Part shown: positions 1 to 38,369 of the stretch, piece by piece
How positions within the stretch are numbered: position 1 is the first letter of the stretch
How the letters are laid out: each line of letters starts with the position of its first letter
IMG/VR virus record: IMGVR_UViG_3300014839_000021
Location: 1 to 38,369 of that record
Source of the DNA: a virus
Length of the DNA stretch: 38,369 nucleotides
Reading direction: 5' to 3' (one strand)
Notes under the pieces: model-generated
The model's database searches: none
The model's input: only the letters and a program-made list of their open reading frames with translations
What the model was told of the DNA's origin: nothing
Translations under genes and position numbers: made by a program

Positions 1-924
1 GAGCCGCGCGTTCAGCGCCTCCATCTTGCCTTCAAGGGCCTGGATGAGCTGATCGCTTGCGTCCAGAACCTCGTTAAGCGGACGGGCGGGCGTGAAGCTC
101 ACCCCAGGCTTCGGTATTGCCAGGTGAGCCAGCTTTTGGTCCACCAGGTTGATGTGGCGCGTGTAATTGGAGATCGGCTCCAGGTCGAGCTGGGCAGGGT
201 CGGTCGAGTGTTCGACCATCTCGTCTACCTGCCCGTCCTCCAACTGCTCCTCCTCTTCATCCGCTTCTGCTTCCGCTGGGCCTTCCTGCTTTTCTTCGGG
301 TCCGCGAAAGAGGAATCCGACGTCGGCTGCCCTCCCGCACTTCTCTGCGATGAGTGCGGCCAACTCGGTCTTTCTGGCCTCGGTGAGCTGATAATCGACA
401 TCAACGGGCAACTGATCGAGCGTCGTGTGGATCGGCTTGAAGATGTCCAGCCGCGCCAGGGTGTCGCCGTTCTTGTTGGTGACGACACTGATGAACCAGC
501 TTGCCGCCCCGCCCAATATCCGGATGCACTCGGCGTCCGTCCCGCTCCAGAACACCTGGAATGTGCCGTGAGAGTGGATCCAGACGACGAGCTTCCCCAT
601 GTCCTTGCCCGCTTTGGCGGCCTCGAACATGAACTTGCCCATATCCGCCTGGTCGAGCTCGGTGTTGGAGCCCGAGTTGCGCTGTTTGAGGAACACGATC
701 TCGGTGATGGTGAACGTGGCGCCCGCCTGGTCAGCAAAGGCCAGCGCGGAGCATTCCCCTGGTACTGTCTGGACCATCAGGTCCCACTCGGCCCAGGCTT
801 GCGCGGTGAAGAGGATTTTCGGATTCACGAAGATTGCTCCCTGCTTTTTCGGTGCCTGCGGGGTGACTTTCACCGCCGCTGTTGCTGGTGTAGCTTTGCT
901 ACGCGACCTCGGCCAGTCTGCCAT
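1..924 (-). CDS. JAMM/JAB-family metalloprotease (isopeptidase-like), C-terminus cut by window edge
   Basis: Read leftward from an ATG at 924, this frame stays open to position 1 (308 codons), so the C-terminus is outside the window. Residues about 30-170 form a JAB/MPN domain with the full JAMM signature: Glu57 in PGECSAL, then His117-Ser-His119, seven residues, Ser127, two residues and Asp130 (HSHGTFQVFWSGTD). In this family these residues bind Zn and cleave isopeptide bonds or trim ubiquitin-like precursors. A very acidic linker (about 200-225) and a helical, coiled-coil-like tail follow. The start lies 26 bp inside the E2-like gene, which suggests translational coupling. With the Ubl and E2-like genes upstream in the same operon, its likely job is maturing or removing the Ubl; that is inference. 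Motif identification is secure, substrate unknown. Confidence 0.88.
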   Translation of the reverse strand, partial: MADWPRSRSKATPATAAVKVTPQAPKKQGAIFVNPKILFTAQAWAEWDLMVQTVPGECSALAFADQAGATFTITEIVFLKQRNSGSNTELDQADMGKFMFEAAKAGKDMGKLVVWIHSHGTFQVFWSGTDAECIRILGGAASWFISVVTNKNGDTLARLDIFKPIHTTLDQLPVDVDYQLTEARKTELAALIAEKCGRAADVGFLFRGPEEKQEGPAEAEADEEEEQLEDGQVDEMVEHSTDPAQLDLEPISNYTRHINLVDQKLAHLAIPKPGVSFTPARPLNEVLDASDQLIQALEGKMEALNARL

Positions 925-2077
925 CTGCTGGTGCTGGGGTAGCGGTGGCGGCGGGCCGAGCTTCCTGCCCGTCTGGGACGCTTTCGTAGGCTTCATCAGC
1001 GATGTTCCTCGCGCGTGCTTGATGTGTGGTTATGGACGGCCAATCCGTGATCGGGTTATACGGGCTCCGATCGTTATAGCTGTTCAGGTAGTTGGATACG
1101 GTGAAGAACGCGCCGAACATCTCGAAGTCGCGCATCATGTTCGCCATGTTCACTCCCATGTTCCCCCAGCAGATGCTTGTGTCCATGATGTGAGGATGCG
1201 GATACCGCGTGCTGTTGTGGACCATGATGAGCGCCGTTTCCAACTGCTGAATCGTGATGCGGGCGTTGGCAAAGTCGATTGAGACTTTGTAGTGCCCCAT
1301 CGGATAGACGCGGTTGTTGTACGTGATCTCGACGTGTTGCGTGACGCCCACCACCTTGCAGCCTTCAGGGGCAAAGGTGAAGCTCTCGTACTTCGCGGGG
1401 ACCAGAATCGATTGGAGCCTGGTGATGTCTCCCTGCACGCGCGCAATCCAGGCGGCGTTGGAGCCGTTCGTGGCGCTGATTCGGTCCACGATACTCTGGC
1501 GTTTAGCCCAGAGCGCCTGCGTACGGACCTCATCGGCGGCGATCTCCTGGTTCACGGCCAGGAGTGCTGCGGTGTCGTTCTGACCGCGTGCCAGGACGAT
1601 CTTCGAGAGGTTCTCTGCGTAGCGAAACAGATTGAGGTGCTGGTGGCTCTTGAAGCGTTCAAGGAACCTGGTGAACTCCGGAGTCTCCAGGAGGTCCAGC
1701 TTCGCGTAGGCGACGAAGATGATGCTGGCGCCTGCGACAAGAGCTGCCTTCCCCTGGTACTCCAGGCGATCGGCCGCGTCCCATTCCGTAATCTTGTAGT
1801 CGAACTTGTTGATGACAGGGCTGATCGTGTGCGAATGCAAACAATTTTGTGGTAACGGGAGCTTGATGTAAACCTTGTCCATTGTGGCCTGTGTGAAACT
1901 AATCGTTGCGGCGCCTGTAGCCTGAATGACGACCTGCTTATCGGGCAGGACGGAGGCGACCTTTGCCGTCAATGCGGCCGCGAAAGCGTTAAGCGCGGTC
2001 TGGATCTTGACGTGGTTGTCGGAGAACTCAAACGCCGTTTGTGTGGAGAGATTTATGCTTCTTGGTCCTGTTGCCAT
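899..2077 (-). CDS. E2-like (ubiquitin-conjugating fold) protein
   Basis: 392 residues. The last third carries an E2-type signature: YPHPHI at 292-297 (compare the HPN motif of E2 enzymes), then SICWGN with a candidate catalytic Cys303, then helices and an NSYNDRSPYNPITDWP block (332-347) resembling the E2 C-terminal NP-dP element. The N-terminal 230 residues are an extra region with helical heptads (about 170-225), not part of a minimal E2, and the last 40 residues are a low-complexity Ala/Pro tail. It lies between the Ubl (with an HNH gene in between) and the JAMM gene, which strongly supports the E2 reading. The ATG has no clear Shine-Dalgarno and starts 6 nt after the HNH stop. A non-catalytic structural protein is the alternative; the Cys and context argue against it. 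Confidence 0.72.
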   Translation of the reverse strand: MATGPRSINLSTQTAFEFSDNHVKIQTALNAFAAALTAKVASVLPDKQVVIQATGAATISFTQATMDKVYIKLPLPQNCLHSHTISPVINKFDYKITEWDAADRLEYQGKAALVAGASIIFVAYAKLDLLETPEFTRFLERFKSHQHLNLFRYAENLSKIVLARGQNDTAALLAVNQEIAADEVRTQALWAKRQSIVDRISATNGSNAAWIARVQGDITRLQSILVPAKYESFTFAPEGCKVVGVTQHVEITYNNRVYPMGHYKVSIDFANARITIQQLETALIMVHNSTRYPHPHIMDTSICWGNMGVNMANMMRDFEMFGAFFTVSNYLNSYNDRSPYNPITDWPSITTHQARARNIADEAYESVPDGQEARPAATATPAPADGRLAEVA

Positions 2078-2083
2078 GCGCGG

Positions 2084-2548
2084 CTATGTCTTTCGACGAT
2101 TGCGATTCTGTTCGAGCCTTGTCGCCCATCGGCAGTTGTCAGGCTCGTAGTTCCCATCGTTGTTGATGCGGTCGAGTGAGAGGCCGATTGGCCTCTCACC
2201 CATATCCGCATAGAAGTTTAGAAATCTCCGCCAGCGTTCGCATATCGAGATGCCACGCCCACCGTAGTCGGCCCAGTTGTTGCGATTAGGGTTGTGGCAG
2301 CGCGTGTTCATAGAGATCCACGACATATGAGCACGAGTCCCTGCTAATCCGTGTTTGCGAAGACACCCGCATGACTGAGTGTGACCAGTCACCAGGGCGC
2401 TTCGCTGGGTCGTGAACTCGTTGCCGCACAAACAGCGGACAAGCCAGTAAGTGTTGGTCCCATTGGAGCGCAAATAGCGAAGCGCGGTAAGGCGACCAAA
2501 CACCTGGCCCGTCATATCGTGGTATCGAGGTGTGGCGGAGTCTTTCAT
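2084..2548 (-). CDS. HNH endonuclease, homing type
   Basis: 154 residues. The N-terminal GQVFGRLTAL and CLCGN...SCGC segments (about 15-63) and the C-terminal LDRINNDGNYEPDNCRWAT block (about 125-143) are typical of free-standing phage HNH homing endonucleases. These nick or cut DNA and copy themselves into homologous sites. The ATG directly follows the TAA of the ubiquitin-like gene, and the stop is 6 nt before the E2-like ATG, so the gene sits inside the Ubl-E2 pair as a likely secondary insertion. The E2-like start lacks a good ribosome site, which would fit an insertion that displaced it, but that is inference. Family call is firm, activity untested. Confidence 0.85.
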   Translation of the reverse strand: MKDSATPRYHDMTGQVFGRLTALRYLRSNGTNTYWLVRCLCGNEFTTQRSALVTGHTQSCGCLRKHGLAGTRAHMSWISMNTRCHNPNRNNWADYGGRGISICERWRRFLNFYADMGERPIGLSLDRINNDGNYEPDNCRWATRLEQNRNRRKT

Positions 2549-2806
2549 TTACCTGTTACCTATGTGTCCACCCACCGTCTTCAAAGTGAGTGTGAGGATG
2601 TCGCCTTCGTTCAAGGGTGCGGTCGGGCTGACCGTCCCGTCGTCTCCCGAGGGAGAAACGAGAACCCCATTCACGAATTTTTGGAACGTGCTGCCCTGGT
2701 ACTCGGGCATACCGTCGAGCGCGGTGATGAGATCGCCAACGGTGGATCCGTCGTTGAGCGTGACGGCGGTGGACGGGGTGCCGATTTTGAGGACCTGGAC
2801 GACCAT
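2549..2806 (-). CDS. Ubiquitin-like protein with C-terminal Gly-Gly
   Basis: 85 residues from the ATG at 2806, chosen because AAGGGA lies 9 nt upstream. Alternative starts at 2824 (ATG) and 2845 (GTG) add 6 or 13 residues with weaker signals. The pattern fits a beta-grasp fold: MVVQVLKIG strand, a loop, a central TVGDLITAL helix, a second strand pair (FVNGVLVSP), then LNEGDILTLTLKTVGG. This matches MoaD/ThiS/ubiquitin-like proteins, including the NEGD turn before the last strand. Gly-Gly is followed by only five residues (HIGNR), so a protease such as the adjacent JAMM protein could expose a GG terminus for conjugation. First gene of the Ubl-HNH-E2-JAMM block; stop and next start abut. Confidence 0.75.
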   Translation of the reverse strand: MVVQVLKIGTPSTAVTLNDGSTVGDLITALDGMPEYQGSTFQKFVNGVLVSPSGDDGTVSPTAPLNEGDILTLTLKTVGGHIGNR

Positions 2807-2850
2807 TTCAGTGATTCCCTTCATTACCACAAATGATTGGTGCACCGACC

Positions 2851-3066
2851 TTATGGCCGCGTGCCTGCTTCTTCACGAATTATGAGATCACGGGTAGCCT
2901 GCAGCCAGGCAATCCACCTGTCGATACGAGCGATCTTTGTGGATGCGGAGCTGACAGGGTCAGGCGGGGTGTAGGAGACAATACGATGGTCAAGCACAGG
3001 ATGAGAGCTGCGAGTAGAGACAGAACGAGCATTTCGCGTTTCATCGTATGTTCTCCTTGTGTACAT
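2851..3066 (-). CDS. Small hypothetical protein (71 aa), overlaps another small frame
   Basis: The ATG at 3066 shares one base with the TGA of the upstream 38-residue gene, so translational coupling is likely; no good ribosome site is seen. The C-terminal half (residues about 34-68) looks like a charged amphipathic helix rich in Arg, Trp and Glu. No family recognised. The overlapping frame at 2880-3044 has a much better ribosome site and a hydrophobic N-terminus, so only one frame may be real, both may be used as nested genes, or a frameshift may join that N-terminus to this C-terminal half. Confidence 0.4.
   Translation of the reverse strand: MYTRRTYDETRNARSVSTRSSHPVLDHRIVSYTPPDPVSSASTKIARIDRWIAWLQATRDLIIREEAGTRP
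2880..3044 (-). CDS. Nested small frame with signal/anchor segment (54 aa)
   Basis: The ATG at 3044 is preceded by AAGGAG with 8 nt spacing, one of the best ribosome sites on this strand. Residues 1-24 (MKREMLVLSLLAALILCLTI) look like a signal peptide or membrane anchor; the remaining 30 residues are Pro/Ser/Arg-rich and unremarkable. It lies entirely inside the 71-residue frame in a different phase. A nested secreted frame recalls Rz/Rz1 spanin pairs, but no lipobox follows and it lies far from the lysis cassette, so I do not call it a spanin. Confidence 0.4.
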   Translation of the reverse strand: MKREMLVLSLLAALILCLTIVLSPTPRLTLSAPHPQRSLVSTGGLPGCRLPVIS

Positions 3067-3182
3067 CAGTCAATCAGCTTCGAGATGTGGACGATCGTGA
3101 TGAGCCCCCAGGACACGGAAAGAAGGATGTACGCGAGTCCGAGACAGGCAAACACGATAAGGGCGTCGTAGAAGCGTTTCAT
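3066..3182 (-). CDS. Small membrane protein (38 aa)
   Basis: ATG at 3182, TGA at 3066-3068, overlapping the next start by one base. The peptide is almost wholly one transmembrane helix (residues about 6-32: DALIVFACLGLAYILLSVSW and onward) with a short basic N-terminus. No family recognised. The start lacks a strong ribosome site. It belongs to the leftward early operon from promoter P1. Confidence 0.5.
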   Translation of the reverse strand: MKRFYDALIVFACLGLAYILLSVSWGLITIVHISKLID

Positions 3183-3252
3183 GCGTCAATCCTTTCTGGG
3201 ATTAAAGTGAACCCGTGGCAGGTTCCACGGGGTAAGAACAGTGCCGTTACAA

Positions 3253-3543
3253 TCAACTTGGGGTGATGCTGTCGCCCACGGCAAGGCGGAGTCGCTCTCG
3301 AATGGTGCTGATGCGGTCGGATACGCGAAGGAGTGTTGTCTCACCGATGCTGCACTCCAGTTGGAGCTGGTCGAGACTGACGAGTTCATAGAGGAGCGAG
3401 CGCACGAGTTCATTGATGCGCTTCATTCTCACATCCGCCTTTGTCTCTTCCATCGAGAGACGCTTGCGTAAGTCCGAGGCCAGAGCGCGTTCCTCTTTCG
3501 TTCCGCGACGATTCGGTTTGAGTGTTGCTTCGATTTCAGTCAT
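3253..3543 (-). CDS. Hypothetical helical protein, first gene of leftward operon (96 aa)
   Basis: Two ATGs stand in tandem at 3546 and 3543. GAGGAG is only 2 nt from the first, so the second is preferred. The protein is charged and predicted all-helical, with Lys/Arg-rich residues 10-45 and a helical C-terminal half; no recognised domain. It starts about 20 nt after the expected transcription start of promoter P1 (-10 at 3573-3578) and so is the first gene of the operon leading to the Ubl/E2/JAMM genes. A regulator is possible but not shown. Confidence 0.75.
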   Translation of the reverse strand: MTEIEATLKPNRRGTKEERALASDLRKRLSMEETKADVRMKRINELVRSLLYELVSLDQLQLECSIGETTLLRVSDRISTIRERLRLAVGDSITPS

Positions 3544-3572
3544 CATTTCTCCTCGTGTGTGATCTTTCGCGG

Positions 3573-3611
3573 AACCTACGACATCAGAGGGGCGCTTGTC
3601 AATGACATCGC
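3573..3611 (-). promoter_or_regulatory. Promoter P1, leftward, with palindromic element
   Basis: Read on the minus strand: GCGATGTCA then -35 TTGACA (3597-3602), an 18-nt spacer and -10 TAGGTT (3573-3578). The -35 overlaps the near-palindrome TGTCA-T-TGACA. The layout and much of the sequence recur at P2 and P3, and more weakly at P4, so this is a conserved phage promoter class. It directs transcription into the gene at 3543. Confidence 0.8.
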
Positions 3612-3655
3612 ATGGCCCGAGCGATATTTATTTCCGACACGCGATGTCATTGACA
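3597..3655. repeat. Perfect 15-bp inverted repeat between divergent promoters
   Basis: TGTCAATGACATCGC (3597-3611) is the exact reverse complement of GCGATGTCATTGACA (3641-3655), with a 29-bp AT-containing centre. Each arm contains its own TGTCA/TGACA palindrome overlapping a -35 box. This looks like a paired operator, or a shared recognition element for both divergent promoters. Confidence 0.8.
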
Positions 3656-3678
3656 AACGCGGGACAAAGTTGTAGGTT
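3641..3678 (+). promoter_or_regulatory. Promoter P2, rightward
   Basis: GCGATGTCA plus TTGACA (3650-3655), a 17-nt spacer and TAGGTT (3673-3678), followed by CG as in the other copies. Expected start near 3685. It faces into a 270-bp stretch with no clear gene and then into the 3' ends of leftward genes, so its product is probably a small RNA, a very small protein, or antisense to those genes. Confidence 0.7.
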
Positions 3679-3684
3679 CGTCCT

Positions 3685-3800
3685 GTAATCAGGCTGAGAC
3701 CAGCCGTTCACGCGACTCTGCGGTCCGCGTGTTCGATCGAGTCCTGCCGTTCACGACGAGTGAACAAGACAAGGGCGTGTATGTCGGGTGAATAGGAGAA
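3685..3800 (+). ncRNA. Candidate structured leader or small RNA downstream of P2
   Basis: Several short stems lie in sequence: GGCT 3692-3695 with AGCC 3702-3705; GACTC 3714-3718 with GAGTC 3739-3743, enclosing GCG/CGC; and GTTCAC 3749-3754 with GTGAAC 3760-3765 around a 5-nt loop. Together with a strong promoter and no long frame, this suggests a structured transcript. No known RNA family recognised and no clear terminator seen. Stems this short can occur by chance. Confidence 0.3.
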
Positions 3801-3804
3801 GTGG

Positions 3805-3906
3805 GTGCGAGCACAACTCATGCGGAAAGAACAGTTGTTCGTGTTACGGTACTACTGGGAATGTGGCAGAGGAATCTGCCGAGGCGGTACTCATGTTAAT
3901 GCATGA
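3805..3906 (+). CDS. Possible 33-aa peptide downstream of P2
   Basis: GTG at 3805 with AGGAG 6 nt upstream, running to TGA at 3904-3906. The product is short, basic and aromatic (contains RYYWECGRGICRGG). It is the only rightward frame with a good ribosome site behind P2. No family recognised; it may be chance. Confidence 0.25.
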   Translation: MRAQLMRKEQLFVLRYYWECGRGICRGGTHVNA

Positions 3907-3947
3907 TGTGTGCCATGAGTGCGCGCCACGGCAGATATGCCTCTAAC

Positions 3948-4166
3948 TCAGTATCCAGAGCGAATTGACTTCATCAGCGCGTCATGTTGCTCGAACCGAT
4001 GTTCCAATTCTCTCCTCAATTCTTCAAACGACCGCGCTTCACACGACTCTGCCATTAGCGCAGGGTTATCCCGCACCAGCGACTGAAAGGCGTGAATGTC
4101 GGCCAGAAGCATCAATTGTCGCTCATGCTGTGCGACATTCGGGCGGTAAAGGGCATGAATGGTCAT
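3948..4166 (-). CDS. Hypothetical helical protein (72 aa)
   Basis: ATG at 4166 with GAGGTG nearby; the start overlaps the upstream gene's TGA in a TCATGA junction, so it is coupled. The protein is helical and charged: residues about 15-45 are amphipathic and the ELRRELEHRFEQHDALM stretch (49-65) is coiled-coil-like. No recognised family. Last gene of the leftward small-gene run. Confidence 0.65.
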   Translation of the reverse strand: MTIHALYRPNVAQHERQLMLLADIHAFQSLVRDNPALMAESCEARSFEELRRELEHRFEQHDALMKSIRSGY

Positions 4167-4387
4167 GACTTCACCTCGCAGAGATTCCGGATGTCGTGGA
4201 CGTTGACCCTGAATACCTCTTTCCCAGAGTGCAGCGTCCTGAACCAGCCGAACATCTCATATTGGTCATTCATGACCTTGAAGTATGCTTCGCCTCTCCG
4301 CTGACCCAGAGGCACGACCTGGGCCAGCAGAGTGAGGCGTTCAGCCTTCTTCCTGGCGAACACGGTGACAAACTTGTGTGTGGTCAT
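4163..4387 (-). CDS. Hypothetical protein (74 aa)
   Basis: Start at 4387 (MTTHKFVTVF) because GGAGGAA lies just upstream; the longer in-frame extension overlaps two other genes and is unlikely. Mixed alpha/beta, basic N-terminal half, with a GEAYFKVMNDQYEMFGWF segment (about 35-52). No family recognised. Overlaps both neighbours by 4 nt (ATGA). Confidence 0.65.
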   Translation of the reverse strand: MTTHKFVTVFARKKAERLTLLAQVVPLGQRRGEAYFKVMNDQYEMFGWFRTLHSGKEVFRVNVHDIRNLCEVKS

Positions 4388-4518
4388 GACTTCCTCCATG
4401 CGCTTGAAATCTGCACGGCGAGGTAGATGACCACACCTGCGCCTACCAGGATGACTCCGCCTGGGATCATGCACACCAGGCAGAGCACGAGTAGTACGAT
4501 GACTCCCTTGGGTGTCAT
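4384..4518 (-). CDS. Small membrane protein (44 aa)
   Basis: ATG at 4518 preceded by GGGAGG. It is almost entirely hydrophobic: residues 4-20 (KGVIVLLVLCLVCMIPG) and 21-36 read as two short or one long membrane segment, then a short basic tail. No family recognised. Overlaps both neighbours by 4 nt. Confidence 0.65.
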   Translation of the reverse strand: MTPKGVIVLLVLCLVCMIPGGVILVGAGVVIYLAVQISSAWRKS

Positions 4519-4595
4519 TTCTTGCCTCCCTTCGACTTGTAACCGAAGAAGTGGATGGCGATGAGCACCCCGATGGCTGTAATCAGATAGTTCAT
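4515..4595 (-). CDS. Very small membrane protein (26 aa)
   Basis: ATG at 4595 with GAGGG upstream, ending in a 4-nt overlap with the next gene. Residues 2-17 (NYLITAIGVLIAIHFF) form one membrane helix, followed by a basic tail (GYKSKGGKK). The ATGA chaining on both sides is the main support for such a short gene. Confidence 0.55.
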   Translation of the reverse strand: MNYLITAIGVLIAIHFFGYKSKGGKK

Positions 4596-4828
4596 GCGAC
4601 CCTCGCATGGAAGGACATGGATACCTTCCGCTCGTAGATCGCGCTTATCATGTTGCGTACAGACTGCACGTACACACCAGGCGCGTGCTTGTGAACGGCA
4701 CACCGCAGAGAGATCTCCGCGTCAGCTATTGCCTCAAAGCCCTTCGCCCGAAGATTCATGGCGAAGAATCCCTCCGCAACAACCAATCTCTCATGTGCGT
4801 CGATGAGGTCGAGTTCCCACGGTTTCAT
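4592..4828 (-). CDS. Hypothetical protein (78 aa)
   Basis: ATG at 4828 with AAGGAGC upstream. Soluble, mixed alpha with conserved-looking hydrophobic spacing (MKPWELDLIDAHERLVVAEG, then AIADAEISLRCAVHKH at about 33-48). No recognised domain. First of five genes chained by 4-nt overlaps down to 3948. Confidence 0.65.
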   Translation of the reverse strand: MKPWELDLIDAHERLVVAEGFFAMNLRAKGFEAIADAEISLRCAVHKHAPGVYVQSVRNMISAIYERKVSMSFHARVA

Positions 4829-4862
4829 GGTTTATTGCTCCTTCTCTGTCTGAAATGACAAA

Positions 4863-4884
4863 GCCCAGATTTGGTGGTCTGGGC
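4863..4884 (-). promoter_or_regulatory. Hairpin in the leader of the 4828 gene
   Basis: GCCCAGA (4863-4869) pairs with TCTGGGC (4878-4884), a 7-bp stem with an 8-nt loop. On the minus strand it is followed by TTTG and lies about 35 nt upstream of the ATG. It could be a weak terminator or attenuator; the T-run is too short to be sure. Confidence 0.35.
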
Positions 4885-4970
4885 GTTCGGCTTAGATCAT
4901 AGTCCCCTCACTCAGATTCGATCCTACGTCCAACATCGACGGTGAGGGGTTGATCGGGCTTTTCGCGTGA

Positions 4971-5273
4971 TCAGCGCGACTGTGTCAGTCCATTCAATAC
5001 GACATGGATTGCCTCCAGATGTGCTACTTCAGTGGTTTGAGACGTGATACGACGTGCTTCGAGCGAGAGATGGGATACCGAATCGGCTTCTTGTGACGGA
5101 TCCGCTTCATGCAGTGACGGGTGGGCGGACCAATACGGACCAGCGGTGCAAATGAGAATAGACCGTTGAGATTGGGGTGCATAGCTCCTCCTGTATGTGG
5201 GGTGAGTAGTGACAGTGGGGTACTTCAAGACTGATACAGCGCGTGGTGCGTGGGACTGATGAGTACTGCTCAC
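4971..5273 (-). CDS. Possible hypothetical protein (100 aa), competes with a nested frame
   Basis: GTG at 5273 overlaps the TGA of the upstream gene, a coupling pattern common in this genome. The second half (residues about 53-98) is acidic and helix-like; the first half is His/Ser/Pro-rich and looks less like protein. No family recognised. The frame at 5024-5182 has a far better ribosome site, so one of the two is probably spurious. Confidence 0.35.
   Translation of the reverse strand: MSSTHQSHAPRAVSVLKYPTVTTHPTYRRSYAPQSQRSILICTAGPYWSAHPSLHEADPSQEADSVSHLSLEARRITSQTTEVAHLEAIHVVLNGLTQSR
5024..5182 (-). CDS. Possible small basic protein (52 aa)
   Basis: ATG at 5182 directly behind AGGAGGAGC, an excellent ribosome site. 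The product is very basic (CMKRIRHKKPIRYPISRSK at about 24-42), as in small nucleic-acid-binding phage proteins, but no motif confirms this. It lies inside the 100-residue frame in another phase. Confidence 0.4.
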   Translation of the reverse strand: MHPNLNGLFSFAPLVRIGPPTRHCMKRIRHKKPIRYPISRSKHVVSRLKPLK

Positions 5274-5473
5274 AACTGGCAGACTGGGTCAGTCACGCTG
5301 CCCCACTGCGGGGCACGCACAATCGCCCCTATTGGGTGCAGGCACACGCTACACGCGCTGTATTGGTCCTGAAATGGTGAAATCCTAAAGACTGCATCGC
5401 ACATCAAGGCGTGCTTCCCATGATGAGAGCGCCGTATTACTCCTGAAATCAGTAAGAGTAAGGGTGCGCTCAT
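5270..5473 (-). CDS. Hypothetical Cys-containing small protein (67 aa)
   Basis: Starts at ATG 5473; a GTG at 5494 directly after the upstream stop is an alternative. A short hydrophobic N-terminus (SAPLLLLISGV) precedes four cysteines, two of them in CSVC, with another near the end, so a small metal site is possible. No family recognised. Weak ribosome site. Confidence 0.4.
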   Translation of the reverse strand: MSAPLLLLISGVIRRSHHGKHALMCDAVFRISPFQDQYSACSVCLHPIGAIVRAPQWGSVTDPVCQL

Positions 5474-5494
5474 GCAGACACGCACCCCCCACAC

Positions 5495-5767
5495 TCACGC
5501 GTTCACGCTGACAGCCGTGTACACGCGCTCCTCATACGACCACTGGCTCACAGTAGCGAGCCCCTTCAGGTCATACGAGGCCACTGCGTTCTCGAAGTTG
5601 TCGAGGTACGCGGCGTCGATGACATCATTCACCATGCAGGCAGGCGGAATGATGGCGAAGACACGCGTGATGACGCCCTTGTCATCATGGCTCACGCGAA
5701 TCGCGGGCAGTTTGAGTGCTGCCGTGACAGTGATGCCCTTCAGGTGACCGATAACGGATGCTGCCAT
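5495..5767 (-). CDS. Hypothetical protein (90 aa), first gene of the small leftward cluster
   Basis: ATG at 5767 with GGAGG 5 nt upstream, so the longer in-frame start at 5779 is rejected. Mixed alpha/beta: ITVTAALKLPAIRVSHDD then VITRVFAIIPPACM strands, and a helix around 54-68. No HTH, zinc motif or known domain seen. The leader upstream contains a 6-bp stem (GGCACC/GGTGTC, one wobble) followed by six T before the ATG, a possible attenuator. Confidence 0.65.
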   Translation of the reverse strand: MAASVIGHLKGITVTAALKLPAIRVSHDDKGVITRVFAIIPPACMVNDVIDAAYLDNFENAVASYDLKGLATVSQWSYEERVYTAVSVNA

Positions 5768-5951
5768 TGTAACCTCCAACTAAGGATGGATGAAAAAACT
5801 CAACGGCGACACCTACGGGTGCCCCAACTTCGGAGGGGGTGGCCTCTGTTGATAACCACCCGCCGACACTCTGCAACTCTTTTTTGACTTCTACTGTCTG
5901 TCTCCCCGCTGCACGACAGTCACTCCCGCCGTATTTATTATTTGTTTCTCT

Positions 5952-5990
5952 GCGATGTCATTGACTTGCGCCCCCCCGATGTTGTAGGTT
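5952..5990 (+). promoter_or_regulatory. Promoter P3, rightward, probably leaderless
   Basis: GCGATGTCA with TTGACT (5961-5966), an 18-nt spacer rich in C, and TAGGTT (5985-5990) followed by CCGC as in P1. The ATG of the next gene is at 5997, where transcription itself would start, so the mRNA is expected to have no 5' leader. Confidence 0.75.
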
Positions 5991-5996
5991 CCGCCC

Positions 5997-6785
5997 ATGG
6001 AGACACTCAGACGCTACCGCAGACACAAAAAGGTCGAACATCCCATCTACACGGTGTCCGAGGCCGCCGCCTTGGGGCTCGCCGCCGTGCCCTGGCGTGA
6101 TGCGATCGGGGAATCGTGGGCGATCACCGATGACGGATACGTCGCCCTGTGCCTGGCGCGTAACGAGTACACATCGAAACGCGGTCGTGCGACGTATCTC
6201 CGCTTCACGATCGGCGGAGTGTGGCTCTCGAAGACAGCCCAGCTCCTCTGGCTTGCCCGTAAGATCTCCAAGTGCCACGGGTCGGGCACAAAGACCTGGA
6301 TGGAGCTCGAAATGCGCCGCACCCGCTTCAAGGAGTTGGTCAAGGCGTACACTCTGCAGCGCGTCAACGGCCAGGTGGACTGGGAAGTGCTGGGGAGGAT
6401 CTACCGCAGGAACGACCCGAAGCGGGTCGAATCAGCTCAGAGAATACTACGGCGTCCGGAGGCGCAGACAATGATCGACGAAAACATGAAGGATCTCCTG
6501 GTAAAGAAGGGCATCACGCGCGAGTGGGCGCTGGAGATACTCCCGGAGGCGCTCCGCATCGCCAAGGAGAACTCAGACGCCAATGCCATGCTGAAGGTCT
6601 TTGTCATCGCGCAGCCGATCCTGAACCTCCAGGCAAGTGAGAACAGCGCGGGGAACCGCGTCGAGGACTTCACCCCCTATGAACAGATCGTCGAGGCCGA
6701 GGATACGGCCCGCCGTGCCAGCGCCGCGATCGCCGTCGCCTCTGAAGTACTGCCTCCGGAGGCTCCCGATGTCCCGAGAGAGTGA
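5997..6785 (+). CDS. Probable terminase small subunit-like DNA-binding protein
   Basis: 262 residues, Arg/Lys-rich N-terminus, then an all-helical middle (about 120-215) of the type seen in phage small terminase subunits: WEVLGRIYRRNDPKRVESAQ, MIDENMKDLLVKKGITREW, EILPEALRIAKENSDANAML. These subunits bind pac or cos DNA and hand it to the large terminase. It heads the rightward cluster that ends in the large terminase. Residues 1-90 include a YTVSEAAALG helix that could be an HTH. No ribosome site; the ATG lies 6 nt after the P3 -10 box. Another DNA-binding protein is the alternative. Confidence 0.5.
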   Translation: METLRRYRRHKKVEHPIYTVSEAAALGLAAVPWRDAIGESWAITDDGYVALCLARNEYTSKRGRATYLRFTIGGVWLSKTAQLLWLARKISKCHGSGTKTWMELEMRRTRFKELVKAYTLQRVNGQVDWEVLGRIYRRNDPKRVESAQRILRRPEAQTMIDENMKDLLVKKGITREWALEILPEALRIAKENSDANAMLKVFVIAQPILNLQASENSAGNRVEDFTPYEQIVEAEDTARRASAAIAVASEVLPPEAPDVPRE

Positions 6786-6954
6786 CTGGAAGGTCGGCGA
6801 TAAGATCATCGCCCGTTCTCCGAGCGTCTACGCGACGATCGAGGCCATCAGCCTGACGGGACTGGTCTTCTACAAGCGGGACGGGGAGTATGGACCCAAC
6901 GCATACGGCACCATCGACATCAAGGACATCCGTCATCGGGGGACGGGCGAATGA
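6769..6954 (+). CDS. Hypothetical small beta-rich protein (61 aa)
   Basis: ATG at 6769 within the end of the preceding gene, with GGAGG upstream. The sequence (KVGDKIIARSPSVYATIEAI, then TGLVFYKRDG) reads as a small beta barrel of SH3/KOW-like size, but no motif proves it. Its last codons overlap the next start by 4 nt. Confidence 0.6.
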   Translation: MSRESDWKVGDKIIARSPSVYATIEAISLTGLVFYKRDGEYGPNAYGTIDIKDIRHRGTGE

Positions 6955-7214
6955 ACTGCCGAGACTGCCTCTACATCGTCAAGGCGCGATCGCGCTACTT
7001 CACGGACTTCGATTGCTCGCATCCGGAGAACAGGGTCGAGGACGTCCGAAATCCATCCATTACGCGGGAGCAACTCGATGAAGCGGGGTGCGAAAGCTGG
7101 GAAGGGGTCCAGGGGGCCGAAGCGCAGCGAGATGTGGTTCGACTTCAATTTGCAGCAAGTGACGTATCGGACGAAGAAGCGGGTGGGGGAGAAGCCCCCG
7201 ACAGTGACTATTAG
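6951..7214 (+). CDS. Small Cys-rich, zinc-ribbon-like protein (87 aa)
   Basis: ATG overlaps the previous stop (ATGA). NCRDC at 2-6, DCSHPEN around 21-27 and GCESWE around 46-51 give a four-Cys (or Cys/His) pattern typical of small phage zinc proteins. The last 35 residues are acidic low complexity and overlap the next gene for 137 nt, so the functional part is probably the first 50 residues. Confidence 0.6.
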   Translation: MNCRDCLYIVKARSRYFTDFDCSHPENRVEDVRNPSITREQLDEAGCESWEGVQGAEAQRDVVRLQFAASDVSDEEAGGGEAPDSDY

Positions 7215-7272
7215 GTACGCCTGGTGGCTCAATACCGAGTCCATCGGCGGATTCTCATTCTTTTTCAACTAA
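7078..7272 (+). CDS. Hypothetical small basic protein (64 aa)
   Basis: ATG at 7078 with GGGAG upstream, in another phase inside the preceding gene. A basic Gly-rich N-terminus is followed by a beta-like stretch (MWFDFNLQQVTYRTKKRV, then TVTIRYAWWLNTESIGGFSF). The C-terminal half, with no competing frame beyond 7214, is convincing; the exact start is less so. Confidence 0.5.
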   Translation: MKRGAKAGKGSRGPKRSEMWFDFNLQQVTYRTKKRVGEKPPTVTIRYAWWLNTESIGGFSFFFN

Positions 7273-7279
7273 GGACACC

Positions 7280-7597
7280 ATGACACAGCATGAATTTGAC
7301 GAAACGACCGCCGCCCTGGAGTGCGCGGCGATGGAGATATGCGGCGCAAAGCGGCCTGGCTACACGGTCGGGAGCGAGGACGTCCTGGCGAACTTCAAAC
7401 GGATCGCCGAGCTGACCAAGACAAGCCCCGAGCAGGTGTGCATGACGTACTTCATGAAGCACATTTACTCCGTCGTCGCCTTTCTGACCAACCCGACGAT
7501 CCCGCAGGCCGAACCGATCCAGGGGCGCATGGCCGACATCATCAACTACACGCACCTCCTGTATGCCCTGATCGTCGAACGCGCGGCGACCACGTGA
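7280..7597 (+). CDS. DUF1599-like (nucleotide modification associated) protein
   Basis: 105 residues, AAGGA before the ATG. The layout matches DUF1599/Nmad1-type proteins: an N-terminal helix, GAKRPGYTVGSEDVLANFKRIAEL (about 22-45), YFMKHIYSVVAFLTNP (57-72) and IQGRMADIINYTHLLYALIVE (80-100), with the KH and GR-x-D-x-x-NY elements in place. The family is associated with phage nucleotide metabolism and DNA base modification, but its reaction is not established. It overlaps the following phosphoesterase by 4 nt (GTGA), so the two may cooperate. Confidence 0.6.
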   Translation: MTQHEFDETTAALECAAMEICGAKRPGYTVGSEDVLANFKRIAELTKTSPEQVCMTYFMKHIYSVVAFLTNPTIPQAEPIQGRMADIINYTHLLYALIVERAATT

Positions 7598-8340
7598 AAC
7601 TGGAGCGCCACGTCGTCATCTCCGATATGCACGCCCCGTTCCAGAACAAGGACCTCATGGCCAAGATCTGCATGATGATCCACGACATCAGGCCCGAGGG
7701 GTTCATCGTGAACGGTGACGGGGTGGATCTCTACTCCCTTGCCTCATTCAACGCCGATTCGCTCGACCTGCTGCGCGATCTGACGCTCACGAAGGAGTAC
7801 AAGCTCTCGAACCTGATGCTGGACGGCCTGGATCACGCCCTCCCGAAGGGGTGCACGAAGCACTACCTGTACGGGAATCATGAGGATCGGTACCGACGCG
7901 AGCGCGAGAGGGGGGACAGAGGGAAGTACGGGGACGCGCTGCAGTCGCCAGAGGACGCCCTTCGCCTTTCAGAGCGGGGGTATTCAGTCGGCACGAACTA
8001 CAAGGAGGACTTTGTCCGCCTGGGAGATCACCTGGAGGTCACGCATGGAATCTACGCCACCGTCCATTCAGCTAAAAAGCATCTCGACGAGTTCCAGGGA
8101 TCGGTCCTTGTGGGTCATACTCACCGACTCAATACCTTCATTTCTGGCAAACGAGGCGCCTGGAATGTCGGCTTCCTGGGCGACCTGTCAAGTCGAGGGT
8201 TTCACTACATCTCTCGTACTCAGCGAGACAAGTGGACGCAGGCACTTGCTGTTGTTTCTGTCTCGGGATCTGGTGACTTCTGGGTCGAGGTGATCCAGGT
8301 CCACGACGGGCGGTTCATCTACGCGGGAAAGGTCTACTAA
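7594..8340 (+). CDS. Calcineurin-like metallophosphoesterase
   Basis: 248 residues from the GTG at 7594, overlapping the previous stop. All metal-binding motifs are present: D11-M-H13, G41-D42...D45, G94-N-H-E97, H151 in VTHG, and GHTH at 174-177. The family hydrolyses phosphomono- or diesters with two metals. Phage members include DNA-repair nucleases, 2',3'-cyclic phosphodiesterases and nucleotidases; the substrate cannot be told from sequence. The longer in-frame extension upstream overlaps the DUF1599-like gene and is rejected. Confidence 0.85.
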   Translation: MKLERHVVISDMHAPFQNKDLMAKICMMIHDIRPEGFIVNGDGVDLYSLASFNADSLDLLRDLTLTKEYKLSNLMLDGLDHALPKGCTKHYLYGNHEDRYRRERERGDRGKYGDALQSPEDALRLSERGYSVGTNYKEDFVRLGDHLEVTHGIYATVHSAKKHLDEFQGSVLVGHTHRLNTFISGKRGAWNVGFLGDLSSRGFHYISRTQRDKWTQALAVVSVSGSGDFWVEVIQVHDGRFIYAGKVY

Positions 8341-8747
8341 TGATACAAGACAAGCAGCTCTGGGCGCCCCTTGAGGCGGAAGAAGCCCGCCTGGTCGTGG
8401 GGAAGGTCATGAAGTGTAAGAAGTGCTGGGGCCGAGGTCACATCGGCTGGGACAAACAGGGGAAGCTCATCACCTGCGAGTGCGTAAAGAAAGTCTATAC
8501 CAGGCTCCTGAAGGAGCGCATGGTCAACCATCAACTGAAGGAACAGGCAATATGCGAATCATCCGTGCTATCAAAAACCTACCTGAGATACTTATACTCA
8601 TCGTTCGTGACCTTACTACTCTCGCTACTTCGATCCGCGAGATCCTCGGCCGCCTCACTACGCTCGAAAGCCCGAAACCTGTCGGCCCCACTCTGGGAAC
8701 GATCCTGGGCCATGCGACGCGCCTGGAAGCTGCGGAACGTCGGCTGA
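8340..8747 (+). CDS. Small zinc-ribbon protein with long overlapping tail
   Basis: 135 residues, ATG sharing a base with the preceding TAA. Residues about 25-50 contain CKKCWGRGHIGWD...TCEC, a DnaJ-type Cys4 zinc ribbon, and the next helix is basic. After residue about 70 the frame runs 196 nt inside the following gene, and the tail there is Ser/Arg/Leu-rich, as expected for a shadow of another coding frame. The first half is convincing; the tail may be tolerated rather than selected. Confidence 0.55.
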   Translation: MIQDKQLWAPLEAEEARLVVGKVMKCKKCWGRGHIGWDKQGKLITCECVKKVYTRLLKERMVNHQLKEQAICESSVLSKTYLRYLYSSFVTLLLSLLRSARSSAASLRSKARNLSAPLWERSWAMRRAWKLRNVG

Positions 8748-8914
8748 ACCACATTGAGAACTTCGACTCGCCCGTCATCCGGATGATCGCAGTGGAGAAC
8801 GCCAAGAAACTCACGCTCCTTGCCGATCGACTGAAGCTCGCGTTTGACAGGGAAGACGGCGCCTGGGTCATCCAGGGAGCCCCGCGGAAGTCCCGGAAGC
8901 TGGCCCACGCGTGA
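8552..8914 (+). CDS. Hypothetical coiled-coil protein (120 aa)
   Basis: ATG at 8552 with AAGGA upstream. Entirely helical: a hydrophobic N-terminal helix (IKNLPEILILIVRDLTTLAT, about 7-26), then heptad-like segments (ATRLEAAERRLNHIENF at about 56-72, AKKLTLLADRLKLAFD at about 83-98). No family recognised. It overlaps the large terminase start by 4 nt. Confidence 0.6.
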   Translation: MRIIRAIKNLPEILILIVRDLTTLATSIREILGRLTTLESPKPVGPTLGTILGHATRLEAAERRLNHIENFDSPVIRMIAVENAKKLTLLADRLKLAFDREDGAWVIQGAPRKSRKLAHA

Positions 8915-10389
8915 CCAAGCAGGAACTCTTGTCGCGCATGAGGTCCGATCCGATGCTCTTCGGGAAGATCTGCCTCCCGAATATGTTCTCCGTCGCCAGC
9001 CCGCCCTTTCACTACGAGCTGGTGGCGGCCTACATGGACCCCACGGTGGACAGGATGAACGTGATCGCGCCCAGGGGGCACGCCAAGAGCTCGCTCTTCG
9101 GCTGCCTCCTGGTGCTGCATCACATGATGTTTGACCCTGGCAAGAAGTTCATTCTCCTCGTATCGAAGACCGAGGGGCACGCCATACGGCTCCTCGACAC
9201 GCTGAAGAACGTCCTGGACTATTCCCCCCAGTTCCGCTCCTTCTTCGGGTACCACGGGGAGAACGTGGCGAAGATGTGGGCGCGCACGGAGGTCCTAATG
9301 GACACGGGGGACTACATCCTGACGCGCGGCACGGGCCAGCACATCGTCGGACTGAAGCACGGGGACCAGAGGCCGACGTTTATCCTCCTGGATGACCCCG
9401 AAGACATGACCAATACGAAGACGAACGAGTCGATGGAGTATAATCTCAAATGGCTCCTTCAGTCTCTCTTGCCCGCCCGAGACGCGCACAAGGGGAGGGT
9501 GTTCGTGATCGGCACGCCCCAGCACCAGAGGTGCATGGTCGAGGTGCTCCGGACGATGGAGGGGTGGAAGAACTTCTGGTATTCGGCGGAAATGGACCCC
9601 GCGGGCAAGAAAGCCCTCTGGCCCGAGCAATGGTCCTGGGACAAGCTCATGAAGGAACGGGCGAGCGCGGACTCGATTCACCGCCTTTCGAGTTATCTCC
9701 GCGAATACTGCTGCACGATCGTCTCCGATGACGAGGCGCTCTTCAAGGACGAGTACCTGCGTTACTACCAGGGGGAACTCTTGCGCGACAGGTTCGGCAA
9801 CGGCTACCTCCTCATGGCCGATGGCTCGGAGAAACCTGTCATCGTCTATATGGGAATCGACGGCGCGGTCAGTACAAACGAAAACGCCGACTACACGGTT
9901 ATCATGCCCGTGGCCGTGGACAAGGAGAACAACCGCTACATCCTTCCCTTTACCAGAAAACGGATGCCGCCTTCCCGCGTGATCGACGAGATCATCCGGA
10001 TGGCTGAGAAATGGAAGCCGATGACGGTCAGGATCGACGTCGGCGGACAGCAGGAGATTTATGCCGACGTGATCCGCAACCTGGAGAACAAGCGCGGGAT
10101 CCGGATGCTCACGTACAGGCCGAGGGAACAGAAGTCGAAGCTGTACCTGGAGGGTCTGGAGCCCTGGTTCTACAAGCGCAAGGTGTATCTGACGAACGGA
10201 ATGCACGAACTGAAGGACGAACTCCTGGCCTTCCGTACAGACATGAGGCACAAACACGACGACATGATCGACGCGATGTTCTACGCTTTCCACCGCGCGC
10301 TCCCGCCCAGTCACACTGTCAGCGCGGAGAAAGGCAGACAGTCTGGTGATGAGCCCGTATCGAATAAAAATTCGTGGATGCTCTCGTGA
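8911..10389 (+). CDS. terL: Terminase large subunit (DNA-packaging ATPase and nuclease)
   Basis: 492 residues from GTG 8911 (overlaps the previous stop); ATG 8938 is an alternative. ATPase: Walker A-like APRGHAKSS (53-61), Walker B FILLDD with catalytic-type PED (157-165), and a VIGTP motif III (199-203). Nuclease: GIDG (D317), RIDVGG (D376) and HDDMIDAM (D450, D451, D454), the RNase H-like acidic triad. It pumps DNA into proheads at the portal and cuts the concatemer. The length is usual for the family and all key residues are present. Just upstream of the portal, as expected. Confidence 0.95.
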   Translation: MTKQELLSRMRSDPMLFGKICLPNMFSVASPPFHYELVAAYMDPTVDRMNVIAPRGHAKSSLFGCLLVLHHMMFDPGKKFILLVSKTEGHAIRLLDTLKNVLDYSPQFRSFFGYHGENVAKMWARTEVLMDTGDYILTRGTGQHIVGLKHGDQRPTFILLDDPEDMTNTKTNESMEYNLKWLLQSLLPARDAHKGRVFVIGTPQHQRCMVEVLRTMEGWKNFWYSAEMDPAGKKALWPEQWSWDKLMKERASADSIHRLSSYLREYCCTIVSDDEALFKDEYLRYYQGELLRDRFGNGYLLMADGSEKPVIVYMGIDGAVSTNENADYTVIMPVAVDKENNRYILPFTRKRMPPSRVIDEIIRMAEKWKPMTVRIDVGGQQEIYADVIRNLENKRGIRMLTYRPREQKSKLYLEGLEPWFYKRKVYLTNGMHELKDELLAFRTDMRHKHDDMIDAMFYAFHRALPPSHTVSAEKGRQSGDEPVSNKNSWMLS

Positions 10390-10423
10390 TGTCATTGACA
10401 ATGTCATGACAAAGTGCTTGGTT
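10387..10423 (+). promoter_or_regulatory. Promoter/operator P4 at end of large terminase
   Basis: TGATGTCA then TTGACA (10395-10400), a 17-nt spacer and TTGGTT (10418-10423), one base off the TAGGTT of P1-P3. Inside the spacer lies a second palindrome, TGTCATGACA (10403-10412). It resembles the other promoters but with a doubled palindrome, so it may be more tightly repressed. Confidence 0.5.
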
Positions 10424-10591
10424 AGCGCCATAACGGTGCAGGATTGCTTTGGAAAGCTGGTCCTGTCGCTGGAACACTCGAACTTCCCCCTCACGATGGT
10501 CGTCCGGACCACGCGCGGGATCAAGCGGTACACGATCAACCTTCACCTTACAAGAGAATCTGACGCAGTAAAGAGCGCAACGATGACATGA
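10406..10591 (+). CDS. Hypothetical small protein (61 aa)
   Basis: The frame is open from 10346, but the portion upstream of 10390 lies inside the large terminase. The ATG at 10406 falls inside promoter P4, so if P4 is active translation must begin later or from read-through mRNA. The sequence is beta-like (SAITVQDCFGKLVLSLEHS, then TMVVRTTRGIKRYTINLHL). No family recognised. Confidence 0.45.
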   Translation: MTKCLVSAITVQDCFGKLVLSLEHSNFPLTMVVRTTRGIKRYTINLHLTRESDAVKSATMT

Positions 10592-10635
10592 CCCGATAAG
10601 GGTCGCCAGGCAAGTCACCCAACAAAAGGGGAGCG

Positions 10636-10674
10636 AGCCTACATCAGTCGAAAGACTGGCGTAGGCTTTTTTTT
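10636..10674 (+). terminator. Strong intrinsic terminator
   Basis: AGCCTAC-atc-AGTC, GAAA tetraloop, GACT-ggc-GTAGGCT: a stem of about 14 pairs with a single mismatch, followed by eight T (10667-10674). It separates the packaging/early genes from the virion genes, and the T-run touches the portal ATG. Confidence 0.9.
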
Positions 10675-12918
10675 ATGCCATCAACCGATCTCATGACAGG
10701 CGAACACGTCCAGGTAGCCCCTGGAGCTGGCACGTTTGTCATGGACCCCAAAGTGCTCCTCTCGGTCGAGATCCTGAACGCCTACGACAATGCCGAGCGC
10801 AAGGTCTGGGCGCAGCAGGCCCTTCAGGACGACGCCTTCCGCAACAACATCCAGTGGGACTTGGAAGCCATCAAGGTCCTCGAAGCCCGCAACCAGATGC
10901 CCATTGTCGTCAACGTCATCCACCCCGCGGTGGAGCAGGCCAAGGCGATGCTCACCACCAACCGCCCGCGCTTCAGTTCAACAGGCCGCGAAGACTCCGA
11001 CACCCGCACGGGCAGAATGTTCTCGGATCTCCTGACCTACATCTGGGACATCTCCCTCGGCATGGTCCAGGTCAAGCAGGCCGTGGACGACTACTACGTG
11101 CGGGGCATGGGCATCCTGTACGCCTATTTCGACCCGAACGCCGACTTCGGGAACGGCGAGGTGAAGTTCTCCGCCCTCGACCCCTTTGACGTCTACATCG
11201 ACCCGAACTCCAAAGACCCCTTTGCCCGCGACGCCCAGAACATCCTGATCGTCCGCGTGATGACGCGTGAGCAGATCCAGAGGATGTACCCCGAAGTCAT
11301 CGACAAACTGCAGACCGCCTCCCGCATTCAGAACTCGCGACAGCCCGTCCTCCACCGCGTGGGGCTGGAAGGCCAGATCCTCTCGGCCAACCAGTCTTTG
11401 GACCAGGAACACGAGCACTACGAGATCATCGACCGCTACTCCCGCGTCAAGAAGAAGCACTACAAGGCCGTTGACGGCACCACCAACCGTGAGAAAATCT
11501 TCAACTCGGACGAGGAACTCCAGCAATACGCGCAAACCAAGGCCGTCGTCAAGCAGTCATCGGGAGGCGAGCAGGTGGTGACCGATCCGGATGACGTCGC
11601 GCAGCTCCTCCAGATCAACGACCAGACGGGCGGCGTGTTCCACTTCGCCCAGGATCCTTCAAAGGACCAGCCGACGATGGTCCCTGGTCCCGAGGCCGAG
11701 GATGAGGCCGCGGTGCAGGGTTCGGAAACACGGCTCACGGTCTGCACGATCGCCGATTTGATCCATCTGAAGTTGATAGAGATCGTGCCCATACTCTCAG
11801 ACCGCATCAACCGCGTGCTCTCCGTAGGTGGCGTGCTCCTCTATGACGGCGAGCTCCCCCTGGAGGATTTCCCCATCGTGCCTGTTTATAACCGCTTCAA
11901 CAGGAACCCCTATCCGATGTCGGACGTGAGATTCGTCCGCCCGATCCAGGAATACATCAACAAGTTTCGCTCCCTCATCATCGCGCATACAGCCAATAGC
12001 TCGAACGTCAAGGCGTTCATCCCGCGCGGAAGCGTCAACAAGGCGGAGCTCGAACGTGAATGGGCCAAGGCGGGCGCCGCACTTATTGAATATGACGCGG
12101 AGTTCGGCGTCCCCGTGATCGCCTCGCCGCCCCCGCTTCCCAACGAGCTGTACAAGGCTGAATCCGACGCCCGCAAGGACATCCAGGAGATTCTTGGAAT
12201 CTACCCACTTATGCAGGGCGACTCCGGACAGGCCCCTAACACCTACAAGGGCACCGTGGCGATGGATGAGTACGGGCAGCGCCGCATCAAGAGCAAGAAG
12301 GACGACGTCGAACAGGCCCTGAACCAAATGGCCCGCGTCATCGTGGACATGATCCAGGCATTCTACACCAAGCCGAAAGTGATACGCCTCCTGGAACCGA
12401 ACCACAAGCCGAAGGAAGTCTCCATCAACCAGCCGATCTACAACGACGTGGACGACGTGATCGGCGTGCTGAATGACGTCACGATCGGCCGCTACGATGT
12501 CGTGGTCGTCTCGGGCTCGATGCTCCCGTCCAATCGCTGGGCTCGCTTTGAGTACTACATGGAACTGTACGAGAAGGGGATCATCGACCAGATCGAGGTC
12601 CTGAAGCAGACCGAGGTCGTGGACATGGAGGGCGTAATGAACCGCTTCGGCGAGATCCAGCAGCTCCGTCAGCAGGTCGCGGGCCTCACCCAGCAGCTCA
12701 AAGGCGTGCAGGGGGATCTCCAGACGGCCCAGAGGGAGAGCGTTCAGGACCGCAAGAGAGTCGAAGTCGAAAAGTTCAAGACTGGCCTGCACTCGGTACG
12801 CAACCGTGCCGAGGGAGCCCAGGAGCTATTCAAGGCGCGCCTGAACGACCAGCTCTCCAATCAGGAGAAGGCGGCCAAAGTAGAGATGCAACGAAGGAAG
12901 ATGCCTCCAAAGAAGTGA
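10675..12918 (+). CDS. Portal protein, P22-like
   Basis: 747 residues, close to the usual length of P22-type portals. Typical features: an N-terminal helix region, NRPRFSSTGREDSD (about 95-108), DDYYVRGMGILYAYFDPNA (138-156), LDPFDVYIDP (168-177) and a long C-terminal helical barrel rich in Gln/Glu (about 655-745). It forms the dodecameric ring through which DNA enters and leaves and to which the tail attaches. The start is uncertain: ATG 10675 abuts the terminator and has no ribosome site; ATGs at 10693 and 10741 are alternatives. Between terminase and scaffold, as expected. Confidence 0.85.
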   Translation: MPSTDLMTGEHVQVAPGAGTFVMDPKVLLSVEILNAYDNAERKVWAQQALQDDAFRNNIQWDLEAIKVLEARNQMPIVVNVIHPAVEQAKAMLTTNRPRFSSTGREDSDTRTGRMFSDLLTYIWDISLGMVQVKQAVDDYYVRGMGILYAYFDPNADFGNGEVKFSALDPFDVYIDPNSKDPFARDAQNILIVRVMTREQIQRMYPEVIDKLQTASRIQNSRQPVLHRVGLEGQILSANQSLDQEHEHYEIIDRYSRVKKKHYKAVDGTTNREKIFNSDEELQQYAQTKAVVKQSSGGEQVVTDPDDVAQLLQINDQTGGVFHFAQDPSKDQPTMVPGPEAEDEAAVQGSETRLTVCTIADLIHLKLIEIVPILSDRINRVLSVGGVLLYDGELPLEDFPIVPVYNRFNRNPYPMSDVRFVRPIQEYINKFRSLIIAHTANSSNVKAFIPRGSVNKAELEREWAKAGAALIEYDAEFGVPVIASPPPLPNELYKAESDARKDIQEILGIYPLMQGDSGQAPNTYKGTVAMDEYGQRRIKSKKDDVEQALNQMARVIVDMIQAFYTKPKVIRLLEPNHKPKEVSINQPIYNDVDDVIGVLNDVTIGRYDVVVVSGSMLPSNRWARFEYYMELYEKGIIDQIEVLKQTEVVDMEGVMNRFGEIQQLRQQVAGLTQQLKGVQGDLQTAQRESVQDRKRVEVEKFKTGLHSVRNRAEGAQELFKARLNDQLSNQEKAAKVEMQRRKMPPKK

Positions 12919-12945
12919 CCGTTGCTGCCCTTTAAGGGCAAACGG
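12919..12945 (+). promoter_or_regulatory. Intergenic RNA hairpin between portal and scaffold
   Basis: CCGTT with AACGG enclosing GCCCTT/AAGGGC makes a compact hairpin immediately after the portal stop. No T-run follows, so an mRNA stability or processing element is more likely than a terminator. Confidence 0.5.
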
Positions 12946-12973
12946 ACGCGACAACCAGAAGGGGACATCCATC

Positions 12974-13810
12974 ATGGAAGCAAACGACCAGACCGTTGCT
13001 GCAGAAGTAGACGAGTTCTTTCAAGCGGAACCCGCCCCAGCTCCTGCAAACGTCGAGGCAGGTCAAGCGCCCGTTACCAGCGCGGAAGAGCCCCAGGCTC
13101 AGCCCAAAGGTGACCCGTCCAGATTCGAGTACTGGCAGTCTCAGGCGGATCAGTACAAGCGCCAGGTCGAGCAACTGAGCCCGTACGTGCCTCTCATTCA
13201 GTACCTCAATGAGAACCCGAACGCGGTTCAGGCGATTCAGCAGACTTTGAACGGCCCTGTTACCAGTTCGCCGCAGGCGAACGCTGCACAGGCGCAGCAG
13301 AGTGAGCTTACGCCCCCGACCCAACCCGCGAAGCCAGAGCAATACGACGATGTGGCAGCGTACCAGGATCCCCAGTCCGCCTCCTTTCAGTACCGAAGGA
13401 AGATGGAAGGGTATCGGGACGATATGCTCGGGTTCTACGCCAAGAAGGAAGAGGCGCGTGACCAGGCATACAAGAGGGAGCAGGGTCAGCGGGCGGCTGA
13501 GATTCAGCAGCGCCAGCAGATCTCGCGGGCGCAGGCCATCCTCCAGTCCAGGTACGGATTCAAGCCGCAGGAAGCGATCGACTTCGTCCAGGTCATGTCC
13601 CAGGATTCCGCCGTCAACATGGACAACCTGGTGAAGCTCTACCGCGTCATGCGTGGCGGATCAGCCCAATCGGCGCCCATAAGCCAACAGCTTCAGCAGA
13701 GGCAGAATATGGGACCCGCCTCTCCAGGGATCTCAAGCGGAGTCACCGAACCGCAGATCAACGAGGGGGACGAGTTCAACCTGTCCCTGCAGAAGTACAA
13801 GCATAAATGA
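12974..13810 (+). CDS. Scaffolding protein
   Basis: 278 residues, ATG chosen at 12974 with AAGGGGA upstream. Composition and layout fit phage scaffolds: disordered Pro/Ala/Gln-rich N-terminus, a QSQADQYKRQVEQL coiled coil (about 54-67), a second helical region (about 140-185), and a basic, helical C-terminus ending in KYKHK of the kind that contacts the capsid protein. It lies directly between portal and major capsid, its standard place. Called from context and composition, not a specific motif. Confidence 0.75.
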   Translation: MEANDQTVAAEVDEFFQAEPAPAPANVEAGQAPVTSAEEPQAQPKGDPSRFEYWQSQADQYKRQVEQLSPYVPLIQYLNENPNAVQAIQQTLNGPVTSSPQANAAQAQQSELTPPTQPAKPEQYDDVAAYQDPQSASFQYRRKMEGYRDDMLGFYAKKEEARDQAYKREQGQRAAEIQQRQQISRAQAILQSRYGFKPQEAIDFVQVMSQDSAVNMDNLVKLYRVMRGGSAQSAPISQQLQQRQNMGPASPGISSGVTEPQINEGDEFNLSLQKYKHK

Positions 13811-13847
13811 CGTCCCTCGCGGGACAACTCTGAAAGGGAAGTAACTC

Positions 13848-15191
13848 ATGTCTGCCAAGACACTCAGTTCGCTGGGGATCCTCTACACCGATCGTCGGGA
13901 CTTCTACATCAGCCCGAACCAGGTGAAGGAACTCTGGACAGACGTCACGCCGTTCACCACGATCCTCGCAAACAGAGAGATCCGGAACGTGCAGGACGTT
14001 GACTACAAGATGTTCGAGCACCGCTCGGGCTGGATCAAGCAGGAGTTCAGCGTCAATGCCACAACGCCGCCCACGTTCGCCACGGGCGCAGCGGGAGAAT
14101 CACTCTCCGCAGGGCTCGCGGTTGACGGCATCAACGGCCTCGCATCGACCGTCGATACGTCCTACCGCAACCTGCAGTGCGAAGTCTGGGATTCGACCAA
14201 AACCACGTACAAGGGGCTCGTCTGCGTCACCGACATCTCAGGCGGAAACCTGGTCGTGAAGAGCCTGGGCAACCCGCGGCTTGCGTCGAACCACGTCGCG
14301 GCCCTGGCCGATAACGACGTGTTCCAGGTGGTCGGGACGGCATTCGGAGAAGGAACCTACGCTCCGGACGGGTTCGCCGACGATCTGCAGGTGGTCTACA
14401 ATTCGCCGCAGATCTTCAAGACCTCCATCGAGATCACGGGCACCCTCTACGCCGCGGCCCTACGCGGATACAGCTCGGAACTCGAACGGCTCCGGATCGA
14501 GAAGAACAAAGAGCACAAGATCCACAAGGAGTTCGCGCTCCTCCGCGGCGCCCGCACGGGCGGCACGGGGATGGCTTCGCTGGCTGGGAACGACACCTCC
14601 GCGGATACCCACCAGAACGCGGGAATCACCGACAAAGACGGCAAGCTCATCCGGACGACCATGGGAATCATCCCCACGATCTACCGTTACGGCGCGACGT
14701 CGGGCTCGGCGCAGAACATCTTCACCATCTCCGCGGCGACCTACTCCTACTCCAACTTCGTGGACGACATGGAGAAAGTGTTCCAGTACCTCCCCGAGAA
14801 CGGCGAGAAAGTCGCCCTCTGCGGCGCAGGAGCTCTCTCGTACTGGAGCAAGGTGGACGCGGCCAACGGCTTCATCAAGAAATCGGGCCTCGTCGTCCAG
14901 ATGGACGCTGGAACACAGCGGGATTCGCTCGGCTTCAACTTCCGGAGGCTCATCACCCCTCACGGGAACCTGAAGCTGGTGTACGCGCCCGCGCTCCGCG
15001 ACACGTACCGCAACACCATGCTCGTGATCGACCAGGACAACCTGTTCCTGTCCCAGTACCGCGCGCCGAAGTTCATGGCGAACATCAAAGTCGATGACGG
15101 GTACGACGGGATCAAGGATATGTGGTTCTCGGACGAAGGACTCGGCATGACGCTGATCGAAAGGCACGAGATCTTCAACATAACGGCCTGA
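13848..15191 (+). CDS. Major capsid protein (HK97 fold, SU10/DUF5309-like)
   Basis: 447 residues with GGGAAG before the ATG. Position after the scaffold, length and a helical spine-like segment (RGYSSELERLRIEKNKEHKI, about 206-225) followed by EFALLRGARTGG fit the SU10/DUF5309 group of HK97-fold capsid proteins. A P-domain-like beta region and a C-terminal strand/helix block (LVYAPALRDTYRNTMLVIDQDNLF) follow. The hairpin just after the stop is a common arrangement behind capsid genes. Confidence 0.82.
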   Translation: MSAKTLSSLGILYTDRRDFYISPNQVKELWTDVTPFTTILANREIRNVQDVDYKMFEHRSGWIKQEFSVNATTPPTFATGAAGESLSAGLAVDGINGLASTVDTSYRNLQCEVWDSTKTTYKGLVCVTDISGGNLVVKSLGNPRLASNHVAALADNDVFQVVGTAFGEGTYAPDGFADDLQVVYNSPQIFKTSIEITGTLYAAALRGYSSELERLRIEKNKEHKIHKEFALLRGARTGGTGMASLAGNDTSADTHQNAGITDKDGKLIRTTMGIIPTIYRYGATSGSAQNIFTISAATYSYSNFVDDMEKVFQYLPENGEKVALCGAGALSYWSKVDAANGFIKKSGLVVQMDAGTQRDSLGFNFRRLITPHGNLKLVYAPALRDTYRNTMLVIDQDNLFLSQYRAPKFMANIKVDDGYDGIKDMWFSDEGLGMTLIERHEIFNITA

Positions 15192-15200
15192 CGCAAAAGG

Positions 15201-15226
15201 GGAGGGCGGCCTCGCAGCCGCCTTCC
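15201..15226 (+). promoter_or_regulatory. Hairpin after the capsid gene
   Basis: GGAGGGCGGC (15201-15210), loop CTCGCA, GCCGCCTTCC (15217-15226): ten pairs with one G-T wobble. No T-run follows. Likely an mRNA-stability element or partial terminator that raises capsid expression relative to downstream genes. Confidence 0.65.
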
Positions 15227-15247
15227 TCACTATATGGAGAATCTGTA

Positions 15248-17701
15248 ATGGTGATAGGCGGCGGGATAACACTCAGGGCGCAGGTCGAGTCATACGTCGG
15301 CACGATCACGGACACGGCTTCGCTGGATCAGTTCCTCTCCGATTCTGCGAAGATCCTGGTCGATGTGATTCCGGACGGGAAGCTGGACTCCTTCATGGTC
15401 GGCGTCGCGGTGGATGATTCAGGCGCCTCCTGCAGCTCCTACCGCATCGTCTCGGCCTCAAACGCTGGACGGAAGGCCCGCGGGTTCCCCGCCGACCGCA
15501 AGGCGGAGCTCTCCGACGCGCACTCGATCCACCAGGCGACGGCATTCTCCCCTGGGTTCTACATCGAAGGGGGGAAGCTCTACGTGGTCCCCGCCTCCAG
15601 CAGTAGGCTTTTCTACGGAATACCGTACCCCACGGTCCTCAACACGGATACCTCGATCGCCAGCTTCCCCGTTCCCCTGGTTCCTGCGGTCGTCCTGGAC
15701 GCGGCCTCGCGTTCCCTCGGGCGGAAGATGGTCGATTTCATCGTGAACACGCTTTCGACCCTGGCGTTCAACAACCAGACGGCACCCATGCCCCCGACGA
15801 TGCTGGCGGTTGTGGTCGATGACGCGATTGCCGCGACCGTCTCTGCCCCTACCTGGGACTCCTTCGGCGACGCGCCCGTGTTTACGCCTCCTTCTGTCAC
15901 GCTCCCGACGAAACCAGGCAACTTCTCGACCTCGGCGGTCGCCCCGACACCTCCGGATGCGCCCGCGTTCACCTACACGGACGCCCTGGCACAGATCATA
16001 GGGGCGGTGACGATCGCCGCGCTCCCGACGCCTCCCGCCTTCACCTATGGGACGAATAACCCGATGCCCGCAAGCTCCACGGCGCCCACGGTCGATTTCT
16101 CCGACCTCATCGCCCCGACCGCACCAGGGCCAGCGGGTATCGCTTACAGCGACGTCACGCCCTCGACCATCGGCACGGTGACGATCGGCTCCCTGGGGAC
16201 GGCCCCGTCGTTCGCGTACCAGACGGCAAACACGCTCCCCGCTAATTCAACACTCACGCAGCCCGACCTCTCGGCGCTGACGGTGCCGACCGTGCCCGCA
16301 CTCCCTACGTCCTCGGACATCCCTTATACGGCGGCGGCGGTCGATGCGACCGTTTTCTCCAGCGTCCTTGACATCTCGACCGAGCTTACGGCCGCCTCGA
16401 TTGGCCTTGCGACGGTCCTGGATACAAACCAGGACGTCGAACTCGCCACGGCGAAGATCAACAAGATCCAGATGCTCATTCAGAAGTTCCTCCAGGAATC
16501 CGACCTGAACATCAAGACCACCCTGGCGAAGAACCAGCTCACGACCGATTTGAACCTGAGGAACGCCGCGCAGGTGCTCGCGCAGGGCGTTCAGATTTAT
16601 CAGGCGAAACTCGCGCAGTACTCTCAGGCGCTTGACGGCTTCAAGAATACGCTTGCCCGACAGGTGTCGGATTACCAACTCAAACAGGCGGACTTCGACG
16701 CCAAGGCAAAGTACTCTCTTCAGGACGCCCTTGAACGCTTCAACGGGGCGAACGTGGCGTACCAGGCCAACCTCCAGGTCGTTCTGGACCAGGCGAAGCT
16801 CGACGCGAACAAGGTGCTCCAGCAGGCCCAGCTCACCACCGACACGGGTCTGAAGAACGCGCTTCAGGACACCGCGGCCGCCGTTCAGTCGTACACTATC
16901 GCGCTTGAACGCTACAAGGCTCAGCTTCAGGGATACCAGACCCAGGTGCAGGCCCGCGTGTCGCAGTATCAGATCCAGGTCGAGGTGTTCAAGGCGAAGG
17001 CCGACATCTCACTCTCCGATGCGAAGGCCCGCTTCGACCAGGACGTCACGGCATACCAGGCCGTCATCACCCGCAACTTGAAGCAGGCCGAGATCGCCGT
17101 CCAGACTGCTCTCCAGCAGGCGCAGCTCACGACGGACGTGGATCTGAAGAACCGCGCCGAAGAACTTGCCGCCCAGGTCCAGCAGTACCAGGCGCGGCTC
17201 CAGAACTACTCGACGCAGATGGAGGGCTACAAGGCTCTTATTGAAAGTCAGGTGTCCGTGTTCCAGGCGAACCTCACGCTCTGGACGAAGGACGCCGACA
17301 ACCAGCTCCAGAAGTACCAGGGGGACATCGCCCTTGCGAAGGCTGCATTTGACGCTCAGACCGTGGTCTACCAGGCGATGGTGCAGAAGGCAGTCAAGAA
17401 GGCCGAGATGGACCAGGAGCGTATGCTCTCCGTCGCCAAAATGGAGACGGACGTCGAGATCGCCAATATGCAGTACCAGGTTGAGTCGGGGATCGCCGCC
17501 AACAAGAACCTCCTCGAACTGTTCGCCGATGAGGTCCAGTCCTACCAGGTGAGCGTCACGCAGGAAGTCCAGCGATTTGGCAACGTCCTCCAGCAGCTCA
17601 TGGCCGAAGTGAAGAGCTGGATGGAACGCTCGGCGGATCTCCGCGGCCTCTACACCCAGACCGTGCAGATGTACCTCGGGGCGGGAGCGCAGAAACAGTG
17701 A
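15248..17701 (+). CDS. Virion appendage protein with tandem coiled-coil repeats (817 aa)
   Basis: ATG at 15248, GGAGA upstream; the longer frame runs back into the capsid gene and is rejected. Residues 1-200 form a globular domain (TASLDQFLSDSAKILVDVIPDG near the start), then about 200 residues of Pro/Ala/Thr-rich linker with a repeated PAFTYTDAL / PPAFTYGTN / APSFAYQTAN theme, then about 400 residues of Gln/Ala-rich helix with 98-residue repeats. A rod-like trimeric or dimeric fibre, whisker or neck appendage fits. Position after the capsid gene and before a probable adaptor suggests attachment at the portal or neck. No family recognised. Confidence 0.7.
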   Translation: MVIGGGITLRAQVESYVGTITDTASLDQFLSDSAKILVDVIPDGKLDSFMVGVAVDDSGASCSSYRIVSASNAGRKARGFPADRKAELSDAHSIHQATAFSPGFYIEGGKLYVVPASSSRLFYGIPYPTVLNTDTSIASFPVPLVPAVVLDAASRSLGRKMVDFIVNTLSTLAFNNQTAPMPPTMLAVVVDDAIAATVSAPTWDSFGDAPVFTPPSVTLPTKPGNFSTSAVAPTPPDAPAFTYTDALAQIIGAVTIAALPTPPAFTYGTNNPMPASSTAPTVDFSDLIAPTAPGPAGIAYSDVTPSTIGTVTIGSLGTAPSFAYQTANTLPANSTLTQPDLSALTVPTVPALPTSSDIPYTAAAVDATVFSSVLDISTELTAASIGLATVLDTNQDVELATAKINKIQMLIQKFLQESDLNIKTTLAKNQLTTDLNLRNAAQVLAQGVQIYQAKLAQYSQALDGFKNTLARQVSDYQLKQADFDAKAKYSLQDALERFNGANVAYQANLQVVLDQAKLDANKVLQQAQLTTDTGLKNALQDTAAAVQSYTIALERYKAQLQGYQTQVQARVSQYQIQVEVFKAKADISLSDAKARFDQDVTAYQAVITRNLKQAEIAVQTALQQAQLTTDVDLKNRAEELAAQVQQYQARLQNYSTQMEGYKALIESQVSVFQANLTLWTKDADNQLQKYQGDIALAKAAFDAQTVVYQAMVQKAVKKAEMDQERMLSVAKMETDVEIANMQYQVESGIAANKNLLELFADEVQSYQVSVTQEVQRFGNVLQQLMAEVKSWMERSADLRGLYTQTVQMYLGAGAQKQ
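16535..17437 (+). repeat. Three 98-105-residue coding repeats in the coiled-coil region
   Basis: The element QLTTD-x-x-L-[KR]-N occurs at 16535, 16829 and 17123, exactly 294 nt apart, with a degenerate fourth copy (KMETDVEIAN) at 17438, 315 nt further, that is one heptad longer. Each unit continues with VQ-x-Y, YK/YS, V-SxxQ, F-x-x-KA and DA-x-x-RF blocks at matching places. Confidence 0.8.
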
Positions 17702-18270
17702 CCCTTCAGCACATGATCGAGTTCGTCATGCAGGTCGCACCCCAGGTGAGCGACGTCCAGGTGACGCTCACCCTGAATGCGGCCTACAAGTCGTTCTGCA
17801 GCGAGAGCCGCTTTCTCAGAGGCACGGCCAATATCACGATCGACCCCAGTGTGTTCACCTACGCCTTCCCCGCGAGTATTGAGAGTCTGACGAGTCTCGA
17901 CATCCTGGACGCAAGCGGCGCGGAGGTCCACCACCACGCCTCCTACACGCTCAAAGACAGGTTTATCACGCTCACGCACCACCACGGGCACGTCCTCTCA
18001 GTGATGATAAAGGACGCCGCGGCGATCAGAGTCTCGGGGGTGATGATACCAGCGCCGCTTGTGGCACTTACCGATGTCCCCGTCATCCCAGAGCAGTTCC
18101 ACTTCGCGCTGGTGAGCAAGGCGACGGAAGGACTGGCCGCGCAGGGCGGGGCGATGCCCTTGGCGCAGTACCACGCAGCCGCCTACAAGAACGCGCTTCG
18201 GGATGCAAAGATCCTCGCCGCCCACACGGGCGACGACACGGCGTACCAGCCGACAATCGACACATACTAA
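17698..18270 (+). CDS. Probable head-tail adaptor (gp4/connector-like)
   Basis: 190 residues, GTG at 17698 overlapping the preceding stop. N-terminal helices (MIEFVMQVAPQVSDVQVTLTLNAAYKSF begins it), a beta-rich middle (about 45-110) and a C-terminal helical part, the layout of small connector proteins that sit under the portal. No diagnostic motif; the call rests on size, layout and position. Confidence 0.45.
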   Translation: MTLQHMIEFVMQVAPQVSDVQVTLTLNAAYKSFCSESRFLRGTANITIDPSVFTYAFPASIESLTSLDILDASGAEVHHHASYTLKDRFITLTHHHGHVLSVMIKDAAAIRVSGVMIPAPLVALTDVPVIPEQFHFALVSKATEGLAAQGGAMPLAQYHAAAYKNALRDAKILAAHTGDDTAYQPTIDTY

Positions 18271-18282
18271 CAGAGGAGCATC

Positions 18283-18717
18283 ATGGCACTTATACTGACC
18301 GACCTGGGCGCCGACCAGATGTTGAAGGCGTACTTCAATAACTCGTTTCCCGCAAGCAAGGACTACAAGCTGAAGCTCTTTGCGAACAACTACACGCCCG
18401 TTGACACTTCTGTCCTGGGTTCCTTCACCGAGGCGGCGGGGGGCGGATATGCGTCGATCTCGCTCACGAATGGCTCCTGGACGGTCACGCCCGCGGACGA
18501 TCCTTCGGATGCGGTCTATGCCGAGCAGACGTTCACCTTTACGGGACCCTTGACCACGAACACCACGATCTACGGGTACTGGGTCGAGGACAACGCTGGT
18601 TCTACTGGCGTCGCCGTGTTCGCCGAGCTTCTTGCGACACCCTTCGTGCCTGCCAATAACGGCGACACGCTCAAACTCACGATCAAGTTCCAGCTCAGCA
18701 AGGGCACTCCTGCCTAA
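18283..18717 (+). CDS. Hypothetical virion protein, beta-sandwich-like (144 aa)
   Basis: ATG with GAGGAG upstream. MALILTDLGADQMLKAYF then beta strands (YKLKLFANNYTP, TFTFTGPLTTNTTIYGYWV, TLKLTIKFQLS). This layout is common in small phage virion proteins that precede appendage genes. No named family recognised. Confidence 0.6.
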   Translation: MALILTDLGADQMLKAYFNNSFPASKDYKLKLFANNYTPVDTSVLGSFTEAAGGGYASISLTNGSWTVTPADDPSDAVYAEQTFTFTGPLTTNTTIYGYWVEDNAGSTGVAVFAELLATPFVPANNGDTLKLTIKFQLSKGTPA

Positions 18718-18731
18718 TGAGGGAGTAACGC

Positions 18732-20456
18732 GTGGCTGTTGCAATAGACCAAAAAGCGCAGGGTACGCTCAGTAGCGGTTCGGCCACATCCTCCTCGCCG
18801 ATGAGCTTCAACGCACTCGTAACGGCGGGCGGGGCGAACCGTTATATGCTGGTCGGAGTCTCCGTGATGAACGACAGCACGGGCCTGGCCTGCACGATCT
18901 CTGGGGTCACCTGCGTCAAGGGGAGCGTCAACACGGCGATGACGGCCCTGGGGACAGCCTCGGGGACGAGCACCAATCATCCCGCGGCGGCCTATTACGG
19001 TCTTGTGGCGCCTGATACTGGCACGCCCCTGATCCGCGTGTGGATGAACAACGGCGACAACTACGACATCGTCGTCGAGGCCATCTCGCTCACGGGTGTC
19101 AACCAAACGACCCCCGTCAGGGGAGTTCAGACGGCGACGGGGAATACGGCCACGCCGACGCTTACTCTGGCGAGTGCGACGAACGACCTGGCTTTTTCGG
19201 TTGTGTCGGCTCACTGGGGCGGGTCAGATGTCAGCACGCTCTCCACGGGCGGGCAGACGCGGCAGTGGTGGGGAGCCGCAGGCGGCGCGATGAGCGGCGA
19301 GGGCGCTTCGATTGCAGGCGCCTCATCGCTCACGCTGAGCTGGACGTACGGCGGTGCGACGAACGAGTGGGCGGAGGTGGGGGTCTCGATCGAGCAGGCC
19401 GTCACCACGCAGACCTACTCGCAGACCTCGGCCTCTGGCGGTCTTGGCGGGTTTGCGGCGGCCGAGAAGCGCGGCGTCAAGGTTGGATCCGCCTCGGGCG
19501 GTATCTCGGGCGGTGCGTCGGGACTGAAGGCGGGCGTCAGGGCAGTCTCGATCTCTGGCGCGGTCGCTGGAGGCGTTTCGGTTGAAAAACGCGGATTCCA
19601 CCAATCGAGTGTAGCGGGCGCCCTCGCGGGCGGGAGTGTCGTTGTGCGCGTCACGCGCAACTGGAGCGCGTCGAGCGTCGCAGGTGGAGTCGGGGGCGGC
19701 ACGGGTGGCGTCCTCATGCACCGCACATACTCGTACACATCGACCTCTGGTGCTGTCTCTGGAGCAAACGCAGCTCAGAAGCGGGGCGCGGTCGCCTCAT
19801 CTGTCTCTGGCGCTGTTGCAGGCGGAACCCGCGGGCTGAAGTCAGGCTCCAGGCAGTCCGCCCTGGGCGGCGCAGTTTCGGGCGGCGCATCGGGCAAGAG
19901 GCAGGGCGTAAAGGTAGTCGGTGCGAGTGGCGCTATCGCTGGCGGTCTTGCCCTTGAAGTCGGCCTTAACGGGAACCACCCCAAAGTGACGAGTGCGGGT
20001 GGTGCGGTAGTGGGTGGCGCGGCCCTGGTCTACCGAATCAACCTCCAGGTGAGGTACGTCAGCTCGACTGGCGGTGCGATCTCGGGCGGAACGGTAGTCA
20101 TGAGGCGCGGTCGCTCGGGTGTGGGCATGGGCGGTGCGTTTGCAGGCGGGGCCTCAATCGTCCATGAGATGAAGGTCCAGGTGTTTCGCGCCCAGGGTTC
20201 GGGCGGTGCACTCTCTGGCGGCGTGGCGCGGGAGAAACTCTCGCACAGCTTCGTCAGCGCGGGTGGCGCTTTCTTCGGCGGCTCGGCTCGGTTCGTCAGG
20301 CTCCTTCATCTGGCCTCCTCGGGCGGTGCGGTCGCGGGCGGGAGCGAAGGCGAAGTCGAGCATCATGAGCTGGGGGTAATTAACGGCTACATCGGCCCAG
20401 CGCGTTCGGGTCGCGTGAGTGGTCACGGCAACGCACGGCGGGTTGTAAGGGTGTAG
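18732..20456 (+). CDS. Glycine-repeat appendage protein (574 aa)
   Basis: GTG at 18732 with GGGAG upstream. Residues 1-225 form a beta-rich domain that begins AVAIDQKAQGTLSSG and contains a WTYGGATNEWAEVGVSIEQ strand pair (about 208-226), probably the particle-binding part. Residues about 235-540 are a run of roughly 14 copies of a degenerate 20-25-residue unit, S-x-G-G-A-x-x-G-G plus a basic spacer. Such Gly-rich arrays form polyglycine-II-like or beta-solenoid rods in phage adhesins. The Arg-rich C-terminus follows. Likely a receptor-binding fibre or decoration; the exact role is unknown. Confidence 0.65.
   Translation: MAVAIDQKAQGTLSSGSATSSSPMSFNALVTAGGANRYMLVGVSVMNDSTGLACTISGVTCVKGSVNTAMTALGTASGTSTNHPAAAYYGLVAPDTGTPLIRVWMNNGDNYDIVVEAISLTGVNQTTPVRGVQTATGNTATPTLTLASATNDLAFSVVSAHWGGSDVSTLSTGGQTRQWWGAAGGAMSGEGASIAGASSLTLSWTYGGATNEWAEVGVSIEQAVTTQTYSQTSASGGLGGFAAAEKRGVKVGSASGGISGGASGLKAGVRAVSISGAVAGGVSVEKRGFHQSSVAGALAGGSVVVRVTRNWSASSVAGGVGGGTGGVLMHRTYSYTSTSGAVSGANAAQKRGAVASSVSGAVAGGTRGLKSGSRQSALGGAVSGGASGKRQGVKVVGASGAIAGGLALEVGLNGNHPKVTSAGGAVVGGAALVYRINLQVRYVSSTGGAISGGTVVMRRGRSGVGMGGAFAGGASIVHEMKVQVFRAQGSGGALSGGVAREKLSHSFVSAGGAFFGGSARFVRLLHLASSGGAVAGGSEGEVEHHELGVINGYIGPARSGRVSGHGNARRVVRV
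19428..20343 (+). repeat. Glycine-rich coding repeats
   Basis: About 14 units with the core [SA]-x-G-G-[AI]-x-x-G-G spaced 20-25 residues apart, alternating with Lys/Arg-containing spacers such as EKRGVKVG and MRRGRSG. The DNA copies are diverged, so this is an old protein repeat, not a recent DNA duplication. Confidence 0.75.
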
Positions 20457-20458
20457 TC

Positions 20459-20749
20459 ATGTGGCAGTCAATGTCGGAACATATCGAAGTGATCGGAGCC
20501 CTTGTCATCCTCCTGGGCGCATGGTGCACGAAACTTGTCGCCAGTCGGTTCACGAAGCTGGAGACGCGGGTTGACGCGCTCGAAGTGATGCACTCCAAGG
20601 AGTTCAAGGGATTGGGAAGCAAGCTGGACGCGATCGAGCTGAACCTTGTGGACCGTGTTACGCAGGTCCACCTGGAACTGAAAGGGGAGTATGTCCGCAA
20701 AGGCGAGTGTACGAAGTTCTGTCTCCTCTCGGGGGAGGGGGCCGCATGA
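20459..20749 (+). CDS. Membrane-anchored coiled-coil protein (96 aa)
   Basis: ATG 3 nt after the preceding stop. One N-terminal membrane helix (VIGALVILLGAWCTKLVA, about 11-28) and then a heptad-like coil (FTKLETRVDALEVMHSKEF, about 31-49). Next to holin- and lysin-like genes, it may be part of the lysis cassette, perhaps a holin partner, but no family is recognised. Overlaps the next gene by 4 nt. Confidence 0.55.
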   Translation: MWQSMSEHIEVIGALVILLGAWCTKLVASRFTKLETRVDALEVMHSKEFKGLGSKLDAIELNLVDRVTQVHLELKGEYVRKGECTKFCLLSGEGAA

Positions 20750-20946
20750 AGGATCTGATCGGGGGCCGCAAGATCATGATTCTTGCCCTGGGACTTGTGG
20801 CGTTTGTCCTGGCGCTCTGGCTGATGCAACTAAAGGACTCTGCAAGCATTCTCTCGACGGGTACGTCGATCATCGGCCTTGTCTCTGCGGCCATCTACGG
20901 AAACATCAAGGAGCACCAGGCGGAGGGGCACGATGAAACCAAGTGA
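20746..20946 (+). CDS. Holin-like small membrane protein (66 aa)
   Basis: ATG at 20746 with GGGAGG upstream. Two hydrophobic segments (KIMILALGLVAFVLALWLM, about 9-27, and ILSTGTSIIGLVSAAIYG, about 36-53) with a short polar C-terminus, the layout of a class II holin. Holins permeabilise the inner membrane to release or activate the lysin. It directly precedes a muramidase-like gene, which supports the role. Confidence 0.65.
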   Translation: MKDLIGGRKIMILALGLVAFVLALWLMQLKDSASILSTGTSIIGLVSAAIYGNIKEHQAEGHDETK

Positions 20947-21391
20947 AGTGCTCGCTCTTTGCAGGAAGGTGGCTCCCGCGCATGGATTCGATCCGCTTCT
21001 CATCATGGCCGTCTGCCTGCAGGAATCGGGCTATGACCAGAGCGAGGTCCGCCTTGAACAGCAGTTCTACCGCAAATACGTGAGGCCCCAGAATCTCCCG
21101 ACGACCGACGAGATCCTCCTTTCGGCCTCCTACGGGCTTATGCAGGTGATGGGTGAGTCGTTCCTGGAATTGGGGTGGTTCGGCGCGTGGGAATACGGCA
21201 AGATCCCCCAGATGCTCGATAAACTGATGGGCGACGCAGAGCTTCAGATCTCTCTCGGATGCCAGTGGCTCAAACACAAAATGGCTGGGCTCGATAACCT
21301 GGAGCGGGGCTTGAGAGCGTACAACGGGTCAGCGGAGTACCCGCCCCTGGTCTTTGCCAAGTGGGACGAACTTAAAAAGGTATACAAATGA
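20933..21391 (+). CDS. Endolysin: lytic transglycosylase (SLT-like)
   Basis: 152 residues, ATG at 20933 with GGAGG upstream. Lysozyme-like SLT pattern: catalytic-type Glu in AVCLQESGYD (about 30-36), ASYGLMQVM (about 66-74) and LRAYNGS near 132, in the order ES...GLMQ...AYNG. These enzymes cleave the MurNAc-GlcNAc bond to leave 1,6-anhydroMurNAc. No signal peptide, so it needs the holin. Lies between holin- and spanin-like genes. Confidence 0.85.
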   Translation: MKPSEVLALCRKVAPAHGFDPLLIMAVCLQESGYDQSEVRLEQQFYRKYVRPQNLPTTDEILLSASYGLMQVMGESFLELGWFGAWEYGKIPQMLDKLMGDAELQISLGCQWLKHKMAGLDNLERGLRAYNGSAEYPPLVFAKWDELKKVYK

Positions 21392-21822
21392 GACTGCCAC
21401 TCTACCTGTTACTGAGCACGCTCCTCTGCGTCGGCTGCGGCAGTACGACCGAGTTTGTGGCGCATGAAACGCGCGTTGAGGATCATCTCATCAACGTCGA
21501 TGTCCCCGATGTCCACGTCACGCTCCAGGGAGTCATCAAGGATAGCGTCATCGTCGCCACGACTCCGGATTCGGTCAAGAAGCGTCCCTGGGTCCGCACG
21601 CACACGAACATCCACACGGGCGTCGTCCAGGTGGACGTGCTCATGCCCGACACCACGATCGTCGATCGGGACACCACGCAGGTCACCTCGACCACGGTTG
21701 TCGAGAAGCCAGGGTTCTTCGACCAGTTTAAGACGGGGATCCTCCTTGCGTGTCTCCTGGTATTTGTCGTCGGCGTCTCCCTTGGCGGGATCAAGCTTGC
21801 CAAAATGCTGAAGATCATCTAA
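21388..21822 (+). CDS. Probable unimolecular spanin (lipoprotein with C-terminal membrane helix)
   Basis: 144 residues. The N-terminus MRLPLYLLLSTLLCVGCGS is a lipoprotein signal peptide with probable acylated Cys17 (the residue at -3 is Cys, slightly atypical). The middle is beta-rich (VPDVHVTLQGVIKDSVIVATT, HTNIHTGVVQVDVLMP). Residues about 116-136 (KTGILLACLLVFVVGVSLGG) form a C-terminal membrane helix with a short basic tail. A lipid anchor at one end and an inner-membrane helix at the other is the hallmark of u-spanins, which fuse inner and outer membranes in the last step of lysis of Gram-negative hosts. It overlaps the endolysin by 4 nt. Confidence 0.7.
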   Translation: MRLPLYLLLSTLLCVGCGSTTEFVAHETRVEDHLINVDVPDVHVTLQGVIKDSVIVATTPDSVKKRPWVRTHTNIHTGVVQVDVLMPDTTIVDRDTTQVTSTTVVEKPGFFDQFKTGILLACLLVFVVGVSLGGIKLAKMLKII

Positions 21823-23417
21823 TGCCCAGAGAAGAACTCAATATCGAGCGTTTCGACGTCGGCCTCGTGACTGCCATTGACCCGAAAGACGTGAGCCTGG
21901 ACGCCTCAACGGATGGCTCCGTGAACCTGGAGGCGATGACCGCGCACGGGCGCCTCAAAGGGCGTTTGGTGGACGGCGCCTCCATCTGCTACGCCATGAC
22001 AGGGTCGAAGATGTCGGGCCTGATTTATTCGGCGACGGCCTACGGAGCCCTGGTGACCTGCGACGGCTCGACGATTTATACGACGCGCTGGTTCTCGGGC
22101 GGGTTCACAACGAGCGAACTGGTGAGCCAGGGGTCGGTGTCGAGTCCTGGCAATATGACCGTGTTCAACCGCGAGGTCCGCGTCGGCGGGACGACCCCGA
22201 AGCTCTGCGGGTACAACGAGAACAGCGGGTCGGAGTCCATCCTCTACGGCGACTGTGAGTGCCGCGGGATCAACCTCGCCTCAGTGACAAACGTGCTTCC
22301 CTGCGCCGTGGTGGATGTCACAACCCCTGGAGCTCTGGCCCAAACCACTCAGTACTTCTACAAGGTGTCCATCGAGTACGATAACTACGAGGAATCCATA
22401 CTGAGCGCCCAGGAGCCCGCTATGGCGATCGGTGTCGGCCTTGCCATTCCCATGTTCAGTTACCATCCCCTGCCAGGGTACAGCTCAGTCCAGATCATCA
22501 TAAAGATCCCCGATGCGATCTTCGAGAACCCTCGGGTGACGGCGGTGAACCTCTACCGCGCGGAATCCGTGTGGGAACAGACGGCCGCGGGACTTGACCC
22601 TCCTCCCGTCATCGTGGCGGACTCACTCTACCGTCAGATTATCCGCATTCCCAAGACCGACTCGGCCTGGGTGAGCACGATCCCAGGTTCCTGGTACGGA
22701 GGATACCCGCCAGGCTTTGTCTCTGACGATTCCTCCGCCCACGGATACAGGTACACGGACATCGGGGGAGACGACGGGCAGACCTACGAGGACCGCACGG
22801 GGATCTCTGGGACGCTCGACTCCAACTTTGTGAACTACAAGCTGAGCGCGGTCGTCAACTCCCAGTTCGTGATCGCCCAATGTCAGCACTCCGAGATCAC
22901 GGACGCAGGGCTCATGATCTTCAAGAGCAAGGCGAACCGCCCCGATATGTTCGACTGGATCGACGATTTCATCAAGATGCCCACGATGCCCGTCTGTATG
23001 CTCGGCTTCAACGGCAGGCTCTTCGTGTTCGACGGTGGTTCGATGTACGTGGTCAATATCGACGAGATGTTTATCGAGGATGCGATGCAGGGGGTAGGCG
23101 TCGGCAGTCCCTTCTCCGCTCTGGCGACGCATCACGGTCTTTTCATCCTTGACAGGAATATGCCCTGGGTTCACGACGGGACGGAGCTTATCCCTCTTGG
23201 CGCGGCGATCATCGACAAGTGGCGTAACCAGACCTGGGACCAGTACTCGATGGTCGCCTGGCACGAACGCTCGGGCGCGGTCCTTTTCATGGATCTCTCC
23301 CACGGCGTGGCTTTCGCGTATAGTATCGCCTCGAAGCGGTGGGACTACTGGACACTTCCCGCCTCCTGCCAGAGTGCGATCACCGATCCCTCCAGTAACG
23401 TCATGCTGGTGACCTGA
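21822..23417 (+). CDS. Virion structural protein, beta-propeller-like (531 aa)
   Basis: ATG at 21822 sharing a base with the preceding TAA. The opening (ERFDVGLVTAIDPKDVSLDA, then SVNLEAMTAHGRLKGR) matches the N-terminal theme of phage tail/head-closure proteins built from repeated blades, and Trp/Tyr-rich beta segments (e.g. GGSMYVVNIDEMF, HGLFILDRNMPWVHDGTEL) recur. Candidate tail hub or gp10-type stabilisation protein. The mapping to P22 gp10 is inference. Confidence 0.55.
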   Translation: MPREELNIERFDVGLVTAIDPKDVSLDASTDGSVNLEAMTAHGRLKGRLVDGASICYAMTGSKMSGLIYSATAYGALVTCDGSTIYTTRWFSGGFTTSELVSQGSVSSPGNMTVFNREVRVGGTTPKLCGYNENSGSESILYGDCECRGINLASVTNVLPCAVVDVTTPGALAQTTQYFYKVSIEYDNYEESILSAQEPAMAIGVGLAIPMFSYHPLPGYSSVQIIIKIPDAIFENPRVTAVNLYRAESVWEQTAAGLDPPPVIVADSLYRQIIRIPKTDSAWVSTIPGSWYGGYPPGFVSDDSSAHGYRYTDIGGDDGQTYEDRTGISGTLDSNFVNYKLSAVVNSQFVIAQCQHSEITDAGLMIFKSKANRPDMFDWIDDFIKMPTMPVCMLGFNGRLFVFDGGSMYVVNIDEMFIEDAMQGVGVGSPFSALATHHGLFILDRNMPWVHDGTELIPLGAAIIDKWRNQTWDQYSMVAWHERSGAVLFMDLSHGVAFAYSIASKRWDYWTLPASCQSAITDPSSNVMLVT

Positions 23418-23773
23418 TGGCACTTTTACCGATAGGACCGCTCCCAGGCCAGGCAAACACTCCTGGACCCTGGACATGGTTCTCGCCCGAGTACACGATG
23501 GGCGACCCGTCGCAGTTGAAGCGCCTGTACGGTGTGCAGATGACCGTCCTCTCGGGGACCGTCATCTATCCCAGCGCCCTTAACTCGGCGTCGTACGCCC
23601 TAGACGGCACCAATATCTACTGGACCCTCGCCCTGGACTCTAACGGCAAATCAACCGCGCCCACTCCCGGATACCAGTTCAAGACGATCCGGATACGCTT
23701 GATAGCGACCGATACCAATGTCTCGGTGACTTCGCTCACCATCCTGTACCGCAAGATGATAGGACTACGATGA
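23417..23773 (+). CDS. Hypothetical virion protein (118 aa)
   Basis: ATG overlaps the TGA of the previous gene. Aromatic, beta-rich sequence (TWFSPEYTMGDPSQLKRLYG, then TIRIRLIATDTNVSVTSLTI). It has the look of a small beta-sandwich accessory to the upstream protein; no family recognised. Confidence 0.55.
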   Translation: MALLPIGPLPGQANTPGPWTWFSPEYTMGDPSQLKRLYGVQMTVLSGTVIYPSALNSASYALDGTNIYWTLALDSNGKSTAPTPGYQFKTIRIRLIATDTNVSVTSLTILYRKMIGLR

Positions 23774-24795
23774 AACTGACCCCCAGAAGGACGCACCAGA
23801 GGGAGGTGGACCGTAACCTCTCCAGCATCTACGATAAGCTCAACTCGCTTCTCACGGCGACAACCGTGACGACCGCGGGGACCAAGACCACGCTCACGAT
23901 CAATGCGGACCTGGCGATCGGCGGGCACGTCACGACCGAGGGTGGCGACGGCACGGGAAGTCTGGGTTCGGGCAGCATCATGTGGGACACCGCGGGAAAC
24001 CTCTTTGTGAAGGGGAATATCACCTCGGGTTCGACGATCATCGGGGCGACGCTGAAGACAAGCACTGCCCCCCAGCACGTCGAGGTGCGGGAAAGTGACA
24101 ACGCGATTGCTTTCTACGGGAGTGACGGGGGCGTTAGCACGCTGGTCGGCACGATCGTCGGGACCTCGTCCCCTGGATACTGGTTCACCCACATCATGGA
24201 TTTTGTCGCCGAGGCCATCCACGGGATCATCAGGTTCAACGCGCCGCAGATCATACTCAACGGGTGGGTCGAGGCGGCGGGCGATGTTGCCATCGCTGGC
24301 GCACTCAACGTGACGGGGCCGTCGTATCTCTCGGGCGTTACAGGTCCTCTCGCGGTCACGGGCGCTCTCTCGGGGGCCTCTATCACCGCACCGAACGTCA
24401 GACGTGTTGTGTATTCGCCAACCATCATCCAGACCGCCAATGATGGAGTCATGCCCGCAGAGGTCGTGTTCACGCAGATTGCCCAATCGGGGATGAAGGA
24501 GAAGTTGCGGTGTTACGACATCAAGAGGACGGGCGACAAGTACGTCAGGATGTCCTGGATTGACACGGCGGCGGGCTCGACGGTTCCCCCCACGGTGCGC
24601 CTCGATGTGAACGGGGTGAACACGGACCTGAGTACGAACTGGGGCGACTCGAACACACCGCGATCCGTCCTGTACGACATCTCTGGCCTTGCGGACGGCA
24701 CGCCTCTCACGATCAAAATGTGGATGCAGGCAAATTACAGCACCCTGACGACCTTCAACGTGTCTCAGGTCGTCATAGCGGTCACGGCGGCGTAA
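23770..24795 (+). CDS. Tail fibre/tip-like protein (341 aa)
   Basis: ATG overlaps the previous stop by 4 nt. A helical start (REVDRNLSSIYDKLNSLL, about 11-28) is followed by beta-helix-like repeats with Gly/Thr turns (NLFVKGNITSGSTIIGATLK; AAGDVAIAGALNVTGPSYL; VTGALSGASITAP) and a compact C-terminal beta domain (about 255-341). This matches short phage fibre or tip proteins that bind the particle through the N-terminus and the cell through the C-terminal knob. No specific receptor domain identified. Confidence 0.6.
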   Translation: MKLTPRRTHQREVDRNLSSIYDKLNSLLTATTVTTAGTKTTLTINADLAIGGHVTTEGGDGTGSLGSGSIMWDTAGNLFVKGNITSGSTIIGATLKTSTAPQHVEVRESDNAIAFYGSDGGVSTLVGTIVGTSSPGYWFTHIMDFVAEAIHGIIRFNAPQIILNGWVEAAGDVAIAGALNVTGPSYLSGVTGPLAVTGALSGASITAPNVRRVVYSPTIIQTANDGVMPAEVVFTQIAQSGMKEKLRCYDIKRTGDKYVRMSWIDTAAGSTVPPTVRLDVNGVNTDLSTNWGDSNTPRSVLYDISGLADGTPLTIKMWMQANYSTLTTFNVSQVVIAVTAA

Positions 24796-24810
24796 AACAA
24801 GAAGGATACC

Positions 24811-25392
24811 ATGCCTTACGACAATTCCAATCCGAACGATCCGAGCCAGCAATTTACCTGGGCGATGAACCGTCTGCAGGGCGACAGCTCTCAGGCGACG
24901 AGTCGCTTCAATGATCTGACCAACATGAACTCGGACTACAACAAGAACTTCCTCTCCATGATGATGAAGCAGGCGCAGGACACCAGGCCCTCCGAGGACC
25001 AGCTCTTCAGCCTGAACCAGCGCCTGGGCGGAATGTCAAGCGCCTCGGCAGCTTCCTTCGCCACACGGCAGGCGGCAGCGGCCTCCTCGAAGTCGAACGA
25101 CCAGGCTCTCAGCACCTTCCAGCAGGGAATGTTCCAGAACGAGAAAACGGCCCAGGGTTACCTCGGGATGGCCTCCGAGGACGATCAGAAGTCCGCGGGC
25201 CAGTGGCAGGACCAGTCCCAGTTCCAGCAGAAGATGGCCTACCAGAAACAGCAGGATATGTTCGGTTTTGCGAACCAGGCGATCGGCATGATCGGCGGCG
25301 GGTTCCTGGGCGGCGGATTCAAGAACCTCTTCGGCGGCGGAAGCCGCGGGACGCAGTACAACAACGGCAGTCAAGATCCGCACTACTCCTAA
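24811..25392 (+). CDS. Probable internal/ejection protein (193 aa)
   Basis: ATG with GAAGGA upstream. Gln/Ser/Ala-rich helices, many Met (LSMMMKQAQD, GGMSSASAAS), then a Gly-rich hydrophobic tail (IGMIGGGFLGGGFKNLFGGG, about 158-177). Soluble Gln-rich helices plus a membrane-active Gly segment are typical of podovirus internal proteins ejected into the cell with the DNA. It is the first of three such genes before the giant protein. Confidence 0.55.
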   Translation: MPYDNSNPNDPSQQFTWAMNRLQGDSSQATSRFNDLTNMNSDYNKNFLSMMMKQAQDTRPSEDQLFSLNQRLGGMSSASAASFATRQAAAASSKSNDQALSTFQQGMFQNEKTAQGYLGMASEDDQKSAGQWQDQSQFQQKMAYQKQQDMFGFANQAIGMIGGGFLGGGFKNLFGGGSRGTQYNNGSQDPHYS

Positions 25393-25404
25393 CGAGGACG
25401 CACG

Positions 25405-26400
25405 ATGAGTGAGTGGAATTTCGGCGAAGTGATCCTGCAGGCGATGAACAACCAGAAGAACCGCGAGGCGCAGGCTGCGGCACAGCAGGCCCAGATCGGT
25501 TCCGAACAGACGATGCAGAAACGGGCTCTCGGCCAGCAGGAGTCGGAGTTCACCCGACGCCAGCAGATGGAGGGCGATCAGTTCAAGCAGCGCCTTGCCC
25601 TGGAGCAGCAGGGAGTGGACATCAATAAGGCCGACCTTGGACTGCGCACGACCCGTCAGGCGCATGAGCTGGGGGAGGCGTGGGACTGGCAGAAGACGCA
25701 GGACATGGCCCACAACGCCCTGGGTTTTGGCGAATTGCAGAACCGCATCAACGCGGAGAAGTTTCACGAAGGGGCGGAGTTCAACGAGCAGAAACGCGCG
25801 GCCCTGGTCCATGAGGGACAGGTGGACTACGCGAACCAGACGAACAGGATCGAGCCCGTGATTCATCAGGACCAGTGGGCCATGCAGAAGGCGAGGCTCA
25901 CGACCTTCAATACCGCGGCGGACATTTTGACCAACAACTCGCCCCTGAAGTCTCAGCAGATGGGCGAGGCGTTCAAGAACGACCCGTATCGCGGCGCGGA
26001 CTTCGAGAAGTGGGGCGGGTTCATGAACGCGACCTACAACAACGATCTCCTTAAAACCTCGAAACTCGAACCCCAGAGGTATGTGAGCGGGATGTTCGGG
26101 CCTCCCGAGAAAACGCAGAACAACCTCGGCGGGATGCTGGACTATGCAAGCGGGAAGCTCGTCGGGACATTCCTTCCCAACGATGTCCTCCATGCGTACA
26201 CGACGCAGAAGGAAATGAGCCCCGCGGGCCTGGAGTTCCGCCAGGGCCAGGACCTCTGGCAGCGGGCGCTCCAGAACTTCCAGAACCCAGGATCAAGCGG
26301 CAACATCGACTACTTGCTCCAGGAGGGCGGCGCACAACCAGGCACTCCGACGCTTTACGATCCGTCCAACTATAAGCCGTACAATCCTAATTCCAAGTAA
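25405..26400 (+). CDS. Probable internal/ejection protein (331 aa)
   Basis: GAGGA before the ATG. A long Gln/Glu/Arg-rich helical segment (about 13-135, e.g. EAQAAAQQAQIGSEQTMQKR) gives a coiled coil; the remainder is polar and mixed. No known family. Position and composition match ejection proteins that build the trans-envelope channel in podoviruses. Confidence 0.55.
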   Translation: MSEWNFGEVILQAMNNQKNREAQAAAQQAQIGSEQTMQKRALGQQESEFTRRQQMEGDQFKQRLALEQQGVDINKADLGLRTTRQAHELGEAWDWQKTQDMAHNALGFGELQNRINAEKFHEGAEFNEQKRAALVHEGQVDYANQTNRIEPVIHQDQWAMQKARLTTFNTAADILTNNSPLKSQQMGEAFKNDPYRGADFEKWGGFMNATYNNDLLKTSKLEPQRYVSGMFGPPEKTQNNLGGMLDYASGKLVGTFLPNDVLHAYTTQKEMSPAGLEFRQGQDLWQRALQNFQNPGSSGNIDYLLQEGGAQPGTPTLYDPSNYKPYNPNSK

Positions 26401-26408
26401 GGAGTATC

Positions 26409-27926
26409 ATGGACCAGAACCAGCAATCGCAGCAGCAGGGCGGACCTTCGGGCGTCAACGCAGAGAAGATCGGGCGGCTTGTGCAGATGTACAACCAGAA
26501 CCCAGGCGCGTGGAACCCGAGCCAGGTCAAGTCGCTCTACCAGGCGGCCACCTCTGTCGGAATCCCGATGGACATACCTGGCTCGGCGGGGCGCTTCCTC
26601 GGGTCCGCCGCTGGCGGGTTCCTGCACGGAGCGACATTCGGACTCGTCCCCTCGGACGCCTTTGCCACGCCAATGACGCCCACGGATGAGAAGCTCCAGG
26701 GGGTCGGCAGTATGCTCGGCGGTCTTGCTACGGGTACGGTGGCGGGAAAGTTCGCCGTCAACAGCGCCCGCTCGATCGGAAGCGAGATGCTCGCCAAGGG
26801 TCTTGCTGAACGCGTGACGGCGAAGGCCGCAGGCGCGGAGGCTGCTTCGGCAGTCGCCAACGCGGGCGCTGATGCGGGGTCATTCACGAACAAGCTCAGC
26901 GGGATGTTCTCGAAGGCGTTCTCCTCCGACAAGATGATAGACCTGCTCCAGCGGGTGAAGGACTCTCCTGGACTTCAGAAAACGATCAATGACGCCATCA
27001 TGGGCGGGGTGATGGGCGCCACGCCGAATCTCCTCTCCGATCCTGGCGAAGCTTTGACACAGGGCTTGGTCGGGGCGGCGATGGGCGGAGCGTACGGCGG
27101 ATACCAGGCAAAGAGGGAAGGACTCGCCTTTGGTCCCGCCGTCTCCGAGGAAGCGGCGGTGAAGGCGGGAGCGCAGGCCGAGCAGCAGGCTTTGAGCGCA
27201 GGCGCCCCACAGGGCGAGGCGACCGTTGCGGGACAGAAGGAAGCAGCCCGCGTTCGCGCACAGGCGACTCAGGCGGCAACGCAGGCTGAAGCCGAGAAGC
27301 AGGCGGCACAGCAGAGGCCGTCGAGCGGAACGCCTCCTCCGGATGTCGCGCCGCCTTCGGCTGCGCCTGCTCCTCCTGCACCCGTTCAGACTGCGCCGCC
27401 GTCAGCGCCGACTCCTCCCCATGGACCAAGTCTCCCGAGTGAGCCGACGCCTCCCGCGGCTTCCAGGATGATGAAGAATACCCTGGTGACAAAGTACGGG
27501 TTCACCCCCGAACAGGTAAGCGCGATGAGCGACAAGGACATCTTCGACGCGATCCAGAAGGGCCAGAAGGCGGGGAGCGGGGCCAAGGTGGTCCACTCGG
27601 CGCCTCCGGGACCGCCTCCCACGGAACCGCCGTGGCCTGGCAAAGACGGGATGTATCGAGAGGAACCTACGGCGATCCCCGCCAACGCGAAGACCGCGCC
27701 ACTCTCAAGCAAGGTGCGCCAGCTCTCGCTCCCCGAGGCGGTAGAGAACCATGAGCAGTTCCTCTCGGGGAAGAACAAGACGACCATCAAGCAGATCGCT
27801 CTTTCGGCGCAGAAGCCCGCGGTGCAGAAGGCGCTCCTGCGGCTCTGGGCGGCGAAACGGCAGTTCGGCGACAACACGCCCACCAAGGTCAACACGATGG
27901 CGCAGCAGCTCAAAGTCAGTCTGTAA
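26409..27926 (+). CDS. Probable internal/ejection protein, Ala/Pro-rich (505 aa)
   Basis: AAGGAG before the ATG. Gly/Ala hydrophobic stretches (AGRFLGSAAGGFLHGATFGL at about 58-77; DAIMGGVMGATPNLL around 196-210; GLVGAAMGGAYGGY around 219-232) alternate with helices; a Gln/Ala coil (about 255-300) and a Pro-rich region (about 302-350) follow. The end is basic and helical (KTTIKQIALSAQKPAVQKA). The membrane-active Gly segments support the ejection role. Confidence 0.55.
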   Translation: MDQNQQSQQQGGPSGVNAEKIGRLVQMYNQNPGAWNPSQVKSLYQAATSVGIPMDIPGSAGRFLGSAAGGFLHGATFGLVPSDAFATPMTPTDEKLQGVGSMLGGLATGTVAGKFAVNSARSIGSEMLAKGLAERVTAKAAGAEAASAVANAGADAGSFTNKLSGMFSKAFSSDKMIDLLQRVKDSPGLQKTINDAIMGGVMGATPNLLSDPGEALTQGLVGAAMGGAYGGYQAKREGLAFGPAVSEEAAVKAGAQAEQQALSAGAPQGEATVAGQKEAARVRAQATQAATQAEAEKQAAQQRPSSGTPPPDVAPPSAAPAPPAPVQTAPPSAPTPPHGPSLPSEPTPPAASRMMKNTLVTKYGFTPEQVSAMSDKDIFDAIQKGQKAGSGAKVVHSAPPGPPPTEPPWPGKDGMYREEPTAIPANAKTAPLSSKVRQLSLPEAVENHEQFLSGKNKTTIKQIALSAQKPAVQKALLRLWAAKRQFGDNTPTKVNTMAQQLKVSL

Positions 27927-28027
27927 GCACTTTAGAATTCATACCGCGCGCGAGGGCGGCTCTCCTGGGGGTTTGAAACGCTCCGATCGAGGCCGCCTGC
28001 GGTTACTCTTCACAACGAGGGACGATC

Positions 28028-31000
28028 ATGGATGACCAGTCGATAGCACTTCTCAATTCGCTGTACCAGCAGAAACCCGAAACATTCACCGATGACCAGG
28101 TCGCCTCGCTTCAGCAGGTGAACAAGGATGCGGGCAAGGATTTCCAGCCCAAGGCATCGGCCCAGCCATTTAATCTTCTTAATACCGTTGCACAACTAGG
28201 CGAAGGATTCCTTCAGGGATTCACGACGATCAAGATGGGTGAAGCCCCGCAGAACACGGTCGAGGGGATCGCCCGATCGGTCGGGAGCCTCCTGGGATTT
28301 GTCGGCTTCGTCCCTGGCCCTGGCATCTTCAAGGCATTCAAGCGCGAGGGAATGGCGGGCGTTACCGCCGCGGCGACCCATGACGCGCTCGGCATCCAGC
28401 TCAAAAGCGTGCCCATGTGGATTTCGGACAAGATCATGGGCGGACTGCAGAAAACCATCGCCCAGACCGAAGCGGCGAGTGCAATCAAGTTCTTCAAGAA
28501 TGGCTCGATCGCGCGCGACGTGACCGAGGGCGCCCTTTCGCTCGGCATCGCCTCGGCGGTCGGCGCGGCGCAGCCCTGGGAGCTGAACATCGAGGACCGC
28601 ATGAAGGCATTCCTCGGCGGGGCGGAGGCAGGGGGCGTGTTCCGCGGTATCGGTAACACCTTCGCCAAGGGCGGCGCGATGAACATGGGGAGTGAGGCGA
28701 CGAACCTCCTGGCCCGTACGCTCTCGGCATCACTCTATTCTGGCATCCCCTCCACGCTCCGCGGTGAGCCGATGGAGATGCAGGTCTATGAATATCTCCT
28801 CGGGGCCTGGTTCGGCAAGAACGAGCAGCCCGCGTACATGAGGGAAGTGCATGGGCTGTTCAAGGACTACCTCGGCGACACGACTCGCCAGATGGAGCTC
28901 CTCGACCCCTCAAAACTCCCTGGCTACGACAACCTTTCGGACAACGCCAAGATCGAGGCAAAGGCCCAGGCGCAGCTCCTGGTCGGGGGATGGGAAGAAT
29001 CGGCAAAGGCAAGCGAGGCGGCAATCGCCGCCTCCCAAGCCTTCGCAGGCTCCATGACTGACGCGCTGGCGACGGGCAGGATAAGCCCCGAGCAGTACCG
29101 CGACTGGTCGAGAGTCCAGGTCGTCGAAGGCGCCTACCGCAAGACGAAGGATACGGTCGATCAGGAGCACCCCGAGTTGGATGAGGAGACACGTTCGGCG
29201 ATGGCGCGGCAGGGCGCACTCGCCAACGTTGCGGAGTTCTCACGGCAGGCCCGCACGAACACAGACGCGCTCAAAAGGCTCTGGGCAGCAAGCGACCAGG
29301 AGAACGTCTGGATGCACTCCAACGGCGGGACGCAAGTTCTGAAGATGTTCGACGACCGCGAGGTTGCCCGCCAGTGGATCGCCCCCGTCTACGAGCTGGC
29401 AAACCAGCTTGCGGAGTCGCGTGGAGCGATTGACAAGAAGAACGACGTCACCTATGCAAGCGAGATCATTGACCACGTCAAGGCGTCGGGCAAGGGTGCA
29501 AACCAACTGGATGCCTTCCGCGCCAGGATACTGAAGGAGTACTCGCTCGACACGACCAAGGACGCGGACTTGAACCGCAAGATCGTGCAGACCGTGGCCC
29601 TGGTGAGTCAGTCCAAGAGGCTCAACCGCCTGATCCTGAACAAGGACGGCGATGTAGTCCAGATGCCCCGCATGGACATGGACGGGGATTCGACCTCGAT
29701 GGACTATGTCCCCACGTTCATTGAGAAGAAGTCGGGAGCCACGGCGCACCTGCTCTCCTCCCAGTTTACCGAGGATGAGGAGAAGCCGCTGAATGACATC
29801 GAGTTTAATGCGGCCAAGATGATCGTTTCGGCCTACGGCTACACGGCGTCGACCACGGGACGCGACGGGACCGATGTCGCCCGTAGCGTGCCCCTGATAT
29901 ACTTCGGCCATGTGAAGGACACCCCTCATGAGGTGTTCCTGACGAGTGTTGTCTCGCGCGCGAAGGACGGCTGGACCTACGAGGTGAACGGCGAGAAGCG
30001 AACGGTGAAGTTCCTCCAGAAGCTCGACGAGCTTAACCGTGCCCCCGCGATGGCGGGACGCGACGCACGGAGCGACTACCAGGCGAACAGGGAGGACTTC
30101 ATCAGAGAGTACGCCGAGGGGAAGCCCATCTCCGAGCAGAAGAAGGTCGAGCTGAGGGATATTTACGAGCACCTGACGATGCAGAACATCGCCGTCGCCG
30201 AGCAGATGAATGACGGCATCTCGATCGGCGACCAGATGGCTTCCGCGCATGAGGCCCAGGGCGGCCTGTCCTTCATGACGAAGGTAACGGATTTCAACAA
30301 GCGTATGCAGCCGATGTTTAACCGCGATCCCCTGGCGGACCCCGAACAGTTCAAAGACATCCTTCCTGATGGGAAGATGAAGGGCGTCCTGGTGCAGATG
30401 GACGAGAGCCCGCAGGGTGGGAACGCGATGCAGAAGGTCGAGGACAAGAAGGGGAACGTCGTAGACAAGATCTACGGCGAGGCGACCGATGGCGTGTTCC
30501 TCATGACTGGTCCCGTGTACGAGCGCCTTGCCGCCTCGATGGGGCTGCCGAAGGATACGGGCGGGCAGAAGGGGACCGTGATGTATTCGGACAAAGCGGA
30601 CGGGATGTTTATCGGCAAGCTGTTCTTCCACCGTGCGAGTCCCGAGATGGAGAAGTCCATGACGGAGCGCGGTATACACTTCCAGGCGTACACGACGGCG
30701 GCCAAGCAGTTCGGCAAGCGTCCCGTGTTCACCGAGAAGTACTCGGGCGGGAGGTTTTCCTACGAGCGGCAGGGCGGCACGTTCCTCGATGACGGCACCT
30801 TCGAGTTGCCCGTTGACTCGATCCGGATGAACTTCGGGGCGGGGGAGATGGGTGGATTCCATGACACCTACTACAAGAGGCAGTTGGCCGACAACCTGGA
30901 CCTGGTGCATTCGATCGGCTGGGACGAGAACATACTGAAACCCGCCAACCGCGGGCGCGATTCGCAGAACCTGATCGCGGCGAAGTACTGGAACGTGAAC

Positions 31001-34000
31001 GAGAAGCGCCGCGCGGAGTTGGATCAAGAGTTTGCCGCCGATGTCGAGAAGCACGGCGTTCAGCTCGGGAGCCAGCGCCTGGTGGACCTGATGGTGGGCG
31101 CCGAGCGCAAGAGTTCGCCCATCTACAACACGGTGCTGAAGGACGTTCTGAAGTGGTACGGGCGTGAGATGGAGACTGCGGAGAACCGATCGGATGACGC
31201 GCTGGCCGAGCTCACCTTTCTCTCCAAGGCAAAGACGGCGGCTGACCGTATCAAGGCGGCCAACATCTCTGACCCGCTGGTGATGGAGCTGAAGCAGATC
31301 AAGCCGTTCTTCCATACGATGCTTCGCCGTTACTTGACCGACCGCCTCATGGGGCCGACAAGCGAGGGCTCCTGGAAGTCGAAGCTGTATTCCGCCGATC
31401 GCTCCTTGATAAGCCGTATCCACGAGGGCGAGTACCTGGCAGCGGACGGGCTGAAAGACAAGCCCATCCAGTTCCTGGGGAAAGAAACGCGCCTGGAGGA
31501 TGCCTGGACGAAGTACAACAGCAAGACGTTGTCAGGAAACGATCAGGCGCAGGCCGAGCGGGACCTGGAGCATTTCGTGATGCGCGTCCCTGCGGATTCG
31601 CCCTCTGGCGTGCGGGTGATGAAGTTCAAGGGGTTCTCAGGGAGTCAGGGGTACGGAATCTACCTTCACCCGAAGGATATGCAGGCTCTGGGCGGAGCCG
31701 ATCTTGACGGCGACGCGGCGGACGTCTATACGAAGATCGGCTCCTCGGCGGACTTTAACGAGAAGCTCAAAACGTATTTCCGCTCCAAGAAGGATATGTG
31801 GCAGAAGGAGAACGGCGTCACCGTTCCCTCCTCGTCGGACGGCCTGGCGGTTGAGGGGCGTGATCCTTTGATAACCGCTCGGCTGAAGAGCCCCGCCTCG
31901 ATGGTGGATCCTCTTTCACGGGCGAAGGTGGGACGCTGGGCCAACATGGGCAACTCGATGCTGGGCCGCGCCCTGACGCGCACGATGAGGCTCCGCGAGA
32001 TGCAGAAGTTCGCGCTCGATAACGGCGGGACAATCCGCGGGAAGTTCTCCAACTCGGACGCCGTTCGCCTCATGCTGGCAAAGAAGCTCCCTGGTGCCGA
32101 CCGCTTCATTCCCGAGGAGCTGGAAGGGTTGAAAGCCTCCCTGGACAAGACGCGCCGCAGACAGTCGGACTGGGACAATATCAATACCGCGGTGAAGAAG
32201 GCGGGACTCTCCGCTGGCGTCTGGAAGGCGGACCTGAACCTCGGTCAGACCGCGACGGGGGCGACGAAGCTCCAGGAGATGCGGCGTAATGTTATTAACA
32301 CGGCGGCAGACGCGGCCAAGGGGGACGAGCTCTATGCCTACAAGGACATCCGGAGCGCGATCAATTCCTCGGCTTTCTCCAACATGAAAGTGCAGTTCAA
32401 GCGGGACGGGAAGCTCACCGTCTCGGCGGTGGACGATTACCTCCTGGTGGACAACCACGACTACTACAAGAAGCTGACGGCCATCGGCGGCTTTGCGACG
32501 GCCAGGGACCCCAAGACGGGACGAGCTTTCTCCTTCTTTGAGGCACTTGAAGGGCTCCAGGCGAACGCGAAGGTGGACAAGAAAACGGGTGAGATCCCCT
32601 TCGACCCGAGCGCGGTGCGTTTCCGCGTGGCGAACCATCTGGCGCAGATCGAGCTTACGGCACGCGACATCGACCTCACCCATGTCATCGGTCCAGGCTG
32701 GCCGCTGGCGCGTAAGGCACTTGACAAGATGATCCGCGAGAACAGGGAGTTCCGCGAGATGGTGAACCGCAAGCAGATCACGATTGACACCAGGGGCGAG
32801 GCGGCGTTCGCTCAGACGGTGGATAAGACGACGCTGGGCGGCCAGGACGACATCAACGAGATCCGTATGCAGGATCTCCAGGACGTCGCCACCTGGAGCG
32901 AGGTGGGGAATTTAGGACAGCAGGTCATGGATTCCCAGGTGAAGGGGGGCGCAAAGAGGGAGGACGTTCTCGCGTATTTCGCGCAGATCGCCGATAAGAT
33001 CGACGACCTGAAGGCCGAGGACGCCACGATCAGGAAGGACAAGTTCTCTGGCGAGGAGCCCAAGGCCCGTAAGACGGTCGAGCAGGTGGTGAAGGAGGCA
33101 TCCGATTTCAGGAAGGCGCTTCCGGAAGTCTACGCGCCCTACTTCGATGCGTGGGCGGCAGGGTCCCTGTTCCGTCAGGGCGAGGAGTTTGAGGCGCGGC
33201 CTGGCGTGAAGGCGCTCCGTGCGGGCGAGGCGGAGGCCAACAGGCAGGGTGGCGAGACGCTTGGGGCCTGGAAGCAGGCGCTTCATGAGGAGAGTAAGGA
33301 CTGGAACCGCACCAATTCGACCAACTTCGCCTACGCGCTCGACGTCGTTGCCCCTGATGCCATACGCAACCAGGTCCAGCGCATGGTGGACATCGGGCGC
33401 ACCGTGTCGAACATACTCCCCAGGGCGAAGAGCGAGTTCGCCGAGACGGAGCTTCGGAGCGTGGTGTTCGCGCCCAAGCTCGTCACCCCCGAGTTGAAGG
33501 CGGTCATGCCTGAGACGGTGCTCATGCTGGCCCCGATCGAGCAGACGAAGGTCATCGCCGCCGTACTCGGCAACATCGAGCAGGTGAAGGTGTCCAATAC
33601 GTTTGCCCATGATGCCTTCGAGCTGGCGAAGCTCCAGGTGAAGGATCCCGAGCTGAAGCAGCTCTCGGGCGATCTCAGGCGCCTCCTGGATCATTTCCCC
33701 CAGTTCATGCGGGACATCCAGGGATGGCTGGAAGGAACCGTCGCCGAGTCCAACGACCAGGGTGTCGGAGTCGGACCACGGAAGTTCACCAAGCAGCACC
33801 TGAAGATGGTCGTCAACAGCTTCAAGGTAGGTGATAAGTTCTGGTGGGAGCTCTCGGCAAAGGAACGCGAGTTCTCCCTGGCGAACCGTCACTTCCTCTA
33901 TGATCCCGAGATGCTGGGGAGAAAGATGCTTGCGGGCGACCACAAGTTGATGGATTCTGTCTCACCCGTGATCGACGACGTGGAGGGGCCGATCTTCAAG

Positions 34001-36583
34001 CCCGTCAAGGTGTTCAAGAGTCACATGAGCGAGATCGCCGACCTCTGGCAGCACGCCCACTGGTCGTTCAACGGCGCGATGAAGAACGAGGGGCAGGTGT
34101 TGGACCGCTTCCTGTTCCCCGTCAGGGCCTCTGGCAAGGATGGTTACACCCTCTTTTCGATCGCTTCGGACATACGGCAGGGGGGTGTCGGACGGCGCCC
34201 TGGGGTCAGCGCCGAGTCAGCGGCGGCCTATGCGACAATCGAGAAGCGCGGACTTGACCGCTTCAACAAGGAGTATGACTTCGGCAGGAAGAGGGTACGC
34301 TACTCGGACATGACGGGCTCGACCGACATCACGGCGAAGGAAGCCCTGGAGAAGATCACCAAGCTCCAGACGGACTTCTTTGCTCGCTGGCAGTCGATCA
34401 TCTCGAATCCTATAAACGAGAAGCGGTACCTCAAATATCATGCGGGGACGCAACTCATCGACGTCACCGAATCCCTCCGTGCCCTGAACGATCATATAAA
34501 ATACGGTCGTCAGCTCCCCGACATCGGGATCGAGGGGATGTATAAACTGATACACCAGATGAGCGTCAACAAGATGGTCGTCAACGGGCAGCGCCTGGGT
34601 GACCTCTCCGCGGTGGACCGCGAGAGGACGATGGCCGAGCTCTTCAACCGCACCAGGGCGAATGGTTCACGCCCGTATGCGTTCCTCCGCTATAAGAACC
34701 TGGAGTTCATGAGCCCCGCGATGTACTTCCCGCACAACGGGCACTCGGAAAAGATGCTCCGTGAACGCCTGAACAACGAGCGCGAGAAGATGCGGGCTGC
34801 CGTCTCTGGCCCTGAAGCAGTGGCGATGGACAATCTGGAGAGCCTGGAGCGGGTGACGAGCCTGAACCTGGAGGACGCGGGGATGTCAGACTCGGTCATG
34901 CGTCAGTTGGAGGCCCGCACCCTCTCGGACAAGGACTACGCCTCGCTCAACATCAGGCCCCAGGCGCTAAAGCTCCGCGATGAGCTGCCGCTTCCTGGCT
35001 GGGACCAGTCGCCCCTTGCCCTGGAACGGTATCAACAGCAGATGCTTCGTGGCTATTACAACATGGTGGGAGCCGTGATGTCGAGCGCCCGCGTGGACAA
35101 CTTCGCGTACTCCAAGCCCTTCGGAGAGAACACGAAGCCCTGGGAGATCTTCATGAGGATCTTCAACCGTAACAACCTGGGGCATCCCTCGACCTTCCCG
35201 CAGGAGTGGCTTGACCATCCGGAGTACAAGATCAAGGGCAACCCTGGCTACTACTGGCTCACCGATCAGTACTGGCTGGACAAGGCCGCGCAGATCGACA
35301 AGGAGCACTTCCAGATCATCAGTAAGCCCACTGATGAGATGACGGCGAAGGACAAGGAGCACAACTGGGAGGTAAAGAAGAACCAGCAGCAACGCATCAG
35401 GAAGATCGCCGCCTTCTCGAACCTGGAGGCCAAGTGGGAGATGATCTCCATGCTCTCGCACACCAAGACGGCCATCAACAACCTGATGGGCGGGACGACG
35501 AACAACGCTGTGTCGCTCGGTCTTGGCCCCTACGTGCGGAGCCATTCGCTCAATTACTGGAGGGGGATCTTCCCGCAGATACGCAGCATGGATGATATGA
35601 GGCTCTTTGCCGAGAAGCATGGGGCAGGGGAGAGCTGGGTGAACGACGCGCTGGAGTCCCGAGGGCTGGGCCAGGATCGGAAGTTCTCGGGAGCTCTGGC
35701 CGAGGCCGTCGCCGAGATCAAGCGCAACCCGAAGCTCTCGGACATCGACCTGTTCCACATCGCCGACAAGCACGGCGTTGACCGCGCCTTCTTCGATACG
35801 GGCGCCTGGTTCATGCGTAAGACCGAGCGGTATCTCCGCAACCAGTCTTTTCTTGCCCATTACTCGAAGGCGCGTGAAGCTCTGGGAGCGAACAGTTTTA
35901 CCTTTGAGGACGACGACCCTTGGCTGATTAAGATGGCCAACAGGGGCGTCAAGACGACGCAGTTCCTCTATAACAACGCTTCACGCCCCGCCTTCGGGCG
36001 GACGTCACTGGGTAAGGTGTTCACCCGCTTCCAGATGTGGGCATGGAATAGCGGCAAGATGCGCTTGGAGGTCTACAACAAGGCGAAGGAAGTGGGATAC
36101 GCGCAGGGCAGCCCTGAGTTCGAGCGCCTCCGCCGTCTGATGATCTCAGACCTCTTCACCTTTGCCCTGGCTGGGCTGTTTCCCTCGACGATCTTCGGGT
36201 CGAACATGGCGCCGCCGTGGTCGTTCCTCCAGGACGCTTCCAGCTTCTTCTTTGGGAACGATGAGGACAAGGACAGGGCGTTCTTCGGGAGCCTGCCGTA
36301 CCCGCTGAACATCGTCCAGCCCGTGTCGCCTCCGATCACGCGGCTACTGTATCCGACGTTCCAGGCCGCGGTATCGGGCAACTGGGATCGGTTCTTCGAC
36401 TATCACGTCTGGACGTGGTTTCCTTACGGGCGTATGGCGAATAGCGTGCGGAAGACGATGCAGGACCCGTCAATGGCGGTGGAGCAGTTCACTGGCCTAC
36501 CTCTTCACCGTCTCGCCTCTGACGTGAAGAGGAAGGACCAGGACAGGGCGACGACTGAGGGGATTATCTCGGGTCTGCTCTGA
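28028..36583 (+). CDS. Giant virion protein with two-barrel (DPBB) RNA polymerase signatures
   Basis: 2851 residues, GAGGGA before the ATG. The N-terminal 250 residues contain Gly/Ala membrane-active segments as in the upstream ejection proteins. Residues about 820-900 resemble the first double-psi barrel of phage and RdRp-type polymerases: TDGVFLMTG, GGQKG (K848), IGKLFF (K864), and a TTAAKQFGKR end (K893). Residues 1186-1229 match the beta-prime catalytic block: R1186-V-P, YLHP (1212-1215), nine residues, then D1225-L-D-G-D1229, the Mg-binding motif; compare NRAP...LHP...NADFDGD in bacterial RpoC. The C-terminal 500 residues end in a hydrophobic patch (LFTFALAGLFPSTIFG). Most likely a packaged RNA polymerase injected with the DNA. 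Activity is inference; the motif is directly visible. Confidence 0.8.
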   Translation: MDDQSIALLNSLYQQKPETFTDDQVASLQQVNKDAGKDFQPKASAQPFNLLNTVAQLGEGFLQGFTTIKMGEAPQNTVEGIARSVGSLLGFVGFVPGPGIFKAFKREGMAGVTAAATHDALGIQLKSVPMWISDKIMGGLQKTIAQTEAASAIKFFKNGSIARDVTEGALSLGIASAVGAAQPWELNIEDRMKAFLGGAEAGGVFRGIGNTFAKGGAMNMGSEATNLLARTLSASLYSGIPSTLRGEPMEMQVYEYLLGAWFGKNEQPAYMREVHGLFKDYLGDTTRQMELLDPSKLPGYDNLSDNAKIEAKAQAQLLVGGWEESAKASEAAIAASQAFAGSMTDALATGRISPEQYRDWSRVQVVEGAYRKTKDTVDQEHPELDEETRSAMARQGALANVAEFSRQARTNTDALKRLWAASDQENVWMHSNGGTQVLKMFDDREVARQWIAPVYELANQLAESRGAIDKKNDVTYASEIIDHVKASGKGANQLDAFRARILKEYSLDTTKDADLNRKIVQTVALVSQSKRLNRLILNKDGDVVQMPRMDMDGDSTSMDYVPTFIEKKSGATAHLLSSQFTEDEEKPLNDIEFNAAKMIVSAYGYTASTTGRDGTDVARSVPLIYFGHVKDTPHEVFLTSVVSRAKDGWTYEVNGEKRTVKFLQKLDELNRAPAMAGRDARSDYQANREDFIREYAEGKPISEQKKVELRDIYEHLTMQNIAVAEQMNDGISIGDQMASAHEAQGGLSFMTKVTDFNKRMQPMFNRDPLADPEQFKDILPDGKMKGVLVQMDESPQGGNAMQKVEDKKGNVVDKIYGEATDGVFLMTGPVYERLAASMGLPKDTGGQKGTVMYSDKADGMFIGKLFFHRASPEMEKSMTERGIHFQAYTTAAKQFGKRPVFTEKYSGGRFSYERQGGTFLDDGTFELPVDSIRMNFGAGEMGGFHDTYYKRQLADNLDLVHSIGWDENILKPANRGRDSQNLIAAKYWNVNEKRRAELDQEFAADVEKHGVQLGSQRLVDLMVGAERKSSPIYNTVLKDVLKWYGREMETAENRSDDALAELTFLSKAKTAADRIKAANISDPLVMELKQIKPFFHTMLRRYLTDRLMGPTSEGSWKSKLYSADRSLISRIHEGEYLAADGLKDKPIQFLGKETRLEDAWTKYNSKTLSGNDQAQAERDLEHFVMRVPADSPSGVRVMKFKGFSGSQGYGIYLHPKDMQALGGADLDGDAADVYTKIGSSADFNEKLKTYFRSKKDMWQKENGVTVPSSSDGLAVEGRDPLITARLKSPASMVDPLSRAKVGRWANMGNSMLGRALTRTMRLREMQKFALDNGGTIRGKFSNSDAVRLMLAKKLPGADRFIPEELEGLKASLDKTRRRQSDWDNINTAVKKAGLSAGVWKADLNLGQTATGATKLQEMRRNVINTAADAAKGDELYAYKDIRSAINSSAFSNMKVQFKRDGKLTVSAVDDYLLVDNHDYYKKLTAIGGFATARDPKTGRAFSFFEALEGLQANAKVDKKTGEIPFDPSAVRFRVANHLAQIELTARDIDLTHVIGPGWPLARKALDKMIRENREFREMVNRKQITIDTRGEAAFAQTVDKTTLGGQDDINEIRMQDLQDVATWSEVGNLGQQVMDSQVKGGAKREDVLAYFAQIADKIDDLKAEDATIRKDKFSGEEPKARKTVEQVVKEASDFRKALPEVYAPYFDAWAAGSLFRQGEEFEARPGVKALRAGEAEANRQGGETLGAWKQALHEESKDWNRTNSTNFAYALDVVAPDAIRNQVQRMVDIGRTVSNILPRAKSEFAETELRSVVFAPKLVTPELKAVMPETVLMLAPIEQTKVIAAVLGNIEQVKVSNTFAHDAFELAKLQVKDPELKQLSGDLRRLLDHFPQFMRDIQGWLEGTVAESNDQGVGVGPRKFTKQHLKMVVNSFKVGDKFWWELSAKEREFSLANRHFLYDPEMLGRKMLAGDHKLMDSVSPVIDDVEGPIFKPVKVFKSHMSEIADLWQHAHWSFNGAMKNEGQVLDRFLFPVRASGKDGYTLFSIASDIRQGGVGRRPGVSAESAAAYATIEKRGLDRFNKEYDFGRKRVRYSDMTGSTDITAKEALEKITKLQTDFFARWQSIISNPINEKRYLKYHAGTQLIDVTESLRALNDHIKYGRQLPDIGIEGMYKLIHQMSVNKMVVNGQRLGDLSAVDRERTMAELFNRTRANGSRPYAFLRYKNLEFMSPAMYFPHNGHSEKMLRERLNNEREKMRAAVSGPEAVAMDNLESLERVTSLNLEDAGMSDSVMRQLEARTLSDKDYASLNIRPQALKLRDELPLPGWDQSPLALERYQQQMLRGYYNMVGAVMSSARVDNFAYSKPFGENTKPWEIFMRIFNRNNLGHPSTFPQEWLDHPEYKIKGNPGYYWLTDQYWLDKAAQIDKEHFQIISKPTDEMTAKDKEHNWEVKKNQQQRIRKIAAFSNLEAKWEMISMLSHTKTAINNLMGGTTNNAVSLGLGPYVRSHSLNYWRGIFPQIRSMDDMRLFAEKHGAGESWVNDALESRGLGQDRKFSGALAEAVAEIKRNPKLSDIDLFHIADKHGVDRAFFDTGAWFMRKTERYLRNQSFLAHYSKAREALGANSFTFEDDDPWLIKMANRGVKTTQFLYNNASRPAFGRTSLGKVFTRFQMWAWNSGKMRLEVYNKAKEVGYAQGSPEFERLRRLMISDLFTFALAGLFPSTIFGSNMAPPWSFLQDASSFFFGNDEDKDRAFFGSLPYPLNIVQPVSPPITRLLYPTFQAAVSGNWDRFFDYHVWTWFPYGRMANSVRKTMQDPSMAVEQFTGLPLHRLASDVKRKDQDRATTEGIISGLL
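31583..31714 (+). other. Polymerase catalytic block (R-x-P to D-L-D-G-D)
   Basis: Codons 1186-1229 of the giant gene: Arg-Val-Pro, a 23-residue strand region, LHP, and at 31700-31714 the Asp-Leu-Asp-Gly-Asp motif preceded by Gly-Gly-Ala. The Leu variant (DLDGD) is the form usual in cellular RNA-dependent RNA polymerases and is also found among phage two-barrel enzymes. Confidence 0.75.
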
Positions 36584-36597
36584 GCCATGACTGTCAA

Positions 36598-36786
36598 ATG
36601 GTCTTGTTGACTACTCAACCTTCTTCCAAGGAGAAAACTATTCCCTTGAAAGAACGTAACGAATCACGTAACTTGTGTGTTGACACGGTTACCGTTCTAA
36701 AACGACGTGCAGTGGCACACTTGTCATCTATCCGCCGACAGGTTGAACCGATTGGACAACGCCATGCGAAGGAAACAGCGGGATGA
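36598..36786 (+). CDS. Small hypothetical basic protein (up to 62 aa)
   Basis: The ATG at 36598 has no ribosome site; AAGGAG at 36628-36633 points to a TTG start at 36646, giving 46 residues. The stop overlaps the next ATG (ATGA), which supports it being real. Basic and Val/Arg-rich (TVTVLKRRAVAHLSSIRRQ). Base composition is visibly more AT-rich than the virion genes. No family recognised. Confidence 0.4.
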   Translation: MVLLTTQPSSKEKTIPLKERNESRNLCVDTVTVLKRRAVAHLSSIRRQVEPIGQRHAKETAG

Positions 36787-37088
36787 ATACTCCATCTGAC
36801 CTAAAGGATTGCTTGCACATTGGTTCTGTGCGATATGACAATGATATGAAAGACAAAGGAACACAACATCAACAATCGTTCATTGTAGCACGTTGCAGTT
36901 CATGTAACCGAATCTTTTCCGTATTCCGAGAAGAGCACTTTGAAGGCAAAGTTGATGTGGGGAAGATTGAAAGCACATTGGCAATCATCAAGTCAGATTT
37001 AGGGGGAACGACTGGAGTAGTCGAGGTAGGAATAAAGCAGCTTCTCCATGAAGTTGTTAAGAGGTTGGACAGACTTTTGGAAAAATGA
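36783..37088 (+). CDS. Hypothetical protein with CxxC (101 aa), AT-rich
   Basis: Starts in a 4-nt overlap with the previous gene. A polar N-terminus leads to VARCSSCNRIFSVF (about 35-48), half of a zinc ribbon or a redox CxxC, then a helical end (IKQLLHEVVKRLDRLLEK). Codons are much richer in A/T than in the phage body, suggesting separate acquisition. Next to the integrase, it could be lysogeny cargo; no function can be assigned. Confidence 0.6.
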   Translation: MNTPSDLKDCLHIGSVRYDNDMKDKGTQHQQSFIVARCSSCNRIFSVFREEHFEGKVDVGKIESTLAIIKSDLGGTTGVVEVGIKQLLHEVVKRLDRLLEK

Positions 37089-37185
37089 TAATGTGGCCGA
37101 GAGAAGCAGATTCCGTCAGGGGTTTCTGACTCCCAAAGGGTGTCGACCGAGTGGACTATTTCGGGGTTACTTTGAGCTAGGGCCG

Positions 37186-38184
37186 TCAAGGGATGGTTCG
37201 AAGGCTTGGCAAACGATCGACAGTCTCGTGCATCTCGCGCGATACCAGGTGTGAGTATCCCATCGTTGTCGCGATCGAGGTGTGGCCCATAATCTTCTGG
37301 ACATCCTGGACGGCAGCTCCGTTCTTCAGAGTCAGCGTCGCAAATGCATGACGTAGCGAGTGGAAGTGAACGTCCGAGTCGATCCCAGCTCGTTTCTTCG
37401 CTCTTGCGAAGAGGCGAGAGACATGGTGAAGTGTCGGCGGGGTTCCCTTCTCTGTGACAAAGACACGGACGGTACTTTGATCCATCCCGTTCAGGATCAG
37501 GAGCGCCTGGGCGTTGAGGGGAACCCAGCGTTCTCTGTCGCCCTTCCCGTATCGTACATGGAGGAGACGTTCGTACAACTGGACATCATCCCAGGTGAGC
37601 TCGACCAGTTCCTTCCGCCGCAGTCCCGTCAAGATCGCAAGGGCGATGATGTCCTTGTGCCATTTGCTCCGCAGTCCCTTCCAGAGTTTGTCAAAGTCGT
37701 CGGGTGAGACGTACACCTTCCCGCTGGTTTTCACATAGAGGTTCTTCAGGAAGCGCAGAGGATTCTCCGCAAGGTATTCCCGCTGGACGGCGTAGGTGAA
37801 CATGGCTTTGAGCTGGCGGAGATGAATCAGCACCGTTGCCTTGCCCCTACCCGTCCCGAGAAGGGCGCGGTACTCGTCCATGCGTGCGGGAGTGATCGTT
37901 GAGAGGCGCCAGTCGCCCCCCCACGCGAGGAACGGCTTGAGGATGTCCCTGATGAGTTGCTGTGTTGTCGGCTGGTGTTCGGCCTTCGAGTGCGCGAGGT
38001 AGGCATCAGAGAACTCTCGCAGGGTAGCGTTGGAGGTGTGGCCTGGGATGCGGAAGTCGCGGAGAGTGACCCGTGCTTTGCCCCTTTCCCTGTATCCCGT
38101 CGATTTGCTATGCTCTCTGCCCGTTGAATCCTTGTACCGAATTATATATATTCCATCGTAGCGTTTCGTGAGGGAGGGGGGCAT
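37186..38184 (-). CDS. int: Tyrosine integrase (site-specific recombinase)
   Basis: 332 residues on the minus strand. N-terminal arm-binding part (about 1-50; KRYDGIYIIRYKDSTGRE), core-binding helical domain (about 51-145; includes LREFSDAYLAH and the LRQLKAMFTYAVQREYL helix), catalytic domain with all active residues: R189 in TGLRRKELVELTW, K214, H275-x-x-R278 in HSLRHAFATL, H301 in IMGHTS, and nucleophile Y310 in TMGYSHL. It would integrate and excise the phage by strand exchange through a 3'-phosphotyrosine. Length is typical. It lies next to a tRNA-His, a usual target. No strong ribosome site at the ATG. Confidence 0.93.
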   Translation of the reverse strand: MPPSLTKRYDGIYIIRYKDSTGREHSKSTGYRERGKARVTLRDFRIPGHTSNATLREFSDAYLAHSKAEHQPTTQQLIRDILKPFLAWGGDWRLSTITPARMDEYRALLGTGRGKATVLIHLRQLKAMFTYAVQREYLAENPLRFLKNLYVKTSGKVYVSPDDFDKLWKGLRSKWHKDIIALAILTGLRRKELVELTWDDVQLYERLLHVRYGKGDRERWVPLNAQALLILNGMDQSTVRVFVTEKGTPPTLHHVSRLFARAKKRAGIDSDVHFHSLRHAFATLTLKNGAAVQDVQKIMGHTSIATTMGYSHLVSREMHETVDRLPSLRTIP

Positions 38185-38197
38185 TTGTGACCTCGAA

Positions 38198-38216
38198 ATG
38201 TGTCAGTCATGTGTCA
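38198..38216. repeat. Two direct repeats ATGTGTCA, 11 bp apart
   Basis: ATGTGTCA at 38198-38205 and 38209-38216, one helical turn apart, between the integrase start and the tRNA. The half-site TGTCA is the same as in the P1-P4 palindromes. Candidate integrase arm sites or an operator of the integrase promoter. Confidence 0.45.
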
Positions 38217-38227
38217 CTTCCCACCTC

Positions 38228-38251
38228 CCAGCGTAGAAAAACCAACGCTGG
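38228..38251. repeat. Inverted repeat overlapping the tRNA 5' end
   Basis: CCAGCGT (38228-38234) and ACGCTGG (38245-38251) are perfect 7-bp arms around AGAAAAACCA. The right arm includes the first five bases of the tRNA. It could be a core-type integrase site, or a weak hairpin competing with the acceptor stem. Confidence 0.45.
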
Positions 38252-38320
38252 CGTAGCTCAGTTGGTTAGAGCACCAGATTGTGGATCTGGGGGTCACTGG
38301 TTCGAATCCAGTCGCCAGTA
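38247..38320 (+). tRNA. tRNA-His (GTG anticodon)
   Basis: Complete cloverleaf: acceptor GCTGGCG/CGCCAGT, D arm GCTC...GAGC, anticodon arm CCAGA-TTGTGGA-TCTGG with anticodon GTG (38281-38283), variable GGGTC, T arm ACTGG-TTCGAAT-CCAGT, discriminator A at 38320, no encoded CCA. The first pair is a G-T wobble, and there is neither G at -1 (it is C) nor C at 73, which most bacterial tRNA-His have. The 5' end, not the 3' end, faces the integrase. Confidence 0.9.
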
Positions 38321-38338
38321 CTATTCGATTGTTTCTCC

Positions 38339-38365
38339 ATTTTCAATCCTCGATTTTCAATCCTC
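38339..38365. repeat. Tandem 13-mer at the window end
   Basis: ATTTTCAATCCTC at 38339-38351 and 38353-38365, period 14, in an AT-rich stretch after the tRNA. Possibly a regulatory or attachment-flanking repeat; its extent beyond the window is unknown. Confidence 0.5.
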
Positions 38366-38369
38366 CATC

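Follow-up and report, generated by a model that had tools for sequence, protein, structure and literature searches.

Accounts of the conjugation of ubiquitin-like modifiers (Ubls) in prokaryotes have dealt mainly with bacteria and, recently, with anti-phage defence. The Bil, Bub and CBASS type II systems are bacterial Ubl defence operons that follow a conjugation logic with E1, E2 and JAB proteins, and phage hosts possess Ubl defences of the Bil/CBASS type. The PRTRC plasmid system, which we take to be operon type 6d of Iyer 2006, unites Ubl, E2, JAB and ThiF proteins in one operon. Lambda and T1 phages have a Ubl (gpI) and a JAB protein (gpK) among their tail proteins, as described in PMC1779556. 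A search of titles and the beginnings of abstracts returned no description of phage Ubl-E2-JAB-E1 operons; subscription papers and preprints lay outside its scope, and an earlier report may exist. Term searches of PMC7886860, PMC6235969 and PMC10172136 gave zero occurrences, and the accessible parts of PMC7824862 and PMC13288928 contain nothing on phage Ubl conjugation operons.

The window analysed here is a 38,369-nucleotide stretch of viral DNA (IMG/VR record IMGVR_UViG_3300014839_000021), whose minus strand codes between positions 1 and 2845 for a Ubl, an E2-like protein and a JAMM/JAB metalloprotease (Table 1). All three reading frames named in the original prediction are present and stand together as a single cassette, although the prediction had overlooked an HNH endonuclease gene between the Ubl and E2 genes. 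This gene, which has relatives in 812 phage records, is probably a mobile insertion that separates its two neighbours and lies outside the Ubl pathway. The Ubl frame has an alternative GTG start at 2845, and the E2-like and JAB genes overlap by 98 bases. The cassette, presumably an early operon, runs leftward and points away from the rightward structural block. On the basis of gene content, the synteny of relatives and conserved catalytic residues, from which the biochemistry, the E1 of this phage and the target are deduced, we propose with a probability of roughly 70% that the phage possesses a Ubl conjugation pathway of its own; the cassette would be as much of it as the contig shows, and the E1 gene would follow directly past the edge.

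Table 1. Genes at the left end of the window
Feature	Position	Strand	Properties
Ubl (ubiquitin-like modifier precursor)	2549..2806	minus	85 aa; C-terminus TVGG/HIGNR
HNH endonuclease	2084..2548	minus	phrog_374, E 4e-61
E2-like protein	899..2077	minus	392 aa; predicted catalytic H294-P-H296...C303-x-G305
JAMM/JAB metalloprotease	1..996	minus	at least 332 aa, 3' end open at contig edge; E81, H141, H143, S151, D154

Because the contig ends within the JAMM gene, an E1 gene behind it would be invisible in the window, and a PF00899 search of the window record found none (0/1). Wrap-around of the contig, which would place the E1 at the far end, was rejected: the last 200 bases contain a tRNA-His region, and no ThiF was found anywhere in the record. 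In 34 JAMM-related viral loci, a ThiF/E1 gene lies just downstream of JAB in 30, and the other four end within 232 bases. A second set of 30 loci, chosen by E2 and partly from the same records, contains both JAB and ThiF in 28, the remaining two (L128 and L141) ending before them, and a Ubl in 25, the other five starting at or within E2. The relatives' E1s resemble ThiF best, and the E1 nucleotide-site residues plus a cysteine (C180 of L085, a locus discussed below) are found in 33-34 of 34; the E1 of the loci that we call group B gave seven weak matches in plasmids (E 2e-6 to 4e-4). The order of genes in relatives, where Ubl-E2-JAB is followed by E1, thus lends good support to the earlier claim of a phage-borne set for conjugation or de-conjugation, although the window record itself lacks the E1.

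Ubl-E2-JAB-E1 operons occur in three phage lineages: crAss-like phages (gp79-gp76 of PhiCrAss001), marine phages with the window's portal family, and L085, the nearest relative of the window, in which the genes stand in exactly this order. The large Xanthomonas phage PhiXhv-16 encodes a Ubl ending in SGG, an E2 and an E1, with JAB undetected; a Ubl that ends at GG is what would be expected there if JAB matures the precursor. The window portal has matches at 42-44% in 7 of the 17 records that bear the operon, which places them in the same phage clade as the window. Neither ThiF nor JAB was found in 28 of 80 portal relatives (longer records, selected by length), and the module is therefore patchy. 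In the loci read, the operons lie mostly among replication and recombination genes, with primase, UDG, resolvase and exonuclease as crAss-like neighbours, a Sak4-like annealing protein and DnaB/primase in group B, and topoisomerases in PhiXhv-16; the neighbours read in L085 had no identification.

The window JAB contains the metal-site motif E...HxH-x7-S-x2-D. The JAMM residues of the original prediction (E57, HSH, S127, D130) are confirmed, but the ORF starts 24 residues earlier and their numbering shifts to that of Table 1. Among non-redundant phage JABs, H141, H143, S151 and D154 are conserved in 39/39 and E81 in 37/39. Prok-JAB hit the window protein with 21 bits (E 3e-4), under its curated cut-off, whereas phage JAB profiles reached E 7e-8 and 6.5e-10, and a JAB profile that included the window protein found Rpn11/CSN5 at E 8e-6. 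The window JAB aligns with that of L085 over its full length, which places its end close to the contig edge, and the two pair in the JAB tree (96/93) on long branches; the window proteins are strongly diverged, the JAB with an end branch of 3.9. As a single query against viral contigs it found no relative, where the profile search succeeded, and a profile of the window and L085 JABs recovered L085 alone. One short pattern of the JAB profile picked out 13 stretches in 84,980 species genomes, none of them a relative, which does not prove absence. The group B JAB had no matches in plasmids, nor the L085 JAB in phages.

The E2-like protein carries RYPHPHIMDTSICWGN and C303, an HPH variant of the HPN-type site with the cysteine nine residues after the first histidine. 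H294, the proline, H296, C303 and G305 are invariant in 12/12 aligned phage E2s, and HPH/C/G is conserved in 21/21 in a further count. The pattern HPH[IVM].{3,9}C.G selected 21 of 3132 ORFs (518,538 aa; window plus loci), every one of them, the window's included, an E2-type gene directly upstream of JAB. With the broader H[PS]H expression the motif was found in 24/25 loci, missing L091 even though its E2 has a CLG motif. None of 200 shuffles reached the score of the window E2 in its comparison with L085, with group B or with A10. Direct comparison with the group A E2s misaligned the motif (E 0.079 elsewhere), so that only synteny and the motif tie these proteins to the window. BLASTP likewise left the motif unaligned between the window and PhiXhv-16 E2s; by eye, the segments before HPH in these two proteins are similar. 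No close relatives of the window E2 were found in phages, plasmids, viral contigs or genome contigs, and no Pfam E2 family matched it or its relatives. The L085 E2 has a Cys-rich tail, with a C1_2 match at E 0.039 only.

The structure comparison called for by the original prediction failed for the window E2 itself, whose model was poor (pLDDT 38) and was not used. The group B E2 of L104 was predicted confidently (pLDDT 88.6), and its best VIA-align matches are E2/UEV folds: 47 of 50 rows were E2 or UEV, one RWD and two GNAT, although the best Z of 5.0, to UEV/E2, is no higher than chance arrangements can give. Foldseek against the PDB gave nothing significant (best E 0.97, GNATs among the top rows); against a viral library the best match was an unnamed protein (E 1.7e-3), and a crAss-like protein scored E 0.039.

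In the window Ubl, Gly-Gly is followed by a short tail, and the Ubls of relatives end in SG or GG plus a tail (VHGGTL in L085). The group B Ubl of L131, however, stops at the glycine despite the presence of a JAB, and in the Ubl alignment the family glycine falls opposite H81, one residue past the window GG. In hhalign comparisons of the window Ubl, the observed score was reached by none of 200 shuffles for group B or L085 and by one for group A. As regards a beta-grasp fold, ThiS matched the window Ubl at a non-significant E of 0.075, and profile A5 had RPS31E, Urm1 and SAMP2 among its top rows at weak E values (0.15-0.85).

In the proposed pathway, the JAMM enzyme would cut HIGNR off the Ubl precursor to expose the Gly-Gly end, and the ThiF/E1 would adenylate the Ubl and hold it as a thioester on its conserved cysteine. 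The Ubl would then pass to Cys303 of the E2-like protein, where the HPH motif takes the place of HPN, and be joined by it to an amino group of the target, from which the JAMM enzyme may also remove it. The likeliest target is perhaps a DNA replication or recombination protein of phage or host, since genes of this kind surround the operon where it was read in crAss-like phages, marine phages and PhiXhv-16. A tentative and rather doubtful extension is that several distinct phage groups, crAss-like phages included, have a phage-restricted, complete Ubl pathway within the replication module, and that the window/marine E2, having a UBE2W-type HPH active site, may tag the N-termini (alpha-amino groups) of replication or recombination proteins, reversibly through the JAMM enzyme.

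The set might instead serve counter-defence or host take-over, either placing the Ubl on host proteins (defence sensors, host polymerase) or using the JAMM enzyme to strip host Ubl tags off phage proteins. Such a role, possible but without specific support, appears rather unlikely to us: the known host defences of the Bil/CBASS type and the patchiness of the module, reminiscent of accessory genes, agree with it, but a whole pathway is carried and not a lone JAMM, PADLOC anti-phage models matched none of the four window proteins, and where the set was read in crAss-like phages and group B it lies within replication modules, not among accessory genes. It is improbable that the window phage, lacking E1, retains just the remains of a decayed set or one for de-conjugation only. 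All three proteins keep every predicted catalytic residue, all frames are open, and the end of the JAB is the end of the contig, against which stand the E1 not seen in the record, the long JAB branch and the HNH insertion within the operon.

We judge it quite improbable that the Ubl is a sulfur carrier, converted with ThiF to a thiocarboxylate for nucleotide, tRNA or cofactor thiolation and merely matured by JAB. While the closeness of the E1s to ThiF, and ThiS, Urm1 and MoaD among the nearest weak matches of the Ubls, would suit this function, a conserved HPH-plus-Cys protein separates Ubl from JAB wherever the locus is long enough, and none of the genes read stood out as a sulfurtransferase. 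A part in virion assembly, the set processing a structural protein, is hardly to be expected; the Ubl/JAB pair among the lambda and T1 tail proteins offers a precedent, yet the cassette's orientation away from the structural block and its E2-like gene (in relatives also E1), missing from the lambda pair in the account of PMC1779556, speak against it.

If a phage-own conjugation pathway is indeed present, bacterial viruses, cultured crAss-like phages from the human gut among them, would tag proteins for their own replication or take-over, and a genetically approachable model of phage Ubl conjugation would be at hand. The apparently whole set in these related phages makes the proposal directly testable. 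It would also account for PhiCrAss001 genes that now carry the labels 'thiamine biosynthesis protein' and 'metalloprotease domain'; gp79-gp78-gp77-gp76 follow the order of the cassette as Ubl, E2-like protein, JAB and ThiF, and only the last two bear names in the record (gp77 'metalloprotease domain', gp76 'ThiF'). The PhiCrAss001 E2-like protein differs in having HSH (HSH..C.G) in place of HPH, and a long extension follows the Ubl glycine.

Like UBE2W, the phage E2s replace HPN by HPH with similar cysteine spacing (VHPHVYSNGHICL), and the HPH...C site of the marine E2s is of this type. The A4 and A10 E2s had UBE2W as their sole PDB sequence match, in the active-site region (E 0.6 and 0.07, respectively); across the phage E2s the likeness is confined to this stretch (E 0.07-0.7), and overall homology is unproven. 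Among E2s, HPH is unique to the Ube2w family, as stated in PMC4630614. Uniting Ubl, E2, JAB and ThiF in one operon, PRTRC bears a general likeness to the cassette and its relatives, as the original prediction had pointed out, but the link goes no further: PRTRC_A met the window JAB at E 0.0037 with 16.8 bits (cut-off 101.8), PRTRC_ThiF met the relatives' ThiF at E 7e-10 and 3e-8, under the curated cut-offs, and PRTRC_B and PRTRC_C matched neither window proteins nor relatives. According to PMC1779556, type 6d E2s have no classical histidine and a histidine after the cysteine instead, unlike the phage E2s with HPH ahead of it. Lambda gpI and gpK (JAB-NlpC) are, as in the cassette, a phage-encoded Ubl plus JAB, but as described there they are structural genes without E2-like or E1 partners. 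With Bil, Bub and CBASS type II the cassette shares the logic of Ubl conjugation, and it differs from them in being phage-borne and, in the relatives read, in lying among replication genes.

The original prediction placed a ubiquitin-like protein (Ubl), an E2-like protein and a JAMM protein at the left end of the window. Their diagnostic residues are confirmed, with its JAMM numbering beginning 24 residues later, and all three proteins are present; the leftward run also holds an HNH endonuclease gene, absent from that account. Genes for terminase, portal and major head protein run rightward in this 38,369-base virus record.

Left-end cassette of the window, in order of transcription
Feature	Position	Direction	Remark
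Ubl	2549-2806	leftward	transcribed first
HNH endonuclease	2084-2548	leftward	second, directly after Ubl
E2-like protein	899-2077	leftward	third
JAMM protein	1-996	leftward	fourth; ORF cut by contig edge

Library matches to these proteins were faint. The JAMM protein scored 21 bits against Prok-JAB (cut-off 25) and E 0.0037 against PRTRC_A, the Ubl matched ThiS at E 0.075, the E2-like protein had no match in the library that holds Prok-JAB and ThiS, and PADLOC returned nothing for the window proteins. A tblastn search with the window JAB matched crAss-like and Flavobacterium phages weakly, and all four loci taken from these matches carry a Ubl-like gene, an H-S-H...C-x-G gene, JAB and a ThiF (E1) gene, annotated as hypothetical in phage cr106_1. 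The Fpv1 JAB (L001 3680-5972) is in two pieces around an opposite-strand ORF in which a LAGLIDADG-like motif was recognized by eye. A JAB profile search of viral contigs yielded 34 partly redundant loci (L112 is apparently the cr106_1 phage already represented by L004). ThiF lies within about 0.8 kb downstream of JAB in 30 of them; in the other four (L092, L098, L114 and L116) the sequence ends no more than 232 bases past JAB. Among 30 loci drawn by E2, some of whose records are also in the first set, 28 carry JAB and ThiF and 25 carry Ubl, those lacking the full set being cut by the ends of the stretches.

Catalytic residues are conserved. The JAMM H, H, S and D are kept in 39/39 non-redundant JABs and E in 37/39. 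E2 residues H294, P295, H296, C303 and G305 are invariant in the 12 aligned sequences, and the equivalent set is kept in all 21 group B sequences; as a control, the motif was carried by 21 of 3132 ORFs, every one an E2 gene. The glycine-rich nucleotide site, DxD, N, K, D and R of E1 are present in 33-34 of 34 sequences and its cysteine in 33. Every Ubl has a near-terminal glycine; since MAFFT sets the family glycine opposite window H81, one residue past the window GG, this column is not proof.

Several arrangements can be distinguished. Group A, made up of crAss-like phages, has a Ubl whose SG is followed by a long extension, then E2 with HSH, JAB and E1; the operon is flanked by primase on one side and UDG/resolvase/exonuclease genes on the other, and cultured PhiCrAss001 (gp79 to gp76) belongs here. 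In cr106_1, an HNH gene directly after KIKSGKF of Ubl (L004 2264-3467) parts it from its usual C-terminal extension; HNH directly after Ubl is common to this phage and the window. Group B, which we take to be marine from IMG accession prefixes, has the order Ubl (about 70 aa, ending in SG plus 0-10 residues), E2 (about 530-690 aa, HPH), JAB, E1 and, where read, a Sak4-like annealing protein; in the loci for which this was tabulated, some 60-170 bases are shared by the E2 and JAB genes. A third lineage joins the window to L085 (JAB tree support 96/93, long branches), whose 68-kb contig has a terminase match and encodes a Ubl ending in VHGGTL. Cys-rich C-terminal tails on the E2-like proteins of L085 (7110-7844) and L121 (1241-3919) are possibly zinc-binding or RING-like fusions. 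Xanthomonas phage PhiXhv-16 shows a fourth arrangement, with Ubl ending in SGG, E2 with HPHM...GSLCLG, and E1; two models found no JAB across its whole record.

Judged by portal sequence, the window phage is kin of group B: of the 17 records that bear the operon, 7 have a portal matching that of the window (42-44% identity), and all 7 belong to that group. ThiF and JAB were absent from 28 closer portal relatives, picked by length from 80 loci; as these records are possibly fragments, either the module is patchy or it escaped detection. Near the right end of the window an integrase (phrog_1) adjoins a complete tRNA-His gene (37186-38321), which suggests that the phage is temperate or that a site of integration lies here. 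A 39-base direct repeat (77% identical) lies ahead of the leftward genes (3640-3678) and again in the interval between the terminase and portal genes (10385-10423); it may be a promoter or regulator site common to both. The 2851-aa ORF at 28028-36583 had no PHROG match. No JAB relatives were found in 84,980 species genomes (one JAB pattern), no window E2 relatives among genome contigs and no group B JAB relatives in plasmids; thus, within the limits of these searches, no host source is seen.

The window E2 gave a poor model (pLDDT 38); that of the group B E2 domain from L104 reached pLDDT 88.6 and pTM 0.85 (21 input sequences). Foldseek found nothing significant for the latter in the PDB. On Foldseek's list, VIA-align gave 47 of 50 rows as E2 or UEV, one as RWD and two as GNATs, with a best Z of 5.0, which by the tool's note may reflect a common arrangement. 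In the PDB, profiles of phage E2s matched nothing but two UBE2W sequences, and those over the catalytic stretch (E 0.6 for A4, 0.07 for A10). HPH in place of HPN is a trait of UBE2W-family E2s (PMC4630614), and UBE2W tags N-termini (PMC9527308). This likeness is a lead on chemistry, not proof of kinship.

Genes, order and residues are observed; from them we infer what is probably the pathway. JAMM would trim the Ubl tail, E1 would activate the trimmed Ubl, and E2 would carry it on Cys303 and place it on an amino group of a target, from which JAMM may also remove it. The neighbouring genes in crAss-like, group B and PhiXhv-16 loci speak for a function connected with replication or recombination, none of the L085 neighbours read being identified; the replication genes of the window, if any, would lie beyond the contig edge.

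In the literature searched, we came across no account of a phage-borne Ubl-E2-JAB-E1 operon, and the searched terms were absent from the crAss phage papers that were covered. One GenBank record labels E1 'E1 enzyme family protein', and therefore at least this gene had already been noticed by others. The component proteins are of known kinds, and we regard the cassette as a variant of the prokaryotic Ubl conjugation operons.

Follow-up and report, generated by a model that had tools for sequence, protein, structure and literature searches.

Four related predicted promoters of host type share a candidate operator palindrome in an Ignavibacteriota prophage

In the 38,369-nt stretch of DNA analysed here (the window; Table 1) we found four related sites, P1 to P4, which fit the promoter pattern of the host group, lie at conserved positions and carry an 11-bp palindrome. 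The reading we consider probable is that all four are predicted host-sigma promoters with a phage-specific operator, silenced together by a phage repressor. That host RNA polymerase with its primary sigma factor would read these sites is well supported, whereas a common repressor, suggested by the palindrome, is plausible but unproven. The sites would have spread by duplication within one temperate phage. P1 would start the leftward arm and P3 the virion-gene arm, with P4 placed at the junction of the large terminase and portal genes and P2 facing the leftward genes. The palindrome would most likely be the operator of the phage repressor, which in the prophage would block sigma at all four sites, so that both arms would be silent together. 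The result is a concrete map of transcription that can be tested in a temperate phage, from a bacterial group whose phages have been little studied, together with a promoter consensus for the Ignavibacteriota host group.

The window encodes an integrase, a P22-type portal, an SU10-type capsid protein and a phrog_38 large terminase (TerL), and by these genes together with a tRNA-His junction it is a temperate tailed phage. From base 1 of the tRNA-His (38247) onwards, the final 123 bases are identical to contig PMND01000139.1, which belongs to a fen genome bin of the Ignavibacteriae, whereas the bases immediately ahead of 38247 differ from that contig. Identity up to the end of the window with divergence before it marks a prophage end and names the host group. 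The window is therefore a prophage in an Ignavibacteriota bacterium, the bin representing the host's group and not necessarily its species. The record is without the left arm of the phage, and the prophage is incomplete on that side. Since the junction with host DNA falls precisely on the first base of the tRNA-His, the tRNA loses its own promoter (window 38247-38369; L014 2560-2815). As a substitute, the phage supplies a site in the 5′ part of its integrase gene that closely resembles the tRNA-His promoter of the host.

Table 1. Coordinates of the sites, genes and RNA elements discussed (window positions unless a relative is named)
Feature	Position	Strand	Description
Analysed window	1-38,369		38,369 nt; IMG/VR record IMGVR_UViG_3300014839_000021, positions 1 to 38,369
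P1	3573-3611	-	-35 TTGACA 3602-3597; 18-nt spacer; -10 TAGGTT 3578-3573; palindrome 3597-3607
P2	3641-3678	+	palindrome 3645-3655; -35 TTGACA 3650-3655; 17-nt spacer; -10 TAGGTT 3673-3678
P3	5952-5990	+	palindrome (1 mismatch) 5956-5966; -35 TTGACT 5961-5966; 18-nt spacer; -10 TAGGTT 5985-5990
P4	10386-10423	+	palindromes 10390-10400 and 10402-10411; -35 TTGACA 10395-10400; 17-nt spacer; weak -10 TTGGTT 10418-10423
97-aa gene	3253-3546	-	first gene downstream of P1; ribosome site GAGGAG
262-aa gene	5997-6785	+	first gene downstream of P3; small-terminase-like position
61-aa gene	10406-10591	+	at P4; homologues in L004 and, judged by eye, in L089
Hairpin-linker-terminator	10585-10676		L004 11672-11767; L089 6748-6872
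Giant protein gene	28028-36583	+	2,851 aa; two-barrel RNA polymerase core; metal motif DLDGD at residue 1225
Replacement tRNA-His promoter	38124-38152	+	TTGAAT-N17-TATATT; in 5′ part of integrase gene; rank 1 on host model
tRNA-His and flank	38247-38369	+	tRNA-His 38247-38321; identical to host DNA; prophage-host junction

P1, P2 and P3 have GCGATGTCATTGAC and TAGGTTC in common. The sequence-only reading had described a family of near-identical promoters, and its account of the sites was confirmed: all three 14-mers of the shared stretch are exact and at the positions it gave, TAGGTTC is common to the three, and the spacers from the -35 to TAGGTT fall within the 17-18 nt it had named. The palindrome TGTCA-n-TGACA that it placed over each -35 is perfect in P1, P2 and P4 and has one mismatch in P3. 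P4, which it had called a weaker copy, is a diverged relative of P2; the two agree in 30 of 39 bases, compared with a best match of 26 in 200 first-order simulated genomes. P1 and P3 form the other pair, as inverted copies of one 44-nt block (89% alike). TTGAC stands at the -35 in four of four sites, and the -10 that P1-P3 share is replaced by TTGGTT in P4. P1, P2 and P3 are the only three places in the window with the pattern GATGTCATTGAC-N16-20-TAGGTT. The palindrome pattern TGTCA-N0-3-TGACA was observed four times versus 0.17 per simulated genome, and TTGACW-N16-19-TAnnTT three times (P1-P3) versus 0.085. Because P1-P3 look like paralogous copies, they do not count as three independent events.

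A shared 15-mer frequent throughout the host genome would have refuted the sequence-only reading, but an exact copy of even the 12-mer GATGTCATTGAC is absent from the host group's 3.5-Mb bin. In the same bin, TGTCANTGACA followed by a TANNNT box is absent. A scan of viral contigs for GCGATGTCATTGAC-N-TAGGTT gave no match. One match to a looser pattern, in contig L015, was set aside; by a rough estimate it is about what chance would give in the collection, and the contig has no tblastx similarity to the window.

The host promoter model was learned from 730 kb of the Ignavibacteriae bin only. In a first version, the columns flanking the boxes had picked up coding sequence, and the model used here therefore consists of the hexamers only. 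In the upstream regions of host genes, TTGAC.-N17-TAnnTT was found 7 times versus 0.3 expected from coding DNA, with few occurrences at other spacings. The refined model, built on 64 sites, has a TTGACA-like and a TATATT-like hexamer with a spacer of 17 nt in 51 of them, and the host consensus reads TTGACA-N17-TAnnTT. A Bacteroidetes -33/-7 promoter, hinted at by TAGGTTCG, was rejected as TAnnTTTG is not enriched upstream of host genes (1 versus 2.3 expected).

When all positions on both strands of the window were scored with the host model, P2 ranked third, P4 fourth, P3 seventh and P1 ninth. P2 has optimal spacing and scores well unaided (14.0). P3 and P1 reached 11.4 and 11.1, respectively. 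Scores near 11 arise one to six times per simulated genome, so P1 and P3 are weak alone and are supported mainly by their place and their likeness to P2. With a host-type promoter taken as a TTGACA-like -35 and a TAnnTT-like -10 at 16-19 nt, P1-P3 fit in both boxes and P4 fits in the -35. Three features count against the fit: few sites of the host model have an 18-nt spacer like that of P1 and P3 (2/64), G is uncommon there at positions 3 and 4 of the -10, and the -10 of P4 is without TA.

The placement of the sites suggests how the promoter activity that we infer would be used. P1 is directed at the first leftward gene. The predicted start of P3 is probably the A of the ATG at 5997, and the message would then be leaderless; the 262-aa protein encoded there matched phrog_51 below significance. 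P4 overlaps the TerL stop codon and overlies the start of the 61-aa gene. P2, whose role we infer, is oriented against the leftward genes, and the 260-nt gap ends in a stable hairpin (z -2.7). The sequence downstream of P2 contains a cysteine-rich open frame of 52 aa (3788-3946), possibly a chance one, that overlaps a strong hairpin. An Rfam search near P1-P3 gave a single match, below the gathering score.

The positions of these promoters are shared with relatives of the phage. In L004 (TerL 72% identical) the gene order is the same as in the window, and the host-type sites ranked first, second and seventh lie at the positions of P1, P4 and P3, respectively (4190, minus strand; 11481 and 6373, plus strand). 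These three promoters are without the palindrome and without the 14-mer. The arm that P1 would start in the window leads on, in L004, to replication genes, among them one for a protein resembling a primase/helicase (AAA_25, E 3.8e-9). L089, whose capsid protein is 61% identical, has a pair of nearly identical promoters, TTGAC[AT]TCGCAGA[AT]TGAA..CTCCATCTT, located ahead of the virion genes and directly behind TerL; they are alike in 26 of 30 bases (control maximum 21). L143 has its own pair (24/30, control maximum 21), which are the two best host-model sites in its first 6 kb, one at the TerL-portal junction and one upstream of the virion genes. By the same test, most marine relatives have no significant promoter pair at the P3/P4 positions. 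No TGTCA-N0-3-TGACA palindrome was found in 971 kb of relatives. Positions and host-type boxes thus recur, while the phage-specific part varies from phage to phage. Such variation would be expected of regulator-specific operators or of repeated copying, and not of the recognition sequence of a shared polymerase.

The right half of the palindrome, TGTCA-T-TGACA, is the -35 element. It reads TGTCATTGACA in P1, P2 and P4 and TGTCATTGACT in P3, and in P4 a second palindrome, TGTCATGACA, follows directly after the first. A symmetric site that is repeated at several phage promoters and overlaps their -35 has the form of an operator regulon. In the host bin, TGTCA-N0-3-TGACA followed by a -10-like box was not found. 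Conservation around the palindrome is lopsided, with GCGA on the left side only, which would also follow from copying alone. No helix-turn-helix protein was found among the proteins scanned, the record being without the left arm. Thus, of the proposal that these are host-sigma promoters under one repressor, the promoter part has gained support from an independent host model and from conserved positions in relatives, and the repressor part has no gene among the scanned proteins.

In phage lambda, the OL and OR operators overlie PL and PR, and the repressor sites come in sets of three. The arrangement described here would work in a similar way, as one short symmetric element lies over the promoters of both the leftward and the rightward arm. 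In contrast to lambda, there is one palindrome per promoter, no repressor gene was found adjacent, and the rightward arm is the virion operon and not an early operon. A second comparison is offered by the repressor and stoperators of cluster A mycobacteriophages (L5 type), whose sites, as described in PMC9283540, are spread over the genome, some of them without a good promoter, as P4 may be. The L5-type sites are asymmetric and monomer-bound according to the same paper (PMC9283540), whereas here only four sites are present and they are symmetric.

The window also encodes a giant protein, the last gene of the virion operon, with the sequence GGADLDGD at residue 1225. A homologue is present in 13 of the 20 related records examined, each of the 15 homologues spanning the motif retains D-x-D-x-D, and the family in uncultivated phages is large (L086, L087, L169-L181). 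The giant core had no convincing match by sequence in PDB or Pfam, nor did a homologue searched against phage genomes, and no homologue was found in 391 genomes of the host's class, a search run with no positive control. A core structure predicted from 3 sequences was useless (pLDDT 32), whereas a model from 16 sequences reached pLDDT 69. A structure search with the latter returned the crAss-like phi14:2 virion polymerase first (6vr4, E 8e-7), followed by bacterial beta' subunits. Re-alignment gave Z scores of 16.2 for QDE-1, 13.1 for phi14:2, 12.5 for P23-45 gp64 and 10.8 for gp96. The protein has the two double-psi barrel core and D-x-D-x-D of the single-chain polymerases of the crAss/P23-45 type, a fold and motif it shares with phi14:2 gp66 and P23-45 gp96. 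On the structural model it is likely an RNA polymerase; its size and its last place in the virion operon make a virion polymerase plausible. Unlike the phi14:2 and P23-45 systems, the phage analysed here carries an integrase. If true, a temperate phage with a polymerase of this type would be a good case for reconciling lysogeny with an injected polymerase.

A wider scheme would combine these elements. Each phage of the family would keep its own near-identical promoter copies at fixed places: the head of the virion operon, the point where TerL meets the portal gene and, in the window, the left operon as well. The copies would combine boxes of host type with a phage-specific part read by a phage factor. 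Working with the host polymerase, this factor would take over from the injected giant RNA polymerase, so that a temperate phage with a virion RNA polymerase would have one switch for both arms. We regard this scheme as possible but rather improbable.

The palindrome could instead bind an activator, a late or lysogeny regulator that aids the host polymerase at imperfect promoters. Neither the 18-nt spacer nor TAGGTT reaches the host optimum, as at activator-dependent promoters, and the -35 region is where such activators sit. However, the right half-site is in itself a complete TTGACA, and a dimer bound there would therefore mask the -35; moreover, P2 has optimal spacing and a good score without help; we therefore consider an activator doubtful. 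More doubtful still is that P1-P4 are merely duplicated host-type promoters, in which the palindrome was carried along by chance when the block was copied and has no binding partner. Copying does explain much, as the P1/P3 and P2/P4 pairs share spacer sequence too, and L004 manages without the palindrome. In P4, however, the spacer and -10 have diverged and the palindrome was kept, with a second one beside it.

The other explanation offered by the sequence-only reading was that the sites are promoters for the virion polymerase. In this view the giant RNA polymerase would enter the cell together with the DNA and recognise the 14-mer and TAGGTTC. The suggestion was right in that the giant protein has a polymerase core with a conserved metal motif, and P1-P4 do share more sequence than a sigma promoter needs, but we disfavour it as very unlikely, since the sites have the boxes and the spacing of host promoters, they serve the left arm and also the virion genes (behind P3 and P4), although the virion polymerases of this type known so far transcribe early genes (P23-45; PMC10770324), relatives with homologous giant proteins have neither the 14-mer nor the palindrome, and the parts common to the phages are the host-type boxes and not a phage-specific motif. 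In addition, the motif of the P23-45 virion polymerase is AT-rich (PMC10770324), whereas P1-P4 look like host-sigma sites. Two questions are thereby separated, namely where the host polymerase starts and whether any start sites belong to the giant polymerase, which probably uses others. The 665-nt gap 4829-5494 holds another family of repeats (5029-5455), in which GCGCyGTATy-N3-TCyTGAAAT is present about four times, in either orientation, with a pair score of 21/26 compared with at most 19 in simulations. These repeats could be better candidate sites for the giant polymerase than P1-P4, and could also be a replication or partition site.

Several further elements were observed in the intergenic regions. 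In L004, the AT-rich palindrome CTAGTATATATATATACTAG is present in two intergenic gaps (4195-4218 and 5822-5845) in opposite orientation. The leader of the leftward gene 5495-5779 contains a hairpin followed by T5-6 (5780-5880) and looks like an attenuator; the same leader hairpin and T5-6 are found in L004 (6220-6300) with changed sequence. Between the P4 gene and the portal gene, three phages have a hairpin, a linker and a strong terminator with a T run. An Rfam search with this P4 unit gave no match, and outside the window the hairpin motif that follows the P4 gene was seen in the L004 contig alone. The linker AGGCrAGTCAmCC is present in both the window and L004.

Follow-up and report, generated by a model that had tools for sequence, protein, structure and literature searches.

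A giant protein of a probable provirus, very likely built around a single-chain two-barrel RNA polymerase core and probably a virion polymerase

What might a virus make of a single protein of 2851 residues? The question is raised by IMG/VR virus record IMGVR_UViG_3300014839_000021. The window analysed here, 38,369 nucleotides in all, comprises an open reading frame, 28028–36583 on the + strand, which is uninterrupted throughout. This had been stated in an initial annotation made from the sequence alone, which proposed that the product was a virion protein with a two-barrel RNA polymerase core. The proposal was based on short motifs, and all of them were recovered at the expected residues: GGQKG (845), IGKLFF (862), TTAAKQFGKR (889), RVP (1186), YLHP (1212) and DLDGD (1225). 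Giant packaged polymerases have a precedent in the podovirus N4, the virion RNA polymerase of which has a T7-like palm and a fold unrelated to that of the two-barrel enzymes. A second D-x-D-G-D sequence, DMDGD at residue 550, was absent from the annotation. As a catalytic site it was rejected: position 550 is N, T or S in nearly all relatives.

Straightforward searches were silent. Pfam and PHROG searches with the giant protein gave no significant family, and a search of PDB sequences no significant match; the profile of its family (alignment A1) retrieved chance-level matches only from the same PDB sequences. Neither the protein nor its relative L054 had a tblastn match in 50,697 phage records, and a scan of viral contigs with the full-length single sequence found none. 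Relatives were obtained from IMG/VR with more focused probes: 143 were confirmed with a 56-residue catalytic block, 182 with a profile of the core and 296 with a profile of the C-terminal domain, these three sets overlapping. Full-length relatives (mostly about 2,800–3,500 residues) share 22–27% identity with the window protein. Most records that entered the genome searches measure 31–56 kb, and many of the relatives' contigs are presumably marine, judging by their sample numbers. Scans of 84,980 species genomes yielded no confirmed relative, and neither did a search, lacking a positive control, of 297 genomes from the host phylum. Within the C-terminal-domain set, 77 loci comprise 22 that are truncated by contig ends and a single short complete ORF (442 aa, at locus L242) that has the C-terminal domain and no polymerase signature.

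Are the motifs more than a coincidence of letters? Among 121 full-length relatives, a set biased by retrieval patterns that drew in part on the RVP and DLDGD motifs, K864, K893, G896, R898, R1186, P1188, D1190, S1191, D1225, D1227 and D1229 are present in every sequence, and H1214 in 119. Because the first two scans had been probed with R-V-P or DLDGD pieces, conservation was recounted on 39 full-length proteins for the retrieval of which the C-terminal domain had been the sole probe. In this bias-free set K864, K893, R1186, P1188, D1225, D1227 and D1229 are again invariant (39/39); R1298 (34/39) and R898 (33/39) are less strictly kept. The expectation that DLDGD would be conserved in homologues is thus borne out for its three aspartates in both sets. 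The fourth residue of the motif, in the 39 proteins, is G in 32, I in 5, S in 1 and A in 1, so that some members have DLDID or DLDSD; DLDID comes close to the DFDID of crAss polymerases. Two other elements of the initial annotation stood in part. Its beta-prime-like block is conserved as regards R-x-P, the histidine and D-x-D-x-D, but the proline of YLHP, P1215, varies (P, S, G or A among the 121). Likewise, the lysine-bearing segment likened to the first barrel does hold two invariant lysines, K864 and K893, but K848 of GGQKG is usually Asn in the 121 relatives. Judged by sequence, the conserved motifs of the giant protein are not due to chance.

Among the checks that the initial annotation had put forward was structure prediction followed by a structure search, and its outcome, a fold match, agrees with the proposal. 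Two AlphaFold models were made, one of window residues 640–1480 from 50 aligned sequences (model 1: pLDDT 76, pTM 0.76), the other of the region of L054 equivalent to window residues 700–1660 (model 2: pLDDT 90.6, pTM 0.87). With model 1, Foldseek matched QDE-1 (E 1.7e-6) and 6VR4, the virion RNA polymerase gp66 of the crAss-like phage phi14:2 (E 6.1e-6); with model 2, 6VR4 came first in the PDB (E 6.9e-8) and QDE-1 next, the probability being 1.00 in all these cases. Against predicted viral structures the best match was A0A516LW39_2 (E 4e-29, TM 0.61), and several proteins of crAss phages were within the top 21. The matches of both models cover the core. Globally, TM-scores against solved polymerases amount to no more than 0.22–0.33 and rmsd is large, and the match is therefore confined to the core and to its local arrangement.

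The order of parts in the models is that of single-chain two-barrel RNA polymerases: DPBB-B, connector, DPBB-A and bridge helix (PMC10770324). The predicted DPBB-B, the beta-like barrel, spans residues ~783–934 (30374–30829, +), as delineated from the strands of the model and the alignment of K893, and comprises the invariant K864 and K893; Lys893 (30704–30706, +) is the candidate active-site lysine of this first barrel. It is followed by a helical connector, residues ~951–1108 (30878–31351, +), in a clamp-like position, to which a role may be given by analogy (PMC10770324). The predicted DPBB-A, the beta-prime-like barrel, occupies residues ~1181–1234 (31568–31729, +), from R-x-P to D-x-D-x-D, in both models and in the alignment with the crAss profile. 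Within it DLDGD, residues 1225–1229 (31700–31714, +), is the candidate Mg2+-binding catalytic triad. Finally, a helix of 37 residues in model 1 and 36 in model 2 comes after DPBB-A and is by its position the predicted bridge helix, residues ~1295–1331 (31910–32020, +).

How close is this core to that of the crAss virion polymerases? In hhalign, alignment A1 was compared with a profile of phi14:2 gp66 and 12 segments of crAss-type polymerases, of which two are very short. When all rows were kept as aligned, the best two matches were separate, one for the D-x-D-x-D block and one for the lysine block; with template match columns only, a single alignment of 299 columns joined both motifs, with a score of 44.3. 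Its pairwise E-value of 3.5e-4 (probability 37%) is not calibrated on a database, and column shuffles are the better guide: 200 of them gave a mean score of 15.5 (sd 2.5) and a maximum of 25.4. Similarity to the crAss polymerases thus extends across both barrels. K893 is aligned with K1065 of gp66, a lysine in every crAss row that covers the position, and D1225 with gp66 D1361; the lysine blocks look alike, for example MTNRGIHQINTVETVK in crAss and MTERGIHFQAYTTAAK in the giant protein. Two marks of the two-barrel superfamily are found: a D-x-D-x-D motif within the predicted DPBB-A, from its invariance, the fold match and its alignment to D1361-FDID of gp66, and another barrel with conserved lysines. 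Taken with the fold and the bias-free conservation, this alignment supports the two-barrel core placed by the initial annotation, at about residues 780–1335, and a single-chain two-barrel RNA polymerase core is very likely, as far as models can tell. That it would be of the crAss rather than of the N4/T7 kind is supported as well: no T7-like structure is among the Foldseek matches listed, and a Pfam search at E<=1, PF00940 included, returned nothing, bearing in mind that the N4 enzyme itself may have diverged beyond the reach of PF00940. A PF00940 search of 43 records carries no weight, since its control was silent.

Among known systems, phi14:2 gp66 (6VR4) is the best PDB match of the high-confidence model. 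It is a giant protein near the end of a structural cassette, a single chain with the lysine barrel ahead of the D-x-D-x-D barrel, and the alignment pairs its M-x3-GI...K and R-[IV]-P...D-x-D-x-D blocks, in the same order, with those of the giant protein. However, it has DFD[IV]D where the giant protein has, as a rule, DLDGD, and aligned identity is about 10%. The genomes differ too: crAss phages have about 100 kb, whereas contigs with the giant protein, in the set examined, have at most 56 kb. Thermus phage P23-45 also has a two-barrel RNA polymerase inside a giant virion protein, gp96, with DFDGD at 779 (PMC10770324), but there the polymerase occupies the N-terminal part of a 5,002-aa tape measure, in a phage with a long tail; gp96 is absent among the 50 Foldseek matches listed. 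QDE-1 shares the two-barrel single-chain core, yet is a eukaryotic RNA/DNA-dependent polymerase of RNA interference, without a virion role.

What lies around the core is also informative. The N-terminal module, residues 1–115 (28028–28372, +), recurs in the protein encoded directly upstream (26409–27926, +; 505 aa), which an hmmsearch with the N-termini of giant proteins matched at E 3.6e-9. This fits the proposal of the initial annotation that ejection proteins are encoded just upstream, and makes the 505-aa product a candidate ejection protein. The upstream proteins of relatives share the module likewise (hmmsearch, E 7e-7 to 4e-3), and single-sequence phmmer found no homology between the upstream proteins of the window and those of relatives. 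The module was found neither in phi14:2 nor in P23-45 or the other phages examined. It is likely, from these comparisons, to be a common tag for packaging in the virion or for ejection. At the other end, the C-terminal domain, residues 2590–2840 (35795–36547, +), is the best conserved part of the protein (36–45% identity, alignment A4), ahead of the polymerase core; its tblastn matches are weak (E 0.02–8), some being annotated as DarB-like or PLxRFG phage proteins.

All this leads us to propose, with a probability of about 0.85, that the giant protein is a virion RNA polymerase, which would be packaged, ejected and would transcribe early phage genes independently of the host polymerase. It would be a single chain, the middle of which would form two double-psi beta-barrels: one bearing K864 and K893, the next bearing R1186-x-P and the Mg2+-binding D1225-x-D1227-x-D1229, then the bridge helix. 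This core would be embedded between a module in common with an ejection-type neighbour and a conserved C-terminal domain. Packaged in the virion, the protein would leave it together with the DNA or before it, and transcription of the early genes might begin before, or independently of, the action of the host RNA polymerase. Catalysis of RNA synthesis, the use of a DNA template, packaging, injection and the early-gene role are what we infer; packaging and injection are likely by analogy, from the position of the gene and homology to gp66. A search for promoter-like 9-mers in the window and four relatives gave counts about as in shuffles and no repeated motif.

Could the enzyme instead be made after infection, and stay out of the virion, as YonO of SPbeta or gp64 of P23-45? 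Single-chain two-barrel enzymes of this sort do exist (PMC10770324; for YonO, PMC5467207). We nevertheless consider this unlikely: the giant gene closes the structural cassette, the N-terminal module is common to its product and the smaller adjacent protein, the conserved C-terminal domain weakly matches DarB-like or PLxRFG phage proteins, and gp66, which among characterised phage enzymes is nearest in fold, is annotated from MS/MS as a virion component. A polymerase fold that was degenerate, or had been repurposed for structure or ejection and had no catalytic activity, would account for the very slight resemblance in sequence to enzymes already characterised, for the one member that reads DLDAD and for a C-terminal domain better conserved than the core. 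Yet the three aspartates and both lysines are invariant in all full-length members, the bias-free set included, an invariance that would not be expected after a loss of catalysis, and this reading has to be held very improbable. Slightly less probable still is that the product is a giant polyvalent virion protein, DarB-like or of another kind, in which DLDGD is coincidental. The weak C-terminal matches to DarB-like and PLxRFG proteins would speak for it, but the fold match already disfavours it, as does the profile evidence for a polymerase core, and ORFs of more than 500 residues in the portal-sharing phages examined have no D-x-D-G-D.

To what kind of phage, then, does this virion polymerase candidate belong? 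The window encodes, all on the + strand, a terminase large subunit (8911–10389; phrog_38, E 1.4e-69; 29–32% identity to relatives), a portal protein (10675–12918; phrog_156, E 3.4e-79; 39–41%) and a major capsid protein (13848–15191; phrog_1328, E 2.3e-7, and comparison with relatives). Four relative genomes share the terminase, the portal, the protein between portal and capsid, the capsid and the giant protein. The corresponding crAss head genes are in other PHROG families (6681, 6547 and 11589), and by this head-gene test the phage does not belong to Crassvirales. Giant proteins of phages with a similar portal were considered as relatives and rejected, as no ORF above 500 residues in those examined has D-x-D-G-D. 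Other features of the region may be recorded. At 7321–8340, before the terminase, a metallophosphoesterase-like protein falls below the Pfam cut-off; the structural region of phi14:2 also has a metallophosphoesterase (g075). The product of 21750–23417 resembles the C-terminal parts of 1,219–2,403-aa proteins of relatives, as though a large protein of tail type had been divided in the window. The G+C content of the window (1–38369) is 59.5%, against 36–40% in the four relatives.

The right end of the window tells another story. A tyrosine integrase (37186–38184, –; PF00589, E 1.8e-32) precedes a tRNA-His(GTG) gene identified by ARAGORN (38247–38321, +), the probable integration site, of which two Ignavibacteriae MAGs have identical copies. 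The tRNA and the final 48 bases (38322–38369) are identical to Ignavibacteriae MAG L192, from a fen, and the record therefore probably ends in host DNA; a second such MAG, L193, has 90% identity over 123 bases of the tRNA-His end. In L192, adjoining the same tRNA-His, positions 2568–2630 resemble the N-terminus of the window integrase, which suggests a reused integration site. With an integrase and a host–virus junction at a tRNA, seen at the right end with the left junction outside the window, this member is probably a provirus; the simplest reading, and a likely one, is integration at the tRNA-His of an Ignavibacteriae-type host. No tyrosine integrase was found in 42 relatives. A temperate life style, together with a virion polymerase resembling that of phi14:2, has been suggested for the epsilon crAss-like phages, but these yielded no integrase (PMC11054128).

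Beyond the initial annotation, the phage has head genes that are not of the crAss type and an N-terminal module shared between the giant protein and the upstream one, and this member is probably a provirus. On balance, we favour the view of a temperate phage at an Ignavibacteriae-type tRNA-His, with a crAss-like virion RNA polymerase within the head set of a non-crAss podovirus. If this is true, an injected polymerase has moved between unrelated phage lineages, or predates them, and lysogeny goes together with an injected polymerase, the gene for which has to remain off in the prophage; how the two are reconciled is the question that the provirus state, if confirmed, would raise. The shared N-terminal module is a testable candidate for a packaging or ejection signal. 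Injected two-barrel polymerases were already known from crAss-like phages, from P23-45 and, as multisubunit enzymes, from jumbo phages: a lineage that differs in its head genes and counts hundreds of contigs from the environment, missed by Pfam, PHROGs and records of isolates, would make such polymerases a wider theme.
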